A stretch of 64,000 nucleotides of DNA from Hymenopellis radicata (Eukaryota; Basidiomycota; Agaricomycetes; Agaricales; Physalacriaceae). Position 1 is the first letter of the stretch. Every line of letters begins with the position of its first letter. This document shows, in pieces, positions 1 through 64,000 of the stretch. The stretch covers positions 1 through 64,000 of the forward strand of contig JADNRX010000183.1 in NCBI GenBank assembly GCA_015501595.1, read 5' to 3'. The notes beneath the pieces were generated by a model that saw nothing but the letters and a program-made list of their open reading frames with translations, searched no databases and had not been told where the DNA came from. Both the position numbers and the translations under genes were made by a program.

Positions 1-68
1 TCCGTTTGGGGGAGCGGAGGAGGCAGGCGATGAGCCCACATAAACGTATCCAGTTTGTGGCGGCGCTG

Positions 69-1086
69 TCACAGCTCTCCCTTGCCCTTCTTGTCTGAGC
101 CCATGGTCTTTTTAATCATCCCATTGATCATTCCAATGGTCTTCCCGCTGACCTTGACAGCTTTTCCAGTGTAAGCATGTGCGGTAGAGAGGTTCTGTCG
201 CGTCTTGTCGGAAGTAAGAAATACGAGGGCACGAGGAGGGGGTTTGGGAGGGCCGGAAGCGTTGGCAGCATTATCAGGATGGTGGGGTGAAGGCGCAGAT
301 GGTTAATGTACAGTTGTGAGGCGCCGGAGAGAACGGTAATGAAGAGACTGGTTCCGTGTGTAATTACATGGCTGCGAATGGGTCAGAACAAACATCAGTG
401 CAAGTTGCAGAGCCTCACCTAACAACTGTAGCCGATTTAGTCATCCAGTCCTGCTGGTCGGGTGGTATGGCCTGTGCAAAGAATTCGAGAGGCGTCTCGT
501 CATTCACATCCTGCACTTTGCCCTCCGGCACCGTAATAACAACGGGATCCTTCTCGTGTCCACGTTCCCTCAGCTTCGGGTCTTCGTGCACATTGATCTT
601 CTTGTCAAACTCGCCAACCACCTCGCCACTATCCTCGTTGACGAGTACAAGGTGTCCCCGGTAGTCGCTCAACGGTCGCGATTTCTCGCTGACCTGAGAG
701 ACATATGCCGGTATAGGTTTCTCCGCCGCCTGGTGAGTGAATTGGGTGTACTGGGCGAGTATGCCGTCAAAAGTCTCCACGTCCACCACAAAGCTCGGAT
801 GCCATGTCGTCTTGACGTCCAGTATGACGCTGTTTGGGTCCGACTCGGTTGGATGTAGCGTATACGTCCTCGCGCTGCGAGAAGATGTATCCAGGCTAAT
901 CGAGCGGTCATGCTCGATGGGTATCTCGACGTCGTTGATCCTCAAGACCAAAAAGACGTCGCGCTGTCCATGCACCGGTACAGTGACGCATTCAAGACCC
1001 AGTGTTCCCGTCTGAACGATGCGCCCCGTATTCAACGTCGCGTTCTCGAGCGTGATGAGCAGGAAGGCTTCCGGTGTGGTCGCCAT
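69..1086 (-). CDS. Spartin-like senescence-domain protein (one frame break)
   Basis: The protein starts MATTPEAFLLITL at 1086 (the frame stays open a little further upstream, but without an ATG). It carries a DYRGHLVLVNEDSGEVVGEF segment and then HEKDPVV and AIPPDQQDWMTKSATVV, which I recognise as the fungal senescence/spartin-associated family, thought to bind membranes or lipid droplets. A 47-base intron (418-372, GTGAGG..CGCAG) joins to a second exon that continues with a Gly/Ala-type amphipathic stretch. The last part (SGKTIGMINGMIKKTMG, stop at 71-69) is in another frame: near position 300 the frame shifts by one base, at a place where one extra T would keep it open. No splice signals explain the shift. 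Family assignment is from memory of basidiomycete relatives. Function in this organism is inferred. Confidence 0.7.
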
Positions 1087-2086
1087 GGTCAACAATAATT
1101 AAAGCAGAACCAATTGATGAATGGAGCCTCCGCCAAGCGCACAGCCGGATCCGGACCATGACGTCGTCGCAATGCTGCGCAGTAGATCATGACTTTTATT
1201 GTCGAACACAGCATAGAGGCTGGATGGGTCGCTCGTACGCCACGGGCATTATTTGAAGTGGGAAAGGACAAGAGGATGGACGATTAAGATTCTGAAACCG
1301 ATTTATACAAAGGACGCGCACGTGCACGGGCGTGGCCGGAAACACGATCTGCGAAGGATTGGGAGAATGAAAGCCTAAAGGAATCGTAACGCGTAACCTG
1401 CGCGTAACTTTGCAAGGATCAAGTTACAAGCTACTCATAATGAGCACATCAAGATTGACACTGTACAGTTAATTAAAACATCCTGTGGTGGCGCAAGCAA
1501 GGCTAGATGTTCTGCGCGTCGCCCAAACACCCCCCATACGTCGCGTAGAATTCAAGGCAGCATGCCAGAAGCATTAGACATGATCTAGGTCCGTTCCCTC
1601 GTCGGCGTATTTCCTTAAAAAGCACGTCCCGACAACCGATCGGAACCAAATGTGCGATCGGATGCGCTACACGTCGTCCAAGAAGGAAAGCACGCGCCCA
1701 ACGCGCCTTGTTGCATTCAATATTGAGCGCAACACGAGATAACATCGAGCAAACATGAGGCTCTAGATACAATCACAGTATACAAGCCTCCTGTCCATGA
1801 AACTTCAAGCTGTCAAGCTCGTGATAGCTTCAAGAGCCCGTCGCCCGACCTCATGATGACCGTGCTTTCCCCTGAGAGCATCCAATTCACCGCCGCAATC
1901 CATTCTAATGTACGCGTGACAGTACTAGACGCATTACGAACAGCAATTGTATTAAGGATGTCAATGAACTTGCAGGTGATGGTACAAATGAGGAAGAAGT
2001 ACAGGTATAATAAGCCTACATCGCATTAAAGAGCGCGCCGCAGAAAAGAATAACTAACCGACTGAATAGAAAAAGAACCCTCGGAA
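1087..2086. other. Intergenic, no gene recognised
   Basis: About 1 kb between the 5' end of the spartin-like gene and the 3' end of the PDX-like gene. The open frames here have no recognisable domain and no convincing splice pattern. It presumably holds the promoter of the spartin-like gene next to 1086; no clear TATA box was seen. Confidence 0.5.
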
Positions 2087-2970
2087 CTAGATGATACCAT
2101 CAAAGTACTCATCACTCGACTTCTTCGTCGAACCTGGGTACAAAGCATCGTGGTCAATGCATGTTTCTCTCCAGAATTCGCATAGACAACTCACTGAAAC
2201 AAGAGGACTGCGCCATGCTCGCGACGATCTTCCGTCTGAGGCTGGCACCGTCGACAGCGTGCGCGGCGGACATGTTCGGTGTGGTGGCCATCCCGCGTGA
2301 CATGCTCGGCTGCGTCTCAGACGGCGAGGGACGGTGATTCATGGAACTCATCAGCAGAGGACGCTCCACCGTGACGAGTCTCGAAGGTGTAGGAGACGGT
2401 GAACGTACAGGGGGCAACGAGGAGGTTCTCGCGCGATGCACGAACGCCGGCGAGGCAGGACGCCTCATTAACGCCAGCTCCTCCGCATTCCTCGCAACAA
2501 TGGCCATGATCTTCTGCACCGGAACGTTGCGCGTCCCGTCTGGAATCTACGTGTCGCGTGATCAGGACAATATAGACGGGAAAAAGTTCCTTACAAGGAT
2601 CTGGCCTAGGATTCCAGGGCTTTCTGCTACGATGTCGATCGTCGCAATGTCGGACTCCTGTACGGAGCGCCGCTGTTAGTGCGGGTGGATGTGGGGATAG
2701 TGGGGTGATGCATACGATCTGTACGATGGGTTCGCCTGCAACGAAGGACTCGCCCTCTTTCTTTTTCCACCGCGACACTGTCGCTTCGTTCAGGAAGGGA
2801 GACATGGCCGGCATGACAATGGCGGGACGACTGAGAGACTCGGAGATTGCTAGATAACATTGAAGCTGAGTCCAATGATATTCCAAAGTAAATAGCAGCG
2901 TACCCATCCCGCGAACCCGTACATTTGTCGAGATACTTCGGCGACGAGCCACAGAGGTGATGTTCAGCAT
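2087..2970 (-). CDS. Pyruvate dehydrogenase protein X-like lipoyl-domain protein
   Basis: Five exons can be placed: 2970-2904, 2849-2716, 2657-2595, 2546-2195 and 2133-2087. All introns are 48-61 bases with GT..AG ends, and the phases agree, giving 220 residues. The N terminus is Arg/Ser-rich (MLNITSVARRRSIST), as in a mitochondrial presequence. Then comes a lipoyl/single-hybrid domain (MPAMSPFLNEATVSRWKKKEGE, then PDGTRNVPVQKI). The C terminus ends DEYFDGII, as I remember for fungal Pdx1-type proteins, which tether E3 in the pyruvate dehydrogenase complex. Oddity: the position of the lipoyl-lysine (normally ETDKA) reads ESDIAT, so the attachment lysine is missing. The protein is short and lacks a catalytic acyltransferase domain. 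It may be a structural or degenerate protein X. The start at 2970 was chosen for its presequence; an upstream ATG at 3021 is possible. Confidence 0.65.
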
Positions 2971-4180
2971 AGTTATGATCAGAAAAGGAGAACAAAGAGT
3001 GAAGGTGAAAGCAGGAAGCAAGTCTAGAGTTGGCCAGCAACAAGTTTATAACACCTGCCTGCCGGTCTTCTTATACTCCGGATCGAGTCAATAAATGCGG
3101 GTTTGTTGCTGCACGTAATGCGGGGTAATCACGCTCCACCGCACACTGCCGGACCTATGAATATGGAGCCTGTTGGGATGGTCCTAGCCGACGCGCAGTC
3201 GTTTCCTAGCAGCGTGGAGGCAGAGAGAGTCGGTTAACGGTCGTGGGGAGGCAGCGGAGGCAGCGCTTTATTGGTCATGACGATCGAGGCTTGGCCAGAC
3301 TGCGGAAGCTTCTCTGATAGATTTGCGGTCGTGCAAACGCGTATTGCGAAGGGAATTCTAGGGACATTATGAGTACGCACCAAAGCCAAGAGATATCGAA
3401 GCACGGTGGAGCAAAGGTAACTATTAGCGTTGGCAAGGGTCAGTCTCACTGATCATGCAAGCTAACAACCGTCTCATCTATATTTTCTCTAAAGACGCGG
3501 TCTAGTTGACGATAGGTGGTCTGCTTACTGAGACAAGGAGATACGACAATCAACTTCACCAAAGTCTTCGTTGATCCGAGTCGTAACCCAGCAGCCACCG
3601 CAGTATGACTTTCTGATGAGGCAGAACATGTCCATTGGCAAGTCACTCTGGGAGTTCTGTAACTATTTGTGCCTTGTGCCGAAGGCTTGGCCCGATGGCT
3701 CAACCCGAACGCAAAAAGGACAACAGGTGTGAGACTTTTCTATGAAGGAAACGGCAAGAGGCAATTAAATTTATAAACCCAGAGCAAGCCATGAACACCA
3801 CGAATAGGCGAAGGTGAATTCCTTGAAGGACAATCTCAACGAAACAGCGAGAACGGTAGTAAGCAGTCATTGGAAAGTGGCGCGCCTTGCTTGCTCGTTC
3901 AGTTCCAACTTCACGGAATCTGAGTGGATGGCCTCGTTCGTTTTCTCCTGAAGCACCCCCAAGGGCATCGATGTTGCTAATACTTGGCCATCAGGACATG
4001 TCGTGTTAGAAGACCAGCAGTGCTGCCTATCATGCAAAAATCAAACAGTGAGAAATCGTACATATCTAACGTAGATGCATGACATTAAGGTCGTGTTCGA
4101 TCCTAATGGATGTACTTGAATGAGGGATGCAGATTACCCAACCTAAACGTTGAATGAGTCCTGAAAGCTTCGAAGGCGAG
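2971..4180. other. Intergenic, no gene recognised
   Basis: About 1.2 kb. Two short open frames on the minus strand (3234-3449 and 3446-3703) show no family resemblance or splice continuity. I see nothing else to annotate. Confidence 0.4.
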
Positions 4181-6436
4181 TTAAACAAGGGGAACGTACA
4201 TCTCAACATCGCCCTTCTCCAACCGATAGTCTCGCCCGCCATTCGCGCGATGGACGTTCTCGCGCTTCTGATACAAGAAGAGACCGATTGCCGTCACACA
4301 TAATGAAGCAGCCATAGCAAGATTGAAAGAATTCCCCTTGTGATATCCGGTTCCAGCATCGGTCGCGACATACGCCCAGACACCGGCGATCGAACCGATC
4401 CCGCCAATTCCAGTGACGACAGCGCCCACCATCGCTCGCAGAGTATCGGGAGACGCGTTAGCAGCTGCCCATCCAAGAACGACAGGACCATTGATCTAGA
4501 AGCAGTTTAAGCGTCGAGCAGTATTAACAGTATCGACGTACAAATCCCCCCGTCATGTTGAGGAAGCACGCGGCGTATCTGGCCTTTGCCGACGAGGCAT
4601 CCGTGGATATCCAGATAGAATCTAGAGAGGGTAATCTCTTTATCGACGTTGTGATATTGGTAGCAACTGCCGCACGTACATCCAACAATCGTGAGAAGAC
4701 CTCCAGACAAACTGAAGGGCCAGTGAACACGGAATCGAATGCAAGCTATAGTTACTAGCAACGCAACGGCGCCCGCAGTACTTCACCACCAATGAGTTGT
4801 CTGAAAGGACTCGGAGAACAGAAAGGCGTACACGTAAATGGGGACCACTAGAAGTTGAATCCGTATGGTGGATGCGTCTGGGTAATTGGTCTTAAGAATA
4901 GAGGGCCTTTCGAGGTGATATTAGTTCGTTGTAATCGACAGCGCGTCCCAAGGCACGTACAAGAAGATTCCCAACCCTTGCACTGAGCAGTTGTCAACCT
5001 AACGTTCAACGTACTTAGTTAAATCTAACGCCACAGGGTAGAGAACGCCGCACAATATAAAGCCAGCAACAGGCAATGGTGGTCACGTCGAATAAACCGC
5101 GCTTCACCAGTCTACCGTTAATCTCCTCCTTCGTGTCCTTGATCTGAAAAAGAACTTAGCAGGCCTCATGTAACGATTGGGAGCAGACGCACAGCAGGTT
5201 GATCGGCATACAGCCTAGCCATGGCTAGCTGTCTCTCTTCTTCATTGAAGAGCCTCGTATGTTCTGGGTGGGTCGGGAAGATGAAAAAGAGAAGTAAACC
5301 GAAGCCCGTAGTGATAATACCCTCCACAAGGAAAATATTCTCCCACGACTTCCGGCTTCCAATGTGATCAACGCTGAGAAGACCGGCCGCGAGGAGACCA
5401 CCGACTTGGAAGGAAATTTTGTAAGAAAACGGTGGATATTTGCAAGAAATTGAATGGGCGTACATCCACCTGCACAACCAGCTGCTACTAACATAAAACA
5501 CCCAACACGGCTAGTGAGCTCGTGTCGCCGATAATAACGCGTAAGCAGATAACTAGAAAAGCTATCAGGACTGACATTGTCGTAATGTGGTGTATAGATT
5601 CAAGCACACCTGAGACCAGGCATAGTGATAGCCTCCGACATTCCTAACACGATGCGGGTCGCGTAGAATCCACCACGATCTGTGCTCATACTGAGTAATC
5701 ACGCCCGAATCCAGTAACAAGACTTCAAGGACAGACCGTGAATGAACGCGGTGCAGAGCGTGACGATACCGAATAAGACAATTCTGGATATAGGCGTTAA
5801 GTCGGGCGGGAGGATTGACCGACAGAATACTTCAAACGTACGATAACGGCACAAGCCAGAAGCCCACGCGCTTGATGAGCAGCGCGAATGGTATCTCGCA
5901 TATCAGGTACATGAGGTAGAACTGACTTGGGATCAAGGCGAGGGTGGCTATTCTGCGAAGGAGGACATACCAGAGACGTTCCAATGTTGACTAGACATAG
6001 TGTTAACCGACTGGCAAGAGCGAAGAATGTGGGATAATGGCGCACAATCATAGGTGTGAAGTCCAAGGTCAGCGACGAGGCCCGCAGAGCGTGCATTTCC
6101 GATGTTCTGTTCGTCGATTATAGTCAAGTCGGTCTAGTAGGGAAGACATGACAAGAACATACACCGCGCTAGAATGGGGTCAGCAAGTACTGACGCTCAA
6201 GAGGACGATACGAACGTCAAGAAACACGAAAGTGTAACAAAGCGTCGCGACAGGAAGAAGCCTGAAGAAGTCGGTTAATGAGAATCTGCGCAGAGTGTTG
6301 CGCCGGTCACTCACAGCAAGTCCAGTTTCCTACGCAGCTTCGCCTCAGCCACAGGATCAATCTTATATGTCGGATCGACCTGGTACGTCGTCACCGACAA
6401 ATCTGACGCCTTCTCCTTGAGCGACGAATGGTCCAT
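4181..6436 (-). CDS. MFS permease, allantoate/vitamin-permease-like
   Basis: The start MDHSSLKEKASDLS at 6436 is a short cytosolic N terminus followed by LLPVATLCYTFVFLD, the first membrane segment. Later exons give NIGNARSAGLVADLGLH, FYLMYLICEIPFALLIKR, a GGLLAAGLL segment, IFLVEGIITTGFGLLLFFI and INGPVVLGWAAANASPDT, then a tail with YQKRENVHRANGGRDYRLEK. These are signatures of the anion:cation symporter branch of the major facilitator superfamily (Dal5/Tna1-like), which imports small organic anions or vitamins across the plasma membrane. Many short introns separate the exons. I could not resolve all boundaries (for example 5850-6060 and 4760-5100), and one or more frame breaks may exist. 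The substrate is unknown. Confidence 0.65.
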
Positions 6437-7697
6437 GGCGGTTGATAGACAAGACACAGAATGGGGAAAACGCGTCCTTTTTTTAAGGGCGGTCTTGGAA
6501 CCTTATCACCATTTGACAGCATAGGTCACGATAAGTCCTGAGAGATAAGAGAACAAAACCGCGGCCGCGCGTGAGGGCACTAGTCAGCGCTAATGTATCA
6601 AATAAGAAGCCAATCAAGTCGAAGAGCGAAGAAATGCGCCCAAGTCAGGAATCCTAGCTCTGGCGTGGCGGTTGAGCCTGGTTGAGAGTAAGTACTTGAG
6701 TCCTGGCCTGCGCACTGTGCACACTGTGGAAGTTGGAAGGACGAATGTGATTGGTTGGAAAGGTAGGTGAATCATGTGACGGGAGGCACACCGATCGCGG
6801 TCTTCCGTTTTTGGATCCTTCCTTTTCCGGAACGACTCACATTTCGGGTTTTCGACTACTCCAACCTCCAGTGCACGCATAAGGCATTGGGCCTACCCTT
6901 CATTGCGCTTAGCAATGGCTTGTCATCTGGACACTAGGAAGTCGGATTCGTGCTGTTTCTGGTACAAGAAGAATGCGGGAAGACTCACCATTGGTTCATC
7001 AGGCCAAACTTTGACTTTTGTTCCACAACGGCCCGCACCCTATCACGAAAAGCCCGGTCTTCTCGTCATGCAAAAATAGGCCCTTAGGAAAGCCTCTTAC
7101 ACCTCTGGGGTAGTATGAAGTGTGAGTTCAACTGGATTCTGGCATGACTTGATGATCAGGGTCGCAGAGGCTCTGTCGATCAATCGATCAACCCAACCAT
7201 CCTCTTTTCACAACTTCACTCGCAACCACCATCTCTGCAGTCATCCATCTGCTACCGATTACATGTATGATCATCTGAATCCGTTCTCACCGATGCCCGT
7301 ATGCCCGTTTTTCAGACCGTGGTCTTGCATACCGCGTTCAGGGCTTGTAAGCATACTCCATACTTAGTAGTTGACGCGCTAATAAGCTCAAGTTACCTAG
7401 GTGTAAAGTCACCTTCTCCTCACACCTTCGTCGCCCTTTAAGATGGCTTCGTATCCCGGTCCTCTTATCTTACTCTGGGGAAGTCACTGGAACCACACCA
7501 CCATCTCTGATGCGTACCACAGTACCTGACTGTCTATTTATTCTCCTCGTCCTTTGATGCTTTAGTGTGTCGAAACACGAAACATATGGAGTAACCTCTG
7601 TTCAAACTGAGCCTCTACTTTTCAAACTCCATTTTACGTTAATCATATAACACCCCCAACGGTTTTAGCATCGTCCTCTCCCACCCCCCAGGCCGTC
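6437..7697. promoter_or_regulatory. Divergent intergenic region
   Basis: This 1.26 kb stretch separates the start of the MFS gene (minus) from the O-methyltransferase (plus), so it should contain both promoters. I see no gene, no repeat and no obvious operator-like palindrome. Just before the methyltransferase the plus strand becomes C/T-rich, a common fungal core-promoter feature. Confidence 0.4.
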
Positions 7698-9179
7698 ATG
7701 TCCACAGAAGTCGACACTCTGCTCCACCTCAAAACTCTCCTGTCCTCTGCAATAGACACGGTCGTCGCAGAGAAGACCGCTTCGCCTTCGTCGCCGCCTT
7801 CCCTCCTCCAACACACCGCGCGCCAAACCGCAATCTCTGCGGCTGGTGCGCTGCTCGCGCTCCTACACGAACCAGGAGAATGGGTCATGGAAGTCGCCGC
7901 ACAGGTAACCGCTTCTTTCGCGCTTAATCCTCAGCCGATGGACTCAAGCTTGCTTCTCAGTATCTCGAATCACGAGCTTTGCACGCGGTGTCTCTTGCCA
8001 AGATTCCGGAAATCATCCACGACGCCGGTGGTGAGCTCGACATCGAAACCATCGCCGACAGAGCGGGATACGACGCGGATAAGTGCGGTTAGTTATTGAA
8101 TGCACCGTCCCGGGATAGCGCGCTGATTGCGCCTAGCGAGAATTATGCGTCAGCTGGTAGCATCGCAAATCTTCAAGAAGACGTCTCAAGATCCAGAACG
8201 CTTCGCGAATAACGCGATCAGCCAGTCGATGGTACGAAACACTCCATTGGAGGATTATGTCGACATGTAGTAAGTGTGTGCCGTCATGCTCTTGCGATCA
8301 CACGAGTTTTGAACATGTCAACAGTGCGAATGAATGGTATGCAGGGTCAAACAATATCCTAAAGTGTATGCGGGACAACTCCACCGACATCGGAACGTCG
8401 CCCTTGGCGAGAGATACAATCTTCAACGACGGCCAGAGTACATGGTGGCAGTACAATGACAGACATCCAGCACGTCACGATGTCTTTGCTAACGCTATGG
8501 GTAAGTGTCGTGTATCCCGTCCAGTTGGTAGCGTACTTACTACCGAAGCTGGCGCGACCATCGCCACGAACTGGGACAATCATCGCAGACTATCCATGGT
8601 CCCGCCACCAGCACATCGTGGACGTCGGAGGCGGAATAGGCAAGCTGAGCCTCGCCATCCGCGACAAGTTCCCACACACGCGCATCACGATACAGGACCG
8701 CGAATCCGTCATCGAACAAGCGCGCGTTGTGTGGTCCGAGAAGAACACAGAAGGCGTCGACTTCCAGGTCCACGACTTCTTCGCTCCCAATCCGGCCGTC
8801 GGCAAAGACGCCTATGCCCTCCGGCACATTGCGCACGACTGGGACGATGCGTCCTGCATCAAGATCTTCTCGGAACTGAAGAAGGCCCTAGCTCCCACCT
8901 CCCGCGTTCTAATTTTGGAAGCGCTCCTGGGCGAGACTGGGTACTCTGAGCGATATATCCATATGAAGAATCTGAACATGATGAACTTGATGTATGTTCA
9001 CCCCTTTCCCCCCACTTTGGTTGAACTCCACTGATTGTGCTGTTGTACTTAGCAATGGCAAAGAAAGGACTGCTGACGAAGTGAAACGCATTGTAAACGC
9101 GGCGGGACTCCAGGTCGTGAAGATATGGACGTGTAGAGGCTCGATGAGTGTCATGGAGTGTGCACTAGAAAGCGCTTAG
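7698..9179 (+). CDS. SAM-dependent O-methyltransferase (COMT-like)
   Basis: The N-terminal exon (MSTEVDTLLHLKTLLSSAID) and following exons form a helical dimerisation domain. It contains HAVSLAKIPEIIHDAG and a winged-helix part (ETIADRAGYDADK). Then comes the Rossmann core with the SAM motif VDVGGGIGKLS and IQDRESVIEQA. The usual catalytic region reads HIAHDWDDASCIKIFSELKKAL, with the His that acts as base in plant and fungal COMT-type enzymes. The last exon is spliced near 8994 and 9054 and ends MECALESA. At about 8490-8560 the intron that starts GTAAGTGTCG cannot be joined in frame to the core with a normal-length intron, so a one-base break is likely. Such enzymes methylate phenols or polyketides. 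Here it sits beside an amino-acid oxidase; the substrate is unknown. Confidence 0.75.
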
Positions 9180-10073
9180 GTCCGTGATATGTGCTCCGTT
9201 CCGTACTTCCAGGAGCTATGAATTAACAATGATCCACACTAGCTGACTGATGGTTGTGGAAAACTTGCAGTTGACATGTCTACTTTTTAGTCTTCTAGTT
9301 CACTTTGCGACAGCGGGTGCCTAACCGTCGGCGTAAAGGATATGAACTGTGTGAACTGCGAGCAAAGTGAACAGCGAGGATTGACTGACGCATCAAGTTG
9401 AGGTGATCGCCGACTGCTTTCTTCCGACCTTCATCACTACGGTCATCGATGTACAACTCGGGAGACCATGCTGACAATTATCCTTGTAAAAAGAAATACT
9501 GGTGCTCGCAAAACAGAGCGTAGAATGTAACAGTGTCCAAGTGGACCTCCGTAAGTCGACAGTTCCGTTGTTACGCATTTCTTGGAAAGATCTGACCATT
9601 GACAGGTTTTTCGGACAACAAATGCTGACAACGCCAGGTCGGGAATGTTTTCACTGGACAGAACGGACGTCTCCTGGCCAGAATCGAATATCCGGACGAG
9701 TCTGGACTCGCCGCAACCGCAGACGCGTTGCGGAACTTGTAATGTCGCCATCCATCATTTATCGCAGCCTCGAAGGGGAAGGCTGTAATTCGCCAGTACA
9801 CGCTGAATTGAAGTTTCCCTCCACTGTAAAGGCGCTTATGGGATTTGCTCTGGAATAATAAGCAGAAAAGAATCGATTCTTTATGGCATTGACAACCGAC
9901 CTACGCCTTTCTCCACACTGGTTCGCGTCTTCATCAGCGGTTGTTGTTGATGAACTTGCCCCGACATCAATTTCCGAAAGTCCAGACGAAATGCCTTTTA
10001 CGAGTATCTGCTTCAACTTGTATAAAAGGCTCGATGAACAGCAGTCGGAATCATCAGCCTCCTCTCAACAAAC
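9180..10073. other. Intergenic, no gene recognised
   Basis: About 0.9 kb between two plus-strand genes. Several overlapping short frames on both strands are mutual shadows without family features. The TATA-like string TATAAAAGG at about 10020-10028 lies about 50 bases before the D-amino-acid oxidase start and is a plausible core promoter. Confidence 0.45.
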
Positions 10074-11676
10074 ATGTCTTTTGCCTACACTCCCAACTTT
10101 CACCTCACCCAAGCTGGTAATGAGCTCGTTCTTGAGCGAGGCCAGTCCCCGGCAACCCCGAAGAACAAGCGTGTTCTAGTCGTCGGTGGGGGCGTCACTG
10201 GCTTTACTGTAGGAATTAATTTCGCGGGATGTTCACCTTCGTTTTCTGACGGTTAGGCTTAGACTGCTTGGACGCTCTTGGACGCTGGATACCAAGTAAC
10301 CATTGTCTCTGACCGCTGGGCGGACCCAAAGGATCGCATCGCCTCTCAGATCGCAGGTGCTCTGTATGTACATTCCTAGTATTGGCCGACCGGTTCTAAC
10401 AGCATTTCCACAGATGGGAGTGGCCGCCCGCCGTCTGCGGCAAGCACACTGACGTTAGTATCTTCATCCTCTGCTCTCAAAGTTGCCCTTCAACCTGATA
10501 CTATATTCTTCAGGTTATCTCACTTGAAAAATCGAAGAACTGGTGTATGACTTCGTACCGCATCTTCGACAAGCTCCAGGAATGGATGCCGGCCGTAGGA
10601 AGCTTGAAAGCTTTCGACCATGGCGTACGCATGGGCATGGCCAACTTTTTCTTCGTCGAGAAGCTAGAAGAAATGGCAGATGTCGGTCAATTGGACAAAT
10701 GGAATGAAATTCGAGCGATGTCTCCAGAGGTAAGATGGGATCTCGGATAGTTCTATCGCGCCGCCCTGATCTGTTCCGTACTATAGATCAAGGGCGTCAA
10801 ACGCGACCCAACACTCATCCATCGCCACCAAGTCAACAAGAAGGCCGGTGTCGTCGACTCTTACCAGCATATGTCGCCAATGATCGACACCGATGCGTAT
10901 ATGCGCTGGCTCCAGTTCGTGGTGACCTGCAAGGGTGCTGAATTGTACACCCGAAAGGTGGAAGGCGATCTCATATTCCAGGAAGAACAGCTGCTCTCCG
11001 AGTACAACGCCGATATCCTTGTCAACGCCACTGGTCTGGGCTCGCATGATCTGGCTGGCGACGCGTCGGTCTATCCGCTTCGTGGCGCCCTTGTACGCGT
11101 AGTCAACGACGGCAAGATCTTCCCCAAGGTCACCGAGGCACTTGTTGTCACTCATGACAACACGCGCGGAGAGGACGAAGATATTGTTTTCATTGTTCCC
11201 CGAAACGACAACATTCTCATTCTTGGAGGTAGGCACTGTGGTTTTTTATGTAAAGGATAACAAGTGGGTTAAAGCTTGTACTTGCTAGGACTCGTCCAAC
11301 CACACGAGCACACGCTTGACTTGAAGATGGACAGTCCGGAGATCCAAAGGATGCGCGCGCGGTGCAACAACTTTGTACCGGGCCTCGAGAACGCCGAGTA
11401 TGATCCCGATGCGCCTCTCGTGCAAGGCCTGCGGCCGTTCCGCGGCACGAATGTCCGTGTCGAGCGGGAAACCAGGACGAGACATAGCAGAGTCATACAC
11501 TCGTACGGCCATGGCGGGAGTGGTTTCACATTATCCTTTGGTTGTGCACGAGATGTGAGTCTCTACTATGGTTGAACGGACGGCTGCTGATATGGACATG
11601 CCGATAGGTCCTTGGCTTGGTGAACGAATTGGAGAAGGACCTGACAGTCTCTGAGGTAACTCTGGCCCACCTTTAG
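10074..11676 (+). CDS. D-amino-acid oxidase (FAD)
   Basis: The start MSFAYTPNFHLTQAG leads into the dinucleotide-binding motif RVLVVGGGVTGFT. Spliced exons then give TAWTLLDAGYQVTIVSDRW and WEWPPAVCG. Further on are MIDTDAYMRWLQ, ADILVNATGLGSHDLAGD and YPLRGALVRV. The near-C-terminal signature RVIHSYGHGGSGFTLSFGCA is the DAO family pattern (Tyr/Gly-rich loop touching FAD and substrate). The enzyme deaminates D-amino acids to 2-oxo acids with H2O2, usually in peroxisomes. The visible end (TVSEVTLAHL) lacks an obvious SKL-type PTS1, though the last exon is uncertain. At least six introns of about 50 bases are seen and no frame break. The acceptor after GFT is best placed at the second of two close AGs. 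Confidence 0.85.
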
Positions 11677-12028
11677 GAGACACGGTAGGGCAGAAACGTC
11701 CGTGGCATTGTACAACTTCCATAGTCAAGTAAAAGAGGGCTAGAAATACAGTGCGTGGTATTCGAACTTGCAGAGCGCACATCTTCATTGCGACCACATG
11801 GTGCGCACAACTAGTTGAATCTTGCTGACACCGTCGGCGGTTCAGTTTATCGCTGGCGCCACCAAGCCATTCCAAGTCCTTCATTATCACGTTCCAGGTC
11901 ACAGACGATGCCAAGAGGTGGGCCCGATTCAGATCGACTCTTTTTCGCCACATACGCCTGAGTCGGTCATACATTCACATAAAGGCCCGGCCTCGCTATA
12001 GTAACGTTTTCAACAACCCATAACGACA

Positions 12029-12669
12029 ATGTTCTCGTCTGTCTTCAACTACATAGCCCTCGTCGCCGTCATTCCTAGCGTCCTTGGACAGGTGTCCATC
12101 AACGTCCCGCAAGTTTCTTTCCTCCCGCAGCCGCAGTGACTCATCTCACAGCAGCGCCGTCGACTGCCAGCTCGCCGGTGCTATATTTGAAGGCACTTTC
12201 GGTACGCTCTTTCCATCCTTGGTATAGCCCAGCGTCCCGAGTCATTTTTTTCTCCTAGTGGGATTGCAAGTTGCAAGTATTGGCTCGTTTCTGCTGACGC
12301 TCTTGCCAATTCTCTGTCCTCTAGTAGTGCGCTCGCGTTCTTTGGCATTGCTCCCACCCTCTAACTTCTTCATGCAGTGCCGTTGATCCTGGCGCTGCGC
12401 CCCTCTCGACTTTTGATGACGCCTCAATGACTTGGATGCCCACTCTACCAGCCAGTGCGTTCGCTTGCTCATCAAGTCTTGGTCAGGTGCTTAACTTTCT
12501 TCCTAGACACCCCCATAATGTTCGGGATTACGGATGCGGGGGGTAACACCGTCTACAGCAATACCGTCACACTTCAAGGTGCCGATAACAGTGTCCATCT
12601 ACGCGTTTACATCCTCTGAATTGTCTCCTAGGCGCCACCTGCAACAGCGCGGATGGTGGAACTGCATAA
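12029..12669 (+). CDS. Small secreted protein, Ser-Thr-rich wall-protein-like
   Basis: MFSSVFNYIALVAVIPSVLGQ is a good signal peptide, followed by VSINVP and, in the next exon, SAVDCQLAG. From memory this resembles the N terminus of a basidiomycete family annotated as Ser-Thr-rich GPI-anchored proteins. Later exons give DPGAAPLSTFDDASMTW, NTPIMFGITDAGGNTVYSN and a short C terminus with a Cys (GATCNSADGGTA). Intron 1 appears to use a GC donor (GCAAGT..ACAG) rather than GT. The middle exons are short and their borders uncertain. No GPI tail is visible. Function is unknown; a cell-wall or matrix role is only inferred. Confidence 0.5.
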
Positions 12670-13237
12670 AGTGGCACCTCTGGCTCAAGCAGGGTTGATT
12701 TTTCGAAGTTGTAAATTAACGCTTATTATGTCTCAGAAATATTATCAGTCCAGAAAGCCCATTCGAGGTCATACAGCACGCGACAAGTTCATATTTCAAG
12801 GTCAAGTGTAAGACGAGTCTAGCGAGAGGCGTAAATAATCTGCACAATACACGAGGCTGCCAGAGTTCAGAGCGCAATCGAATCGTTGGAGAATCTCTGT
12901 GGAGATGCTCATCTACGTTGAAGGAAAGGATTCAGCATGTGTTGACAATTCATGTTATTAGCTTCCGTAAATGTCCCAGAGAGCATATCGCGTTTTGAAA
13001 CAAGTCCAAATTAAAGTCAAGTCTTTGGGAAGGAAAGCATAAACTCAAAGGGCACTAGTGCCTGCTAAGTGGTGACTTTGAGTGCTATGAATAGATGAAT
13101 TGTTTGCCATTACGGAGCGTTTCAAACATCCTAAAGCAGGCGACGTGGAAGTCGATCACTTCGCCGTTGCATTCCTTAACACGAACGTCGACGACGCCTA
13201 AGCTTCGAGCTCGCCACCCACGACAACGGCGGCCAAC
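12670..13237. other. Intergenic
   Basis: About 570 bases with no gene or repeat recognised. It presumably includes the WBP1 promoter. Confidence 0.4.
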
Positions 13238-14754
13238 ATGCTAGGCCTGTATACTCTCATTACCGTCCTATTTTGTCTACTGGGGTTGACGGAGGCCAAG
13301 TCGAGCACTGGAGACTCGGTACTCGTTATATTGGATCCTGCTGCGCAAGAGAATTACTCGATATTCTTCGGTGGACTACGAGGTTAGCAGCGTGTAATGC
13401 ATAGCTTCAAATCTGCTAACATTCTACAGAACAGGGCTATAAGCTGACCTTCCGAGCACCCAAGGATGAGAAACCGGTATTAATTGAAGATGATGTGCCG
13501 TCATTCGACCACGTCCTCATGCTCGCCTCTGACACGAAAAGTACGCGTTCGGAACACGAAACTACAACTACTGTACTCACAAATACTCGTAGACTTTGCC
13601 AAGGACATAACACCTCAAAATATCGTTCAATTGCTTTCCTTAAACACCAATGTATTAATCGCGCTCTCTCCCAAGCAAAACATCTTCACCTCCCTTGCAT
13701 CCGAATTCTCTCTTATTCTTCCGCCGCCAGGCACCCCCCTCATCTCTCATTTCCCGGAGCGCAAGGACCCCCTCACCGTCATTCCTGTCCAAGTACCTTT
13801 GGCACCCATGTTGACGCCCAATACCCCACCAGTATGGTTCTCTGGCGTACCATTCGCTTTTGGGAACAGCCCGCTGTTCGTTCCCATTTTGAACGCACCT
13901 GTCGAGAGCTTTGCTGCGGACTCTGATAGTACCCCAGATTCGCTTGTTGACGCAGCCGAGAAGGGTGGCGAGGGCCTGTGGGCGGGCCGCCAACTCGGTC
14001 TGGTCGCCGGATTCCAGCCTTCGGAGGGTGCGCGCGCCACGTTTGTGGGGAGTGTCGAGATATTGAGCGACAAGTTCGCGAAGAAGGATCTTCCAACAAG
14101 GTACGCTCAAAATAGTTGTATTCATGCTTCTTTCACTAATCCATTTGCCAGTGGAAAATCCGGAAACGCTCAATTTGCACGCGATCTTGCCGCCTGGGCA
14201 TTCCAGGAGTCCTTGGTTCTGCGAATTGACGAAACCACTCATCATCTTGTCAACAAAACTGAGCCTGAAGAGCATTACACTACCAACGACCAAATTGTAG
14301 GCTCTCTCTTTCATATTGCGCCCTTCTCTGACCGGACTTTCAGGTGTACACCACGTACATTTCGCGCTTCAACCCTACTACAGGCGCCTTTGAACCATAC
14401 TCTGGCCTCACCGACCTCCAACTCGAGTTTACCATGCTCGACCCCCATATCCGTACTGCGCTCCCTTCCATTGCTGGCGAACCTGGTAAATACGAAGTCA
14501 CCTTCCGCGCCCCAGATCGCCACGGAGTGTTCAAGTTTGTCTTGAACTACAAGCGCAAAGGATGGACATACCTCAACAGCGCCATCACTGTCCCAGTGGT
14601 GCCGCCAAGGCACGATGGGTACCCGCGCTTCTTGAGCGCGGCGTGGCCGTACTATGTGGGTGCGATTAGCACCAGTGTGGGATTCTTCTTGTTCTCGGCG
14701 ATGTGGCTTGCTGGGGAGGTGAGGGAGACGAAGAAGGTGAAGAAGACGGAGTAG
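13238..14754 (+). CDS. WBP1: Oligosaccharyltransferase subunit WBP1/OST48
   Basis: The start MLGLYTLITVLFCLLGLTEA is a signal peptide. It is followed by DSVLVILDPAAQENYSIFFG, RAPKDEKPVLIEDDVPSFDHV and the long GIFT-like domain (LLSLNTNVLIALSPKQN, LVAGFQPSEGARATFVGS). The C-terminal part has GEPGKYEVTFRAPDRHGVFK, a single membrane segment (YYVGAISTSVGFFLFSAMW) and the final residues KKTE, a KKxx ER-retrieval signal. This is the WBP1/DDOST subunit of the ER oligosaccharyltransferase, which transfers the N-glycan to nascent proteins. Four introns are visible (for example near 13384, 13541, 14101 and 14300). It is a conserved housekeeping gene with no frame break. Confidence 0.92.
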
Positions 14755-15370
14755 GGTAGGCGTGTGTATATTAGAGGAGCTCAAAATATTTATGCGCAGG
14801 CATTTACTTCAAAATCCAGCCTCAAATACAGGTTGAGGGTATCGAGTAAGGTGGATGTTCTGAAGCTTTACGAGATGTCACACGGACTATGATGTAGAAC
14901 AGAAGTTTGATAGAAATGAATGACGGCGAGTGGAGCTCGTGCGCTAGGAAAGTGCGTTGTGCGGACGACAAATCAAAGCGCCACAGACTCGACCAAGGGG
15001 TATCCGAAAATAGAATCTGTGATATCGTCGTCAAAAGTTTTTAGCGACGATGATCATCATCGCTCAAAAAGGAAACCACGCCAACGGATAGCTCCTCGAC
15101 GCCGCAACTCGTTTTTAGGCGCTCCTCCTTGCTCGTACTGCCATTTCTACCCATAAGATTAGCCTACATAGACTTATTATCCTATTTCATGTGCTGTACA
15201 TCAGGTATTAATGATATGAATGCGAAAAAGCAGCGATTCAATGTAAACATAGTCATAGCGAGATTCATAAAAGCATACATAGCAAAGTCCAAGCTGAAAA
15301 ACACTGCGAAAGAATCAGGAACAAGTCAGCTCACCACCCGCTCGCCATTCAAAGCCAATTCCCGCATCCA
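14755..15370. other. Intergenic between convergent genes
   Basis: About 600 bases between the 3' ends of WBP1 (plus) and the zinc-finger gene (minus). I see no gene; terminators are expected but not identifiable from a motif. Confidence 0.4.
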
Positions 15371-17684
15371 TCACTCCCGAGAAGTGCGAGCTCGTTTGCT
15401 CGGCCCACTGCTAACATCCTCGGCCGGGCGTTTCTCTGTCCGCTTCTTCATCCACGCAATGATAGCCTGTTTTTCCGACTCGGATACCGTTGTCGCGTCC
15501 CACAGGGCCTTGTGATCTGCATCACAAATGATGGTCTGAAGAGTGCCATCCCACATCGCCGGATGAGCCGACTGGACGTGTAGGGGCAGGTTGTATTTGC
15601 AGACTGCGGGATACTTGCTTCCAACCTTTGGGATCTCAGGATGCGAAGGAGAAAGAACTACTCACGTTTAACGACGTGCTTGGGATCTGGTCCGAATACA
15701 ACTTGATTCTTCCCACAAGTCATATTGAACCCCTCAAGAGATGAAAGGGCTGTATGAAGCGGAGTACCAAACACAGGCGTTTCTCGTGTCAAGAGCTCAT
15801 GCTGAGCAGCACGATAGACACCATCACCATCAGTCGAAGTCATAAAAAGTGGTCCGAGATACGGCTTGGCATAGATTTCGTAAAGGTTCATTATTAGCGT
15901 AATTGTCGCGGCTAATTGGGGTCCTTTCTCTGCCTTGCAAGACGGCGAGACAATCAAGGGTATAGCAGCATAGTTTTCCTCTCGTAAAGCTCCAAGAAAG
16001 AAGACAGTCGCCTCTGAGCCGTAGTGGCACGTCTTGTCGAGGTGTACAGCGCGCGCAAGTTTCCGTACTGTTTCGATATCCTTGAGACTGACATCGTGGT
16101 TGGGCGCGTGCTCACGACACAGACCACCCGCCTCATCTCCGACTTTGCGAGCTTTCGGAGTAACATGAAATCCATCCCAGAATAGGCTGCACGCTGTCTT
16201 CAATTTGCCTGTGTCGGGAATGAGGGGCCAACGAAAGCCAGCATATTTGAGATAATATCGTCGGCCGTAATAGACGATACAGAGAGCTTCAAGCGCGCCG
16301 AACGCGAGCCCCGGACGCTTGTCATTGATGGCAGTCCAAACATCTTCGACAACGCGTACACTCCGTTGGCCCCACCACCAATTCGTTTCATAAAGAGAAC
16401 GAAATCCTTCTCCCGCTTCCCAAACGATTTTGCGTTATAAACACCGCTCGCCGCTTTTCCGAGGCGCTCGAGGATCTCGTTAGGACTGGCGTTATGCCGG
16501 ATTGCCACTCGGAGAACGGCGTCAACTCGCTTCACATCCCCATCAGAAATTGCATGGACCATTCGTCGGTACGTCGAAACAGTCCCCGAGGCGGTTTCCA
16601 TACGTCTCTCCAAGCCTTGCACCTGTAAAACTGTTAGTGTGGAGAAATTGGGTATAAGAAATAACTTTACCTTGCCACGTTCAATCCTGAGTAATTCGTC
16701 TTTGCGGTGCGCAAGCTTCTGCAGTTGCGGATGAGATAGCGATTCGGGATGTGCATGGGGCATAGGCTCCCGAGTAGCTCGTTCTTGAAGCTCCCGAAGA
16801 CCACTACTCGACAGTACTGCCAGACAGTCCGGGCAGGCCTCATCATCGGAGGCGACAACTTCACGACATGCAAGAGATCGAAGGAAGAGGCGAGGCGGAG
16901 CATTGACCTGCCACAATGTTTGATAGGGCCGGAAATCATATTTGGTAGGTGCGTATGAGTGGATAAGGGTAGGGTAGTCGTACGAGGAATATCCAGATGG
17001 CCAGGTAGGCTCAACACCGGGACAAGGATATGATACTTCTGGCTCCGCGGTTGCATCCCAGCCACGCGCCAGAGAAATGCTGCGTGTATCGGGAACAGAG
17101 ATGGAGAGCGACCGCGAACGCGACCGCGACTGGTCGGAAGCTGAAGACAGGGAACGCCGTCGTCGTTCTAGGGCTTCTTCCTCTTCCCGTTGTTTCTGAG
17201 CACGGTCGTTCTGCCGAACGCGTTTCTGGCATTCTTTACTCTCTCGGTGCAATCCCCACTTGTATTCTGGGTTGTGGACATCCACCTGGACATGACGGCC
17301 ACAGATGTCGCACTCCCGGGTATTATACCTCGTAACGGAGGTCGACGTGCTCGAAGGTGCAGGTGCCAAAATTTGGGGGCTTGGTGGAATATAAAATACG
17401 AAGGATGAAGAGGAAGAATGGGAAGAGGAAGAAGTGGGGACAGCAGTCGACGACTGGGACACGAGAGTGCTAGCAGAGGGAAGATGGCCACAGGAAAGTG
17501 TGTCCAGAGGATCATCATCCAGGTCATTGTCCAGATCCATCATATTATCAACATTAGATATGTTGTTGGTTGATGGCGGCTCCGTCAGAGGGATGACTGG
17601 CGCGAGAAGATGATCGCCTTCATTCGGTCTGCCGCCGTCGACGCTGGCACTGTCGTCGGACCCGTATATTCCGATGGCATCCAT
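15371..17684 (-). CDS. Zinc-finger protein of a multi-copy, transposon-like Agaricomycete family
   Basis: The start MDAIGIYGSDDSAS leads a Ser/Asp-rich region. Next is a Cys/His cluster (RECDICGRHVQVDVHNPEYK, then LHRESKEC) and an Arg/Ser-rich charged stretch. Then comes a long conserved body with GGLCREHAPNHDVSL, VSPSCKAEKGPQL, FMTSTDGDGVYR and GFNMTCGKNQVVFGPDPKHVVK. I remember proteins with the GLCREHA and TDGD motifs as very abundant, transposon-like basidiomycete hypotheticals. The end (CKYNLPLHVQSAHP, then MWDGTLQTIICDAD) looks like a terminal C..H..H element. Compared with that memory, several hundred residues between DPKHVVK and CKYNLP are missing, so this may be an internally deleted copy. 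Introns are placed near 16671-16622 and 15659-15604. Catalytic function is unknown. Confidence 0.5.
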
Positions 17685-18208
17685 TTTCCTGAAGAAAAAA
17701 AGAGAGAATTTACATGAAAATAAATATAATATAGCCTGAAGTAGAAAGGCTTCAGTTTTTTGTAACTTTGAATGGCGGAAAAGGTGCTCACGGAACGAAA
17801 GTGGTGGGAGGATGAAAAGAAAGACGCGTTCGGTTCGCGTTCGCGTGTTCGGTCGACTCCGAAGGTCACGTGAACTTCGTCAAATTTCTGATTTCATTTC
17901 TCTATCGCTGTATACTTGGCCCACGATGGCCAAAGTCAGAGGTAATCTTCACTATAGATGTTATAACAATCCTGTCTACTCAGAAAATTTTATTTGGGCC
18001 TGAGTCAGAAGATTCAGCACATTTCATTGTTCCTCCCTACACTAGTTTACGAGGTCACTAGCAAACAATGGTAAATAGGTGCGACCTTTTCGTCCATTCA
18101 CCGATCAGATACCCCTTGGACTCGACCCTTGGTGCCACATAATGTTGCCTTGGTGTTCGGTGCTGTGTAAGGTTAGGGTTTGTCGATCATTTTCTTTCCT
18201 TTACCTCC
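17685..18208. promoter_or_regulatory. Divergent intergenic region
   Basis: This 520-base stretch lies between the starts of the zinc-finger gene (minus) and the RRM gene (plus). No specific element was recognised. A single TTAGGG-like string near 18172 is not a telomere array. Confidence 0.35.
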
Positions 18209-19252
18209 ATGTCGGCGATGCTTGCGAGGCTGCAGCGGCAGGTTGCCAAGGTTAAAAGACGCTATGTAGAGATTCCACCGACGGTCACGACAATCATGGC
18301 CCAGAACCTTCCTTCTTACCTCAACGTTCCTGCCTTGCGCAAGCAATTCGAGCAGTACGGCAATGTCCTGGACATGCGAAGTGCGCGTCGTTTTTTTCGT
18401 GTTTTCTAGCGCGTCTTCAAACCTTTTTCCAGTAAAACACCCACCTCAGCGACAAGTACGCAAGCCGCCAGTCGCTTATGTTACCTTCAAGGATCATTCA
18501 GGCGCTCGACGGCTGTTGGAGGCCCACGAATTCTTCCCGATGTTTGTTGCACAGCTAGACGGAAAGAACAGACGGCCGCTGAGCCTTTCACCGTGTCTTC
18601 CGACGCAGGCCACTGGTACCAATGCCATGGAGATTCGTACTGCTCTCAGTGATATCCCAAAGACCGAGCAGCGGCCTCGCGATACCATCTACGTCGGAAA
18701 CCTCGACTTCAATACCCGAGTCGCGGAGCTCACTGCCTATTTTCGACAATGGGGCAAGGTTCTCAAGGTTGTACTAGGTGGGTATCACCAACTTGAATAT
18801 GGAGACTCGTCCTCATTCCGGTACCTTAGTCAAGGACAAGCTCGGCCAGTTCAAAGGTGTCGCCTTTGTCCGCTTCCAGGACGTCCAAGACGCGGTAAAA
18901 TGCTGGGAAGACGAGGACCGCGCGCCGCTGCGGAAGAGAGTGCCCCTCGTGCAATTCAAGCAGCCGACCAACACCATCGATGTGACTGGCCTCAATCCGG
19001 AAACCAGAAGGGCCGAGATATGGAGATACTTTGCAAAGTGGGGTGAGGTGAGGAATGTTACCCTCAGTAAGTCGCTATGCCAGACATTCAGCTGTGTCGC
19101 TCATTTGCTTGTTTGCAGGGACAGGCGAGGACGGGAAACCGACGGGTGCTAATGTTGTCTTTGCAGAAGCGGCTGACGCTGTCAAGTGCTGGGACGCCAG
19201 CTCAAAGCCGCCGTTGCGCGATGTGATACCGAACGTGCGACCGAGCAATTGA
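18209..19252 (+). CDS. RNA-binding protein with three RRM domains
   Basis: The protein begins MSAMLARLQRQVAKVKRRY. RRM1 (TTIMAQNLPSYLNVPALRKQ, then PVAYVTFKDHSGARRLL) is split by an intron near 18381-18433. RRM2 (DTIYVGNLDFNTRVAELTAY, then GQFKGVAFVRFQDVQDAVKC) is split near 18775. RRM3 (TIDVTGLNPETRRAEIW, then GANVVFAEAADAVKCWD) is split near 19065-19118. The RNP1/RNP2-type strands are clear. The basic, hydrophobic N terminus could be a mitochondrial presequence, but this is not certain. Single-stranded RNA binding is expected from the family; the target is unknown. It ends PNVRPSN. Confidence 0.75.
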
Positions 19253-21013
19253 GGGAAGGCGCGTACACAACTGCGCCACGACATTCAGCACCCAGCAATA
19301 CACACTGTGCGAGATATTCGATTTTTACTGGAAACGAAGACAGAGTGGTACACAAGGCGTGTCGCCAGCGCGTCGAGTTCCAAGTCCTCATCGAACAAAT
19401 GCGGCTTCCCAACTCACGCTCAATTGCCCGTCCAACGGAATCTTACCAGAAAGAGATGTATTTTGGAGCGCAGGCGCGTGATAGGTCGTTACCCTCACCA
19501 GTGTCGAGGCTTTCCAGAGACTATACTTGGCACACTCGGACTATTACCCAGTACTACACTCAGACCGTCTCGTCTATTCTCTTACATCGTACTTATAATA
19601 TATATTACACCTGTCACTTGTATAGTAGAATAATATCATCCACCTCTTCATCTGGCTGTACATTGTAAGTTTGTCAGACTGATGCGGACATGCGATCAAT
19701 TTCTTTCTCTTCCGCTCCTCCATGAGAAAGTCGGGCGCGCTGACTCCACGGCGGTCAGCTGGCACCCGCAGCTTTGTTTTTCCATTTCTAATGGCCTCGA
19801 TGTTTTGGCCACTCTCGACTTTCTGGACTTCGGCTCGATGGAGCGGTTCTGCGGTGACAACACCAGGACAACACCTGACGGTGCTTCCTAGGCCAATTTC
19901 GGGGCTGCGGCGATTGCGACGCGTCGTAAGCATACATACTCCATCTCTAGTGGGTATTTTCAACCGCCCGCTACTCGCTGATTTTTGCAGTCTCGGAACG
20001 CCTATCTTGTTTTGTCACCGCGCTACACGTGCGTTGCCATTGCGCGCGCTCGCTGCTTTCTCCGCCCCGCTACCACTGCTGCCGACACGGACCACTTTGC
20101 TACCGCTTCATATGTTGGCACTGGTGACTGCTGCTACTTCGCTATGCTACGCTTGTTGCTACTTTCATGTATGGCAATGCACTTTGCTACTTTTTCCTGT
20201 GTTCCCGTGTATTTGTGTGGCCGGGACACACAACACTATGCAACTGCTATGTTTTCGCAATATGGTACTGCCACCTATTTGCATCCCGCATATTCTGTGG
20301 CCGGGACACATGCTAGACTTGCTCTGTGAGTGGTACGATGTGGTCCCTTCAGGCCCTTCGTGTTTGGGTATCTGTACCATTCACTTTGCAGGGAGATTCC
20401 ATCCTCACCAGCCCGCCAGATGGGTCGCTGCGCTCCTTCGGGTTTGGGTATCACAGCTGTCTGCCTCAACCGGAGTCTCCCTGTCGGGGCCCAGGGCATC
20501 CCCTGCGGGGTGCCCTTCCCCATAACCTGCTACATGCTGTCTCATGTTATGTGTTATTACTGTATGCACTGGTATTGCTACCAGTGCATAGCATTTCATC
20601 TTAAGCATCCAATAAGTAGTGTTGAAAGAGTATGCATTGATCAAATAACTGATATGCTTTCCAAATTTCCCTCCCAAAGTAGGTCAAGACTACTTGGCAT
20701 TGAATGGGTCAATACCGTGGAACGCTCTTGGCTTGAATGTGGAGTACAGCTTCAAAACACAATATGTTTCCTGAGAGATTTATGCAAGTCAATAGCACGA
20801 ATTGTGAATGTCAGTCAACATTCTACCACCCTAAAGATTCAATGACCAGTCAGTTCCGCGGCGTTGAATAACATGATGCTTCGTGTCTAATACACCGTGT
20901 ATCTACTTCACTAGCAAGAAAAACAACTAACTTGTCCGCCGGTCTTATAATACAGATAAAGATGCCATACACTGCACAGCTACGACTCTGATGATACAGT
21001 CAATACATTAAAC
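19253..21013. other. Gene-poor region with degenerate sequence
   Basis: About 1.76 kb. Long overlapping open frames run in several phases between 19680 and 20850, but their translations are Cys/Leu-rich shadows with no domain or splice logic. Short direct repetitions occur, such as GTGGCCGGGACACA near 20218 and again near 20299, and TTTGGGTAT near 20367 and 20443. It is probably old repetitive DNA. Confidence 0.35.
20563..20590. repeat. Perfect 12-bp inverted repeat (hairpin)
   Basis: The arms TATGCACTGGTA and TACCAGTGCATA are exact reverse complements around the 4-base loop TTGC. It lies in the gene-poor region, so it may be chance, a small RNA hairpin or part of an old element. Confidence 0.5.
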
Positions 21014-21820
21014 CTACACTCTGCCTGCTGCATCATCGCTCAAACTCCCAGCCTTGCCCTGTTCCGACTCTTGCGCCGCCACGCCCACCTGCGCGACACC
21101 AAACTCGACATGGGGCAACTCTTCATGTTCGGCATAGTTATGATTCTGCGAGGGCATGGCAATAAGCACGGACACGCGCAGCGGGCCGGATGATGCATCG
21201 GGAAGTGGTGGGGGCGTCAAAGGTATCGCGGGCTCAGGCGCAGGTGGGGCCGGGGACGAACTAAAATGCGACCAAATGTGCCTCAACACACCCCGTATCC
21301 TCTCCCTTCGTGGCTGCGGCGCTGGCGCCGGCGACGCCGCCTGCACCCGCTCCCCGGCGGGAACAGAATACGAAACAGAAAACGGCGTCATCAGATCCCA
21401 CTCGTGATGCGCGTATTTTGCCTCGACGATGAGATGCGCGTCGTGCATGAGCGGCTTCTCCGACGGGTCGATGCGCCGGCCGCGCCCGTTCGTGGGCGGC
21501 ACCCAGGTGCCGTTTCGGATGGCCTCGTCAATCATCGCGCGGTGGCGGCGGCGGAGGATGAGAGACCGGAACACTATCGCGGCTGACACGCCCAGCAACA
21601 GCACCAGCGTTGCGAGGAAGGTATACAGGTACAGGGAGGCGGACGAGTTGAGGCTGTTGCCAGCATCGGCCGTGCCAGTCTGGCTGGCCTGCGACGCAGT
21701 GGGGAAGGGGTCCATCCATGTGTGCGATGGTCGAAATGACGACGAAGAGCCCGACGGTGCTACAGACGATTCAGATGTACTAGCCGCCCCGGTTGTCGTC
21801 GTGAGCGACTGTGAAGACAT
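21014..21820 (-). CDS. Single-pass membrane protein, Ser/Thr-rich ectodomain
   Basis: One uninterrupted frame of 268 residues. Residues 1-65 are Ser/Thr-rich, as in an O-glycosylated ectodomain without a clear cleaved signal. About 66-92 (LYTFLATLVLLLGVSAAIVF) is one membrane helix, followed by a basic stop-transfer RRRHR. The cytosolic tail is Pro-rich (PAPAPQPRRERIRG, then APPAPEPAIPLTPPPLPD). The intact length and composition support a real gene, and similar architecture is common in Agaricomycetes. Function is unknown. Confidence 0.6.
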   Translation of the reverse strand: MSSQSLTTTTGAASTSESSVAPSGSSSSFRPSHTWMDPFPTASQASQTGTADAGNSLNSSASLYLYTFLATLVLLLGVSAAIVFRSLILRRRHRAMIDEAIRNGTWVPPTNGRGRRIDPSEKPLMHDAHLIVEAKYAHHEWDLMTPFSVSYSVPAGERVQAASPAPAPQPRRERIRGVLRHIWSHFSSSPAPPAPEPAIPLTPPPLPDASSGPLRVSVLIAMPSQNHNYAEHEELPHVEFGVAQVGVAAQESEQGKAGSLSDDAAGRV

Positions 21821-22225
21821 GATGGCCGCTCCAGCTTAATGGACAGCGATGGTGACGAGAAGGAAGAGGCGGGGAACAAGTGGGTCGTGAGATCGTATTT
21901 GTCGGGCAGTGCAAATGCGGAATTGATTTCAACCGAGGTCCGAGATTAGACACAAATCGCCGAAACAACCGACGGACCGTTTGGCCGATGGGCTCAGCTC
22001 GCCACTTCGAGCACTCAAGTACGCCAATTAGCCAAAGCTTCAATGGCCCAAGCATCCTCACTCCGAGACGTGCACTTGTCCACTGCTCTTTGGCTGATCA
22101 ACAGATAGAACTGAGACAATCAAGCTTTGATGAACAAGATATAGTAGTAGATGGTAACTCTAAGTAACTGAACAAGGAAAGGAAAAATACACGCCAATAG
22201 ATGGTAACTATCCAAGTAGGTACAG

Positions 22226-22453
22226 TCACTCCTTATCCGCAGCATCCATACGGTGCCTCCTTCTCGCCAGAAAGTGACGAACCTTCCAGACCAGCATCGA
22301 AGGACATCGGATGTGCCTTCCTATACCTCTCCGCCATCGTGATCGCAACCACGGAACAACCAGAGCTGTTGCCAACAGCAGAACGAGGGCACCCAGCACA
22401 ATAATAGCATATGCCGTGATGGTATTCGGATTGTAATACGAGTCCACTCCCAT
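22226..22453 (-). CDS. Small hypothetical membrane protein
   Basis: 75 residues with one strong membrane helix (ITAYAIIVLGALVLLLATALVV) and a very basic tail (RSRWRRGIGRH). An acceptor-like CACCTAG lies just upstream of the ATG, so this may be only the last exon of a longer gene. It is in the same orientation as the membrane protein at 21.0-21.8 kb and may be a distant partial relative. Confidence 0.3.
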   Translation of the reverse strand: MGVDSYYNPNTITAYAIIVLGALVLLLATALVVPWLRSRWRRGIGRHIRCPSMLVWKVRHFLARRRHRMDAADKE

Positions 22454-23639
22454 TCGACGCCGCTAGGTGAGCCGCTACATAGTCGTTATATTTTTGGTAG
22501 GGAATACTTGGGTGGCCTGGCTCGCATCACCGGTAGGATGCTGTACTCCAAGTTCATCAATACAAGTGTTGGCGACAGATAGGAACAACTGACCGTTCCA
22601 TAGACAAAAAAGTTGCGAAAGATTTGATGAGTACAGACCGATTGTTGAACACCAGAACTGTGCTATTGACGAACAGCATGAGGACGATCCGGCGCCGTTT
22701 GGACGACGATGTAACGCCCCCCAAACCCGTTCTGCTTGATCAAGATCGCCGAGTCCCCAAGCTCTTCTGCAGTCAGGTGCGCATCAATGAACAGCGTTAT
22801 AGACTGTAGAAAAAACGTCATCGTATCGTAAAACATACCTCAGCTGTGTTTCCTATGTCCTTGGAACCGCTCCTTTGCGCGCACAGGCCACATATGAGAC
22901 ATATGATATTGTGCTTCCATTCGGTTCTTTGAGGCGGTTGACGTATCGGTGGGACTTGACGCGGCTTTCGCTCACTGTACCGGGCTTTCGCATGGATGCT
23001 ATCTTGCCTTACCGGCCGCGATGCAGCCCGCCTTCGAGTTCTGGTACATCGTAGTACCCGCACGGCGGGACGCGTCTTATTGTGCCAAAGTAAGTCGGTC
23101 TCGCGGTTGTCAATGTCTGAGAGTACAATAGCCGGCGTACGACGCAAGGCTGTCAGTGTCAAGAGACAAGATGCTCAGTTAGGGTCGCCGACGTGGCTCG
23201 GTTATACCCGTAGGCTCTCTTTCCCGCACCGTCATCAGTCATGAACCTACTCTGTGGTGTTTTGATTTCCTGTGAGGCTGCAATCTTTTTGCTTACCTTT
23301 GCTAGCGCGCCCGACGCGTAGTGAAGATCGTGGTTTCCTTATGCGGAGTGAAATGTCGCATTTACTGCATCCCGCCAGGTGCGTTGTTACTCACTCTTTA
23401 TCTTCGTGTACTGACTTACTGCTTCGCGCCAGTATTTCTGTCGTCACCCGCCCTTATTCACTTATAGCATACGTGAACCGTGTACCCTACGAGAATGTCG
23501 GCTCATGGCTACCCTCGTCGTCTATTTCGCTCTTCAGATTGGGACCTTTCTAGGATTTGACGCGGCTTTCGCTCGCTGTATGGGGCAAAGCAGCAGGCGC
23601 AGCCATATCTAACTCACCATCAACCTGAGCACGGACTGC

Positions 23640-24080
23640 GACCTGTTCCACTCGAGGCGCGTTGCTTAGCGGTTCCGCGTCCTATTGATTGTGTTGCTGT
23701 TCTTTTTTGTTTTGTTTTTTGTATTGATTCCATGCCTTGACAGCGTCCACTGCGATCTCTCCCTCAGGCTGTACACTCGAGGCGCATCGCTTAACGGCAG
23801 CGCGCCTTTGTCGATCTTGAGGCAACGAATTGTTTTGGAATGTGTTCTCAGTCGAAGAACTTATCACCTTGCGTTTCCTGATACATAGTATGTTCTCCAC
23901 GACTCGGGAATTCCCTAGACATGCTCAACTCTGGCTCTTTCCTGATGGTCTTTCTCCAATGATCGCTAGGTGGTAACCTTCGCACGCCGGTGTATCCTAG
24001 CAGATGCATTGGCTCTGGGAATGTTGAGCGGAATCGTTTTATGCTTGTCGCTCAGCGTCCGCATCATGTAATCGTTTTGC
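23640..24080 (+). repeat. Direct repeat, copy 1
   Basis: This diverged block has the ordered landmarks CACTCGAGGCG, GTATTGATTCCATGCC, CCTCAGG(C/A)TGTACACTCG, CGCACGCCGGTGTATCC and GCTCAGCGTCCGCATCATG. The same landmarks occur in the same order at 24890-25290. Confidence 0.6.
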
Positions 24081-24207
24081 TTTTCTGACTTCTATGTTGC
24101 TCTGATCTTGATGACTCGCGACAGAGCCTCTGTCAGTTGGTTAGATAAATTCAAATTGGGATTCACGAGGCCCTCTTGTGGACATCAGTTCGCCTTGGTC
24201 AAGACAT

Positions 24208-24270
24208 GTGGCTTAGTGGTAGCGCGTCCTTTCATTTAGGTGTCTTGCTGTTTTTTGATATAGATTCTGG
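24208..24270 (+). repeat. tRNA-like pol III promoter remnant (SINE-like)
   Basis: TGGCTTAGTGG at 24209 matches the A-box consensus TRGCNNAGYNGG. About 50 bases later is AGATTCTGGTCC, a weak B-box-like string. Related A-box-like strings occur near 23661, 23787, 24487, 24918 and 25042. Those near 23661 and 24918 are followed 50-60 bases later by GTATTGATTCC, an 8 of 11 match to the B box. No full tRNA cloverleaf was found. Confidence 0.4.
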
Positions 24271-24889
24271 TCCAATACTGACACAGTCCCAACCGAAGTG
24301 TCGGGAGAGCAGCCTGGCATGAATGTCAACACGTGCTTGGACTTGTTGTTGAAATCATATACTTAGTGGCGTGTCGGCAGCAAGATCCTCAGTGACGGTC
24401 GTCGGCGTACTCGGAAATACCTGGAGGCTCTTTCCCCGCAACGTCCACCGTAAACCTGCTCCGGACTGTAGCCTGCCATGCCGATGTGGCTTAGTGGTCC
24501 CATCCGGTGTTTGGGCTGAGATTGTACCGTTCACCTTTTTATCGGACTTGAGGCGGCTTTCGCCAAGCTTTCGCTCACTGTACCGGGCAGCAGGCGTGTG
24601 ACTAAACGTTTTCGCATGGATGGTATCTTGCTTTCTAGGTTTTCTCTCTCTAACGTGGATTTGTCTGCCCGCGGACCTGGAACTACGTACACCTTGGCAA
24701 TTGCTTCTCCTTCGGTGATCAACTCATCGCTAGTCACAGGCGTATGCCTCATCGGTATGCCTGCAAGTGAATGCTCGGCTTTGTTTTTTCTGTTTCCTGG
24801 GTCGTCGATTTGTCTTCTGTCGTATGAGATACGGTATTAACCTGGAACTATAAGGCATGGTAATTGCTTTAGTGCCATGCCATTCCACC

Positions 24890-25290
24890 AAATCTAAGCG
24901 GTTCCACTCGGTGCGCATCGCTTAGCGGTTTCGCGTGCTGTAATATTCACTCTGTTCTCAGTGTTTTTTTGTATTGATTCCATGCCTCTCACTGCGACGT
25001 GGGATTATCTCAGCTCCCTCAGGATGTACACTCGAGGCGTATCGCTTAGCGGTAGCGCGTCTTCACCTGGGATGTAGGCCAATTGTTTTGGATTGCGTTT
25101 TCAGTGTCAACCGTCGAAGAACTGCATTTGATGAGCCCTGCGATGGCCTGGCTCTTCCCTTCAAGTTTCTCTAGGTACTACTCTTCGCACGCCGGTGTAT
25201 CCTAGCGGATGCATTGGCCTTGTCGGAACAACTTGAATGAATCATTTTATGCTTGTCGCTCAGCGTCCGCATCATGTAATCCCATCACGT
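24890..25290 (+). repeat. Direct repeat, copy 2
   Basis: Second copy of the 23640-24080 block, about 1.25 kb away in the same orientation. It is diverged by substitutions and indels. It includes an A-box-like TCGCTTAGCGGTAGCGC near 25042. Confidence 0.6.
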
Positions 25291-25645
25291 GGCAGCGTTT
25301 GAACCTCTCGAGTCTCCCTCACCATCTTTTTCAAAAACCCTCGTTTGCCTTCGTATTATTTGCAAAAGAAGATGTATTTCTCACTCAGACTCGCACGCAT
25401 TCACTTGGATATGATGCGCGGTCGCTCAAACTCAAGCAGCCTTCAAGTATGCCCACAATTTTTTCCACTTTGCGGTGCGCACTTTCATCATACAACTGTA
25501 TTCGACGGAATTCTCTTTGACAGCACTACGTGTTTTCTCTCTCTCTCCTTCCTCTTCAAATGCACGCTCTGCCCCGATGTTAGCATTACAATCGAGGCTT
25601 GCCTAAACCACTGTTGACTTACCTCACAACACGTTTGCCCGTACT

Positions 25646-26110
25646 CTACTTCCCGACGAGATCAGAATATGGTTCTTCGTAGTTCTCTGGACCGGCGCGC
25701 TTGGTCAAGTCGGAGTACGGCTCTTCATAATTCTCTGGACCGGCACGCTTGGTCAAGTCGGAATAGGGCTCTTCGTAGTTCTCTGGACCGGCGCGCTTGG
25801 TCAAGTCGGAATAGGGCTCTTCGTAGTTCTCTGGACCGGCGCGCTTGGTCAAGTCGGAGTACGGCTCTTCATAATTCTCTGGACCGGCACGCTTGGTCAA
25901 GTCGGAATAGGGCTCTTCGTAGTTCTCTGGACCGGCGCGCTTCGTCAAGTCAGAATACGGCTCTTCGTAGTTTTCTGGACCGGCGCGCTTATCCATAGCT
26001 AAAAAACGACGTTAGCATTTACGCCATTCCAGTAGGATGGTCTGCTTACGAAGCGCGGCGACGGCAGAAACGAGGAGAACTAACGATGCGAAAACAGCTG
26101 TGAAGCGCAT
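25646..26110 (-). CDS. Repeat-containing, Kex2-processed RiPP precursor (dikaritin-like)
   Basis: Two exons, 26110-26050 and 25998-25646, around a 51-base intron (GTAAGC..TTTTAG), give 137 residues. Exon 1 is a clean signal peptide (MRFTAVFASLVLLVSAVAAL). Exon 2 has a short linker (PMD), then seven copies of a 16-residue unit: the dibasic pair KR followed by AGPENYEEPYSDLT. Only the last copy differs (DLVGK at the stop). Each KR is a site for Kex2 in the late Golgi, so seven identical 14-residue acidic peptides, each with two Tyr, would be released. This matches fungal dikaritin precursors such as that for ustiloxin: signal peptide, KR-flanked repeats and Tyr-containing cores. The UstYa-type gene at 28.3 kb supports the call. 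It has no CAAX end, so it is not a basidiomycete pheromone. Other readings are a secreted effector or signalling peptide. The mature product and bioactivity are unknown. Confidence 0.85.
25655..25990 (-). repeat. 48-bp coding tandem repeat, 7 units
   Basis: Seven head-to-tail 48-base units make up nearly all of exon 2 of the precursor gene. In coding order the DNA types are Z-Y-X-Y-Y-X and a variant of Y. Units 2, 4 and 5 are identical, and units 3 and 6 are identical. X and Y differ at several positions (for example AAT TAT versus AAC TAC), all synonymous. Only the final Thr to Val change alters the peptide. Confidence 0.95.
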
Positions 26111-27036
26111 GACTGTTACACCTTCAGGTCGTTAAGGCTCTAGATGGATGGGTACGTCTCTTATACTTTTGGCGAGGAGATCTATCAGGCCGTGAAACAT
26201 TCTCTCATTCTCATCGCGTCCTGTGAAGCCCTTATGGGCGCTACATACTTCTCGGACATGTTCTATTCTTACAACAGGTAAGAATACTTTCCTCAGCCTC
26301 CCTTAAAGCTGAATGGCATTTGATGTAGGGTTATTTCATATCCGTGCTAACGATCCACTCAGCGCCACTCATGTTCGTATTTGCACTTCTCCCTCCCAAT
26401 GTGGAGTCCGAACGACGGAAGGAACAGCATTTTTGGTGCTGAAAGCCTACCTCGAGTGCGCTTTCCTCGGTTTCCGTTTCTACCCACCGAAAACTCCATC
26501 AAGTAACATCAACGGACCGAACCTGCGAAAGGCCTAGTGGTGAAACGTCGTGACCATTCAAGCGATCTGGCGAGCCGCAGGTACATTCACTTTTTTCGCA
26601 ACAGCAATTCATTCCTGAGCGCTGATCCTTCCCCCAGCGTAAAATAACAAGAACTCTGTGTGGTCAGCGTGGTACTAAGTCTACCGTTTGAATTTCGACA
26701 GGACCAGAACAGTGAACGGGAAGTCACTCTTGGAGGTTGGATTGTGGCGCTTCAAGTTGAGGACAAGTCCTGACTGCCCGCATGGGGCCGTGAGTTGTCG
26801 CGAGACATATCATTCAACATCAAAATTGCGACAACGTTTGGACAACCTCTCACTCTCACCGTTGATGCCGCCTTCAATCGATGAATGGGACGATTCTGTG
26901 TTGCGTGTAGATCCTATAGATACGTGACAGCACTTAGTGGGGTATTTGTTCACGCCGAGGCTACACACATCACTCAGATGAAGGTGTACAGATTGCAATG
27001 TATATTTATTGGGCGGTCACTACAGAAATACTTCAA
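26111..27036. promoter_or_regulatory. Upstream region of the precursor gene
   Basis: About 0.9 kb between the precursor start and the 3' end of the next minus-strand gene. Read on the minus strand, AGTATAAGAG at about 26167-26158 lies roughly 50 bases before the ATG and is a likely TATA element. The short open frames here show no family features. Confidence 0.45.
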
Positions 27037-28028
27037 TCACGCCAACTCAATGAGCTCAAATCCTGTGAATGACGCAATTTCAATCACCGTGAAGGTTACA
27101 GAACGCAAACACGTACCCAGCGCAGGATCGGAGAACACCTGATCAAACTCGAGACGGCAGGCCTTGCAGGCAATCTCCAACGTGATGGTGCGGCGGTCGA
27201 TGCACTCGAATAGAGGGGTCGGACTCTTGAGCTCTTTTCCGTCACTGTGGAACAATTGACGCTGGACGTCGTAATCCGTGAAATTCACGGTCCCAAGCAA
27301 AGACTGACGCGTGGGACGCGTATTCCAGCTCAGCGACGGAAGGTTTGAGTCGGAGGGATAATCCACGTTCCAAACCTCGATCTCCGTCACGTCGCCTTCT
27401 GCAGAATACGACTTGCCGCCTTGAATCAATTTCTCCAGTGGCGAGACCCATCCCGAGATATAGCATCTGGTCCAGCTACTATTGAACCGCCATTGATAGA
27501 TCATCGAGTCCTACAATGAACGTTTAGAAGTCGGTAGGGTAAAGGACACGTAAGGCTTCACCGATGGGCTAAGAACGACATGAGACCCAGCAGTGTACGT
27601 CGTATCGGGCTCTTCTGCATTCACACGGGTCATCGAAGCTGGAAACCACATCTTTCCGCCTGAAGATTGATGAGAGTCTGCGAAAGCTTCAGAGCGAAGA
27701 ACGCACTGGTTGGGTGAAGCGTCTTCGAATTGTGTCGGATGATCGCCCTACCAGCATCGAGGTTCTTATTCAAGTCCCCGATAGCGAGACCAGAAACGAC
27801 CTCCATCGTGCTCGGGATGCGCTGAACAGAGGGAGCAGTCAAAACGCTGAGATGGAATGCTCCGGCGGCCATGATAGCAAGCATGGCGATGAGACTAGCG
27901 AGAAGAAGGCTATCGAAGCGAAAGCCTTCGCGATCATGAGAGACCTGCGGTACAGAGGTCTCCTTGTACTCGTCAGACTCATAGTCTTCAACGGAACTAG
28001 TAGTGAGAAGTCGCGTGTACTCTGCCAT
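27037..28028 (-). CDS. Type II membrane protein, But2-C-terminal-like
   Basis: Four exons fit exactly in phase: 28028-27707, 27659-27562, 27510-27117 and 27062-27037, giving 279 residues with introns of 47-54 bases. The N terminus (MAEYTRLLTTSS) is cytosolic, followed by one membrane helix (SLLLASLIAMLAIMAAGAF). The lumenal domain contains SDSMIYQWRFNSSWTRCYIS, SAEGDVTEIEVWNV, LSWNTRPTRQSLLGTV and a Cys pair in LEIACKACRLEFDQVF. It ends GFELIELA. From memory it resembles an Agaricomycete family annotated with a But2 C-terminal-like domain. Topology and start (xxYxxLL, then one helix) are like UstYa proteins, but the HxxHC motifs are absent. It is divergent to the UstYa gene, 317 bases away, and may act in the same pathway; this is inference. 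Confidence 0.7.
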
Positions 28029-28345
28029 CGAGGGTTGTGGGGTGGGGAAGCAAGAAACTTGAGATACACAGCCAGTGTAGTCGCAAGAATAGCTAGATCA
28101 TGTCCCTGGGGGATCCGTAATAACGGAGAAAGTGGGGACATCTGGGAAGCGGCAAACCCTTTGGAGCAGCTACGAGCGCTGTCCGGGCGTGCATGGGGAG
28201 CTAAATTTGCAGACCTAGGTGACCGAGGATCCCCGTTCCTCCTTCGCGTTTCACAATTACTGATAGTGGCTGAGTACTGCGCCCTTCTCTTCGTCAAATT
28301 CATGTCCTTTATACTTGGAGAAGGGCCATTGGAAGGAGATCAGAC
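28029..28345. promoter_or_regulatory. Bidirectional promoter of the But2-like and UstYa-like genes
   Basis: 317 bases between two divergent starts. TTTATACTTGG at about 28308 is a TATA-like element about 38 bases before the UstYa ATG. Shared control of the two genes is likely from the spacing but not shown. Confidence 0.5.
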
Positions 28346-29113
28346 ATGGTTCAACTCCTCCCCCGTAACCCCTTGCTTGTGGCTTACACCGGACTCCTCT
28401 TGTCCATCGCGTTAAACTTATCTGCTGTCTATGTTTTCCGTTATCGTCGTGAAACCTGCCAAAGCATCCTCGAGCTGAAGGAAGGAGACGACAGTCATTT
28501 CAGTAAGCTACACTGGGTATTGAATGAAGGGACGTGCTTACTGAGTTTTTTTGAAGGCTACATCGGAGACGATTATCCGCACGAACTGCCTATACATCTT
28601 CCAACGGTCGGGATGAAGGTTGAGAACAGCGAGCGCTTTGGACTGTCGGACTTCTACGCGTGGGGTGACTGGCGAACGACCGATATGTTCCCAGCAAGCA
28701 ACGGCTTCATCAAGTTGGGACCGAACGGTAAGGGGAAACAGTACCCAGCAAACAGTTGTGCTGATAACCATGTTCCTAGGTAGAAAATTCGGTATGAGAG
28801 CTCAGCGGTCGAGGAGAAGGTATTACTGACGTTCAGTCTAGGAATCGCGATGTTCCACCAAATGCACTGCCTGCAGAAGATTCGGGATGCCATCGTCCAG
28901 GGCGACGCGGGTCATCACACGCGACACTGCTTGAATCTGCTCAGGCAGACAGTTCTTTGCGCCAGCGATACGACGCTAGACCCCATGATAAACAAGCATA
29001 GCATAGACGGCCTGGGTATTGTTCATGTGTGTCGAGACTGGGAGACAGTGTTCGATTTTGTTACTGAGAACCAGCTGAAGTACCTGAACACAAGCGAAGG
29101 ATGGAATGGGTAG
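28346..29113 (+). CDS. UstYa-family (DUF3328) oxidase
   Basis: Four exons: 28346-28502, 28557-28727, a 12-base microexon 28780-28791 and 28842-29113, with introns of 50-54 bases. All phases agree, giving 203 residues. After a short N terminus there is one membrane anchor (LVAYTGLLLSIALNLSAVYV). YIGDDYPHELPIHLP and LGPNGRKFG are family landmarks. Both diagnostic motifs are intact: FHQMHCLQKIRDA (HQxHC) and HHTRHCLNLLRQ (HxxHC), followed by LCASDTTLDP and HVCRDWETVFDF. UstYa proteins are membrane-bound secretory-pathway oxidases that crosslink or cyclise Tyr-containing core peptides of ustiloxin, phomopsin and asperipin. Lying about 2.2 kb from the KR-repeat precursor gene, it is the best candidate to modify that peptide. 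The reaction is inferred. Confidence 0.88.
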
Positions 29114-29563
29114 TCTGTATAGTCTTACATGAAATCGAATTTTTATGGTCCTGCGTTAAGTCGTCGCGTTACGGACATTGACATGGCCGTCCGTTGTTGA
29201 GTGTCGGCACCGGTCCGACGACCGCGCCTTAAGTTCTATTTTGCCTCGATTCGCGAACGTCGTGGCGTGCTCTTCCGGGCTCGTCGCGGCGGTTGTCCGT
29301 AAATGGATGCTGGTTTCCGTGACAGGACCAGTGTTCAAAACCCACCACTGTCCCGAGACGCGAGATTCGCAAGTGGCGTTCAAACCGTCAATGGCAGTGG
29401 TGCTCTGCAGCGCGTGACTGGACACACGTGTGGTGCAGAACTCGGCGATTGGAGTGACAATCGCTGGGATGTCATCCTTCTTCTTCTTCGACATTATCAA
29501 GAACGAGAATGTCATATAACGGCTTATAACTATACATGTAGACTACCAATATCATATCAAAAT
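29114..29563. other. Intergenic between convergent genes
   Basis: 450 bases between the UstYa gene end and the dynamin gene end. I see no gene or repeat. Confidence 0.4.
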
Positions 29564-32300
29564 TCAAGACGAATACATGAGCTCCCGATAAGCGGTCTGG
29601 AGACGTTCCAACTTCTTCGTCAGTTCCTCACGACGATCAGCCATCTGGGGACTCTCTTGAGCGAGTTCTCTGCAGATCTCTTGTCCCTTCGCCCCGTGGA
29701 TACCAAGACGCTCATACAGCGTGACCAACAGACCTCGATCGAGTCCTTGGACGAGATCGTAGTCGATGGCCAACGGAATATTGTCGATATAACGCTTGTA
29801 CGCGACTAGAATGTATTCAGAGAATGAACATAGAAGAGTAAAACGCTGACCTTGGAAGTACGCACGAACATCGGCCATTATCTCCAGTGCATGTTCCATT
29901 TCATCATGAGGAAGGAGTCCGCCGAGATCCGCCGCCTTGACACCAGAAATGCCGATGCGTGCACAATAGGTCAGAATCGTGCTGACGTCGCCGTTTGTAT
30001 TACTGTAAATTGTCCGTATTCGCCGCTTGCGCGCATTTCGGGATACGGGAGGCACATACCTCGCCAGGACTGTGGCAACACTAGAATGCTCTGTCTGTTG
30101 CCGTTGCGTCTTATAATCATTCAGGAACTTGTGCTTGTAGTCGCCGAGATAATGCGTGTTCAGTGTATACGGACGATCCTCCAATTTGACCAACCAGTCA
30201 ATCTTGTCTTCGGTAGCTTCAAGATGCAGTTTGAGGAATTCGTGTATGTAAAGACTGTGCAACATGATCAGCAAATGTACGAGGTAAGTGCACCAACGAT
30301 GAGTTACCGAACTTTCTGTTCGAGAAGCCTTTGCCCGAAGGATCCGAAATGTTTCGTGACTATCTGGTCCATTTCATGACCAAGCATGGCATACACCTCT
30401 CGACACAGCGCCTTCGCAGGAGCATGCCATTTGGCAACGAATCTCGAGATGTATGCTTGCTTTACGACGAATGGAAAGTTGCCTGGCAACTCTCGAGTCC
30501 GAGCACTGTCGAGCAACAGTTAACAATTATGACTGGAACCTGAACGAGGTGAGCTCACTGGAGTGCACGAGCATGAACCTCTTCGACATAGATGAGGTCA
30601 GACTCTTGCGCGTCTGTTGCACTTTCTTCACCCGAGAGAAAAGTCGGGCGCTTCCAGGCACAGGAGCTAGCCTGTGTTTCAGAGAACGGTCTGAACGCGG
30701 GAGCTGTGCGGCGAATGGCCAATTTGAATTGTTCTTGAGCAAGACGAACTCTCTGCATGATGCCTTCTTCGTCGGAAACGCCTTCAACGTGCGTAGATAC
30801 GTCGCGCGTGAATTCGGACAGGAGAGACGAGACTTCCTGGAGAGGATTTTCGGAGGGAGGCTTTGGCATGACGCAGATCTGGTGAAGGGTTTTCTCGATG
30901 GCGCGTTCCATCTCGGACCTGATATCAGGAAGTCTGAGAGTTTTTGGTCAATGAAAGAGAAGCAAAGCGAAACAAAGAACAAGCCTTTTTGAAATGAGAT
31001 CAGAAAGGATATGGCTGAGCCGCTCCACGAGATTAGAAGTTCGCAAGTAGCGTTGGTAAACAGAGTCCAGACCAGCCCATGGATCGACAGTTGAGAAAAA
31101 GTCGTTCTCTCGTTGTCGCGCTTCGCTCCAAGTAATACCGTTCTTGATATCGGTAGACGAAGGCTGCTTGACGCAGTACCAGTTGTTTTCGAGCGCTTCT
31201 TTTTCACCACGGATGAACGCCACCCACGCGTTTTCCTCGCCGGACGGGATGCGATCTGGTTTCGTGAGGACACCTAGAGCAATGTCCGATATTGGTCACC
31301 TCACTACGACAAAATAAGTGGGGACTAACCGATAGTGCGCTTTCCTAAAGGGTCGTGCATCTTCGCCAAATGATGGGCACCTTGGTTTTCAAAATCGGCT
31401 GAGTAACTTGTTAGCCAAGGAGCCGACCACACATTCGAAACTCACTCTCGCAAGCCACCGTTAGAAGGATCAAACAGCTGGGCTTGGAGATGTAGGATTC
31501 CACAAGACTTTTGACTAGATTAATATCGCCGTCGTTTCCAGCGCTACCGGTGCTGGCGATGAGACCTACAAACAAGTCAGCCCCGGAGCATCGTAGACGC
31601 GAGCTGGCAGTAGACATACCGGGCAAGTCGCAGAAAGACAAGTCAGCGACGCCAGGTCCGCTGATCTGGAGGGAAACGAAGTTGGCAGAGAACGAGAGCT
31701 GGTTCTCGATGAGATCTTCGTCCTCGCCGTCCAGAAATTCGGATGGGCGACGTTTCGGGTTCAAAATCGCGCGCTGAGCGCGCCTGAGGCGCTCCTCGAC
31801 GTCTTCCTTGTCGTATATAATGTCTCCAAACTGTTCGTTCCTAGCCGTCCCGAGAAGTTGGCCGTTAGGATCCTTGATGAAACGTAACGAGACGATGCAT
31901 TTCCAGGCGTCGGTCGAGTGAGCGAGGCGACACTCTGTCGGGCAGCTATAGTGCAAAGTCAGAGTGCGATAGGAATCTTCAGTAACCGTGACGCATTACC
32001 GAGTGCAAGTCCCAGCAGCTCGTGGTAGGGTAATACCCGAGATGGACTCGATGAGGGAAGATTTTCCGGCGCTTTGAGACCCGATAACAGCAATTTGAGG
32101 TAGGTCGATATCAACTTGCGCTCTGTGATGCGACATCGTCAGCGCCTGTGACACACATATGAGAAGACTTTCGCGTACCCTGTGCTATGAAGACGATTAA
32201 TGAGATCTAACAGAATGCGACGCCGCCCCGAAAGGTCGGGATTGGCCAGGCCAACTCCTCCTTCGTCGAAAGGGCTCAGAGACGACGTTGTGTGAGACAT
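29564..32300 (-). CDS. Dynamin-family large GTPase (Mx-like)
   Basis: The start [15 protein letters not shown] at 32300 leads into the GTPase domain. It has G1 P-loop GSQSAGKSS near 32070, G3 DLPG near 31617 and G4 TKPD near 31260. Family stretches [16 protein letters not shown] and [20 protein letters not shown] are present. The stalk exons follow ([40 protein letters not shown]). The C-terminal GED reads MADVRAYFQ, then [20 protein letters not shown] and [20 protein letters not shown], ending near 29567. Introns are numerous and short. No PH or Pro-rich domain is seen, so it is closer to the soluble Mx/Vps1-like group common in Agaricomycetes. A membrane-remodelling role is expected from the family; the exact compartment is unknown. 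Confidence 0.85.
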
Positions 32301-32842
32301 GAATGAAGATAAGGGAGATCGCGTTGTTCATCGTCAGAAACGATGATATATATACTTCAAAATCGTGGGCGCTTAGACAAGATTAAGCGCCTTGAGAATT
32401 GCGGGAAAGGACACGAGGTTGATTATCTGCTAGATAGGCGATGTAGGTTGCAATGGAGAGGTGGCGCGGCAACAGTCAAGGTGCCGAATATCCAGCGAAT
32501 ATCTTATTCGGAATGGACGGTATGCTCAGTCACTTCTGGCGTCTATTGAATCTCCTTCGGCTAATGACAGAAAAAAGGTTAGTTTTTGAGTTGCAGGAAT
32601 GATTGACGACGTTACATTGATACATTGGGTAAGGCGCCAGAGTTCCTGACGGCTTCCAAGCACAACGGGAGCGCATTGGACTCGGAGAAGCACCGTACAT
32701 CATCATGTAGTCCGGGAGTAGATTTTAAGATAGTTCCAGGAGATTAAATTCAATACACCGGGGAGTGACGATCCAGATTGCCTCCCAAGAACACATTGTA
32801 GTGAACAAGGTAGAACCTAAAAATTTCTAACCACGATCCGAG
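32301..32842. other. Intergenic, dynamin promoter side
   Basis: About 540 bases, AT-rich next to 32300. The mariner-type insertion begins at its far end. No gene was seen. Confidence 0.4.
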
Positions 32843-33866
32843 TACAGTCGTTTCATAAATCCTTGCCCGGCGATGCCAAACACGCCAAACAATTCGATTA
32901 ATTCGAAACATTCAATAAAATAGAGTAATTCGTAGGGGACAAATACACTACTCTGAAACTAGTAAGGATGTATACCAAGGTGCCATACATGTATACGGAC
33001 CAGTAGGAAGCAGTGTGGAGGGCAGAACAAGGCGCAAGGCCGGTGAAGAGAGTCGGCGGCAAGGACAAGCAGAATCAGTCTGGACCGATTGCACGCTTAT
33101 ACATTGGCCTTCCAATGCCTCAAGGTCACTTGGATATGTCATGGGAGAGCCTGCGATTGAGTACGCGCCGCGTACAGCAATGATCCCCCTCATGGTAAAT
33201 CGTCGTGCACCGGCAGCCATCGCGCGGCCAAGGGACCCAGTCGCGGGGCCCCGGACATCCATTTTATTGCGTAGAGGTGCAATGGTTGATTCAATGGCAG
33301 CAGAGCGAGAATCATGGGAGTCGCGGGGAGGTGGGGATGGAGCTGGGACGGAGCGGATGCCTCTGGTGCATGGTTTCACAGATCCTTAGGGAAGGACTGA
33401 GGAAGGCAGTCGACACAAATTGGTTGATGATAAATAGTATTTTGAAGGGGGTTCAGACCAATGCCGGGCGACGTCCTGGAAGATCATGATGAGACGGGGG
33501 AGTATTGCGTACTCGCTACGCACCTAAAACGTTCCAAAGCCAGTGCCCTCTTATCCAGCAACCTCCAGGAGATTTCATGAATGGTTCTAGTGCATCTAAT
33601 TCCGCCTGCCCGTCATTGGGCGCCGGTATATCAATCCTTGATGCCAAAAGCGAGTCCAAACGTTGGAGGTCAAATCAGCTGCTGGGAGTCAAATTCAAGC
33701 ATTCGTGCTCAACACCGAGGTCGTATAGCGCGTTAGCGCATGTGGCAGCGCGTCTGAAGCTGGTCTGAGCTGTGGAGGATTCATTCTATTTTATTGAATT
33801 TTTCGAATTAATCGAATTGTTTGGCGTGTTTGGCATCGCCGGGCAAGGATTTATGAAACGACTGTA
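32843..33866. mobile_element. Tc1/mariner-type non-autonomous element (MITE)
   Basis: The terminal inverted repeats are 80 bases long (32845-32924 and 33785-33864) with a single mismatch at 32909. Both ends begin CAGTCGTTTCATAAATCC and are flanked by TA on each side (32843-32844 and 33865-33866), the target duplication typical of Tc1/mariner. The element proper is 1020 bases. Open frames inside (33015-33389 plus, 32948-33379 minus) show no DDE/D transposase features. The near-perfect repeats suggest recent insertion. Confidence 0.85.
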
Positions 33867-34528
33867 GGTGAAGGCACGATGCTTCTCACAGTCATGGTCG
33901 CAGTTAAAAAAGGACAAAATTGAATTGGCGCAAGATTACTCACACGGCACGTGACAGACGCGTTCCGAATTTGCGACCCGAACTCACCTGCATTGCTCTC
34001 AAAGGCTCGCTCCAGATGTGTTGTGAAGCGCTGTTGACTTGTCCTATCTTGATCTTGCCAAAATAGTATGGTGGCGCTAACGGCAAGCTCAAGACTGACC
34101 TCGGGGAGAAGCCCGATTCAGAATACGCCCCCTTTACAGAACCGATTTCTGCGATGACGCCGGGGGGCATACTCTTCTAAGACTAGAGTACGTACTAGAA
34201 CCAGGAGAAATGCGAGGCTCACATATGTCGTATGTAAGTGAACTTGCCCATGTGCCATCCTATCTCATTTCTTCATTAGCTTCGAGCGTTACTCATTCAT
34301 TGAACCTGGTGAGGATCAGATGACAAGCCTCCTTCGGAGCTGGCTTGGGCTCCTGTCGTTCGAGGCTATTGTGGCTGTTGAGTACTAAGAAGCTATTAAT
34401 GGATGCAGGTCCGACGGAGCTTTGTTGGTATATCAACTTCGTCCGTCGGACATGTCCTGAACTAGTCGTTCGCGAGCCCATAAAGGCTCGCGGGCGATGA
34501 TGCTCCTGATGTACAACCTTGGAGCGCC
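33867..34528. other. Intergenic upstream of a P450
   Basis: About 660 bases without a recognised gene. The string AAAGGCTCGCGGGCG and its neighbours near 34490 contain a small GC palindrome, but no specific regulatory element was identified. Confidence 0.35.
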
Positions 34529-36777
34529 ATGTATCCCCCCTTCACTTTATTTTTCTTGCACTAGCAACTGTCGTCGCGTATCAGATCCTTCGATTTACGA
34601 AGTTCTTGTACCGAGAGTTCACCTCTCCTCTTTATTACCTTCCTGGTCCCCGGAGCGGCAGTCTCTTATTCGGTAGCTTCCAAGACATCTGGTCAAAGGT
34701 TCTATGAAAGCACCCATGCGTTCACCTTTGTTCTGACGAATCTCCTAGGACATCGGAGCAACAGAAACTCAGTGGCTACGGGAGTATGGGAGGACTTTCT
34801 CGTTCAGCGGATTCTTTGGTGCAAATCGACTTCTGACAACCGACACTAAAGCCATCTCCCACATCCTCCTAAATTCCTACCGTTACGCCAAGCCTGGGTT
34901 TTCACGAGCCGCTCTTATTGCGACTACTGGTCGAGGTGAGCGCCGCCAGCATCGAACTGTCATATTCTCGTCGCTGAATGTGTTCCAGGTCTTCTCACTG
35001 TCGAAGACGATATACATCGACAACAGGTGATTTCATCGCCGTCTTAAGTGAAAACGTATCATCTAAATTCCATTCATTTCAGCGTCGCATCTTGGTAAGT
35101 CTAAAATGCGCTGTATTGCCTACTGACTCTCATCTGGGGCCGTAGAATCCTGCATTTGGACCTGCTCAAATTCGCGACCTTACTGAAGTCTTTGTGGCTA
35201 AATCGAACCAGGTTCTCGATGACCCTATAAGATTGAACACTGACTCACGCACGCCCTCAGCTTCGTGACATATGGGCGAATTTGTGCGACGGTCGCCCGA
35301 CTCGCATCAACGTCATTCCGTGGCATGCTCGAACGACATTGGATATCATCGGGCTCGCTGGTGCGGACAGTGACTCCTGGCTTCAATGAGTTAGCTCACT
35401 GTTTTTATTTAGGTTTCGACTACGGGTTTGACTCGCTTCAGTCCTCGGAAAACCCAAGAAAACTTCACAAGCAACTCTTGTACTTTTTTCAGAAGAATTC
35501 CACCGTAAGACCATCTTCCATGAGACGCAGGATGGCATGGCTGGCAATGGTACTTCCCGTGAAAGTAAGTCCTCGATGTTGTTGGCGTGCACTAAGCTTT
35601 AGCTGTCATTTCAGGTCTTGACATATATTCAACGGCGCCAGTTCCAAGCGGGTCCTACCATGGAGCGCATTGGAAGAAGCATCTTAGATGCCGCGAAATC
35701 TGAGGCTTCGGGTGCCGAGAAAGCATTGGATAATGGACGGTCGATCTTTTCTTTGCTTGCGAAAGCAAACTTGTCTTTAACTGAGAAAGGGGAGCAGCGA
35801 ATGAGTGACGATGATGTTCTTGCCCGTAAGTTGATTTTGTCGAGCTGGCCGAAATCTAAATGTTGTTACAGAGGTTCCCACATTTCTCGTTGCGGGGCAT
35901 GAAACTACGAGGTTTGGTTTTCTTCATTTCCTAGTAATTGACCTGTATCTCAAGCGTTTCCCCAGTACTGCTCTGTCCTGGACATTATTCGCGCTCTCTC
36001 AGCAGCCCGACGTGCAACAAAAGCTTCGAGATGAACTGTTCACTCTCCAGACTGAGACACCCACAATGGACGACTTGAACGCTCTTCCGTATCTGGATAT
36101 GGTGATACGCGAGAGTCTTAGACTTTACGCTCCCGTACCGACTACTATTCGTGTTGCGCGACAAGACGACGTTATCCCACTGAGCCAGCCTTACAAGGAC
36201 AGCTGCGGGGTTTGGCATGATTCGGTCGAGTGCGCCGCCACACTGCGTTGTTTGGGTGATTAAATTGACGTCGGATTCTTCCAGGCTCAAGAAAGGCCAG
36301 ACTGTGCTCATTCCTATATCTCATATCAACTGCGACGAGGAGCTTTGGGGTCCCGACGCGTTGCTCTTCCGGTAAGCATGCCGAGACCTCATCATCATTC
36401 TACGCTTCTGCTTAGCCTCCTTTCTAGACCAGAACGATGGGAAGCGTTACCAGCAGCCGTGACTTCCATACCAGGCGTTTGGGGTAACATGCTAACCTTT
36501 TTTTGGCGGCGTGCACTCGTGTATCGGATATCGATTTTCGATTGTAGAGTGAGTACTATGTACTTACTTCTCGCTGACTAAAGCTGACAATTACTCAAGG
36601 ATGAAGGCTCTCCTTTTCTCTCTGCTGCGTGCCTTCGAATTTGAACTAGCGGTTCCTGTGGAAGACGTAGCCAAATCATTCACACCCGTCATACGTCCAG
36701 TATTACGAAGCGAGCCGGACGCTGGCTGTCAGCTACCTATGATCGTAAAGCCTCTCGAACGTGTGTATGCGTTGTAA
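34529..36777 (+). CDS. Cytochrome P450 (two frame breaks)
   Basis: The N-terminal membrane anchor ([19 protein letters not shown]) is followed by [14 protein letters not shown] and [18 protein letters not shown]. Later come the I-helix AGHETTS, the K-helix [13 protein letters not shown] (ExxR), PERWE and a heme loop whose Cys sits in SCIGYR. There are about 12 short introns. Two one-base breaks are visible. The only suitable ATG (34529) is separated from the frame by a run of six C (34535-34540), where one more C would keep it open. A run of seven T (36498-36504) shifts the frame just before the heme loop. It is related to, but clearly diverged from, the two P450s of the inverted duplication. 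It is either a pseudogene or has sequencing errors. The substrate is unknown; ER-bound oxidation is expected. Confidence 0.75.
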
Positions 36778-36999
36778 TCAGATTGGTCTCGGACTTGTAA
36801 ACTGCTCAGTGCAGATCACCTTTTGTAAGAGGACTTTCTTGATAGGATGCTTGTAGACATTGCGGATGAGCAACCTTGAACCCGTTGAGCCGGCAGAGTA
36901 GTGAATGTCATCACATCTCGTCAGCGGACCTCGGTCTGGTAAGAATCGTTTAAGAACGCGCAATGATGAAGGATTGGTCTAAGGCTATACAAACTCCCC

Positions 37000-38104
37000 A
37001 TGTCTACTACTAAACCATTCGTGCTCCTCGTTGGCGGTGCCGGCCAAGTTGGTCGTGGGATCACCAAAGCCTTGTTGAAGGAGGGCAAATTCGTGAGTCC
37101 ACCAATTTCTACAGTGATCAGTGCAATGGCAATCCCCGTCGTAGCGAGTCGCCTTGTTAGTCCGTCGTAGCTCCGTCAACAAGCCTGTCGTGCAAGAGTT
37201 GAAGGCGGTGGGAGCAGAGGTTCGCATCGGCGACATAACAGAGGCCCCGGAGAAGATTGAAGCCTTCTTGGAGGGGGTCGATATTCTCGTCTCCATCGTC
37301 CTCGCGATGATCGACCAGAAACCGCTGTTCCGCGCCGCGAAGAAAACGGGCGTTGGACGCGTCGTTCCCTCCGACTTTGGTCCTTACGCGCCCCGCGGCG
37401 CGACGGCCATGCAAGACGTGGTGAATATTATCCACCTCCTTGAATATCCTCATAATCCTGATTTAAATTATGTATATAGAAACTTGGTGTCCGGGACTAC
37501 ATCAAGGAGCTCGGGTTGTCCTATACCTTCATAGAAGTTGGATGGTGGCTACAAGGGATGTTCCCTTACCCACATGCCACGCCGGAAAACTTCTTCATTA
37601 CCAAGACCTACGTCGGCGACCGCCAGCAGAAGACGTTGTACATAGATGTCAACTCAATCGGCACTTTCGTTGCACGCATCCTCGCCGACCCCCGCACGCT
37701 CAACCAGACGGTCATCGCGTACGATGGCGAGGCTAATTTGGACGAGGTCTATCCTGTGGCGAACAGGATTTCTGGAGAGGATTTCTCCGACTTTACAAGG
37801 GTACGGATCCTTGTCTCGCCCTCCATGATTCCGTGATGCTGATTGCGACGTGTAGGTTCCAGATGAGGAGATTTTCGCCAGAATGAAGAGCAATGATATC
37901 GCAACGAAGGTCGTATCGGAGTATTTTCACAGTCTCTATATTCGTGGCGACAACACGCTCGCCAACGCTGTGGCGGCTGGCTCGTTGGATGCACGCAAAT
38001 TGTACCCAGATGTTCCAGTCGTTACGGTGGAGCAGGCAGCGAAAGAGTTCTACGCCAACCCTCCGATTCCAGAGGTTGACCTCTCGACGATGGCATTGAA
38101 CTAG
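37000..38104 (+). CDS. NmrA/isoflavone-reductase-like NAD(P)H oxidoreductase
   Basis: It starts MSTTKPFVLLVGGAGQVGRG, with the nucleotide-binding motif GGAGQVGRG at residues 12-20. RVALLVRRSS (dinucleotide-binding Arg), VGAEVRIGDITEAPEKIEAF, RVVPSDFGPY and LSYTFIEVGWW follow, all typical of the atypical SDR family that includes NmrA and isoflavone reductases. Introns lie at about 37094-37151, 37422-37480 and 37801-37857. The C terminus VDLSTMALN is complete and no break is seen. It likely reduces a small phenolic or carbonyl substrate. It follows a P450 in the same orientation, which suggests, but does not prove, a shared pathway. Confidence 0.85.
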
Positions 38105-38820
38105 TAGGCAACGAGCATTTGAATGCAATATCGTTCAATTGAAAGATCGAAATGAACGCGTAAAGCAAAGAGATGCGCACTGCAGGAGCCGTCCATGATC
38201 ATGAGCAGAGCATGCCAATTCCATGTACCGTATGCTACCGTCGACAGTAACGGGCGGATTTCTTGGTGAACGCGCCAGGTATCCACGTATCGGCGAGTGG
38301 CCCTAGAACAGGCCCAGGATTCAGAAAAGGTGTATCCATTTCAAGCATCGTACTTTGAGCTCACCGATTGAATAGAACGGCCGATTCGCACGATCGCGCG
38401 GAAACAGTGAATTACCGTTGGCATTTCCTACTTGGACGTTAGTACGAAGTGCAAGAAGAATAAGCAGGCCAAAGGGCCTGATCGAATACGAGGACTGTAC
38501 TCTCTCCTCGACTTTCCGTTGGGACAGTGGTTGACCGCGTTGACAGTCCGATGCTGGACACCGCGGTCGTTGAGCAGCCGAAGCAGTATCGGACATCGAT
38601 CGATGTTGGGGCTAGTACGGAGTGTTACCTCCCAGCAGTAAATGTCGCATACGACCTCTCGGCGAACTGAATTCTAGCAGGATTCAGCAATGTTTCGCGA
38701 CTTGTCCTGAATTCTTTGATCTCGATTGTGAGAAGTGTACGACATTTATCCGAAGTGGAAGTGAGGCTAACTAGGTCAAAAGTATGATCACCGCGCCGGA
38801 CCTAGAAGAGGAAGGTTCGT
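38105..38820. other. Intergenic
   Basis: About 700 bases between convergent genes; no gene or repeat recognised. Confidence 0.4.
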
Positions 38821-40273
38821 TCAGTAAGAAGAATCGTCGTCAAAAACTTGCTCACTCCAGCGCATGACAAACTTATCAGAGTTGACCAACTCTGTGCTCT
38901 GTCGGATGATAGTTTCCAAGCGCTGCCTTTCTGCAATATCGAAGTCGTCTTCACCTTCCATCATCATCTCGAATTCAAGCACCTTCAAAGAGGGATAACG
39001 ATCTTCTAGCAACGAGTTCCAATCAAAGAAACAAAATGCAAACACATGGTCGATATCTGTGGAGTATGCCAGATAGAACGTGAATTCCAGTCTCTGAAGG
39101 CAGGGCATGACGGGAAGACAGCAAATATCGAGTTCGACCACTGCATAATGCGAGCAGACTCGGTAGAGATGTGGAGAATCCTGATGGAGAGAATCTGCAA
39201 GACAGGTAAAACATTCAAGCCAAATGGTGGAGCTTCGCAACCCTCCAGATCTACATTCCAGGCCGTGAGTCCTGAATCATGATGAGGGGATTCCCAATTT
39301 CATAGGCACTAACCGTCTGGTGTCCATGGTGGTCTGAAACAAAGTTCCTCTAGTGTCCCGCGAGTCATGCGTAAGAGGTGAGCAAAGCTGCTCGACGAAA
39401 AAGGAGGATCTCCAAATTCCCAACCGAGCTTGCGAATACGAATAGGAGAAGGAGAGTTATCGAGTACATTATCCAGAAGCCAATCCATCGACCCTGGCTC
39501 GCATTCCTCGAACCATATCTCTTCGAGTTGGGATAAGCTGATTCGAGATCCATGGCCAGAGAAGACGTAAACAGGGTTTGAATCCGATGTGTGCCGCAAC
39601 GAAAATGTACATTTGTGAAGGTTTTCGAAAAAACTCATGAAGTGCTCTGGAACCTCTGGGCAAACAAGGTTGCTAGAGTAAGAAAAATGGGTGATGTTCG
39701 GGAAAGACGTTAGGAAGCGTGTAGTATTGGCAGTAGTTGGATCGAATCCGTCCTTTGTATAGGGCATCGTCCAATCAAGACTGTCGCATTGCTCATGGTG
39801 GGAAGGACAACGTCGAAGTCTGAATCCTTCGGAAACGCGCAATCAAGAGCGGGAAATAGCTGCTCCGTGAACATATAGACTCCCATGCTTTCGGGGTTGA
39901 CCTTTGCGCGCCCAACGAACCCAGTTGGTACAGATTTTGCGCGTTTTTGCAGCCTCCACGCTTCACCCAGGTCGACCACCACATTGCGAACATACTGGGC
40001 GACGTGGGGTAGAGACGCGCATATCAATGCCCATCTGACGAAATCGTTCTTGCAAAGGAAGGACGCCTCCGAAAAGAGGTATCGAAGGGCTGCGGCTCGC
40101 CAGATTTTAGACACCAAAGACGCAGAACGGAGGAAAGTGATGTCGTCCTGATTGCAAGAGATAATTTCATCGATCAACTCCAAGGGAAAGTCATAAGGAA
40201 GTCCTATAGCAGTATGTTTGAGCACGCAAAGAGAAACTGGGGTGGACATACCGTTTCCTGAATTGGTCGACAT
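38821..40273 (-). CDS. F-box/LRR-like protein 1 (one frame break)
   Basis: A tiny first exon (MSTNSGNG, 40273-40252) splices to GLPYDFPLELIDEIISC, an F-box-type start. Then come LRSASLVSKIWRAAALRYLF and a series of leucine-rich segments (FLTSFPNITHFSYSSNL, ISLSQLEEIWFEEC, LTAWNVDLEGCEAPPF, YPSLKVLEFEMMMEGED). F-box proteins recruit targets to SCF ubiquitin ligases, and the family is hugely expanded in Agaricomycetes. Near 39099 the LRR frame shifts by one base inside a short G run (C run on the coding strand), so the last exon is reached only across a break. The target is unknown. Confidence 0.65.
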
Positions 40274-40598
40274 GAACGTTGAAAGAGGTTTTCGGTGCGA
40301 AAACGGACAAGCGATCGTGGCAAAGACATCACGTGGTAAGCTAAATATGTCTCCCACGGTGACACGGACCTCGCTATGGAAAGTTGAAACGAACCAACAG
40401 GAACCTGGAAGACAGATCCTTGCCGAAAACACTCGCATGACGACCTCTTTTACTCTGACTATCGTAATCGTTATGACCAACGTCTCATCGATAAAAGCTG
40501 CAAGCCGCTGAACTTGCTGAGTACTCCACAACGGCAACCTCCCTTCGTCACTGGTCTACACATCATCACTTGCTGCCGCTGAAATTCGCCTGAGAATC

Positions 40599-41186
40599 AT
40601 GGCTCCGAACTACGTTGTCCCTCCCAATGCTAGTCTTGCCCATCGAGCGTTCGCCCAGTATATCAATAGCTGGAACCCGATGGACTTGGATGCTCTTGCA
40701 GAGACCATGGACGACGAGAAATTCATGTGGTCCATGTTTCCCACGTCTATCAACATTCCGCCCTTGAGCAAGGCCCAGGCGGTATCAATACATCAAAGAC
40801 CACTTCCTGCCGATGATTAACGGCAGCTTCGTAGTGCGTAAATATCTGTTTCAAGAATCGAATAGAGCTAATCTGATTTTGATGATAGTTCAAAGTCTTG
40901 ACGGTAACCGAACCTAACGATAGCACCGTCATCGCGCATGTGAGTGGTATTCAAATTTCGATGTTCTGACGACCATAACCGCTGCTTTCAGCTTCAAGGG
41001 GAGCTGGTTACCAAGTTGGGGAACGTACTGAAAAACGAGTATCTGATGGTCCTCAACTTTGTGCCCTCGAAGATCGAGGGAGAGTTACCAAAGATATCGA
41101 CTTACATGGAATTCATGGACAGCAAAGCGGTTATGGACTGGCGAGCCGCCGAAGCCAAGTCCAAGGCAGACGCTGCAGCAAAGTAA
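40599..41186 (+). CDS. NTF2/SnoaL-like small protein A, left copy (one frame break)
   Basis: Exons 40599-40833, 40889-40939 and 40992-41186 match those of the right-arm copy. The protein starts MAPNYVVPPNASLAHRAFAQ and includes DDEKFMWSMFPTSINIPPL. Later exons give VLTVTEPNDSTVIAH and NEYLMVLNFVPSKIEGELPK. The pattern (about 150 residues, central aromatic/acidic part, two beta-rich ends) suggests an NTF2-like/SnoaL fold, which occurs as cyclases, isomerases or ligand binders. Compared with the right copy, one extra base near 40781 shifts exon 1 out of frame, so this copy may be inactive. It is convergent with copy B, 217 bases away. Confidence 0.65.
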
Positions 41187-41403
41187 TGCTAATCGATTGA
41201 AGAGGTAACCGCTGTTGCACATGGTCAGTATTTTTGTGCTGAGACTTTTGATAGGCGGCGAGCCACATCGCGTGAACGTAGACAGTTCAGGAAAACATCT
41301 GCCAATGGTTGCAGCTTCTGTACCAATACAACTTGCATCGTGATACTTCGCGACTTTGGCCGCGCACAACGCACTGCCGGCGCGTAGTCAGCACTACACC
41401 TTC

Positions 41404-41996
41404 TCATTTGTTAGCCTCGGGTTCCTCCATCATCTTCCTAAACTCCACCATAACCTGGCTGTCCATGAACTCAGTATAATTCGCAATCTTCGGAAGCTCT
41501 CCAGCGATTTTGGACGGTACAAAAGTCATTACAATCAGGTATTCATTCTTGAACTCCTCCCGGTCGAGTCGGAGATCCGGATTCATGAAGGCCTGACTCT
41601 TCACCTGTAGCATGCTCAGTCATCATAACAGCCGCTGCGACGCTGAAGACGCACATGAGAGATAATCATGTTCTCGTTTGGTTCGGTGACACTGAGAACG
41701 TGGAACTAGACCGTGACGACGATGAACGCGAGATCATCTATCTTTCTCCCAAATTAACGCACTTTCCAGCCGATTATGATGGGGGATAGAACATCCTTGA
41801 TGTAGGCCAACGCTTGCGCCTTGGTCAGGGGTCCGGGAATGTTCAACGTCGTGGGAAGGATAGTCCATTCGAATGCTTCATCGTCAAATGTGGACGTGAC
41901 CGCGTCGATATTCATCCCGTCCCACCTATTGATGTAGGCGGCGAAGGTCTTGTGAGCTGGACTCGCAGTCGAAGGTGGTTCATAGAAGAGGGGCAT
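41404..41996 (-). CDS. NTF2/SnoaL-like small protein B, left copy
   Basis: Three exons (41996-41763, 41705-41655, 41604-41404) encode 161 residues without a break. It starts MPLFYEPPSTASPAHKTFAA and includes DDEAFEWTILPTTLNIPGPL, then FHVLSVTEPNENMIISH and EYLIVMTFVPSKIAGELPKI. It is nearly identical to the right-arm copy at 60995-61587 and a diverged relative of protein A with the same exon plan and the same 51-base middle exon. So A and B arose by an older tandem duplication. An NTF2-like fold is inferred from length and pattern. No signal peptide. Function is unknown; proximity to P450s suggests a role in their pathway. Confidence 0.75.
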
Positions 41997-42316
41997 TTTG
42001 GAGTTCAATTGCTATAGGAGCCCCTTGGTCGACTGTCTTTATAGTGCCGATTGAATGACGAAAATAGGACGCGTCGCATTGCGTAGTTGACGACTGTGCC
42101 GTCGGCGGCGCTTATCTTTACCCAGGCCACTGCCACCAGCGTACTTACAAAGGTCTCACGGGCGCCCAATTCACTCGTCACTCCACAGTGAACTGGACAT
42201 ATGCCAACTCGTAAAAGCTATGCTGAACGTTCGAGGCTTCGAGCACAGTCTTAATGTCAGGGTGGGAACGTCACTTCTTCTTGACCATCAGCTAAGTCTC
42301 AAACGCGTATACCTAC

Positions 42317-42578
42317 ATGTCTGTCACGACCTCAATAGTTGTGTCCATTAGCCGTGGAGTGATATGAGAAGAACAGAAATCGCGGCTGTATTCGTGTTCT
42401 CAATGAACACTGCTGCTTCAGAATCATTCTCCGACTTTCTGCGCCTAGGGTGCCTCCGAATGAGGGACCGACGACGATAATTCTCAAGGCCGCTATGGAT
42501 ATGAAGACGGAAATACACGACCTGAACTTTGTTCACGACCGCGAGGAGGACGTTGAAGGCTCGAATATGTCTTCTTGA
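42317..42578 (+). pseudogene. Degenerate copy of the acidic-protein gene
   Basis: CTCAAACGCG, the start context ATGTCTGTC and the 3' end (GCTATGGATATG, AATATGTCTTCTTGA) match the intact gene at 45601-46172, in the same orientation. Most of exon 1 is deleted and the acidic repeat region is scrambled, so no open product remains. Confidence 0.7.
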
Positions 42579-42751
42579 ACAGACGTTGGTCAGATTGACT
42601 AGCAGCTGAGGACGGCGAAACGTGTACGCGATGTGATGGCGTCAATTTGAATGCGCGAAAGGAACCTGGAAGATGCGTGATACAGCATTAAACATCATAT
42701 CGAAGGATAGAACGGCGACTACATATACAAATGATTACTCCAAGAAATAAA

Positions 42752-44998
42752 TTAAACATGGACCGGTCTGATGACAATAGGCAGCTGGTTTCCCGCGGCA
42801 GCGTTGTTCCTCAGGTAGGGCCGCCGCACGACAGATGTCTTCTTCGCGATATCTTCATGTGGCACAGCAAGCTCGACCTCGAAAGCGCGTATCAAAGTGA
42901 ACACGAGGGCTTTAGTCCTGTTGTCTCTATGCGTCAGAAAGCGCCACAGACACGTGCAGTAGAACTCACTCGGCCAGAGAGAATCGGTAGCCTATGCAGG
43001 CGCGAGGTCCACCAAGGAAAGTCATGATATTACCCCACACGCCTGGAATGGCAGATACCGCCTCTGGAGCCTTCTCCCATCGTTCTGGTCTTACATCACA
43101 GCACCGTCAGTTTCAGCCTCGGCGATGAAAGACAAGGAAGGCTCTCACTTGAACTCTGCAGCGTCCTCGCCCCATATGCTGGGATCGGTGTTCATAATAT
43201 GAAGCGGAATGATAATAGAGTCGCCTTTCTTGATGCTGCAATTGATAATCAGTCAGTTCTGGGGGTTGAGCGAGAACCAGCAATGTGTTACCTGATGGAA
43301 TCACGGACGACACCACCTTTGTCCGTGAACGGCTTGCTGGTCGGAATCACATCGTCCTTGCCCGCTACTCGAACGCTGTTGGGAACAGGGGTATGTATGC
43401 GCAGAGTTTCGCGAACGACCATGTCAAGGTACGGAAGTGCATTGAGCTCGTCCAGAGAAGGCGTCTCGGTAGCCACCGAGAGTAGTTCTTCCCGCAACTT
43501 CTTCTGAACCTCGGGTTGCTTAGTGATAGCGTAGAGTAGCCAAGTGACTGCCGAAGCCGTCGTTTCATGGCCAGCAACGAGGAACGTCGGACCTCTGTGC
43601 ACGAAGACCTATCAGCGACAGAGAGGGATCGATGGCGAGCACGTACGAGCAATAACATCTTCGTCCGACATTCGTTGGCTTTCTGGAATGTCAGTCGACA
43701 TATTTGCTCTTAGCAGTAACGAGAGTAGGTCGCGAGACCGCCCATTGTTCTCTTTCTCGCCACCGGTTGCCTCCAGGAAGGTTCTGCTTTCGTTGAGAAG
43801 GTTGTAACCAATCCGCGACATTGTAGCCTGTGCAGCACGCATCGTTGCCCCTTGAATTGTTGGCTGATAAAGGAGTTAATGGACAAGCATGTAGACCACA
43901 CGTAGTAAACTTACCACAAGACGCAGTATGGGCATGTATCCTTGCATAATCCTAAACAAACTCGAGGATCCGGCAGAAAATATCTTGGAAAAGGCAACGT
44001 TTAACTCGTTGGGAACGCCGTTGTCATTCAAGGAGTCGAACGTGTAGTTGAAGCCTGTGTTCGCGTCATAGCATCAGATCTCGGGAATAAAAATACAAGC
44101 GTGCTTACCGGTAAGACCGATGATGTCTAATGTAACTCTGTTGAGCCAGGAAAGAGCGTCGGTGCGAAGGGCACCGTCTGGGTTCATGGCACATTCAGCC
44201 GCCAAGATGTCCCGGAGCTACACGGGCCTTTAGTTCATGAATTCAGCACTGAACAAAACTGACTTGAATCGATTTGTCCAAGAATGTTGTGGTAAGCTCT
44301 CGCATGTGAGACGGGGCAAAGGCCGGGCTCTAGAGCGACACATGAGGGGACTCAATAAGTCTTCCTGTGGGCGGTATTCACCATGACTTTGCGCTGTGGG
44401 ATTCAATTCAATGTCGTATAGAAACGCGAAGAGACTGGAGCGTACCTGCTGCTTGTGTTGGTGACCCTCAACAATGAGAATACCTGCGCCGATGATCATG
44501 AGAAGGAGTGTTCCCAAGTTTTGAAAGGCAGCGCACTGACCTGGGCCAATCATTCGTGCAATGTTGTAACGCGCCCCGTCGGGTTTTGGATAGTCATACG
44601 CATTATGAAGAATATGAGAAATAGCCTTGGTGTCCGTGGTCAAAAGACGGCGCGACTGTCTCACACTCAGTACATCGTCAAGCAGTGGGAACTCCTTTCA
44701 CACGTACTCCCAAGAAACCCGTAATGGTAATCACCGAGCCGTATTGTTTGACCCATTGATTGAAGAGCGTGCCAGGCTCCTGAAGGACTCTGAGATTAGA
44801 TCACTCGACGACGTCTGAGCTACTCACCGCACCCCGAATTTGCTGCATGTTGCCCCAAAAAAAACTGGGCATGTCCGGTCCTCGGAGGCGCTTGAGTGGG
44901 CTAGAATGATACTGGTACGCTGCCTGTGCCAATTTGACGGCAGCCACCACGAGTAGGGCGCTTATTAGCGCAGACAAGACCTGTAGAACGACGTGCAT
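42752..44998 (-). CDS. Cytochrome P450, left copy
   Basis: It starts [20 protein letters not shown] (membrane anchor) and continues with [36 protein letters not shown], then [20 protein letters not shown]. The I-helix [15 protein letters not shown]-helix [13 protein letters not shown] (ExxR) and heme loop [17 protein letters not shown] are all intact. It ends [12 protein letters not shown]. Introns are about 45-60 bases, more than ten of them, at the same places as in the right copy. ER-anchored monooxygenase of a fungal secondary-metabolism type; substrate unknown. A TATAAAT element lies 45-51 bases upstream. No break was found that cannot be spliced. Confidence 0.85.
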
Positions 44999-45042
44999 GG
45001 CGGTAGAGAAGATAACGACACGACATTCAACTGTAGTGGGAC

Positions 45043-45049
45043 ATTTATA
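45043..45049 (-). promoter_or_regulatory. TATA box of the left P450
   Basis: TATAAAT on the minus strand, 45-51 bases before the ATG at 44998. It is conserved with the right-arm promoter, which carries the same element twice. Confidence 0.55.
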
Positions 45050-45600
45050 GCAGGATCAGCAGTGACACTGATCGTCATGAGGTAAGACGTGCTGACAGCA
45101 GCCCTGAAAGGTCGTGCAACCGCTCATCCGTTATAGATGCAAATCTAATTAAGGACCTCGGTGAAGAGAATGCGTCATACAGTATTACTGTTAGTATCAC
45201 GTTAACCTTTACACCGTCGGTGTTGATGAAGACTCCGAAGAAGAGTTGCCGTACGACTACGATCAACTTGAACGGCTTATAACATGACGTGTCTACAACA
45301 AGTAGCTATGTAATCCAGTTATATCCTAGCGAATCAATTCTCGGGAGTCGAAACTTCAAAAAGCTCAAGTTTGTTGAAAACGCTTGTCGCGGCAGGATGA
45401 GAAACATAAAACAGAGCTGTCTCACAGCCCGTCCTACAGTCGAAGATTGTGTACGATGACCCACCTTTGCTCAAGATCTACGTTAGCCTGTCTGGCACTT
45501 GTTGCTCGTGAACTCCGAGTCGACGCGTCAACCAGAGACGCCCACGTGACTCACTTCCTCTTGACGATCATCCCAAAGATCTCAAACGCGCTTACCCATC

Positions 45601-46172
45601 ATGTCTGTCGCGACTCAAACAGTCGTCCCCCGCCCCTACCGCTTTCCCGCTCTCCTCGCCAAGGCGCCGCTCTCCATCGCCGGCATACAACGTCGTCCCC
45701 CTGAGGCTGGTTCCGCTTTCTCTCGAGACTTTGCGCAAGACTTGGACGATCTGAGCGACGAGGAGGTTGAATTGGAGGAGCTCGTGCGTCTCAGTCTCTG
45801 CTACTTGTGCGCTCAATGGATAGCACGCGCGCAGCTTGGCACCATCCGAAATCACGGCTTCTCATCCATCGTGCCCATCGGTCGTAGGACGACGCGTGAA
45901 GAACAGAAAATCGCTGTATGTGCGGTGCTCTAGATACGCTCCCCGTTTATCTGATTTCCCCTGCTTAGGCGGCCTCCGACTCAGAGACAGACGACGATGA
46001 CGATGATGACGCTTCATCGGAAAGCGCGTCCATACACGAACTTGAGGAACTCGGATCAGACGACATTAACGAGCAAGAAGAAGAAGCTATGGATATGGAC
46101 GCGGAAATGGAAGATTTGGACCTTGTTTACTTTGCTGAGGAGGACCTTAGCGACGAGGATATGTCCTCTTGA
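45601..46172 (+). CDS. Unknown protein with acidic C terminus
   Basis: Two exons (45601-45915, 45969-46172) encode 172 residues. It starts MSVATQTVVPRPYRFPALLA and contains FSRDFAQDLDDLSDEEVELE and a helical LVRLSLCYLCAQWIARAQLG. The tail is strongly acidic (SETDDDDDDDASSES, EEEAMDMDAEMEDLDL, ending EDLSDEDMSS). I do not recognise a family. The intact frame, clean intron and two degenerate copies nearby (42.3 kb and 58.3 kb) support a real gene that was part of the duplicated unit. The acidic tail suggests binding to basic partners such as histones or ribosomal proteins; this is inference. Confidence 0.6.
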
Positions 46173-46376
46173 ACGCATGTGTTTGGTGGCAACTCCGGAT
46201 CGTTTTTGCAAACCTTTTGTCGGAAACAGTCACCGAGGAAGTTGGCCTTGAGTCTCGACGCCCGTGAATCGGTAGCTATCGCTCGTTATAAGCCTCTATG
46301 CGCGCTTCAATTTGAAAGAAAGGTTTATAATTCAAGCGATGAAATCCGAGTGTGGCGCACTTCAATGAGTCTCATC

Positions 46377-46466
46377 GGCCGACTAGCTCAGCTGGTTAGA
46401 GCGTCGTGCTAATACCTTGAGAAGTTATTAACGCGAAGGTCTTGGGTTCGATCCCCACGTTGGCCA
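46377..46466 (+). tRNA. tRNA-Ile (AAU), with intron
   Basis: The acceptor stem GGCCGAC pairs with GTTGGCC (46459-46465, G:U tolerated), followed by discriminator A. The D arm is TAGCTCAGCTGGTTAGAG. The anticodon stem TCGTG/CGCGA encloses the loop CTAATA..A with anticodon AAU. The T arm is TTGGGTTCGATCCCCA. A 16-base intron (about 46415-46430) sits one base after the anticodon, the canonical position. Confidence 0.93.
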
Positions 46467-46489
46467 ATAGTGTCGCCTTTGGTGTAAAC

Positions 46490-46495
46490 TTTTTT
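46490..46495 (+). terminator. Pol III terminator of tRNA-Ile
   Basis: Six consecutive T, 24 bases after the tRNA end, the usual RNA polymerase III stop. Confidence 0.6.
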
Positions 46496-46525
46496 CAGGC
46501 TCTGAGTCTCAGAATTTGATAACGT

Positions 46526-46862
46526 TCCAACCGTAGGGTGGCGCAGTAAACCTCCGGGGGGTGTTAGTAACGGTATTGATACCGACCCCCCCGGGAGGCC
46601 CTGGTTTTGAAACCGTTAGTAACGGTTTCGATACCGGCACGTGTTTTGAACACGTGATGTGGCGCCGCGGCTCGCCGCCCTCATCCCGCCACTCTCAGCT
46701 TCTCTTAGCGCCAGCGCGCCGTCACGTGAAGTGATCACGTGCCGGTATCGAAACCTACCTCCGGACCCCGACAGTTTCAATACCGTATCGATACCGTTAG
46801 TAACCGCAGTAAACCCAAGGTGTATCAAAACCAAGGGTTTACTTCACCACCCTATCCAACCG
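46526..46862. mobile_element. hAT-type MITE
   Basis: The element 46534-46854 (321 bases) has ends TAGGGTGGCGCAGTAAACC and GGTTTACTTCACCACCCTA, inverted repeats of 19 bases with two mismatches. It is flanked by a perfect 8-base direct repeat TCCAACCG (46526-46533 and 46855-46862). An 8-base duplication and TAGGG ends point to the hAT superfamily. Inside are further palindromes (GGTTTCGATACC and GGTATCGAAACC). There is no coding capacity. Confidence 0.88.
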
Positions 46863-46877
46863 TCAACTTCCCGAATC

Positions 46878-46914
46878 CCCGACTCTAGGGTGGTGTCACC
46901 ACCCTACCCGACTC
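46878..46914. mobile_element. Minimal hAT-like palindrome with its own target duplication
   Basis: 46886-46906 is TAGGGTGGTG, a single T, then CACCACCCTA: the two element ends joined with nothing between. It is flanked on both sides by the perfect 8-base direct repeat CCCGACTC (46878-46885 and 46907-46914). It lies 23 bases after the full MITE. Confidence 0.75.
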
Positions 46915-48086
46915 ACTACAGGAAGCACGAGTTACGCTGAGACGTATCTGATGCCAGTGATTGTCCACAATTATATTGTAAGCTTACTATAACTTGCTAT
47001 AACATGACAACTTAATCCCTACTCCCAACCACGTCTTGACACATAGTGACATATGCAAATCTCCTAGTGCTGACCTGTCCTTTCGCAGCAGTCAGTGTTA
47101 GACCACCACAAAGGCGCTTCTCTGCATCATCTTCCGACACGCTCACTGTAAGACCGATCTCGGATGAAAGTCATCCGTAACCCGCCTGAAATTCACTTTC
47201 AGCCGTTAACCTGCTGAAAAAACGTATTGTTACTTTCATACGTTTTTCATACGGTTTGTACAACAATATTGGCGGTCCGCTACCGTATGAAAAGCATCCG
47301 TTTGGACTTGCCAGAAAGTTCGACATGTGTGACAACCGAGTGACACATGCTCTCCTGGTAACCACCACCACTCAGCGACGCCAACCATCGCCATCACCAC
47401 CGCCGCGCCCAGCGCCGACTCCTCCGCGTTGAACTCGCTCCACGCCAGCGACACCAACCATCGACATCCCCGCAGCCGCTACCGCCCAGCGCCGACGGAC
47501 GAGGTTTTGCACGACGCAAAGCAGCTTCAGCGCTGCCTAGCAACCACTGGCATCGCCGGCGCGCAGCGTCCAGGCAGCGTCCGTCCTCTGCTGTGCTCGT
47601 CAGACGCCAACATCGCTGTCGTGTTCCATGCTGCCGCTTTCGACAATCATGACGCCGTTTTCTTTCCCAGCACGACATGCACCGCTCTTAGCTCGCACAC
47701 CACGACCGTGTCTATCCACCACGACGCCGTCCTGTCAACGACTCCACGCTCACGATGCCCTTCTATCCACTGCCACGATACTGTTCCGCCCACTCACGCG
47801 ATGTTGCCCGCAGCTCTCCTCGCATCCGACACTGCTCTTGCATGCCACGGACACGCTACTCTCCCATGTTAGGACTCGTTCTGGTTGGTAATGCTTGCTC
47901 GCCCCCCGTCGTACTGTTCCCTCGACGCACTACTGCCTGTCATGTCATGCCTCCTCTCTCTCATCTCTCCTGCCGTCTTCTATAATCCCCGACAACCACC
48001 GAAGCTTTAGCCGCATCGACGATGACCAAGGACAATACCAATAGCCGGACGAATACGCGCGCGGGGTGGTGACAACGATCCTCTCG
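46915..48086. other. Region without recognised gene
   Basis: Contains palindromic or recurring strings of the CGTATGAAA/TCATACG kind between 47160 and 47300 (for example CGGATGA, AAG, TCATCCG at 47161-47177). A CAC/GCC-rich stretch at 47370-47860 opens long frames by composition only. Similar CATACGG-type strings return at 48560-48760. Confidence 0.35.
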
Positions 48087-48387
48087 ATGGCTGCTCCGGT
48101 TGATCAAGTCTGCGACAAATGGCGCTGGGTGCTCACTGCCGGTATGTTCTTCCACACCCTCATTCGTTGACTGACAGAAATATCAAGCAGGTACCAATGT
48201 AATTCGCTTTTTCGAACAACTTCAAGACATGCGGCGCGACTTGAGAACAGATGTGCGCGCTCCTCCGTTGGTATGTTCTTTTGAACCCCGATTTCGGATT
48301 CATGGCTTACCTATTTATTAGACGGTATTGATTATGGCGATAAATTGGGCTTCTGAGAACATTTTCGCTGGGGTTGGCGCCGGGTGA
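48087..48387 (+). CDS. Small spliced hypothetical protein
   Basis: Three exons (48087-48141, 48191-48270, 48322-48387) join in phase across two GTATGTTC..AG introns of 49 and 51 bases, giving 66 residues. It starts MAAPVDQVCDKWRWVLTAG and ends WASENIFAGVGAG. The last GGTGAGTGG could be another donor, so the gene may continue. I do not recognise the protein. Clean splicing is the only support. Confidence 0.3.
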
Positions 48388-49353
48388 GTGGCATTGGACC
48401 ATTACGAGCAGTAGAAGTAGTTCTTGTTCAGTAGCTACATACCAATTCATACTTTTTGTTCCTCCTCTCGTTTGAACCTTGATAAGTAGCTAGTAGCTAG
48501 TACAGTCGGCCCTACCACGTCGGGGTGTGACAGAAAAACTGCTGAATTCTATGAAGATTTCATGCGTACGGCGCATTCGCCAACCTAACTGAAATCGATC
48601 ATCCACGCATGAAAGTAGAGCGTTAAACTGTATGAATTACCGTATGAAAGTCATTCGACAACCTCCTGACTCTCATACGGAGTTCATCAGTTTCTCATGC
48701 GTTTCTCAGCCGGTTCATCTGATGAAATTCATACGGTACGGCTTTCACAGTGGCTAGACTTGTCTTGTAAGAGGCCGAAACGATGGTGTACTGTATATCA
48801 ACAAGTTATTCCTGTAGGCTACCTAATATTATACAGTCCGCATTAATACAACAATTAAATACAAGAGTGTCCATAGTTTCCATATCATACATAGTATCCA
48901 AGAGTCCATTGAAGTTGACGATGATAGCAACGTGATGGTGAAGATCTAGGAAGCAGAGAGTCAGTACGGCGAACAGAAGGAGGAAGCAAGAATAAGGATC
49001 AGTAAATAAAAAGGCAATAATCGGTTTGTCTCCATAAAGGATCAGAACAGGTCTGATTGGTATACATCATGCAAGCGACGGGGAAGAGGAAATTGGATGT
49101 GAAGAATACTCACCATTGAAGTTCGCAGAAAATCCGATAGTGTTGTACCGAGTGACGGAGGAGAGACGAACCTGGAAGGACGTGGTCAGCAAAAATTTCC
49201 AAGAAAGATTAGGGATAGAAATGAAAGATCAGAAATAAAAGGCAATATCGGTTTGTCTCCACCACCACGAGTGGCTCGGAACAGGTCTGATAGATTATCA
49301 TCCGGGGAAAAGGTGGCCCTAGACGGTACGCAGAGAAAACACTCACCGCCTTC
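48388..49353. other. Intergenic with CATACGG-type repeats
   Basis: 48540-48760 has many variants of CATGCG/CATACGG/ATGAAAGTCATTCG in both directions. These echo 47160-47300 and may be worn ends of an element of about 1.5 kb. The segments near 49000-49050 and 49225-49280 are a partial direct repeat (GGCAATA, TCGGTTTGTCTCCA, AACAGGTCTGAT). Confidence 0.4.
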
Positions 49354-50133
49354 TCAAACAGATATCGGTGGCATCGCCGTAGCCGCAGGCCGCCACTTTG
49401 TCCGCGCCGGCGCAGACTGTCCATAGACCCACTCAGCCTCAGTGACCTCCACATCACCAACCCAATCATCGTCATTGCCCCGATCGCAGTCCTCCACGTA
49501 CACACCGACGCCCGCCTCTTCAGGGTCCATCAGCACCTCCACACTCGGACCGCGCTCCTGCACCTTGAGCAGCTTCAGCGCCGCAATCAGGTCGTCAGCT
49601 AGGGCGTGGCGTTCGGCGGATCCTCCTTAATCGGCTCCCATCCCACAGGCGGCGAACCCGGCGGTGAGATGAGAAAGTTTTTCTCGATTTCTGGCGGGCG
49701 CAGGTAGTTTGCTTGCGGCACGACGTCGCCAAAGGCGGTCACAAGCGGATTAGGGTCGGCGCGGTATACGCGTAATATTGTCTGTGAGCTGTTATACAAG
49801 GAAGGATATTAGAGGTAGAGACGACGACGAAAAGGAAAGAGAGGGAACGTACAGGTCCCCGCGCAGGATTATGGGATCGCACTCAGTCTTGGCCAGCTCA
49901 GCAGAGTCATGGGAGACAAACACGACGATGATCCTGCCAAACGTCGGCAGCGGCACCCATTGGTTTATCTCGCCGTATGCTTCAAAATGGGTCCTCAGGA
50001 CGCCTATTATCTGCGGATGGAAAAAAGTCTTGGGCAGCGAGGTCACTGCCAGAGTGTTCGTCGTCTCCAGCGGCCGAGGCAGCACTGTCTGCGACGACGA
50101 CGATGGTAGAGAGATATTGAAGGAGGCAGTCAT
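49354..50133 (-). CDS. Calcipressin (RCAN-type calcineurin regulator; one frame break)
   Basis: Exon 1 starts MTASFNISLPSSSSQTVLP and contains TNTLAVTSLPKTFFHPQII and YGEINQWVPLPTFGRIIVV, the RRM-like N domain. After an intron (about 49850-49792) come LRVYRADPNPLV and the hallmark FLISPPGSPPVGWEPIKED, the calcineurin-docking SP repeat. The C-terminal DDLIAALKLLKVQERGPS and acidic tail follow. The protein binds and modulates calcineurin. Just after the SP region the frame breaks by one base at a G run (49602-49604; C run on the coding strand). The stop at 49354 belongs to the downstream frame. Confidence 0.82.
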
Positions 50134-50597
50134 CGCAGTGGGATGAGAGTGTGTCGACTTTTTCCTTTTTAAATTTTCAGTGTGCTTACCTAATCGTCGA
50201 TCACTGTACTGCGAATAGCTGTGTGCTGCATTGCTTCCCGGGGCTTACAGTCAGCTTAACAGTTACAGCCTTACTAGCTTTCAAGTTGAACTGTGCTAGG
50301 TACACCGGTAGGCATCTCCCGGACACATATGTTTACCGAGGTCAGTGGAATGGAGATGAAATACATTAAACAATTCGTACAAGAATCAACCAACTACAAA
50401 GATCGTACAGGTGGTCTAGAGAAATGGGGTCATTCAGCATTCACGGTGTAATGGTCCGAGTACATGGCATGTCGCGACCATTGGCTAGCCCGTCTCAAGG
50501 AACGGAAGCGACACTTACACGTAGACATGTTACATACACAGCGTTACATGCGAGCACGGCCATCCGCCCAGGCATGCTTGGCTTGCGGAACGATAAC

Positions 50598-51651
50598 CTA
50601 CTCCCGCAGGCGGTCCTCGACTTGCGCCTTCTTGCTCTTGAGCGCGTCTACACGCTCCTCCTTGGACGCGTCGTACGATACGGTCGTCTGGTTGAAGCTG
50701 ATTGAGGAGCGATTGAATATCTCACATCAAGGTCGAACAATAGCCCACTTACGGATTCTCAGGCGATTTCTGGAACTGTTTGTACAGCAAGTCCTGTTGA
50801 ACATTAGTCAGAAATACTGCGTTGAGAACAATGGTCGGCAGTGTTTTACTTTGTATTGCTGAAGACGAAGTCCAGGATGCTAACGAATATGTCAGCAAAC
50901 ACAACCGGACCTGTAGAACACAAGTGGCGCACATCGACTTTGAGGTTGGGCAGTTCGCGTTCCTGGTATGCCTCGAAAGCCGCCTGTGTTCTAGGTCAGT
51001 AACCAATCATCAATCAATTATCCGCATAGATATCACCTTGTAACGTCGCTAAACAAATCCGTTTCAACAGCCTGAGTGAATCGGTGGATCAGAATCCGTA
51101 CCTCGGGATGTCGCTCTAATCCAGCGGCCTGCTGTCCAACACTGGCCTTGTCAGTCTTTGCGGTTACAACATCGAGCAGATCCAGTGCATTATCAAGACC
51201 CGTTGCGGTGAAGCTCTCGGGTTCTTCCTTCTCATAGTCCTTCTCCTCCGAAACAATTCCGCCTCCAGCGGCAATAGCTCCAGGCCCAGCAGGCTTAGGT
51301 GTCTTTGCGGCTGACTTCTTGGCGCCAGCCTTGGGCGCCGCCTTGACCTTTGGAGTGCTGGCCTCTTCCTCCGCTAGGAGCCGTGCATTCTCTGCCTTGC
51401 GCTCGAGATCGGCTTTACGTTTCGCCTCCTTGTCCTCCTTGGCGGCCTTGCCTCCCTTTGTGCTGGTGTCCTTCCAAGCATCAGCCTCTTTACGTTCCTA
51501 AAAAGTCGATTTCTGTCAGTCATTTGGACTGCAATGAGGTGGAATCGAGGCGCACCGCATCTGCTGCAGCTGCAGCCTTCTTGGTGGCCTCGTTTTCAGC
51601 CTTTTTCGCCCTTCCACCTTCCTTCTTTGCGTTTCCTCCTTTGGGTGCCAT
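50598..51651 (-). CDS. CCDC124/Lso-type ribosome-associated coiled-coil protein
   Basis: It starts MAPKGGNAKKEGGRAKKA, a Lys/Ala-rich basic N terminus. A highly charged coiled coil follows (KAAKEDKEAKRKADLERKAE), then a linker with AGPGAIAAGGGIVSEEKDYE. The conserved C-terminal box includes LLYKQFQKSPENP and TVSYDASKEERVDALKSKKA, ending QVEDRLRE. I recognise this as the CCDC124/Oxs1 family; yeast Lso proteins bind the A site of idle ribosomes. Introns lie near 51555-51498, 51100-51000, 50870-50795 and 50753-50697. No break was seen, but the exon near 50.95 kb is uncertain. Confidence 0.75.
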
Positions 51652-52007
51652 AATGTAAACAAAGTGCTGGAGGTTCGTGAGGGAAGAGATGTGATGATGT
51701 ACGATTGCGTAACAGGGATTTCGGAGGCGATAATTTATCAGATAATCTTATCTAAGTAGCGTGACTTCGGCATTAAGCGAGCACCGCCACGGCCGGAGCC
51801 TGATCGCATGATCAGGATTCAGCAACTCTTTCTTCTGTAAAGCGTGCTCAAAACAGTAGACCTCTGTTTTCTTGCCTTTCTTTGGTCTTTTTCTTGTATT
51901 ATGGATGTTATCAGCAAATGGTCGCCGGGAAACGCCTGTAGGTTGCATACAGCCCATGCCAAACAGCACCTGACACGCTACACACAGATGGCCCCGTTCT
52001 CTCCCAG

Positions 52008-52727
52008 ACGGACCTCTACCTGCTGAATCCAACACTAGACATACATCCCATCCTCCAAGGGAAACACGTCAAATTCACTCTCCTCTTTAACCTGAGCAAT
52101 GGCGCGTCTTATTCGCTCCCATTGGATGCATTTTACTTACGTGGGACTCACCAGGCCATACTGCAGGCTTTAATCCTGAAGCAAGAGATCGCGATGTCGT
52201 CTTTGCGCAGAAGGATGAACCTGCGACTCTTCCCCGGGTGCAGGTCTTGTACATTCTGACCGAGATATCGCCCTGGTGCACAACAGTGAAGAATGACAAG
52301 GGCGTCACGATGAGGAACATCTGCGATGCCTTGTGGAAGGAGTGCGTGGCCTTTATTGCTGTAATCGCTCTTCTGACGTTGCGCACAGCTACTCCGAGCA
52401 CAATGTGACGGATGCAGAATTCGAGATGTTGCCTGCACGGCTGAAGGAGCAGGTTCGTCGGACCGGACAAGCGCGGGCCAACCCACAATGGGGAGGGATG
52501 TATACACCAGGCGGCAGCGGCGCACCCGCCGCGGGCGCTACTGCATTCAAGCGATTCGGTACGCCTGCCCTTCCCAGGTCGACTGAAATGGTTCATTGAC
52601 TCGAAAACTCATAGACTGGCTGCGGGACCGATCCTTCTTTGAATCGATGCGCCGGGATGACCACTACGCGGAAGCTCGTCTGGGCTTCAAGGCCCCAAAT
52701 GTATTCATCTTGAGCTTGACGGCATGA
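52008..52727 (+). CDS. DUF6699-type protein 1, 5' end unresolved
   Basis: After an acceptor-like CTCTCCCAG the frame reads LYLLNPTLDIHPILQGKHVK, FTLLFNLSNGASYSLPLDAF, then PRVQVLYILTEISPWCTTV and VTMRNICDALWKE. An exon with ARLKEQVRRTGQARANPQWG follows, and the end is FESMRRDDHYAEARLGFK. The HP.L..L and the V.I.P W...V pattern followed by a helix match the Agaricomycete DUF6699 family as I remember it. Its function is unknown. The first exon(s) before 52008 were not found. Confidence 0.5.
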
Positions 52728-53377
52728 TCCACTGTTGTATTATCAGCATCATCTACCTACTGTATCATTGAATCTGCTTATGGACGTGCTCGTGTTGTTT
52801 GCTGTAAAAATATATGATTTGTGGGCGTACACGAGGCGGACGCATTGCAGTTTGACCCTAGAAATAAGGTCCGAGGCTGTAGAGAAGACAAAGACTCGCG
52901 GCCGGGTGTGTCATGCATTGACGAGCGCGTGGTAAAATGTAGCCTGCCACCTAAATTAGGGTTACACCGACTCCGACTCGAACAGCAACCTCACGCATCA
53001 GACTACTCGTCCTTGGCCATTACCCGCCGGATCTGGTCACTAGGCTGTCTCTTATGGTCTAGCAAAGCGTTAACGTTTTCTCTACAGGAAGCCATTGGAC
53101 GAATTTGGTCGTCGATCACAAGTTCAAGTTGAAAAAGCTGACAATCGATCGGGCGTACTTCGCAGAACCAACATCGCGTCCAAACCGAGGCACAAAGACT
53201 GGATCTCCGTTTTAGGCTTATCCTCGTGTCTGGACCTATTTTGCGGAGGGAATATATTGAGAAGAACCGAGAATTGTGAGTCAACAGCTTTTCTGTCACA
53301 CCGTGTTCTCATCATAGGAAGAGTATAGCCATTTTGGGCTTGTCCCTTCCATAGTGGTCCTCGGATACGGATCTACA

Positions 53378-55388
53378 ATGTCTTTACACAACACGCCCTT
53401 CATCCCCCCACTGGCCACTCCGCAGGGCGGCCACGGCAATCTCCCCCAGCCGCCAATCCCTCCGGATACTCACCAGCCTTCCACGGAGGGTACCAAGCCT
53501 TCCCCAATTCACCTCCAAACGGAAGTGGACCTGGCTATTTTCCTACTGGCTTGCAATACACACCATCCCACACACGTCCGGAGATCCTGGAACACGCGCA
53601 TCCACACCCCGTCACCAAACGTCCTCCCGAACGGGCTATCTGCTGACTTTACAGGGTATCCTGATACTACTGACAATTCCCCACAGCCAGCTGCGTTCGC
53701 ACCGCCTGTGGCTGGTCCGTCTAATACGCGCCAGACACCTCCACAAGCGCCTCCCCACAGCCGCCCGCAAGCTCGCCTTGGGGAATGCCACCTCAACTAC
53801 CGAATGCGTTTGCGTCACCGTATGGCGCCCCTCCTGGCTGGCTGCCCCAGCAACAAGGCGGCTATCCTCAACATCCAGGTGGATACCCTCAACAACAACA
53901 ACAAGGCGGATACCCTCAGCAGTCACCTTTTCAACCTGCTCCGGCTCAGTTCGCGTCGCCTTACGCTCCTCAGGCCTCTCCTTGGGGTAACTTTGGTGCT
54001 GGTGGGCTTCCGGGCACTCCTGCGGGCGGCATGGGTGGCCAGCTACCCGGCGGATATCCACCGCCAGGCGGTCTTCCAGCCGGCTTCGTACCCAACGGTG
54101 GTATAGGCGGAATCGGCGGACAATATACGCCATTCACGCCTGGGCATTTGGGTATGGGTATGGGGGGAGGCGTGCTTCCGCCTTCATTGGCCGGGTTCAG
54201 TCCTGCGCCGCTTGGCGGTATTGGAGGGATGAACATGGGCACGCCAATGGGCATGGGCATGGGAATGGGAATGCCGCCGCCGCAGGGCCCACCTCCGATG
54301 GGGATGGGAGGGCCACCCGCGTTTGGTGGTGGTAATCCTCTGGATGCGGCGACGCGGAATTTCGCGCAATCCGCGATGGAGTACATGCAGGCGCAGCAAA
54401 TGGCGCAAGCCGCTGCTGCTCAGCCGCCCCCCGCGCCTGAGATGCCCATGGGCCGCGGGCGCGTGGGCGACCGCATGCCGCGCTTCACAGCTGGGAGTCA
54501 TTGTGCGTCGAGTTTCTTTACGTGAACAAGTAGCGCCACTTACCCAAGTCGCTAGACGCGCCTGTGCTAGAGCCGTTCCTGATTCATCGACTGAACGCCC
54601 CGGTGCATCTCAACCCGCGTTGATGCCTCCGCCTGATAATGATGACGGGAGGGAGTATCTCAAATGGGATTTACGACACCCGACCAACACTTGCCAGAGC
54701 TCAAAGGACCGTGGGAATGTGTCCTGGAGCTCGGGGAGAGACGAGCCTGCGACGTTCCGCGGACGACGTGTCTCTATCTCGTGTGCAAGTTGGTGCCCTT
54801 CATGATCACGGTCCCCGCGCGGGATCGCAAGGTCGGTGTGACATGCGGCGAAGTCATCGAGCACATCTCCATTTACATGCACAGGCGCATTGCGAAAGAG
54901 GAGTTTGCCTCGCTGCCGCCTGCGCTGCGCGACCCCGCTGGAAAGTCGTATTACCACAACCGCTCGACACGTCCGGGCGCGCCGGGTGGTGCGCTTGGGC
55001 AGGGCATGTTGAAGATGGACTTGCTCTGCAATCGGACGCACTTTGGCGGGATTCAGGAGAACGAGCGGGTGGTGATGGAGAGGTACCACACGAGCCACCC
55101 GTGTACGTTTGAGCTGGTGTGCTTGGAGTGGCCGATGACGCGAGAGGAGGCGGACGAGTTGGCCGCACGGGGGGCGCAGGCTGATGCGCAGCAGCGCGCG
55201 CATGAGCGGGTCTGGAGGAGGCGCGGGAGTTGATGGAGAATGCGAGCTTGGGAGGACGGCCGCGGTCGTCGTCTACGCGTTCGCGGCATTCGAGACGGCC
55301 GTCCGCAGCTAGTGTTCATGATGAACCTTCTGGGAGCGATCGTACACCATCTTCGACTGCGAGACGAGCGGTGAGACAGCAGATTTAG
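53378..55388 (+). CDS. DUF6699-type protein 2 with Gly/Pro/Met-rich N-terminal half (frame break)
   Basis: It starts MSLHNTPFIPPLATPQGG. The N-terminal half is low complexity: Pro-rich, then PGG/QQ repeats (GGYPQQQQQGGYPQQ), then GMGMG and GG repeats, prion-like in composition. Next come PVHLNPALMPPPDNDDGREY and the DUF6699 body: CLYLVCKLVPFMITVPARDR, GVTCGEVIEHISIYMHRRI and ENERVVMERYHTSHPCTFEL. The frame meets a stop at 55233. One base downstream of about 55211 another frame continues (LMENASLGGRPRSSSTRSRH) to a stop at 55388, a likely one-base break. Introns fall near 53669-53700 and 54500-54560. Function is unknown. Confidence 0.6.
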
Positions 55389-55605
55389 GTGTTTGGAATG
55401 TTTCTTCTCATTTTGTCACAACAGTAATGCGCGTTTGTTTCACTTGACCGTTCCGAGGATTTATCCGTTGCATTACTAAGGGCCTGTTCGCACCAGGTGA
55501 TTTCGCGCGAAATCAGCCTAAGTATTATGATTATAGGATATGACTGTATTATTTTACATTGTACTGCACAGCTACTTGTACATGTAGTATAGAGTTATAA
55601 CCGAT

Positions 55606-55606
<1 letters not shown>

Positions 55607-55642
<36 letters not shown>
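55607..55642 (+). repeat. (TTG)12 microsatellite
   Basis: Twelve uninterrupted TTG units just outside the right arm of the inverted duplication; no protein here. Confidence 0.97.
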
Positions 55643-55643
<1 letters not shown>

Positions 55644-55890
55644 GATATTGCTCGCAATCGTAAGTTGGCTCTTCATCAACACCGACGGTGCGAGGAACGC
55701 CATACTAACACACTGTATAACGCACTGACAGCAAGCACGCTTCTCCGAAGTCCTTGAGTAGATCGCAGTCGCGCCTCGGAGCAGTACACGATCGATACCG
55801 GCGCGGATGACCGGCTGAATCCCGGCTGAACAACCTTTCATGCTGTCAGCGCATCTTAGCTCATGACGATCACTCTCAACTTGATCCTGC

Positions 55891-55908
55891 TATAAATCAA
55901 CTATAAAT
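55891..55908 (+). promoter_or_regulatory. Duplicated TATA box of the right P450
   Basis: TATAAAT occurs at 55891-55897 and again at 55902-55908, in a small local duplication (CAACTATAAAT) not present in the left-arm promoter. They are 46-63 bases before the ATG at 55954. Confidence 0.55.
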
Positions 55909-55953
55909 CATAATGTCCCACTATCTGACTGTCGTATCATACTTTCTACCGCC

Positions 55954-58144
55954 ATGCACGTCGTTCTGCAGGTCTTGTCTGCGCTAATCAGCGCCCTACT
56001 CGTGGTGGCCGTCGTCAATGTGGCACAGAGCGCGTACCAGTATTATTCCAGCCCACTCAGGCGCCTCCGAGGACCGGAAATGCCCAGTTTGTTATGGGGC
56101 AACATGCAGGAGATTTGGGCTGCGGTGAGTAGCTCGAGTGATCTTACTATTAGTCTAATCTCACAGTCCTCCAGGACCCTGGCGCGCTCTTTGGTAAATG
56201 GGTCAAACAATACGGCGCGGTTATTACCTTTACTGGTTTTCTGGGAGTACGTGTGAACGGATTTACTGCTGCTTGACGACGTGCTGAGTCTGAGACAGTC
56301 GCGCCGTCTGTTGACCACGGACACCAAGGCTATTTCTCATATTCTTCATAATGCGTATGACTATCCAAAACCCGACGAGACGCGGTACAACATTGCACGA
56401 ATGATTGGCCCAGGTATTCTCGTCGTTGAGGGTCACCAACACAAGCAGCAGGTATGTTCCAGTCTCCTCGCGTTTGCATACGACCTTAAATTGAATCTTG
56501 CAGCGCAAAGTCATGGTGAATACCGCCCACAGGAAGTGTTATTGAGTCCCCTCATGTGTCGCTCTAGAGCCCGGCCTTTGCCCCGTCTCATATGCGAGAG
56601 CTTACCACAACATTCTTGGACAAATCGATTCAAGTAAGTTTTGTTCGGTGCTGAATTCAGGAACTAAAAGCCTGTAGCTTCGGGACATCCTGGCGGCTGA
56701 ATGTGCCATGAACCCAGACGGTGCCCTTCGCACCGACGCTCTTTCCTGGCTCAACCGAGTCACATTGGACATAATCGGTCTTACCGGTAAGCTTGCATTT
56801 CTATTTCCGAGATTTCATGCTAATTTATGATGTGTTCGCAGGCTTCAACTATAAATTCGACTCCTTGAATGACAATGGCGCTCCCAACGAGCTAAACGTT
56901 GCCTTTTCCAAGATCTTTTCTGCCGGTTCCTCGAGTTTGTTTAGGATTATGCAAGGATACGTACCGATATTGCGTCTTGTGGTAAGCCCACTACGTCTGG
57001 TATACATGCTTAGGGATTAACTCCTTTATCAGCCAACAATTCAAGGGGCAACTATGCGTGCTGCACAGGCTACAATGTCACGCATTGGTTACAACCTTCT
57101 CAACGAAAGCAGGACCTTCCTGGAGGCAAGCGGTGGCGAGAAAGAGAACAATGGGCGGTCTCGCGACCTACTCTCGTTACTGCTAAGAGCAAATATGTCG
57201 ACTGACATCCCAGAAAGCCAACGAATGTCGGACGAAGATGTCATTGCTCGTACGTGCTCACCATCGATCTCGCTCTGTCGCTGATAGTTCTTCGTGCACA
57301 GAGGTCCCGACGTTCCTCGTTGCTGGCCATGAAACGACGGCTTCGGCAGTCACTTGGCTACTCTACGCTATCACTAAGGAACCCGAGGTTCAGAAGAAGT
57401 TACGGGAAGAACTACTCTCAGTGGCTACCGAGGCGCCTTCTCTGGACGAGCTCAATGCACTCCCGTACCTCGACATGGTCGTTCGCGAAACCCTGCGCAT
57501 ACATACGCCTGTTCCCAACTCCATCCGAGTGGCGGGCAAGGACGATGTGATTCCGACCAGCAAGCCGTTCATGGACAAAAATGGTGTCGTCTGTGATTCC
57601 ATCAGGCAAGACATTGCTGGTTCTCGCTCAATCCTAACACTAACTGCTCATTAATTGCAGAATCAAGAAAGGCGACTCTATTACCATTCCGCTACATATC
57701 ATGAACACCGATCCCAGCATATGGGGCGAGGACGCTGCGGAGTTCAAGTGAGAGCCTTCCTTGTCTTTCATCGTCGAGGCTGAAACTGACGGTGCTCTGA
57801 TGGAAGACCAGAACGATGGGAGAAGACTCCGGAGGCGGTATCTGCCATTCCCGGTGTGTGGGGTAACATCATGACTTTCCTTGGCGGACCTCGCGCATGC
57901 ATAGGGTACCGATTCTCTCTGGCCGAGTGAGTTCTACTGCACGTGTCTGTGGCGCTTTCTTACACATAGAGACAACAGGACTAAAGCCCTTGTGTTCACT
58001 TTGATACGCGCTTTCGAGGTCGAGCTTGCTGTGCCACATGAAGATCTCGCTAAGAAGACATCTGTCGTGCAGCGCCCCTACCTGAGGAACAACGCTGCCG
58101 CGGGAAACCAGTTGCCTATTATCTTCAGACCGGTCCATGTCTGA
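55954..58144 (+). CDS. Cytochrome P450, right copy
   Basis: Close paralogue of the P450 at 42752-44998, with the same start ([16 protein letters not shown]) and the same intron positions. Key parts are intact: [32 protein letters not shown]-helix [25 protein letters not shown] (ExxR), [23 protein letters not shown], heme loop [17 protein letters not shown] and end [12 protein letters not shown]. Differences from the left copy are scattered substitutions, mostly conservative (for example [11 protein letters not shown] versus [11 protein letters not shown]). This indicates a recent duplication with both copies conserved. The substrate is unknown. Confidence 0.88.
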
Positions 58145-58229
58145 TGTATTTCTAGTAGTGATCATTTGTATATGTAGTCGCCCTTCTAGCCTTCGATACA
58201 CGATTGTTATTCTCGTATCGCGGCACGGA

Positions 58230-58350
58230 CAATAGGCACAATGAATGAGAATCCGTCTCTTCGATGCTGCCAAGCGCACGAGCTGCTCCAGTTTACTGTT
58301 CTCGTCAATAATATCGGCCAAGTCTTGCGTCAACTCTCGCGGAAAAAAAT
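58230..58350 (-). pseudogene. Fragment of the acidic-protein gene
   Basis: Read on the minus strand it gives FPRELTQDLADI and KLEQLVRLA, matching FSRDFAQDLDDLSDEE and ELEELVRLS of the intact gene at 45.6 kb. It lies downstream of the right P450, mirroring the degenerate copy near the left P450. Only this fragment is recognisable. Confidence 0.6.
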
Positions 58351-58379
58351 TGCATAGCACTAGAATCCGAATGAAATTG

Positions 58380-58906
58380 ACGGGGGACGACGTTGGATAC
58401 GGTCTATGGAGAGCATAGGAAAGCGGTAGTGCCGGTGTATTACATGTAAGTACTTATACGCGATTGAGACTTAGCTGATTGTCAAGGGGAAGTGACGTTC
58501 CATGCGTCGGCATTTCTGTCACTCGTTGTGCGTCCCAAGGCTCCTATGAGGCAGCGGAACGCTTGGGTCCAGGCTAAAGAACAGACGAGGGTCGCAGGGG
58601 ATCGTGGGAACGCGATTCACACCAACTTCTACAAGTCACGATTAACTTTTGTTTGCCAACTTCCTGCTGGCCTTTACTCGCACAACATTTCTCTTTCTCG
58701 TCTCCATAGTACAGTGAGTCTCAAAAATTCGTCTCTAGTTCCGGGCGTTCAATACGGTTTCACTAGCTTAGTGTTGAAAAAAGCCTAGTCTCTTGCGTAT
58801 CCAGTACGTTCGTAGAGAACGCCATTTCCTGGAGGTATGTATGCCGCTTGCATGTATACATGTCAATGATTCTAATTGGGCTCCGTTTTAGAGAACTTGA
58901 ACAACC
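58380..58906. other. Junction region, nothing recognised
   Basis: About 500 bases at the left border of the segment present only in the right arm. No terminal repeats or target duplication were found by eye. Confidence 0.35.
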
Positions 58907-60477
58907 GTGATAGATCCGACAATGGAGTGCTCTCAACTTTGCCACGAGAAAATCTACGAATCTCATCTCAATAAATACCAGGCTATTTTTGCTGATTCGC
59001 ATTATATCAACGGTCTGCGGTCGACTAATGATCCTTGCAATGGAGAGGTCGAATATGTCCGCAAAACAGTCCTTCCGGCAATTGGAGCTGATGCGGGGAT
59101 GCTGGAGAAGAGAATCACAGAGCTTCAATCAGCCGTTGAGCTGCTTTCACGGGAGAGGGACGGTTTGACTAGGGTCGCCGAAGATTTCAAGACTCTCATT
59201 TCTGCTGGTCGCCGTCTCCCGCAGAGCTGCTGATGGAGATCTTCGAGCGTGCTTGCGAAGCGGACTGGATTGCATGGCACCAATACGCGCTTTATCCAGG
59301 CACGACCCCATATATCCTTGCTCGAGTCTGCCGTGAATGGAGGCAAGTTGCGCTGTCTTACCCCGCCATATGGTCTCGCATCTGTAACTGCCGCGACGCG
59401 CGTTCTCCCCAGGCTGCCCAGCGTGCGCTGGACTTGGCCCTCGCTCGCTCGGGGAATTTTCCGCTACGTGTCAAAATGGTTCCTGAGCAAGCGTTCTTGG
59501 AACGTATCCATACGCACTCATCTCGGTGGAGTGATCTCACCCTATTCATCACTCCCGATTTTGACAGTGATGTATTCAACGTGCTGCGTGGCCCCCATCC
59601 ACTTTTGAAACGGCTGGATATCGATGCAAACAACGCTGCGCAGTTTCCACTGACAGGATTTTCCCAGTATCCGAGTTTGCGAACCGTGGTTCTCCACGAC
59701 TACAGGATGCTTACGATGGATTTCCCATGGGCCAGAATCACTACCTTGGTCATTTCTGGCTCACTCCCCGTAGCTGCGGATGACTTGTTGATGTATCTTC
59801 GGGCCATCATGCAGTGCCCTTCTTTACAAACACTGAACATCGAACCCCCTGATCTTCTCCCTCTCAATCCACTCCAAGACAAATCATTCATAGTAACCCT
59901 TCCAGACTTGAAATATCTCGATACTTCTCTCTACCTTATGTTGGATCATACCAGCCTCCCGCAGCTTGAGAGGGCCCGCCTTTCTACAGATGATCTTGTC
60001 GGAAGATCTAAGCAATGCCAGCAAGATTTCATCGCTGCCTTCAGCCGCATGGTATCGTGCTCGCAGTGCGCTTTGAGGCTGAAATGCCTCTCTTTGGGAA
60101 AGATCCCCATAACTAAAGATCTTGTGCCTTTATTATTGGCTACGAAGAGCCTTGAGGAGTTGGACATCCGAGCTGAAATGGCATATGATTGCTCAGCGAA
60201 TAGTACTTTCGGACCTGTGCTGAAGGAAGACGCTCAGGCTATGGATATTATTATGTCTCTTGTTGACATCCTCGAAATCAAACCCGGTGAAGATGTATCC
60301 GATTCCTTCCTTCCCAAACTGCGATATTTTTCCATTTCCCTCTCGCAGCATGTAGACGGGAGATATTTCCCGTATCTCCAAGATCAACCAGGTGTCGTTC
60401 GCGCTCTCCAATCGCGTTGGAATGTGGATAGTAATTGTACAGAGCTGGAAAGACTGAAGACGTTCAAAACTGGATAA
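58907..60477 (+). CDS. F-box/LRR-like protein 2 (frame break)
   Basis: The N-terminal part (NDPCNGEVEYVRKTVLPAIG, then a heptad-like ELQSAVELLSRERDGL) is the coiled coil typical before Agaricomycete F-boxes. The F-box part is ELLMEIFERACEAD, then ILARVCREWRQVALSYPAIW. LRR-like segments follow (YPSLRTVVLHDYR, ITTLVISGSL, CPSLQTLNIEPPDLLPLNPL, LPQLERARLSTDD, KSLEELDIRAEMAYD). The join between coiled coil and F-box is out of frame by one base at the C run 59218-59220. The frame stops at 60477; an overlapping frame to 60650 continues with similar character, so the C terminus is uncertain. It has no counterpart in the left arm. Confidence 0.7.
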
Positions 60478-60956
60478 CGGCAGAGTTCTTAGACGATACT
60501 ACCATATTACCGCTCGAGTTGACGCCTGATACTGAGGCTGCTCTGCAACATTTGGTGGACGATGGCATGAAAATTTCGATTCGTGTTTGTAGCACATTCA
60601 TCAGACCCGAAGCAGGTCATATGCGAGTAGATTTCGGTCGTTACGGCTAGGTGTACGTTGTACTTCGGAAACTAAAATTGTGCGTAACTCCAATAAAGAC
60701 AGCGCCCTACATTACCCAGCAGGCCGTTCTTTCGTAAGTGCCCAGATATCAAGACCTGTGCTCGAAGCCTCGAACGTCCAGCATAGCTTTTACGAGTTGA
60801 CATCATGTCCAGTTCATTGTGGAGTGGCGAGTGAATTGGGCGCCCGTGATACCTTTGTACGCTGGTGGCAGTGGTCTGGGTAAAGATAAGCGCCGCCGAC
60901 GGCACGGTCGTCAACTACGCAATGCGACGCGTCCTATTTTCGTCATTCAATCGGCA

Positions 60957-60963
60957 CTATAAA
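60957..60963 (+). promoter_or_regulatory. TATA-like element of NTF2-like B, right copy
   Basis: TATAAAG 32-38 bases upstream of the ATG at 60995; the left copy has the equivalent CTATAAAGACA on the minus strand near 42034-42044. Confidence 0.45.
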
Positions 60964-60994
60964 GTCGACCAAGGGGCTCCTATGCAGCTCCAAA

Positions 60995-61587
60995 ATGCCC
61001 CTCTTCTATGAACCACCTTCTACTGCGAGTCCAGCTCACAAGACCTTCGCCGCCTACATCAATGGGTGGGACGGGATGAATATCGACGCGGTCACGTCCA
61101 CATTTGACGATGAAGCATTCGAATGGACTATCCTTCCCACGACATTGAACATTCCCGGACCCCTGACCAAGGCGCAAGCGTTGGCCTACATCAAGGATGT
61201 CCTATCCCCCATCATAATCGCCTGGAAAGTGCGTTAATTTGGGAGAAAGATAGATGATCTCGCGTTCATCGTCGTCACGGTCTAGTTCCACGTTCTCAGT
61301 GTCACTGAACCAAACGAGAACATGATTATCTCTCATGTGCGTCTTCCGCGTCGCAGCGGCTATTATGATGACTGAGCATGCTACAGGTGAAGAGTCAGGC
61401 CTTCATGAATCCGGATCTCCGACTCGACCGGGAGGAGTTCAAGAATGAATACCTGATTGTAATGACTTTTGTACCGTCCAAAGTCGCTGGAGAGCTTCCG
61501 AAGATTGCGAATTATACTGAGTTCATGGACAGCCAGGTCATGGCGGAGTTTAGGAAGATGATGGAGGAATCCGAGGCTAACAAATGA
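60995..61587 (+). CDS. NTF2/SnoaL-like small protein B, right copy
   Basis: Exons 60995-61228, 61286-61336 and 61387-61587 encode 161 residues, all in frame. It differs from the left copy at only a few residues (for example NGWDGM for NRWDGM, PIIIAWK for PIIIGWK, PSKVAGEL for PSKIAGEL). It starts MPLFYEPPSTASPAHKTFAA and ends EESEANK. The 51-base middle exon (FHVLSVTEPNENMIISH) is shared in size and sense with protein A. Fold assignment is inferred; function is unknown. It is convergent with copy A', 218 bases away. Confidence 0.78.
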
Positions 61588-61805
61588 GAAGGTGTAGTGC
61601 TGACTACGCGCCGGAAGTGCGTTATGCGCGGCCAAAGTCGCGAAGTATCACGATGCAAGTTGTATTGGTACAGAAACTGCAACCATTGGCAGATGTTTCC
61701 TAAACTGTCTACGTTCACGCGATGTTCTAATCGCCGCCTATCAAAAGTCTCAGCAAAAAAATACTGACTATGTGCAACAGCGGTTACCTCTTCAATCGAT
61801 TAACA

Positions 61806-62389
61806 TTACTTCGCCGCAGCGGCTGCCTTGGACTTGGCTTCGGCGGCTTGGAAGTCCGCAAGCGCTTTGCTGTCCATGAATTCCGTGTAGGTCGATATCT
61901 TTGGTAACTCTCCCTCGATCTTCGAGGGCACAAAGTTGAGGACTATCAGATACTCGTTTTTCATGACGTTCCCCAACTTGGAGACCGCCTCCCCTTGAAG
62001 CTGAAAGCGGCGGTTATGGTCGTCAGAACATCGAAATTTGAATACCACTCACATGCGCGATGACGGTGCTATCGTTAGGTTCGGTTACTGTCAAGACTTT
62101 GAACTATCATCAAAATCAGATTAGCTCTATTCAATTCTTGAAACAGAGATTTACGCACTACGAAGCTGTTAACCGTCGGCAACCAGACGTCTCTGAGGTA
62201 TGGTACCGCCTGGGCCTTGCTCAAGGGCGGAATGTTGAGAGACGTGGGAAACATGGACCACATGAATTTCTCGTCGTCCATGATGTTTGCAATACCATCC
62301 AAGTCACTCGTGTTCCCGGCATTGATATACTGGGCGAACGATCGATGGACAGGACTGGCATTGGGAGGGACAACGTAGTTCGAAGACAT
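61806..62389 (-). CDS. NTF2/SnoaL-like small protein A, right copy
   Basis: Exons 62389-62159, 62103-62053 and 62000-61806 encode 158 residues with no break: MSSNYVVPPNASPVHRSFAQ, DEKFMWSMFPTSLNIPPLSK, VLTVTEPNDSTVIAH, NEYLIVLNFVPSKIEGELPK, and an Ala/Lys-rich end (AEAKSKAAAAAK). It is the intact homologue of the left copy at 40599-41186. Pattern and size suggest an NTF2-like fold; no catalytic residues can be assigned. The ATG at 62389 matches the start used by the left copy. Confidence 0.75.
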
Positions 62390-62979
62390 GATTATCAGGC
62401 GAGTTTCAGCGGCAGCAAGTGATGATGTGTAGACCAGAGACGACGTGAGGTTGGGGCTGTTGAGCACTCAGCAAGTTCAGAGGCGTTCTTTTATCGAGCA
62501 CAATCCGAGAGCTGACAGAGCGGCGATAAGACGTTGGTCATAACGATTATGATAGTCAGAGTAAAAGAGGACGTCATGCGAGTGTTTTCGGCAAGGATCT
62601 GTCTTCCTGTTGGTTCCTTTCCAGAGAGCGGTCCGTGCGTGGGAGACATTGGCTTACCACGTGATGTCCTTGCGATTCGTGCGCACCAACAGCATATTTC
62701 GCTGACGCCAAAGGAGCCTTTTTTCCCTGTCTGTGCATCTTGCTAATCCTCAAAGCCTCAAGCGGCGAAACTGTCCTAAAAATATCTTTCTGCGAGCTTT
62801 TTCGTCAGAGGCAGAATTCGTACGCGTCTCTGATTATGACCTACATCCCTGAAGTGGCACGCCGCACCTCTCATGCTAAAACTCTTTCGACACCCAGTAA
62901 AGCGTTGGCCAACCGCGGCCTTCAGGACACTAGATATCGGACTGCTCCTTCATTTCGATGGCGGTCGGGCTAAACAAAG

Positions 62980-63130
62980 GTTGAGACTGCTCTCAGCTCT
63001 GCAGTTTTGGTGGACGATGGTATGAACATTTCTATTCGCGTCCGTAGCACATTGGTCAGACCCGAAGCGAATCATATGCGAGTAGATTTCGTGGTATGCT
63101 TGTACATTGGTAAAAATTGCTTGCAATCCG
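62980..63130 (+). pseudogene. 3' fragment of an F-box gene
   Basis: GTGGACGATGG, TAGCACATT, CAGACCCGAAGC and ATATGCGAGTAGATTTCG repeat 60553-60645, the 3' end of F-box gene 2, in the same orientation with about 15% differences. No further F-box sequence accompanies it. Confidence 0.6.
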
Positions 63131-63413
63131 TTCTTCTGTAGGTGCTATTTCGGCCTGATATCAAGAGCTTGAAACTTGGACATATCTAGTCGATCAGCTG
63201 TCACATTCGAGCCTTTGTGCAGTAGCAAGTCGAAGGACACATATCCATGATAACGCGGTACTATGTCATTAGAGGCTTACTGTCAATTCCTAAATTTCCT
63301 TTAACGAGTTACGTTGAACCTTATTCATGCCAAAATTCGGAAACTCTCTTCATTACACATCACGAGTACAGATCGAGCATAATTTGACGTTCAGATTCAG
63401 ATTTCACAGCCTC

Positions 63414-64000
63414 ATTCCGAGATTGACATGAACGGCCTTCACGCGAGTATACCTTGTTTCATCGTGAGTTCCCGAACTAGCCGTCAAGTCGAGGTATGTC
63501 GAACTCACATATTAAGCGCATATTCACCCAGCTCTCGTCCTACTCCAGACGCTTTATAGCCTCCGAAAGGAACACTGGCCTCCAAGGTGTTGTAGTTGTT
63601 GACGAAGAGAGATCCAGCCTCCAAGGCGTGAGACACCCGAATGGCGCGCGCCGAGTTCTCGGTGAATACAGCCGCGGCCAAGCCGTAGTCGGTGTCGTTG
63701 GCAATTTCAATAGCCTCTGTAAGTGGTTTAATGTGGTTCACAATGATTGAAAAAACACGTACCCTCCTCCGTCTTGAACTTGATGACGGCTGCAACAGGC
63801 CCGAAGATCTCCTCGCGGAAAGCCTTCATGTTATTGTTGCCAGTCATAAGAGTCGGCGCGACGAAATAGCCAACATTCCCCAGTCGCACTCCTCCAGCGT
63901 GGAATTGGGCACCCTCTTTCTTCGCAATGTTGATGTATCCCAGGATACGCTTGGTCGATTGTCAGTAAGCCCATAGATGAAGACACGTCGTTTATTACTC
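63414..64000 (-). CDS. Aldehyde dehydrogenase, 3' part (gene runs off the window)
   Basis: The C-terminal exons are 63949-63763, 63716-63509 and 63452-63414. They encode ILGYINIAKKEGAQFHAGG, NVGYFVAPTLMTGN, EEIFGPVAAVIKFKTEEE, EIANDTDYGLAAAVFTENSA, AGSLFVNNYN and the hallmark VPFGGYKASGVGRELGEYAL, ending KAVHVNLGMRL. This is a NAD(P)-dependent aldehyde dehydrogenase of the ALDH1/2-like type. The catalytic Cys and the N-terminal part lie beyond 64000. An exon border at 63949 means that 63950-64000 is mostly intron. Confidence 0.88.

Follow-up and report, generated by a model that had tools for sequence, protein, structure and literature searches.

A probable dikaritin-type RiPP locus with a But2-like gene in the mushroom Hymenopellis radicata

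Introduction

Does the mushroom Hymenopellis radicata possess a locus in which a UstYa-family oxidase modifies the Tyr-containing cores of a secreted repeat peptide? In the reviews consulted in excerpt, the characterised dikaritins come from ascomycetes (PMC9233826, PMC10512285, PMC12048977), and one of them describes the DUF3328/UstYa protein, which carries two HxxHC motifs, as the class-defining enzyme (PMC12048977). UstYa genes are numerous in mushrooms, with 16 reported in Pleurotus (PMC8893723), and with a defined precursor whose core is conserved, a mushroom UstYa would have a substrate on which it can be tested. Here, we analyzed 64,000 nucleotides of H. radicata (contig JADNRX010000183.1; the window), for which an initial annotation had proposed a dikaritin-like locus with a core suited to a Tyr-based macrocycle.

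Results

The precursor gene and its core family

The gene encoding the putative substrate is organized as follows:

25646..26110, minus strand: Kex2-processed repeat precursor, two exons, 137 aa, relatives P0001-P0003 and P0048-P0049
26110-26050, minus strand: precursor exon 1
25999..26049, minus strand: 51-nt intron (GTAAGC...TTTTTTAG) between signal peptide and first core
25998-25646, minus strand: precursor exon 2, stop included

The spliced gene with a signal-peptide-like start that had been described earlier is borne out, with an intron of the GT...AG type and a reading frame that is intact once this intron is removed. The encoded protein leads from a signal-peptide-like MRFTAVFASLVLLVSAVAAL (judged by eye) via PMDKR to seven cores, all seven of which are preceded by KR. 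The claim of seven identical, KR-separated 14-residue cores holds for six of them (AGPENYEEPYSDLT, each followed by KR), whereas the seventh and last reads AGPENYEEPYSDLVGK and has no KR behind it. On the DNA level the array is a tandem repeat with a 48-nt unit (6.8 copies, score 540). Nine codon positions vary among the seven core copies, and since all nine differ silently, leaving the 13 residues common to all copies unchanged, the array is a maintained coding repeat. The protein has the make-up of a KEP, i.e. a signal peptide and similar repeats bounded by dibasic sites, and likewise that of a dikaritin precursor with a signal peptide (by eye) and repeated cores at Kex2 sites; the profile scan yielded no Pfam domain above cut-off. 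XA/XP dipeptides of the Ste13 type, as in alpha-type pheromone precursors, do not precede the H. radicata cores, which begin with AGP directly after KR. Matches to the kexin P-domain and to DPPIV_N are present in the genome. A single instance of the precursor was found in the 75 Mb assembly; its contig belongs to the 11 that carry UstYa, and it seems to be unannotated because it is missing from the three proteins returned by a protein search with the precursor.

Related precursors were found in Mycena alexandri, Mycena sp. CBHHK59/15 and Stereum hirsutum and as two metagenome proteins. All five share the motif GPxxYExxYS with few exceptions. When their 14 core copies were aligned by hand, G2, E7, Y10 and S11 each proved present in every copy, P3 in 13 and Y6 in 11, and an X-P dipeptide precedes 11 of the 14 cores. 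The first Tyr (Y6) is missing from all three copies of metagenome protein P0049, in which the second (Y10) is kept, while Y6 is retained throughout the remaining four relatives (11/11 copies) and in H. radicata (7/7 copies). The motif allows relatives to be detected even where the short gene is unannotated, as in H. radicata. Six core strings that we tested had no match in the main texts of the papers searched.

The contigs that carry precursor P0001 and UstYa homologue P0007 of M. alexandri are both 193,758 bases long and, given this equal length, the two genes probably reside on one scaffold. It had been stated that related fungi with the repeat gene but no neighboring UstYa would speak against the locus; linkage was readable in this one of the three named precursor-bearing species, and there UstYa is present, probably on the same scaffold.

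The UstYa gene and further UstYa loci in H. radicata

The oxidase gene was delimited with the help of a public protein, P0004 (H. radicata BDZ89DRAFT_1164078, 203 aa), from which the splicing was taken:

28346..29113, plus strand: UstYa-family oxidase gene, four exons, 203 aa, PF11807
28346-28502, 28557-28727, 28780-28791 and 28842-29113, plus strand: UstYa exons, borders from comparison of the DNA with P0004

An intact UstYa gene with both motifs about 2.2 kb from the precursor had been predicted, and this is what we found: the start codons are 2,236 bp apart, and the protein carries an N-terminal helix as well as the motifs HQMHC and HTRHC. The proposed profile test for DUF3328 was passed with 57.3 bits against PF11807 (cut-off 25). 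Across 23 aligned homologues HQMHC is invariant, as are the end H and C of the second motif, the inner H of which is conserved in at least 90%. The protein clusters with 20 agaricomycete homologues as opposed to 12 of its own paralogue frames (support 97/93). In an AlphaFold model built from 23 sequences (mean pLDDT 50.3) only the N-terminal helix (residues 9-33) is fairly confident, and a search for solved structures returned four matches, none of them sequence-related (best E 0.084).

The H. radicata assembly contains 23 PF11807 matches, counted per exon and for both haplotypes together. Twelve other UstYa stretches of 5.5-10 kb each (L013-L024) contain no convincing Kex2 repeat gene, and UstYa presence therefore does not imply a KEP in H. 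radicata, in a search that would miss single-core precursors. At a looser setting, with L040-L044 added, weak repeat pairs appeared in L015, L021, L022 and L041; they scored 28-34 compared with 78 for the window gene and were taken as chance. A low-complexity repeat on contig C712 (weak match, E 0.006) was likewise rejected as a precursor, as several overlapping frames on both strands repeat there. One of the twelve stretches is the second haplotype of the present locus and ends before the precursor. No second-haplotype precursor copy was found in the assembly, the copy being either missing or unassembled; this haplotype of the locus looks decayed.

A But2-like gene and the borders of the locus

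Two further genes have to be considered:

27115..28028, minus strand: But2-like protein gene, about 257 aa, three exons modelled from splice signals, 3' end uncertain
29567..32184, minus strand: dynamin-like GTPase gene (GED 43.9 bits; Dynamin_N 22 bits, below cut-off)

The But2-like gene, which went unmentioned in the initial annotation, sits between the precursor and UstYa genes and is arranged head to head with the latter across a gap of 317 bp. Its product resembles proteins with a But2 C-terminal domain (PF09792) in a profile match that is weak and below cut-off for the window copy (E=0.068) and above it for a paralogue on contig C967 (E=4.3e-8); it differs from them by an N-terminal hydrophobic (membrane) stretch and by the pairing with UstYa genes. 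But2-like genes are found on 10 contigs of the assembly, nine of which also carry UstYa. One But2-like exon folded alone gave a pLDDT of 34.5, and this model was discarded. The literature searched contains no But2-UstYa link, the two being co-mentioned in a single paper, in separate passages. The gene adds a second candidate that can be tested as a partner of UstYa.

We judge the dynamin-like GTPase gene to be the right-hand border of the locus and to lie outside the pathway. A P450 gene (~34.7-36.4 kb) and an NmrA-like gene (~37-38 kb) were considered as tailoring genes and not adopted, because the dynamin-like gene intervenes and nothing links them to the locus. Pfam scans of 35 window ORFs and three further products, among them 31 of the 58 longest ORFs that do not overlap, revealed no tyrosinase, methyltransferase, extra DUF3328, peptidase or transporter. 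Within these scanned ORFs the locus falls outside the older five-gene definition of dikaritin clusters (tyrosinase, methyltransferase, several DUF3328, peptidase or transporter), and the excerpted account giving this definition adds that functional clusters without some of the five were reported later, such as that for asperipin-2a without a peptidase (PMC12048977).

Discussion

We consider it probable, at roughly three in four, that the genes described here form a compact RiPP locus of the dikaritin type in this mushroom, with UstYa oxidizing the Tyr-containing core. As read from the sequence, the precursor would enter the ER via its signal peptide, and Kex2 and Kex1, acting at the sites seen, would free cores beginning with x-G-P. 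Where an X-P dipeptide precedes the core, as it does in relatives, a Ste13-type dipeptidase may help. The membrane-anchored UstYa, its two HxxHC motifs predicted to face the lumen, would oxidize the core, with the invariant Y10 as the likeliest site, and form a side-chain bridge, for which Y6-Y10 is one candidate. From the genome-wide pairing we infer that the But2-like membrane protein may assist UstYa, either as a partner or by holding the substrate. Once secreted, the peptide would probably serve in interactions with other organisms. The dikaritin-like character suggested earlier is strengthened by the PF11807 match, the basidiomycete Kex2-repeat precursor and the equal-sized contigs in M. 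alexandri, while the Tyr-Tyr macrocycle is weakened by P0049.

UstYa could well modify the core otherwise than by joining Y6 to Y10, be it through a bridge from Y10 to another residue, by hydroxylation or by formation of a dehydro-residue. This is compatible with the dikaritin-type reading and makes up a sizeable share of it. Besides P0049, the constancy of E7, Y10 and S11 in all 14 copies of the relatives points in this direction, as do excerpted reports of UstYa proteins that desaturate residues in phomopsin and hydroxylate or chlorinate in cyclochlorotine (PMC10512285, PMC12048977). The persistence of Y6 in all copies outside P0049 argues for the Tyr pair, however, and the P0049 gene may have decayed or diverged.

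It is also conceivable, if unlikely, that the precursor gives rise to a linear, unmodified KEP peptide serving as a signal or in defence, with the UstYa and But2-like pair acting on another substrate and being close by coincidence. According to the excerpted 2020 survey, a DUF3328 gene lies no more than 15 genes away for only 103 of 1680 basidiomycete KEPs (PMC7329392), KEP peptides detected by mass spectrometry in four mushrooms are described as linear or little modified in the excerpted PMC9769878, and 11 other UstYa stretches as well as the cut-off second haplotype lack a KEP. On the other hand, the sole such precursor found in 75 Mb sits less than 2.3 kb from UstYa, the M. alexandri genes lie on equal-sized contigs, and the Tyr-centred motif is common to precursors of different genera. 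The same excerpted survey finds Tyr-containing repeats to be commoner in KEPs with a DUF3328 neighbor (65.6% vs 38.2%; PMC7329392). That the repeat protein acts uncut as a wall or matrix protein with unprocessed KR pairs is highly improbable, as we found no supporting point, and the KR ahead of every H. radicata core, the X-P dipeptides ahead of most relatives' cores and the lack of a Pfam domain above cut-off speak against it.

Returning to the dikaritin-type reading, the novelty of the cluster suggested in the initial annotation has to be lowered because the survey, as excerpted, already counted KEP-DUF3328 neighborhoods (PMC7329392); the pairing as such is known from basidiomycetes. The GPxxYExxYS core family and the But2-like partner gene seem to be new. 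More tentatively, and rather against the odds, mushroom UstYa might work in the lumen as one half of a two-protein machine, the other half being a But2-like partner anchored in the membrane; GPxxYExxYS peptides would then be substrates of an old branch of this machine in agaricomycetes, and the dikaritin-type family would be native to Basidiomycota.

Comparison with known systems

Cycloamanides (amatoxin type) derive from a cytosolic precursor without signal peptide and borosins from a precursor with its own methyltransferase. The H. radicata precursor differs from both, featuring a signal peptide and dibasic repeats and no methyltransferase domain. With basidiomycete KEPs it shares the common precursor plan (excerpts of PMC6339444, PMC7329392 and PMC9769878), the difference being that the peptides detected in the last of these are linear or little modified, as far as excerpted. 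Repeated cores and UstYa-family proteins also characterize the ustiloxin and phomopsin loci, which contain two and five UstYa, respectively, compared with one here (excerpt of PMC7329392); the H. radicata locus differs in its core and, as judged by the Pfam scans, by being devoid of tyrosinase, methyltransferase and peptidase genes. Asperipin-2a-type dikaritins share the signal peptide, Kex2-bounded repeated Tyr cores and a single DUF3328 gene, one such gene being given for the asperipin-2a cluster in the excerpted PMC7329392. Apart from the lack of a transporter among the scanned ORFs, the H. radicata system is set apart from these by its basidiomycete host, its GPxxYExxYS core family and the But2-like gene located between precursor and oxidase.

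A conserved precursor beside a UstYa oxidase

The precursor of a Kex2-processed repeat protein (KEP) in H. radicata is real, conserved and adjoins a gene of the UstYa (DUF3328/PF11807) oxidase family. That this UstYa modifies the precursor core is the best reading of the locus, to which we assign a probability of roughly three in four. The Tyr-based macrocycle suggested in the initial annotation corresponds, as a Y6-Y10 bridge, to one option within this reading. The genes concerned are:

26110-25646, minus strand: precursor gene, two exons, 137 residues, read from the window DNA
28028 to ~27115, minus strand: But2-like gene; its protein matches But2 weakly and, judged by eye, is hydrophobic near the N-terminus
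28346-29113, plus strand: UstYa gene, four exons, read from the DNA against the public H. radicata protein P0004
right of UstYa: dynamin-like gene

The precursor begins with a stretch resembling a signal peptide by eye, followed by PMDKR and seven cores. Seven identical, KR-separated 14-residue cores had been described; this holds for cores 1-6, which read AGPENYEEPYSDLT and are each followed by KR, but not for the seventh, which is AGPENYEEPYSDLVGK and forms the C-terminal end of the protein. Only silent changes occur between the copies, with 9 of 13 codon positions variable. The window region ~23602-25220 resembles many places on contigs C529, C752, C766 and C696 (~68-81%, short pieces up to 92%) and is therefore a repeat.

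A search of 5.8 billion proteins yielded three precursor relatives, from Mycena alexandri (E 1.5e-10), Stereum hirsutum (9.2e-3) and Mycena sp. CBHHK59/15 (0.1), and an alignment-based second search, in which the scores of these three are high by construction because the query includes them, added two from metagenomes (4.7e-10 and 2.5e-8). Two relatives have weak single-sequence E-values, but this is made up for by the layout they have in common with the others: cores in several copies, spacers that are dibasic or Arg, and the GPxxYExxYS motif. Among 14 hand-aligned copies from the five relatives, near-identical copies included, G2, E7, Y10 and S11 are present in all 14, P3 in 13 and Y6 in 11. 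The three copies devoid of Y6 all stem from the metagenome relative P0049 and keep Tyr10-Ser11; this protein is useful for deciding which core residue gets modified. By our reading, 11 of the 14 copies are preceded by an X-P dipeptide (SP, AP, NP or KP), only some of these directly behind a dibasic pair. In this respect the relatives are like Ste13-trimmed precursors, and Ste13-like trimming would leave cores beginning with x-G-P (one with G-P, one with x-G-L), whereas the cores in the window start straight after KR.

The proposed assignment of the protein at 28.3 kb to the UstYa/DUF3328 family is borne out by a PF11807 match of 57.3 bits (cut-off 25 bits) over residues 128-208 of a 221-residue model in which one intron is retained, and both motifs reported for it are there, as HQMHC and HTRHC. 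P0004 matches the window protein. Homologues with E up to 0.001 (44 proteins out of 132 candidates) originate from Mycena, Piloderma, Sparassis, Leucogyrophana, Heliocybe, Athelia, Botryobasidium and metagenomes. Across 23 aligned homologues HQMHC is invariant, as are the end residues of the second motif, the inner H of which is kept in at least 90%. One UstYa exon comprises only 12 bases (28780-28791), and four of the 23 proteins (P0012, P0015, P0022 and P0025) are without exactly four residues at this place, as if annotators had overlooked the exon. The aligned homologues show 47-68% identity, compared with 30-41% for the H. radicata paralogues. A tree was built from 33 rows, of which 21 came from the 23 aligned proteins and 12 were frames of H. 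radicata paralogues (several of the latter on long branches, according to a tool warning); in it, a branch with support 97/93 parts the window protein and 20 homologues from the 12 paralogues. The window protein thus looks like a member of one old Agaricomycetes UstYa clade.

Linkage of precursor and UstYa

The precursor was found once in the 75 Mb assembly, 2.2 kb from a UstYa gene; UstYa genes occur on 11 contigs. In M. alexandri, precursor P0001 and UstYa homologue P0007 each reside on a contig of length 193,758 and for this reason probably share a scaffold. The possibility that relatives keep the repeat gene without a UstYa neighbour would be countered for one of the three named species only. 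The 44 listed UstYa homologues name none from S. hirsutum or Mycena sp. CBHHK59/15, which has no bearing on presence there. A general rule of UstYa-KEP pairing is argued against by 12 other H. radicata UstYa stretches (5.5-10 kb each, the cut-off second haplotype of the precursor locus included), at which no Kex2 repeat gene was found.

A possible But2-like partner and the second haplotype

The most unexpected result is the pairing of But2-like and UstYa genes. In the window they are arranged head to head, 317 bp apart, and the match of the But2-like protein to PF09792 (But2) is weak (E 0.068, below cut-off). PF09792 has three matches in the assembly, each at most 0.5 kb from a UstYa match; the two over cut-off are haplotypes of one locus (stretches L016 and L017, 96.2%). 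A profile built from the proteins on C500, C967 and C758, which match by construction, revealed further relatives at C596, C1015, C767 and C1016, of which the C1015 and C767 exons match Pfam But2 at E 0.003 and 0.0065, both below cut-off, and the C596 exon has no match. Counted as places found, But2-like genes are present on ten contigs, nine of which also carry UstYa. The remaining one is C275, the haplotype counterpart of C596, which begins just past the expected UstYa position on C275. Conversely, nine of 11 UstYa contigs have a But2-like gene, and none was found within the 10 kb fetched from C656 and C951. Once haplotype pairs are merged, about six loci are left, with frame-to-frame gaps from less than 100 bases (C967, C758) up to 2.7 kb (C767, C1016). 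The pairing is seen at stretches L013, L015-L019, L021 and L022 and at window 27115-28028, mostly within 3 kb. As genome searches score best candidates only, there may be additional, distantly related But2-like genes. The two genes seem to form a standing pair in H. radicata; in the literature text searched no link between But2 and UstYa was found, both names occurring in a single paper that leaves them unconnected.

We take contig C734 (L022 covers positions 1-9000) to be the second haplotype, since parts of window 27465-35847 align to it at 95.5-97.4% identity. On C734 the But2-like gene, at the contig start, is broken by at least 1.8 kb of other sequence that carries direct repeats of ~134 bases at both ends, as a mobile element would. 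Ahead of the disruption, 162 triplets, a few intron border bases included, differ from the window by six silent changes and one amino-acid change. The last UstYa exon is frameshifted on C734, and no second precursor copy was found in the assembly. Only one of the nuclei may therefore have an intact pathway, unless these findings stem from misassembly.

P450 and NmrA-like genes lie beyond the dynamin-like gene. Pfam scans of 35 window ORFs gave no match to a tyrosinase, methyltransferase, peptidase or transporter. Of the 58 longest ORFs that do not overlap, 31 were covered by these scans; the other 27, and short exons, may hide such genes. Kexin P-domain and DPPIV_N matches exist elsewhere in the genome. 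The P450 gene (34749-36260) and frames 44233-44697 and 56257-56634 have a 13-residue string in common, so that the window contains P450-like copies or remnants at several places.

Comparison with known systems

Umemura (2020; PMC7329392) counted 7878 KEPs. A DUF3328 gene neighbours 1647 of the 5372 ascomycete KEPs but only 103 of the 1680 from Basidiomycota, and asperipin-2a has a single DUF3328 gene. KEP peptides of four mushrooms are described as linear or little modified by Vogt (2022; PMC9769878), and the conserved basidiomycete repeat reported in PMC6339444 is an XSDW motif. A 2022 review (PMC10512285) lists five reported dikaritins, from filamentous fungi or ascomycetes. A 2025 paper by Chiang, Ohashi and Tang, cited in PMC12186524, reports by its title a copper-dependent DUF3328 enzyme that makes fungal RiPP macrocycles. 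For the related Oudemansiella raphanipes, PMC9961838 mentions five fungal-RiPP-like antiSMASH regions and one mixed with terpene. Six core strings had no occurrence in the paper texts searched. The initial suggestion that product and cluster could be new has to be narrowed in that the kind is already known; what makes the locus a variant worth testing is its core family, the mushroom setting and the putative But2-like partner.
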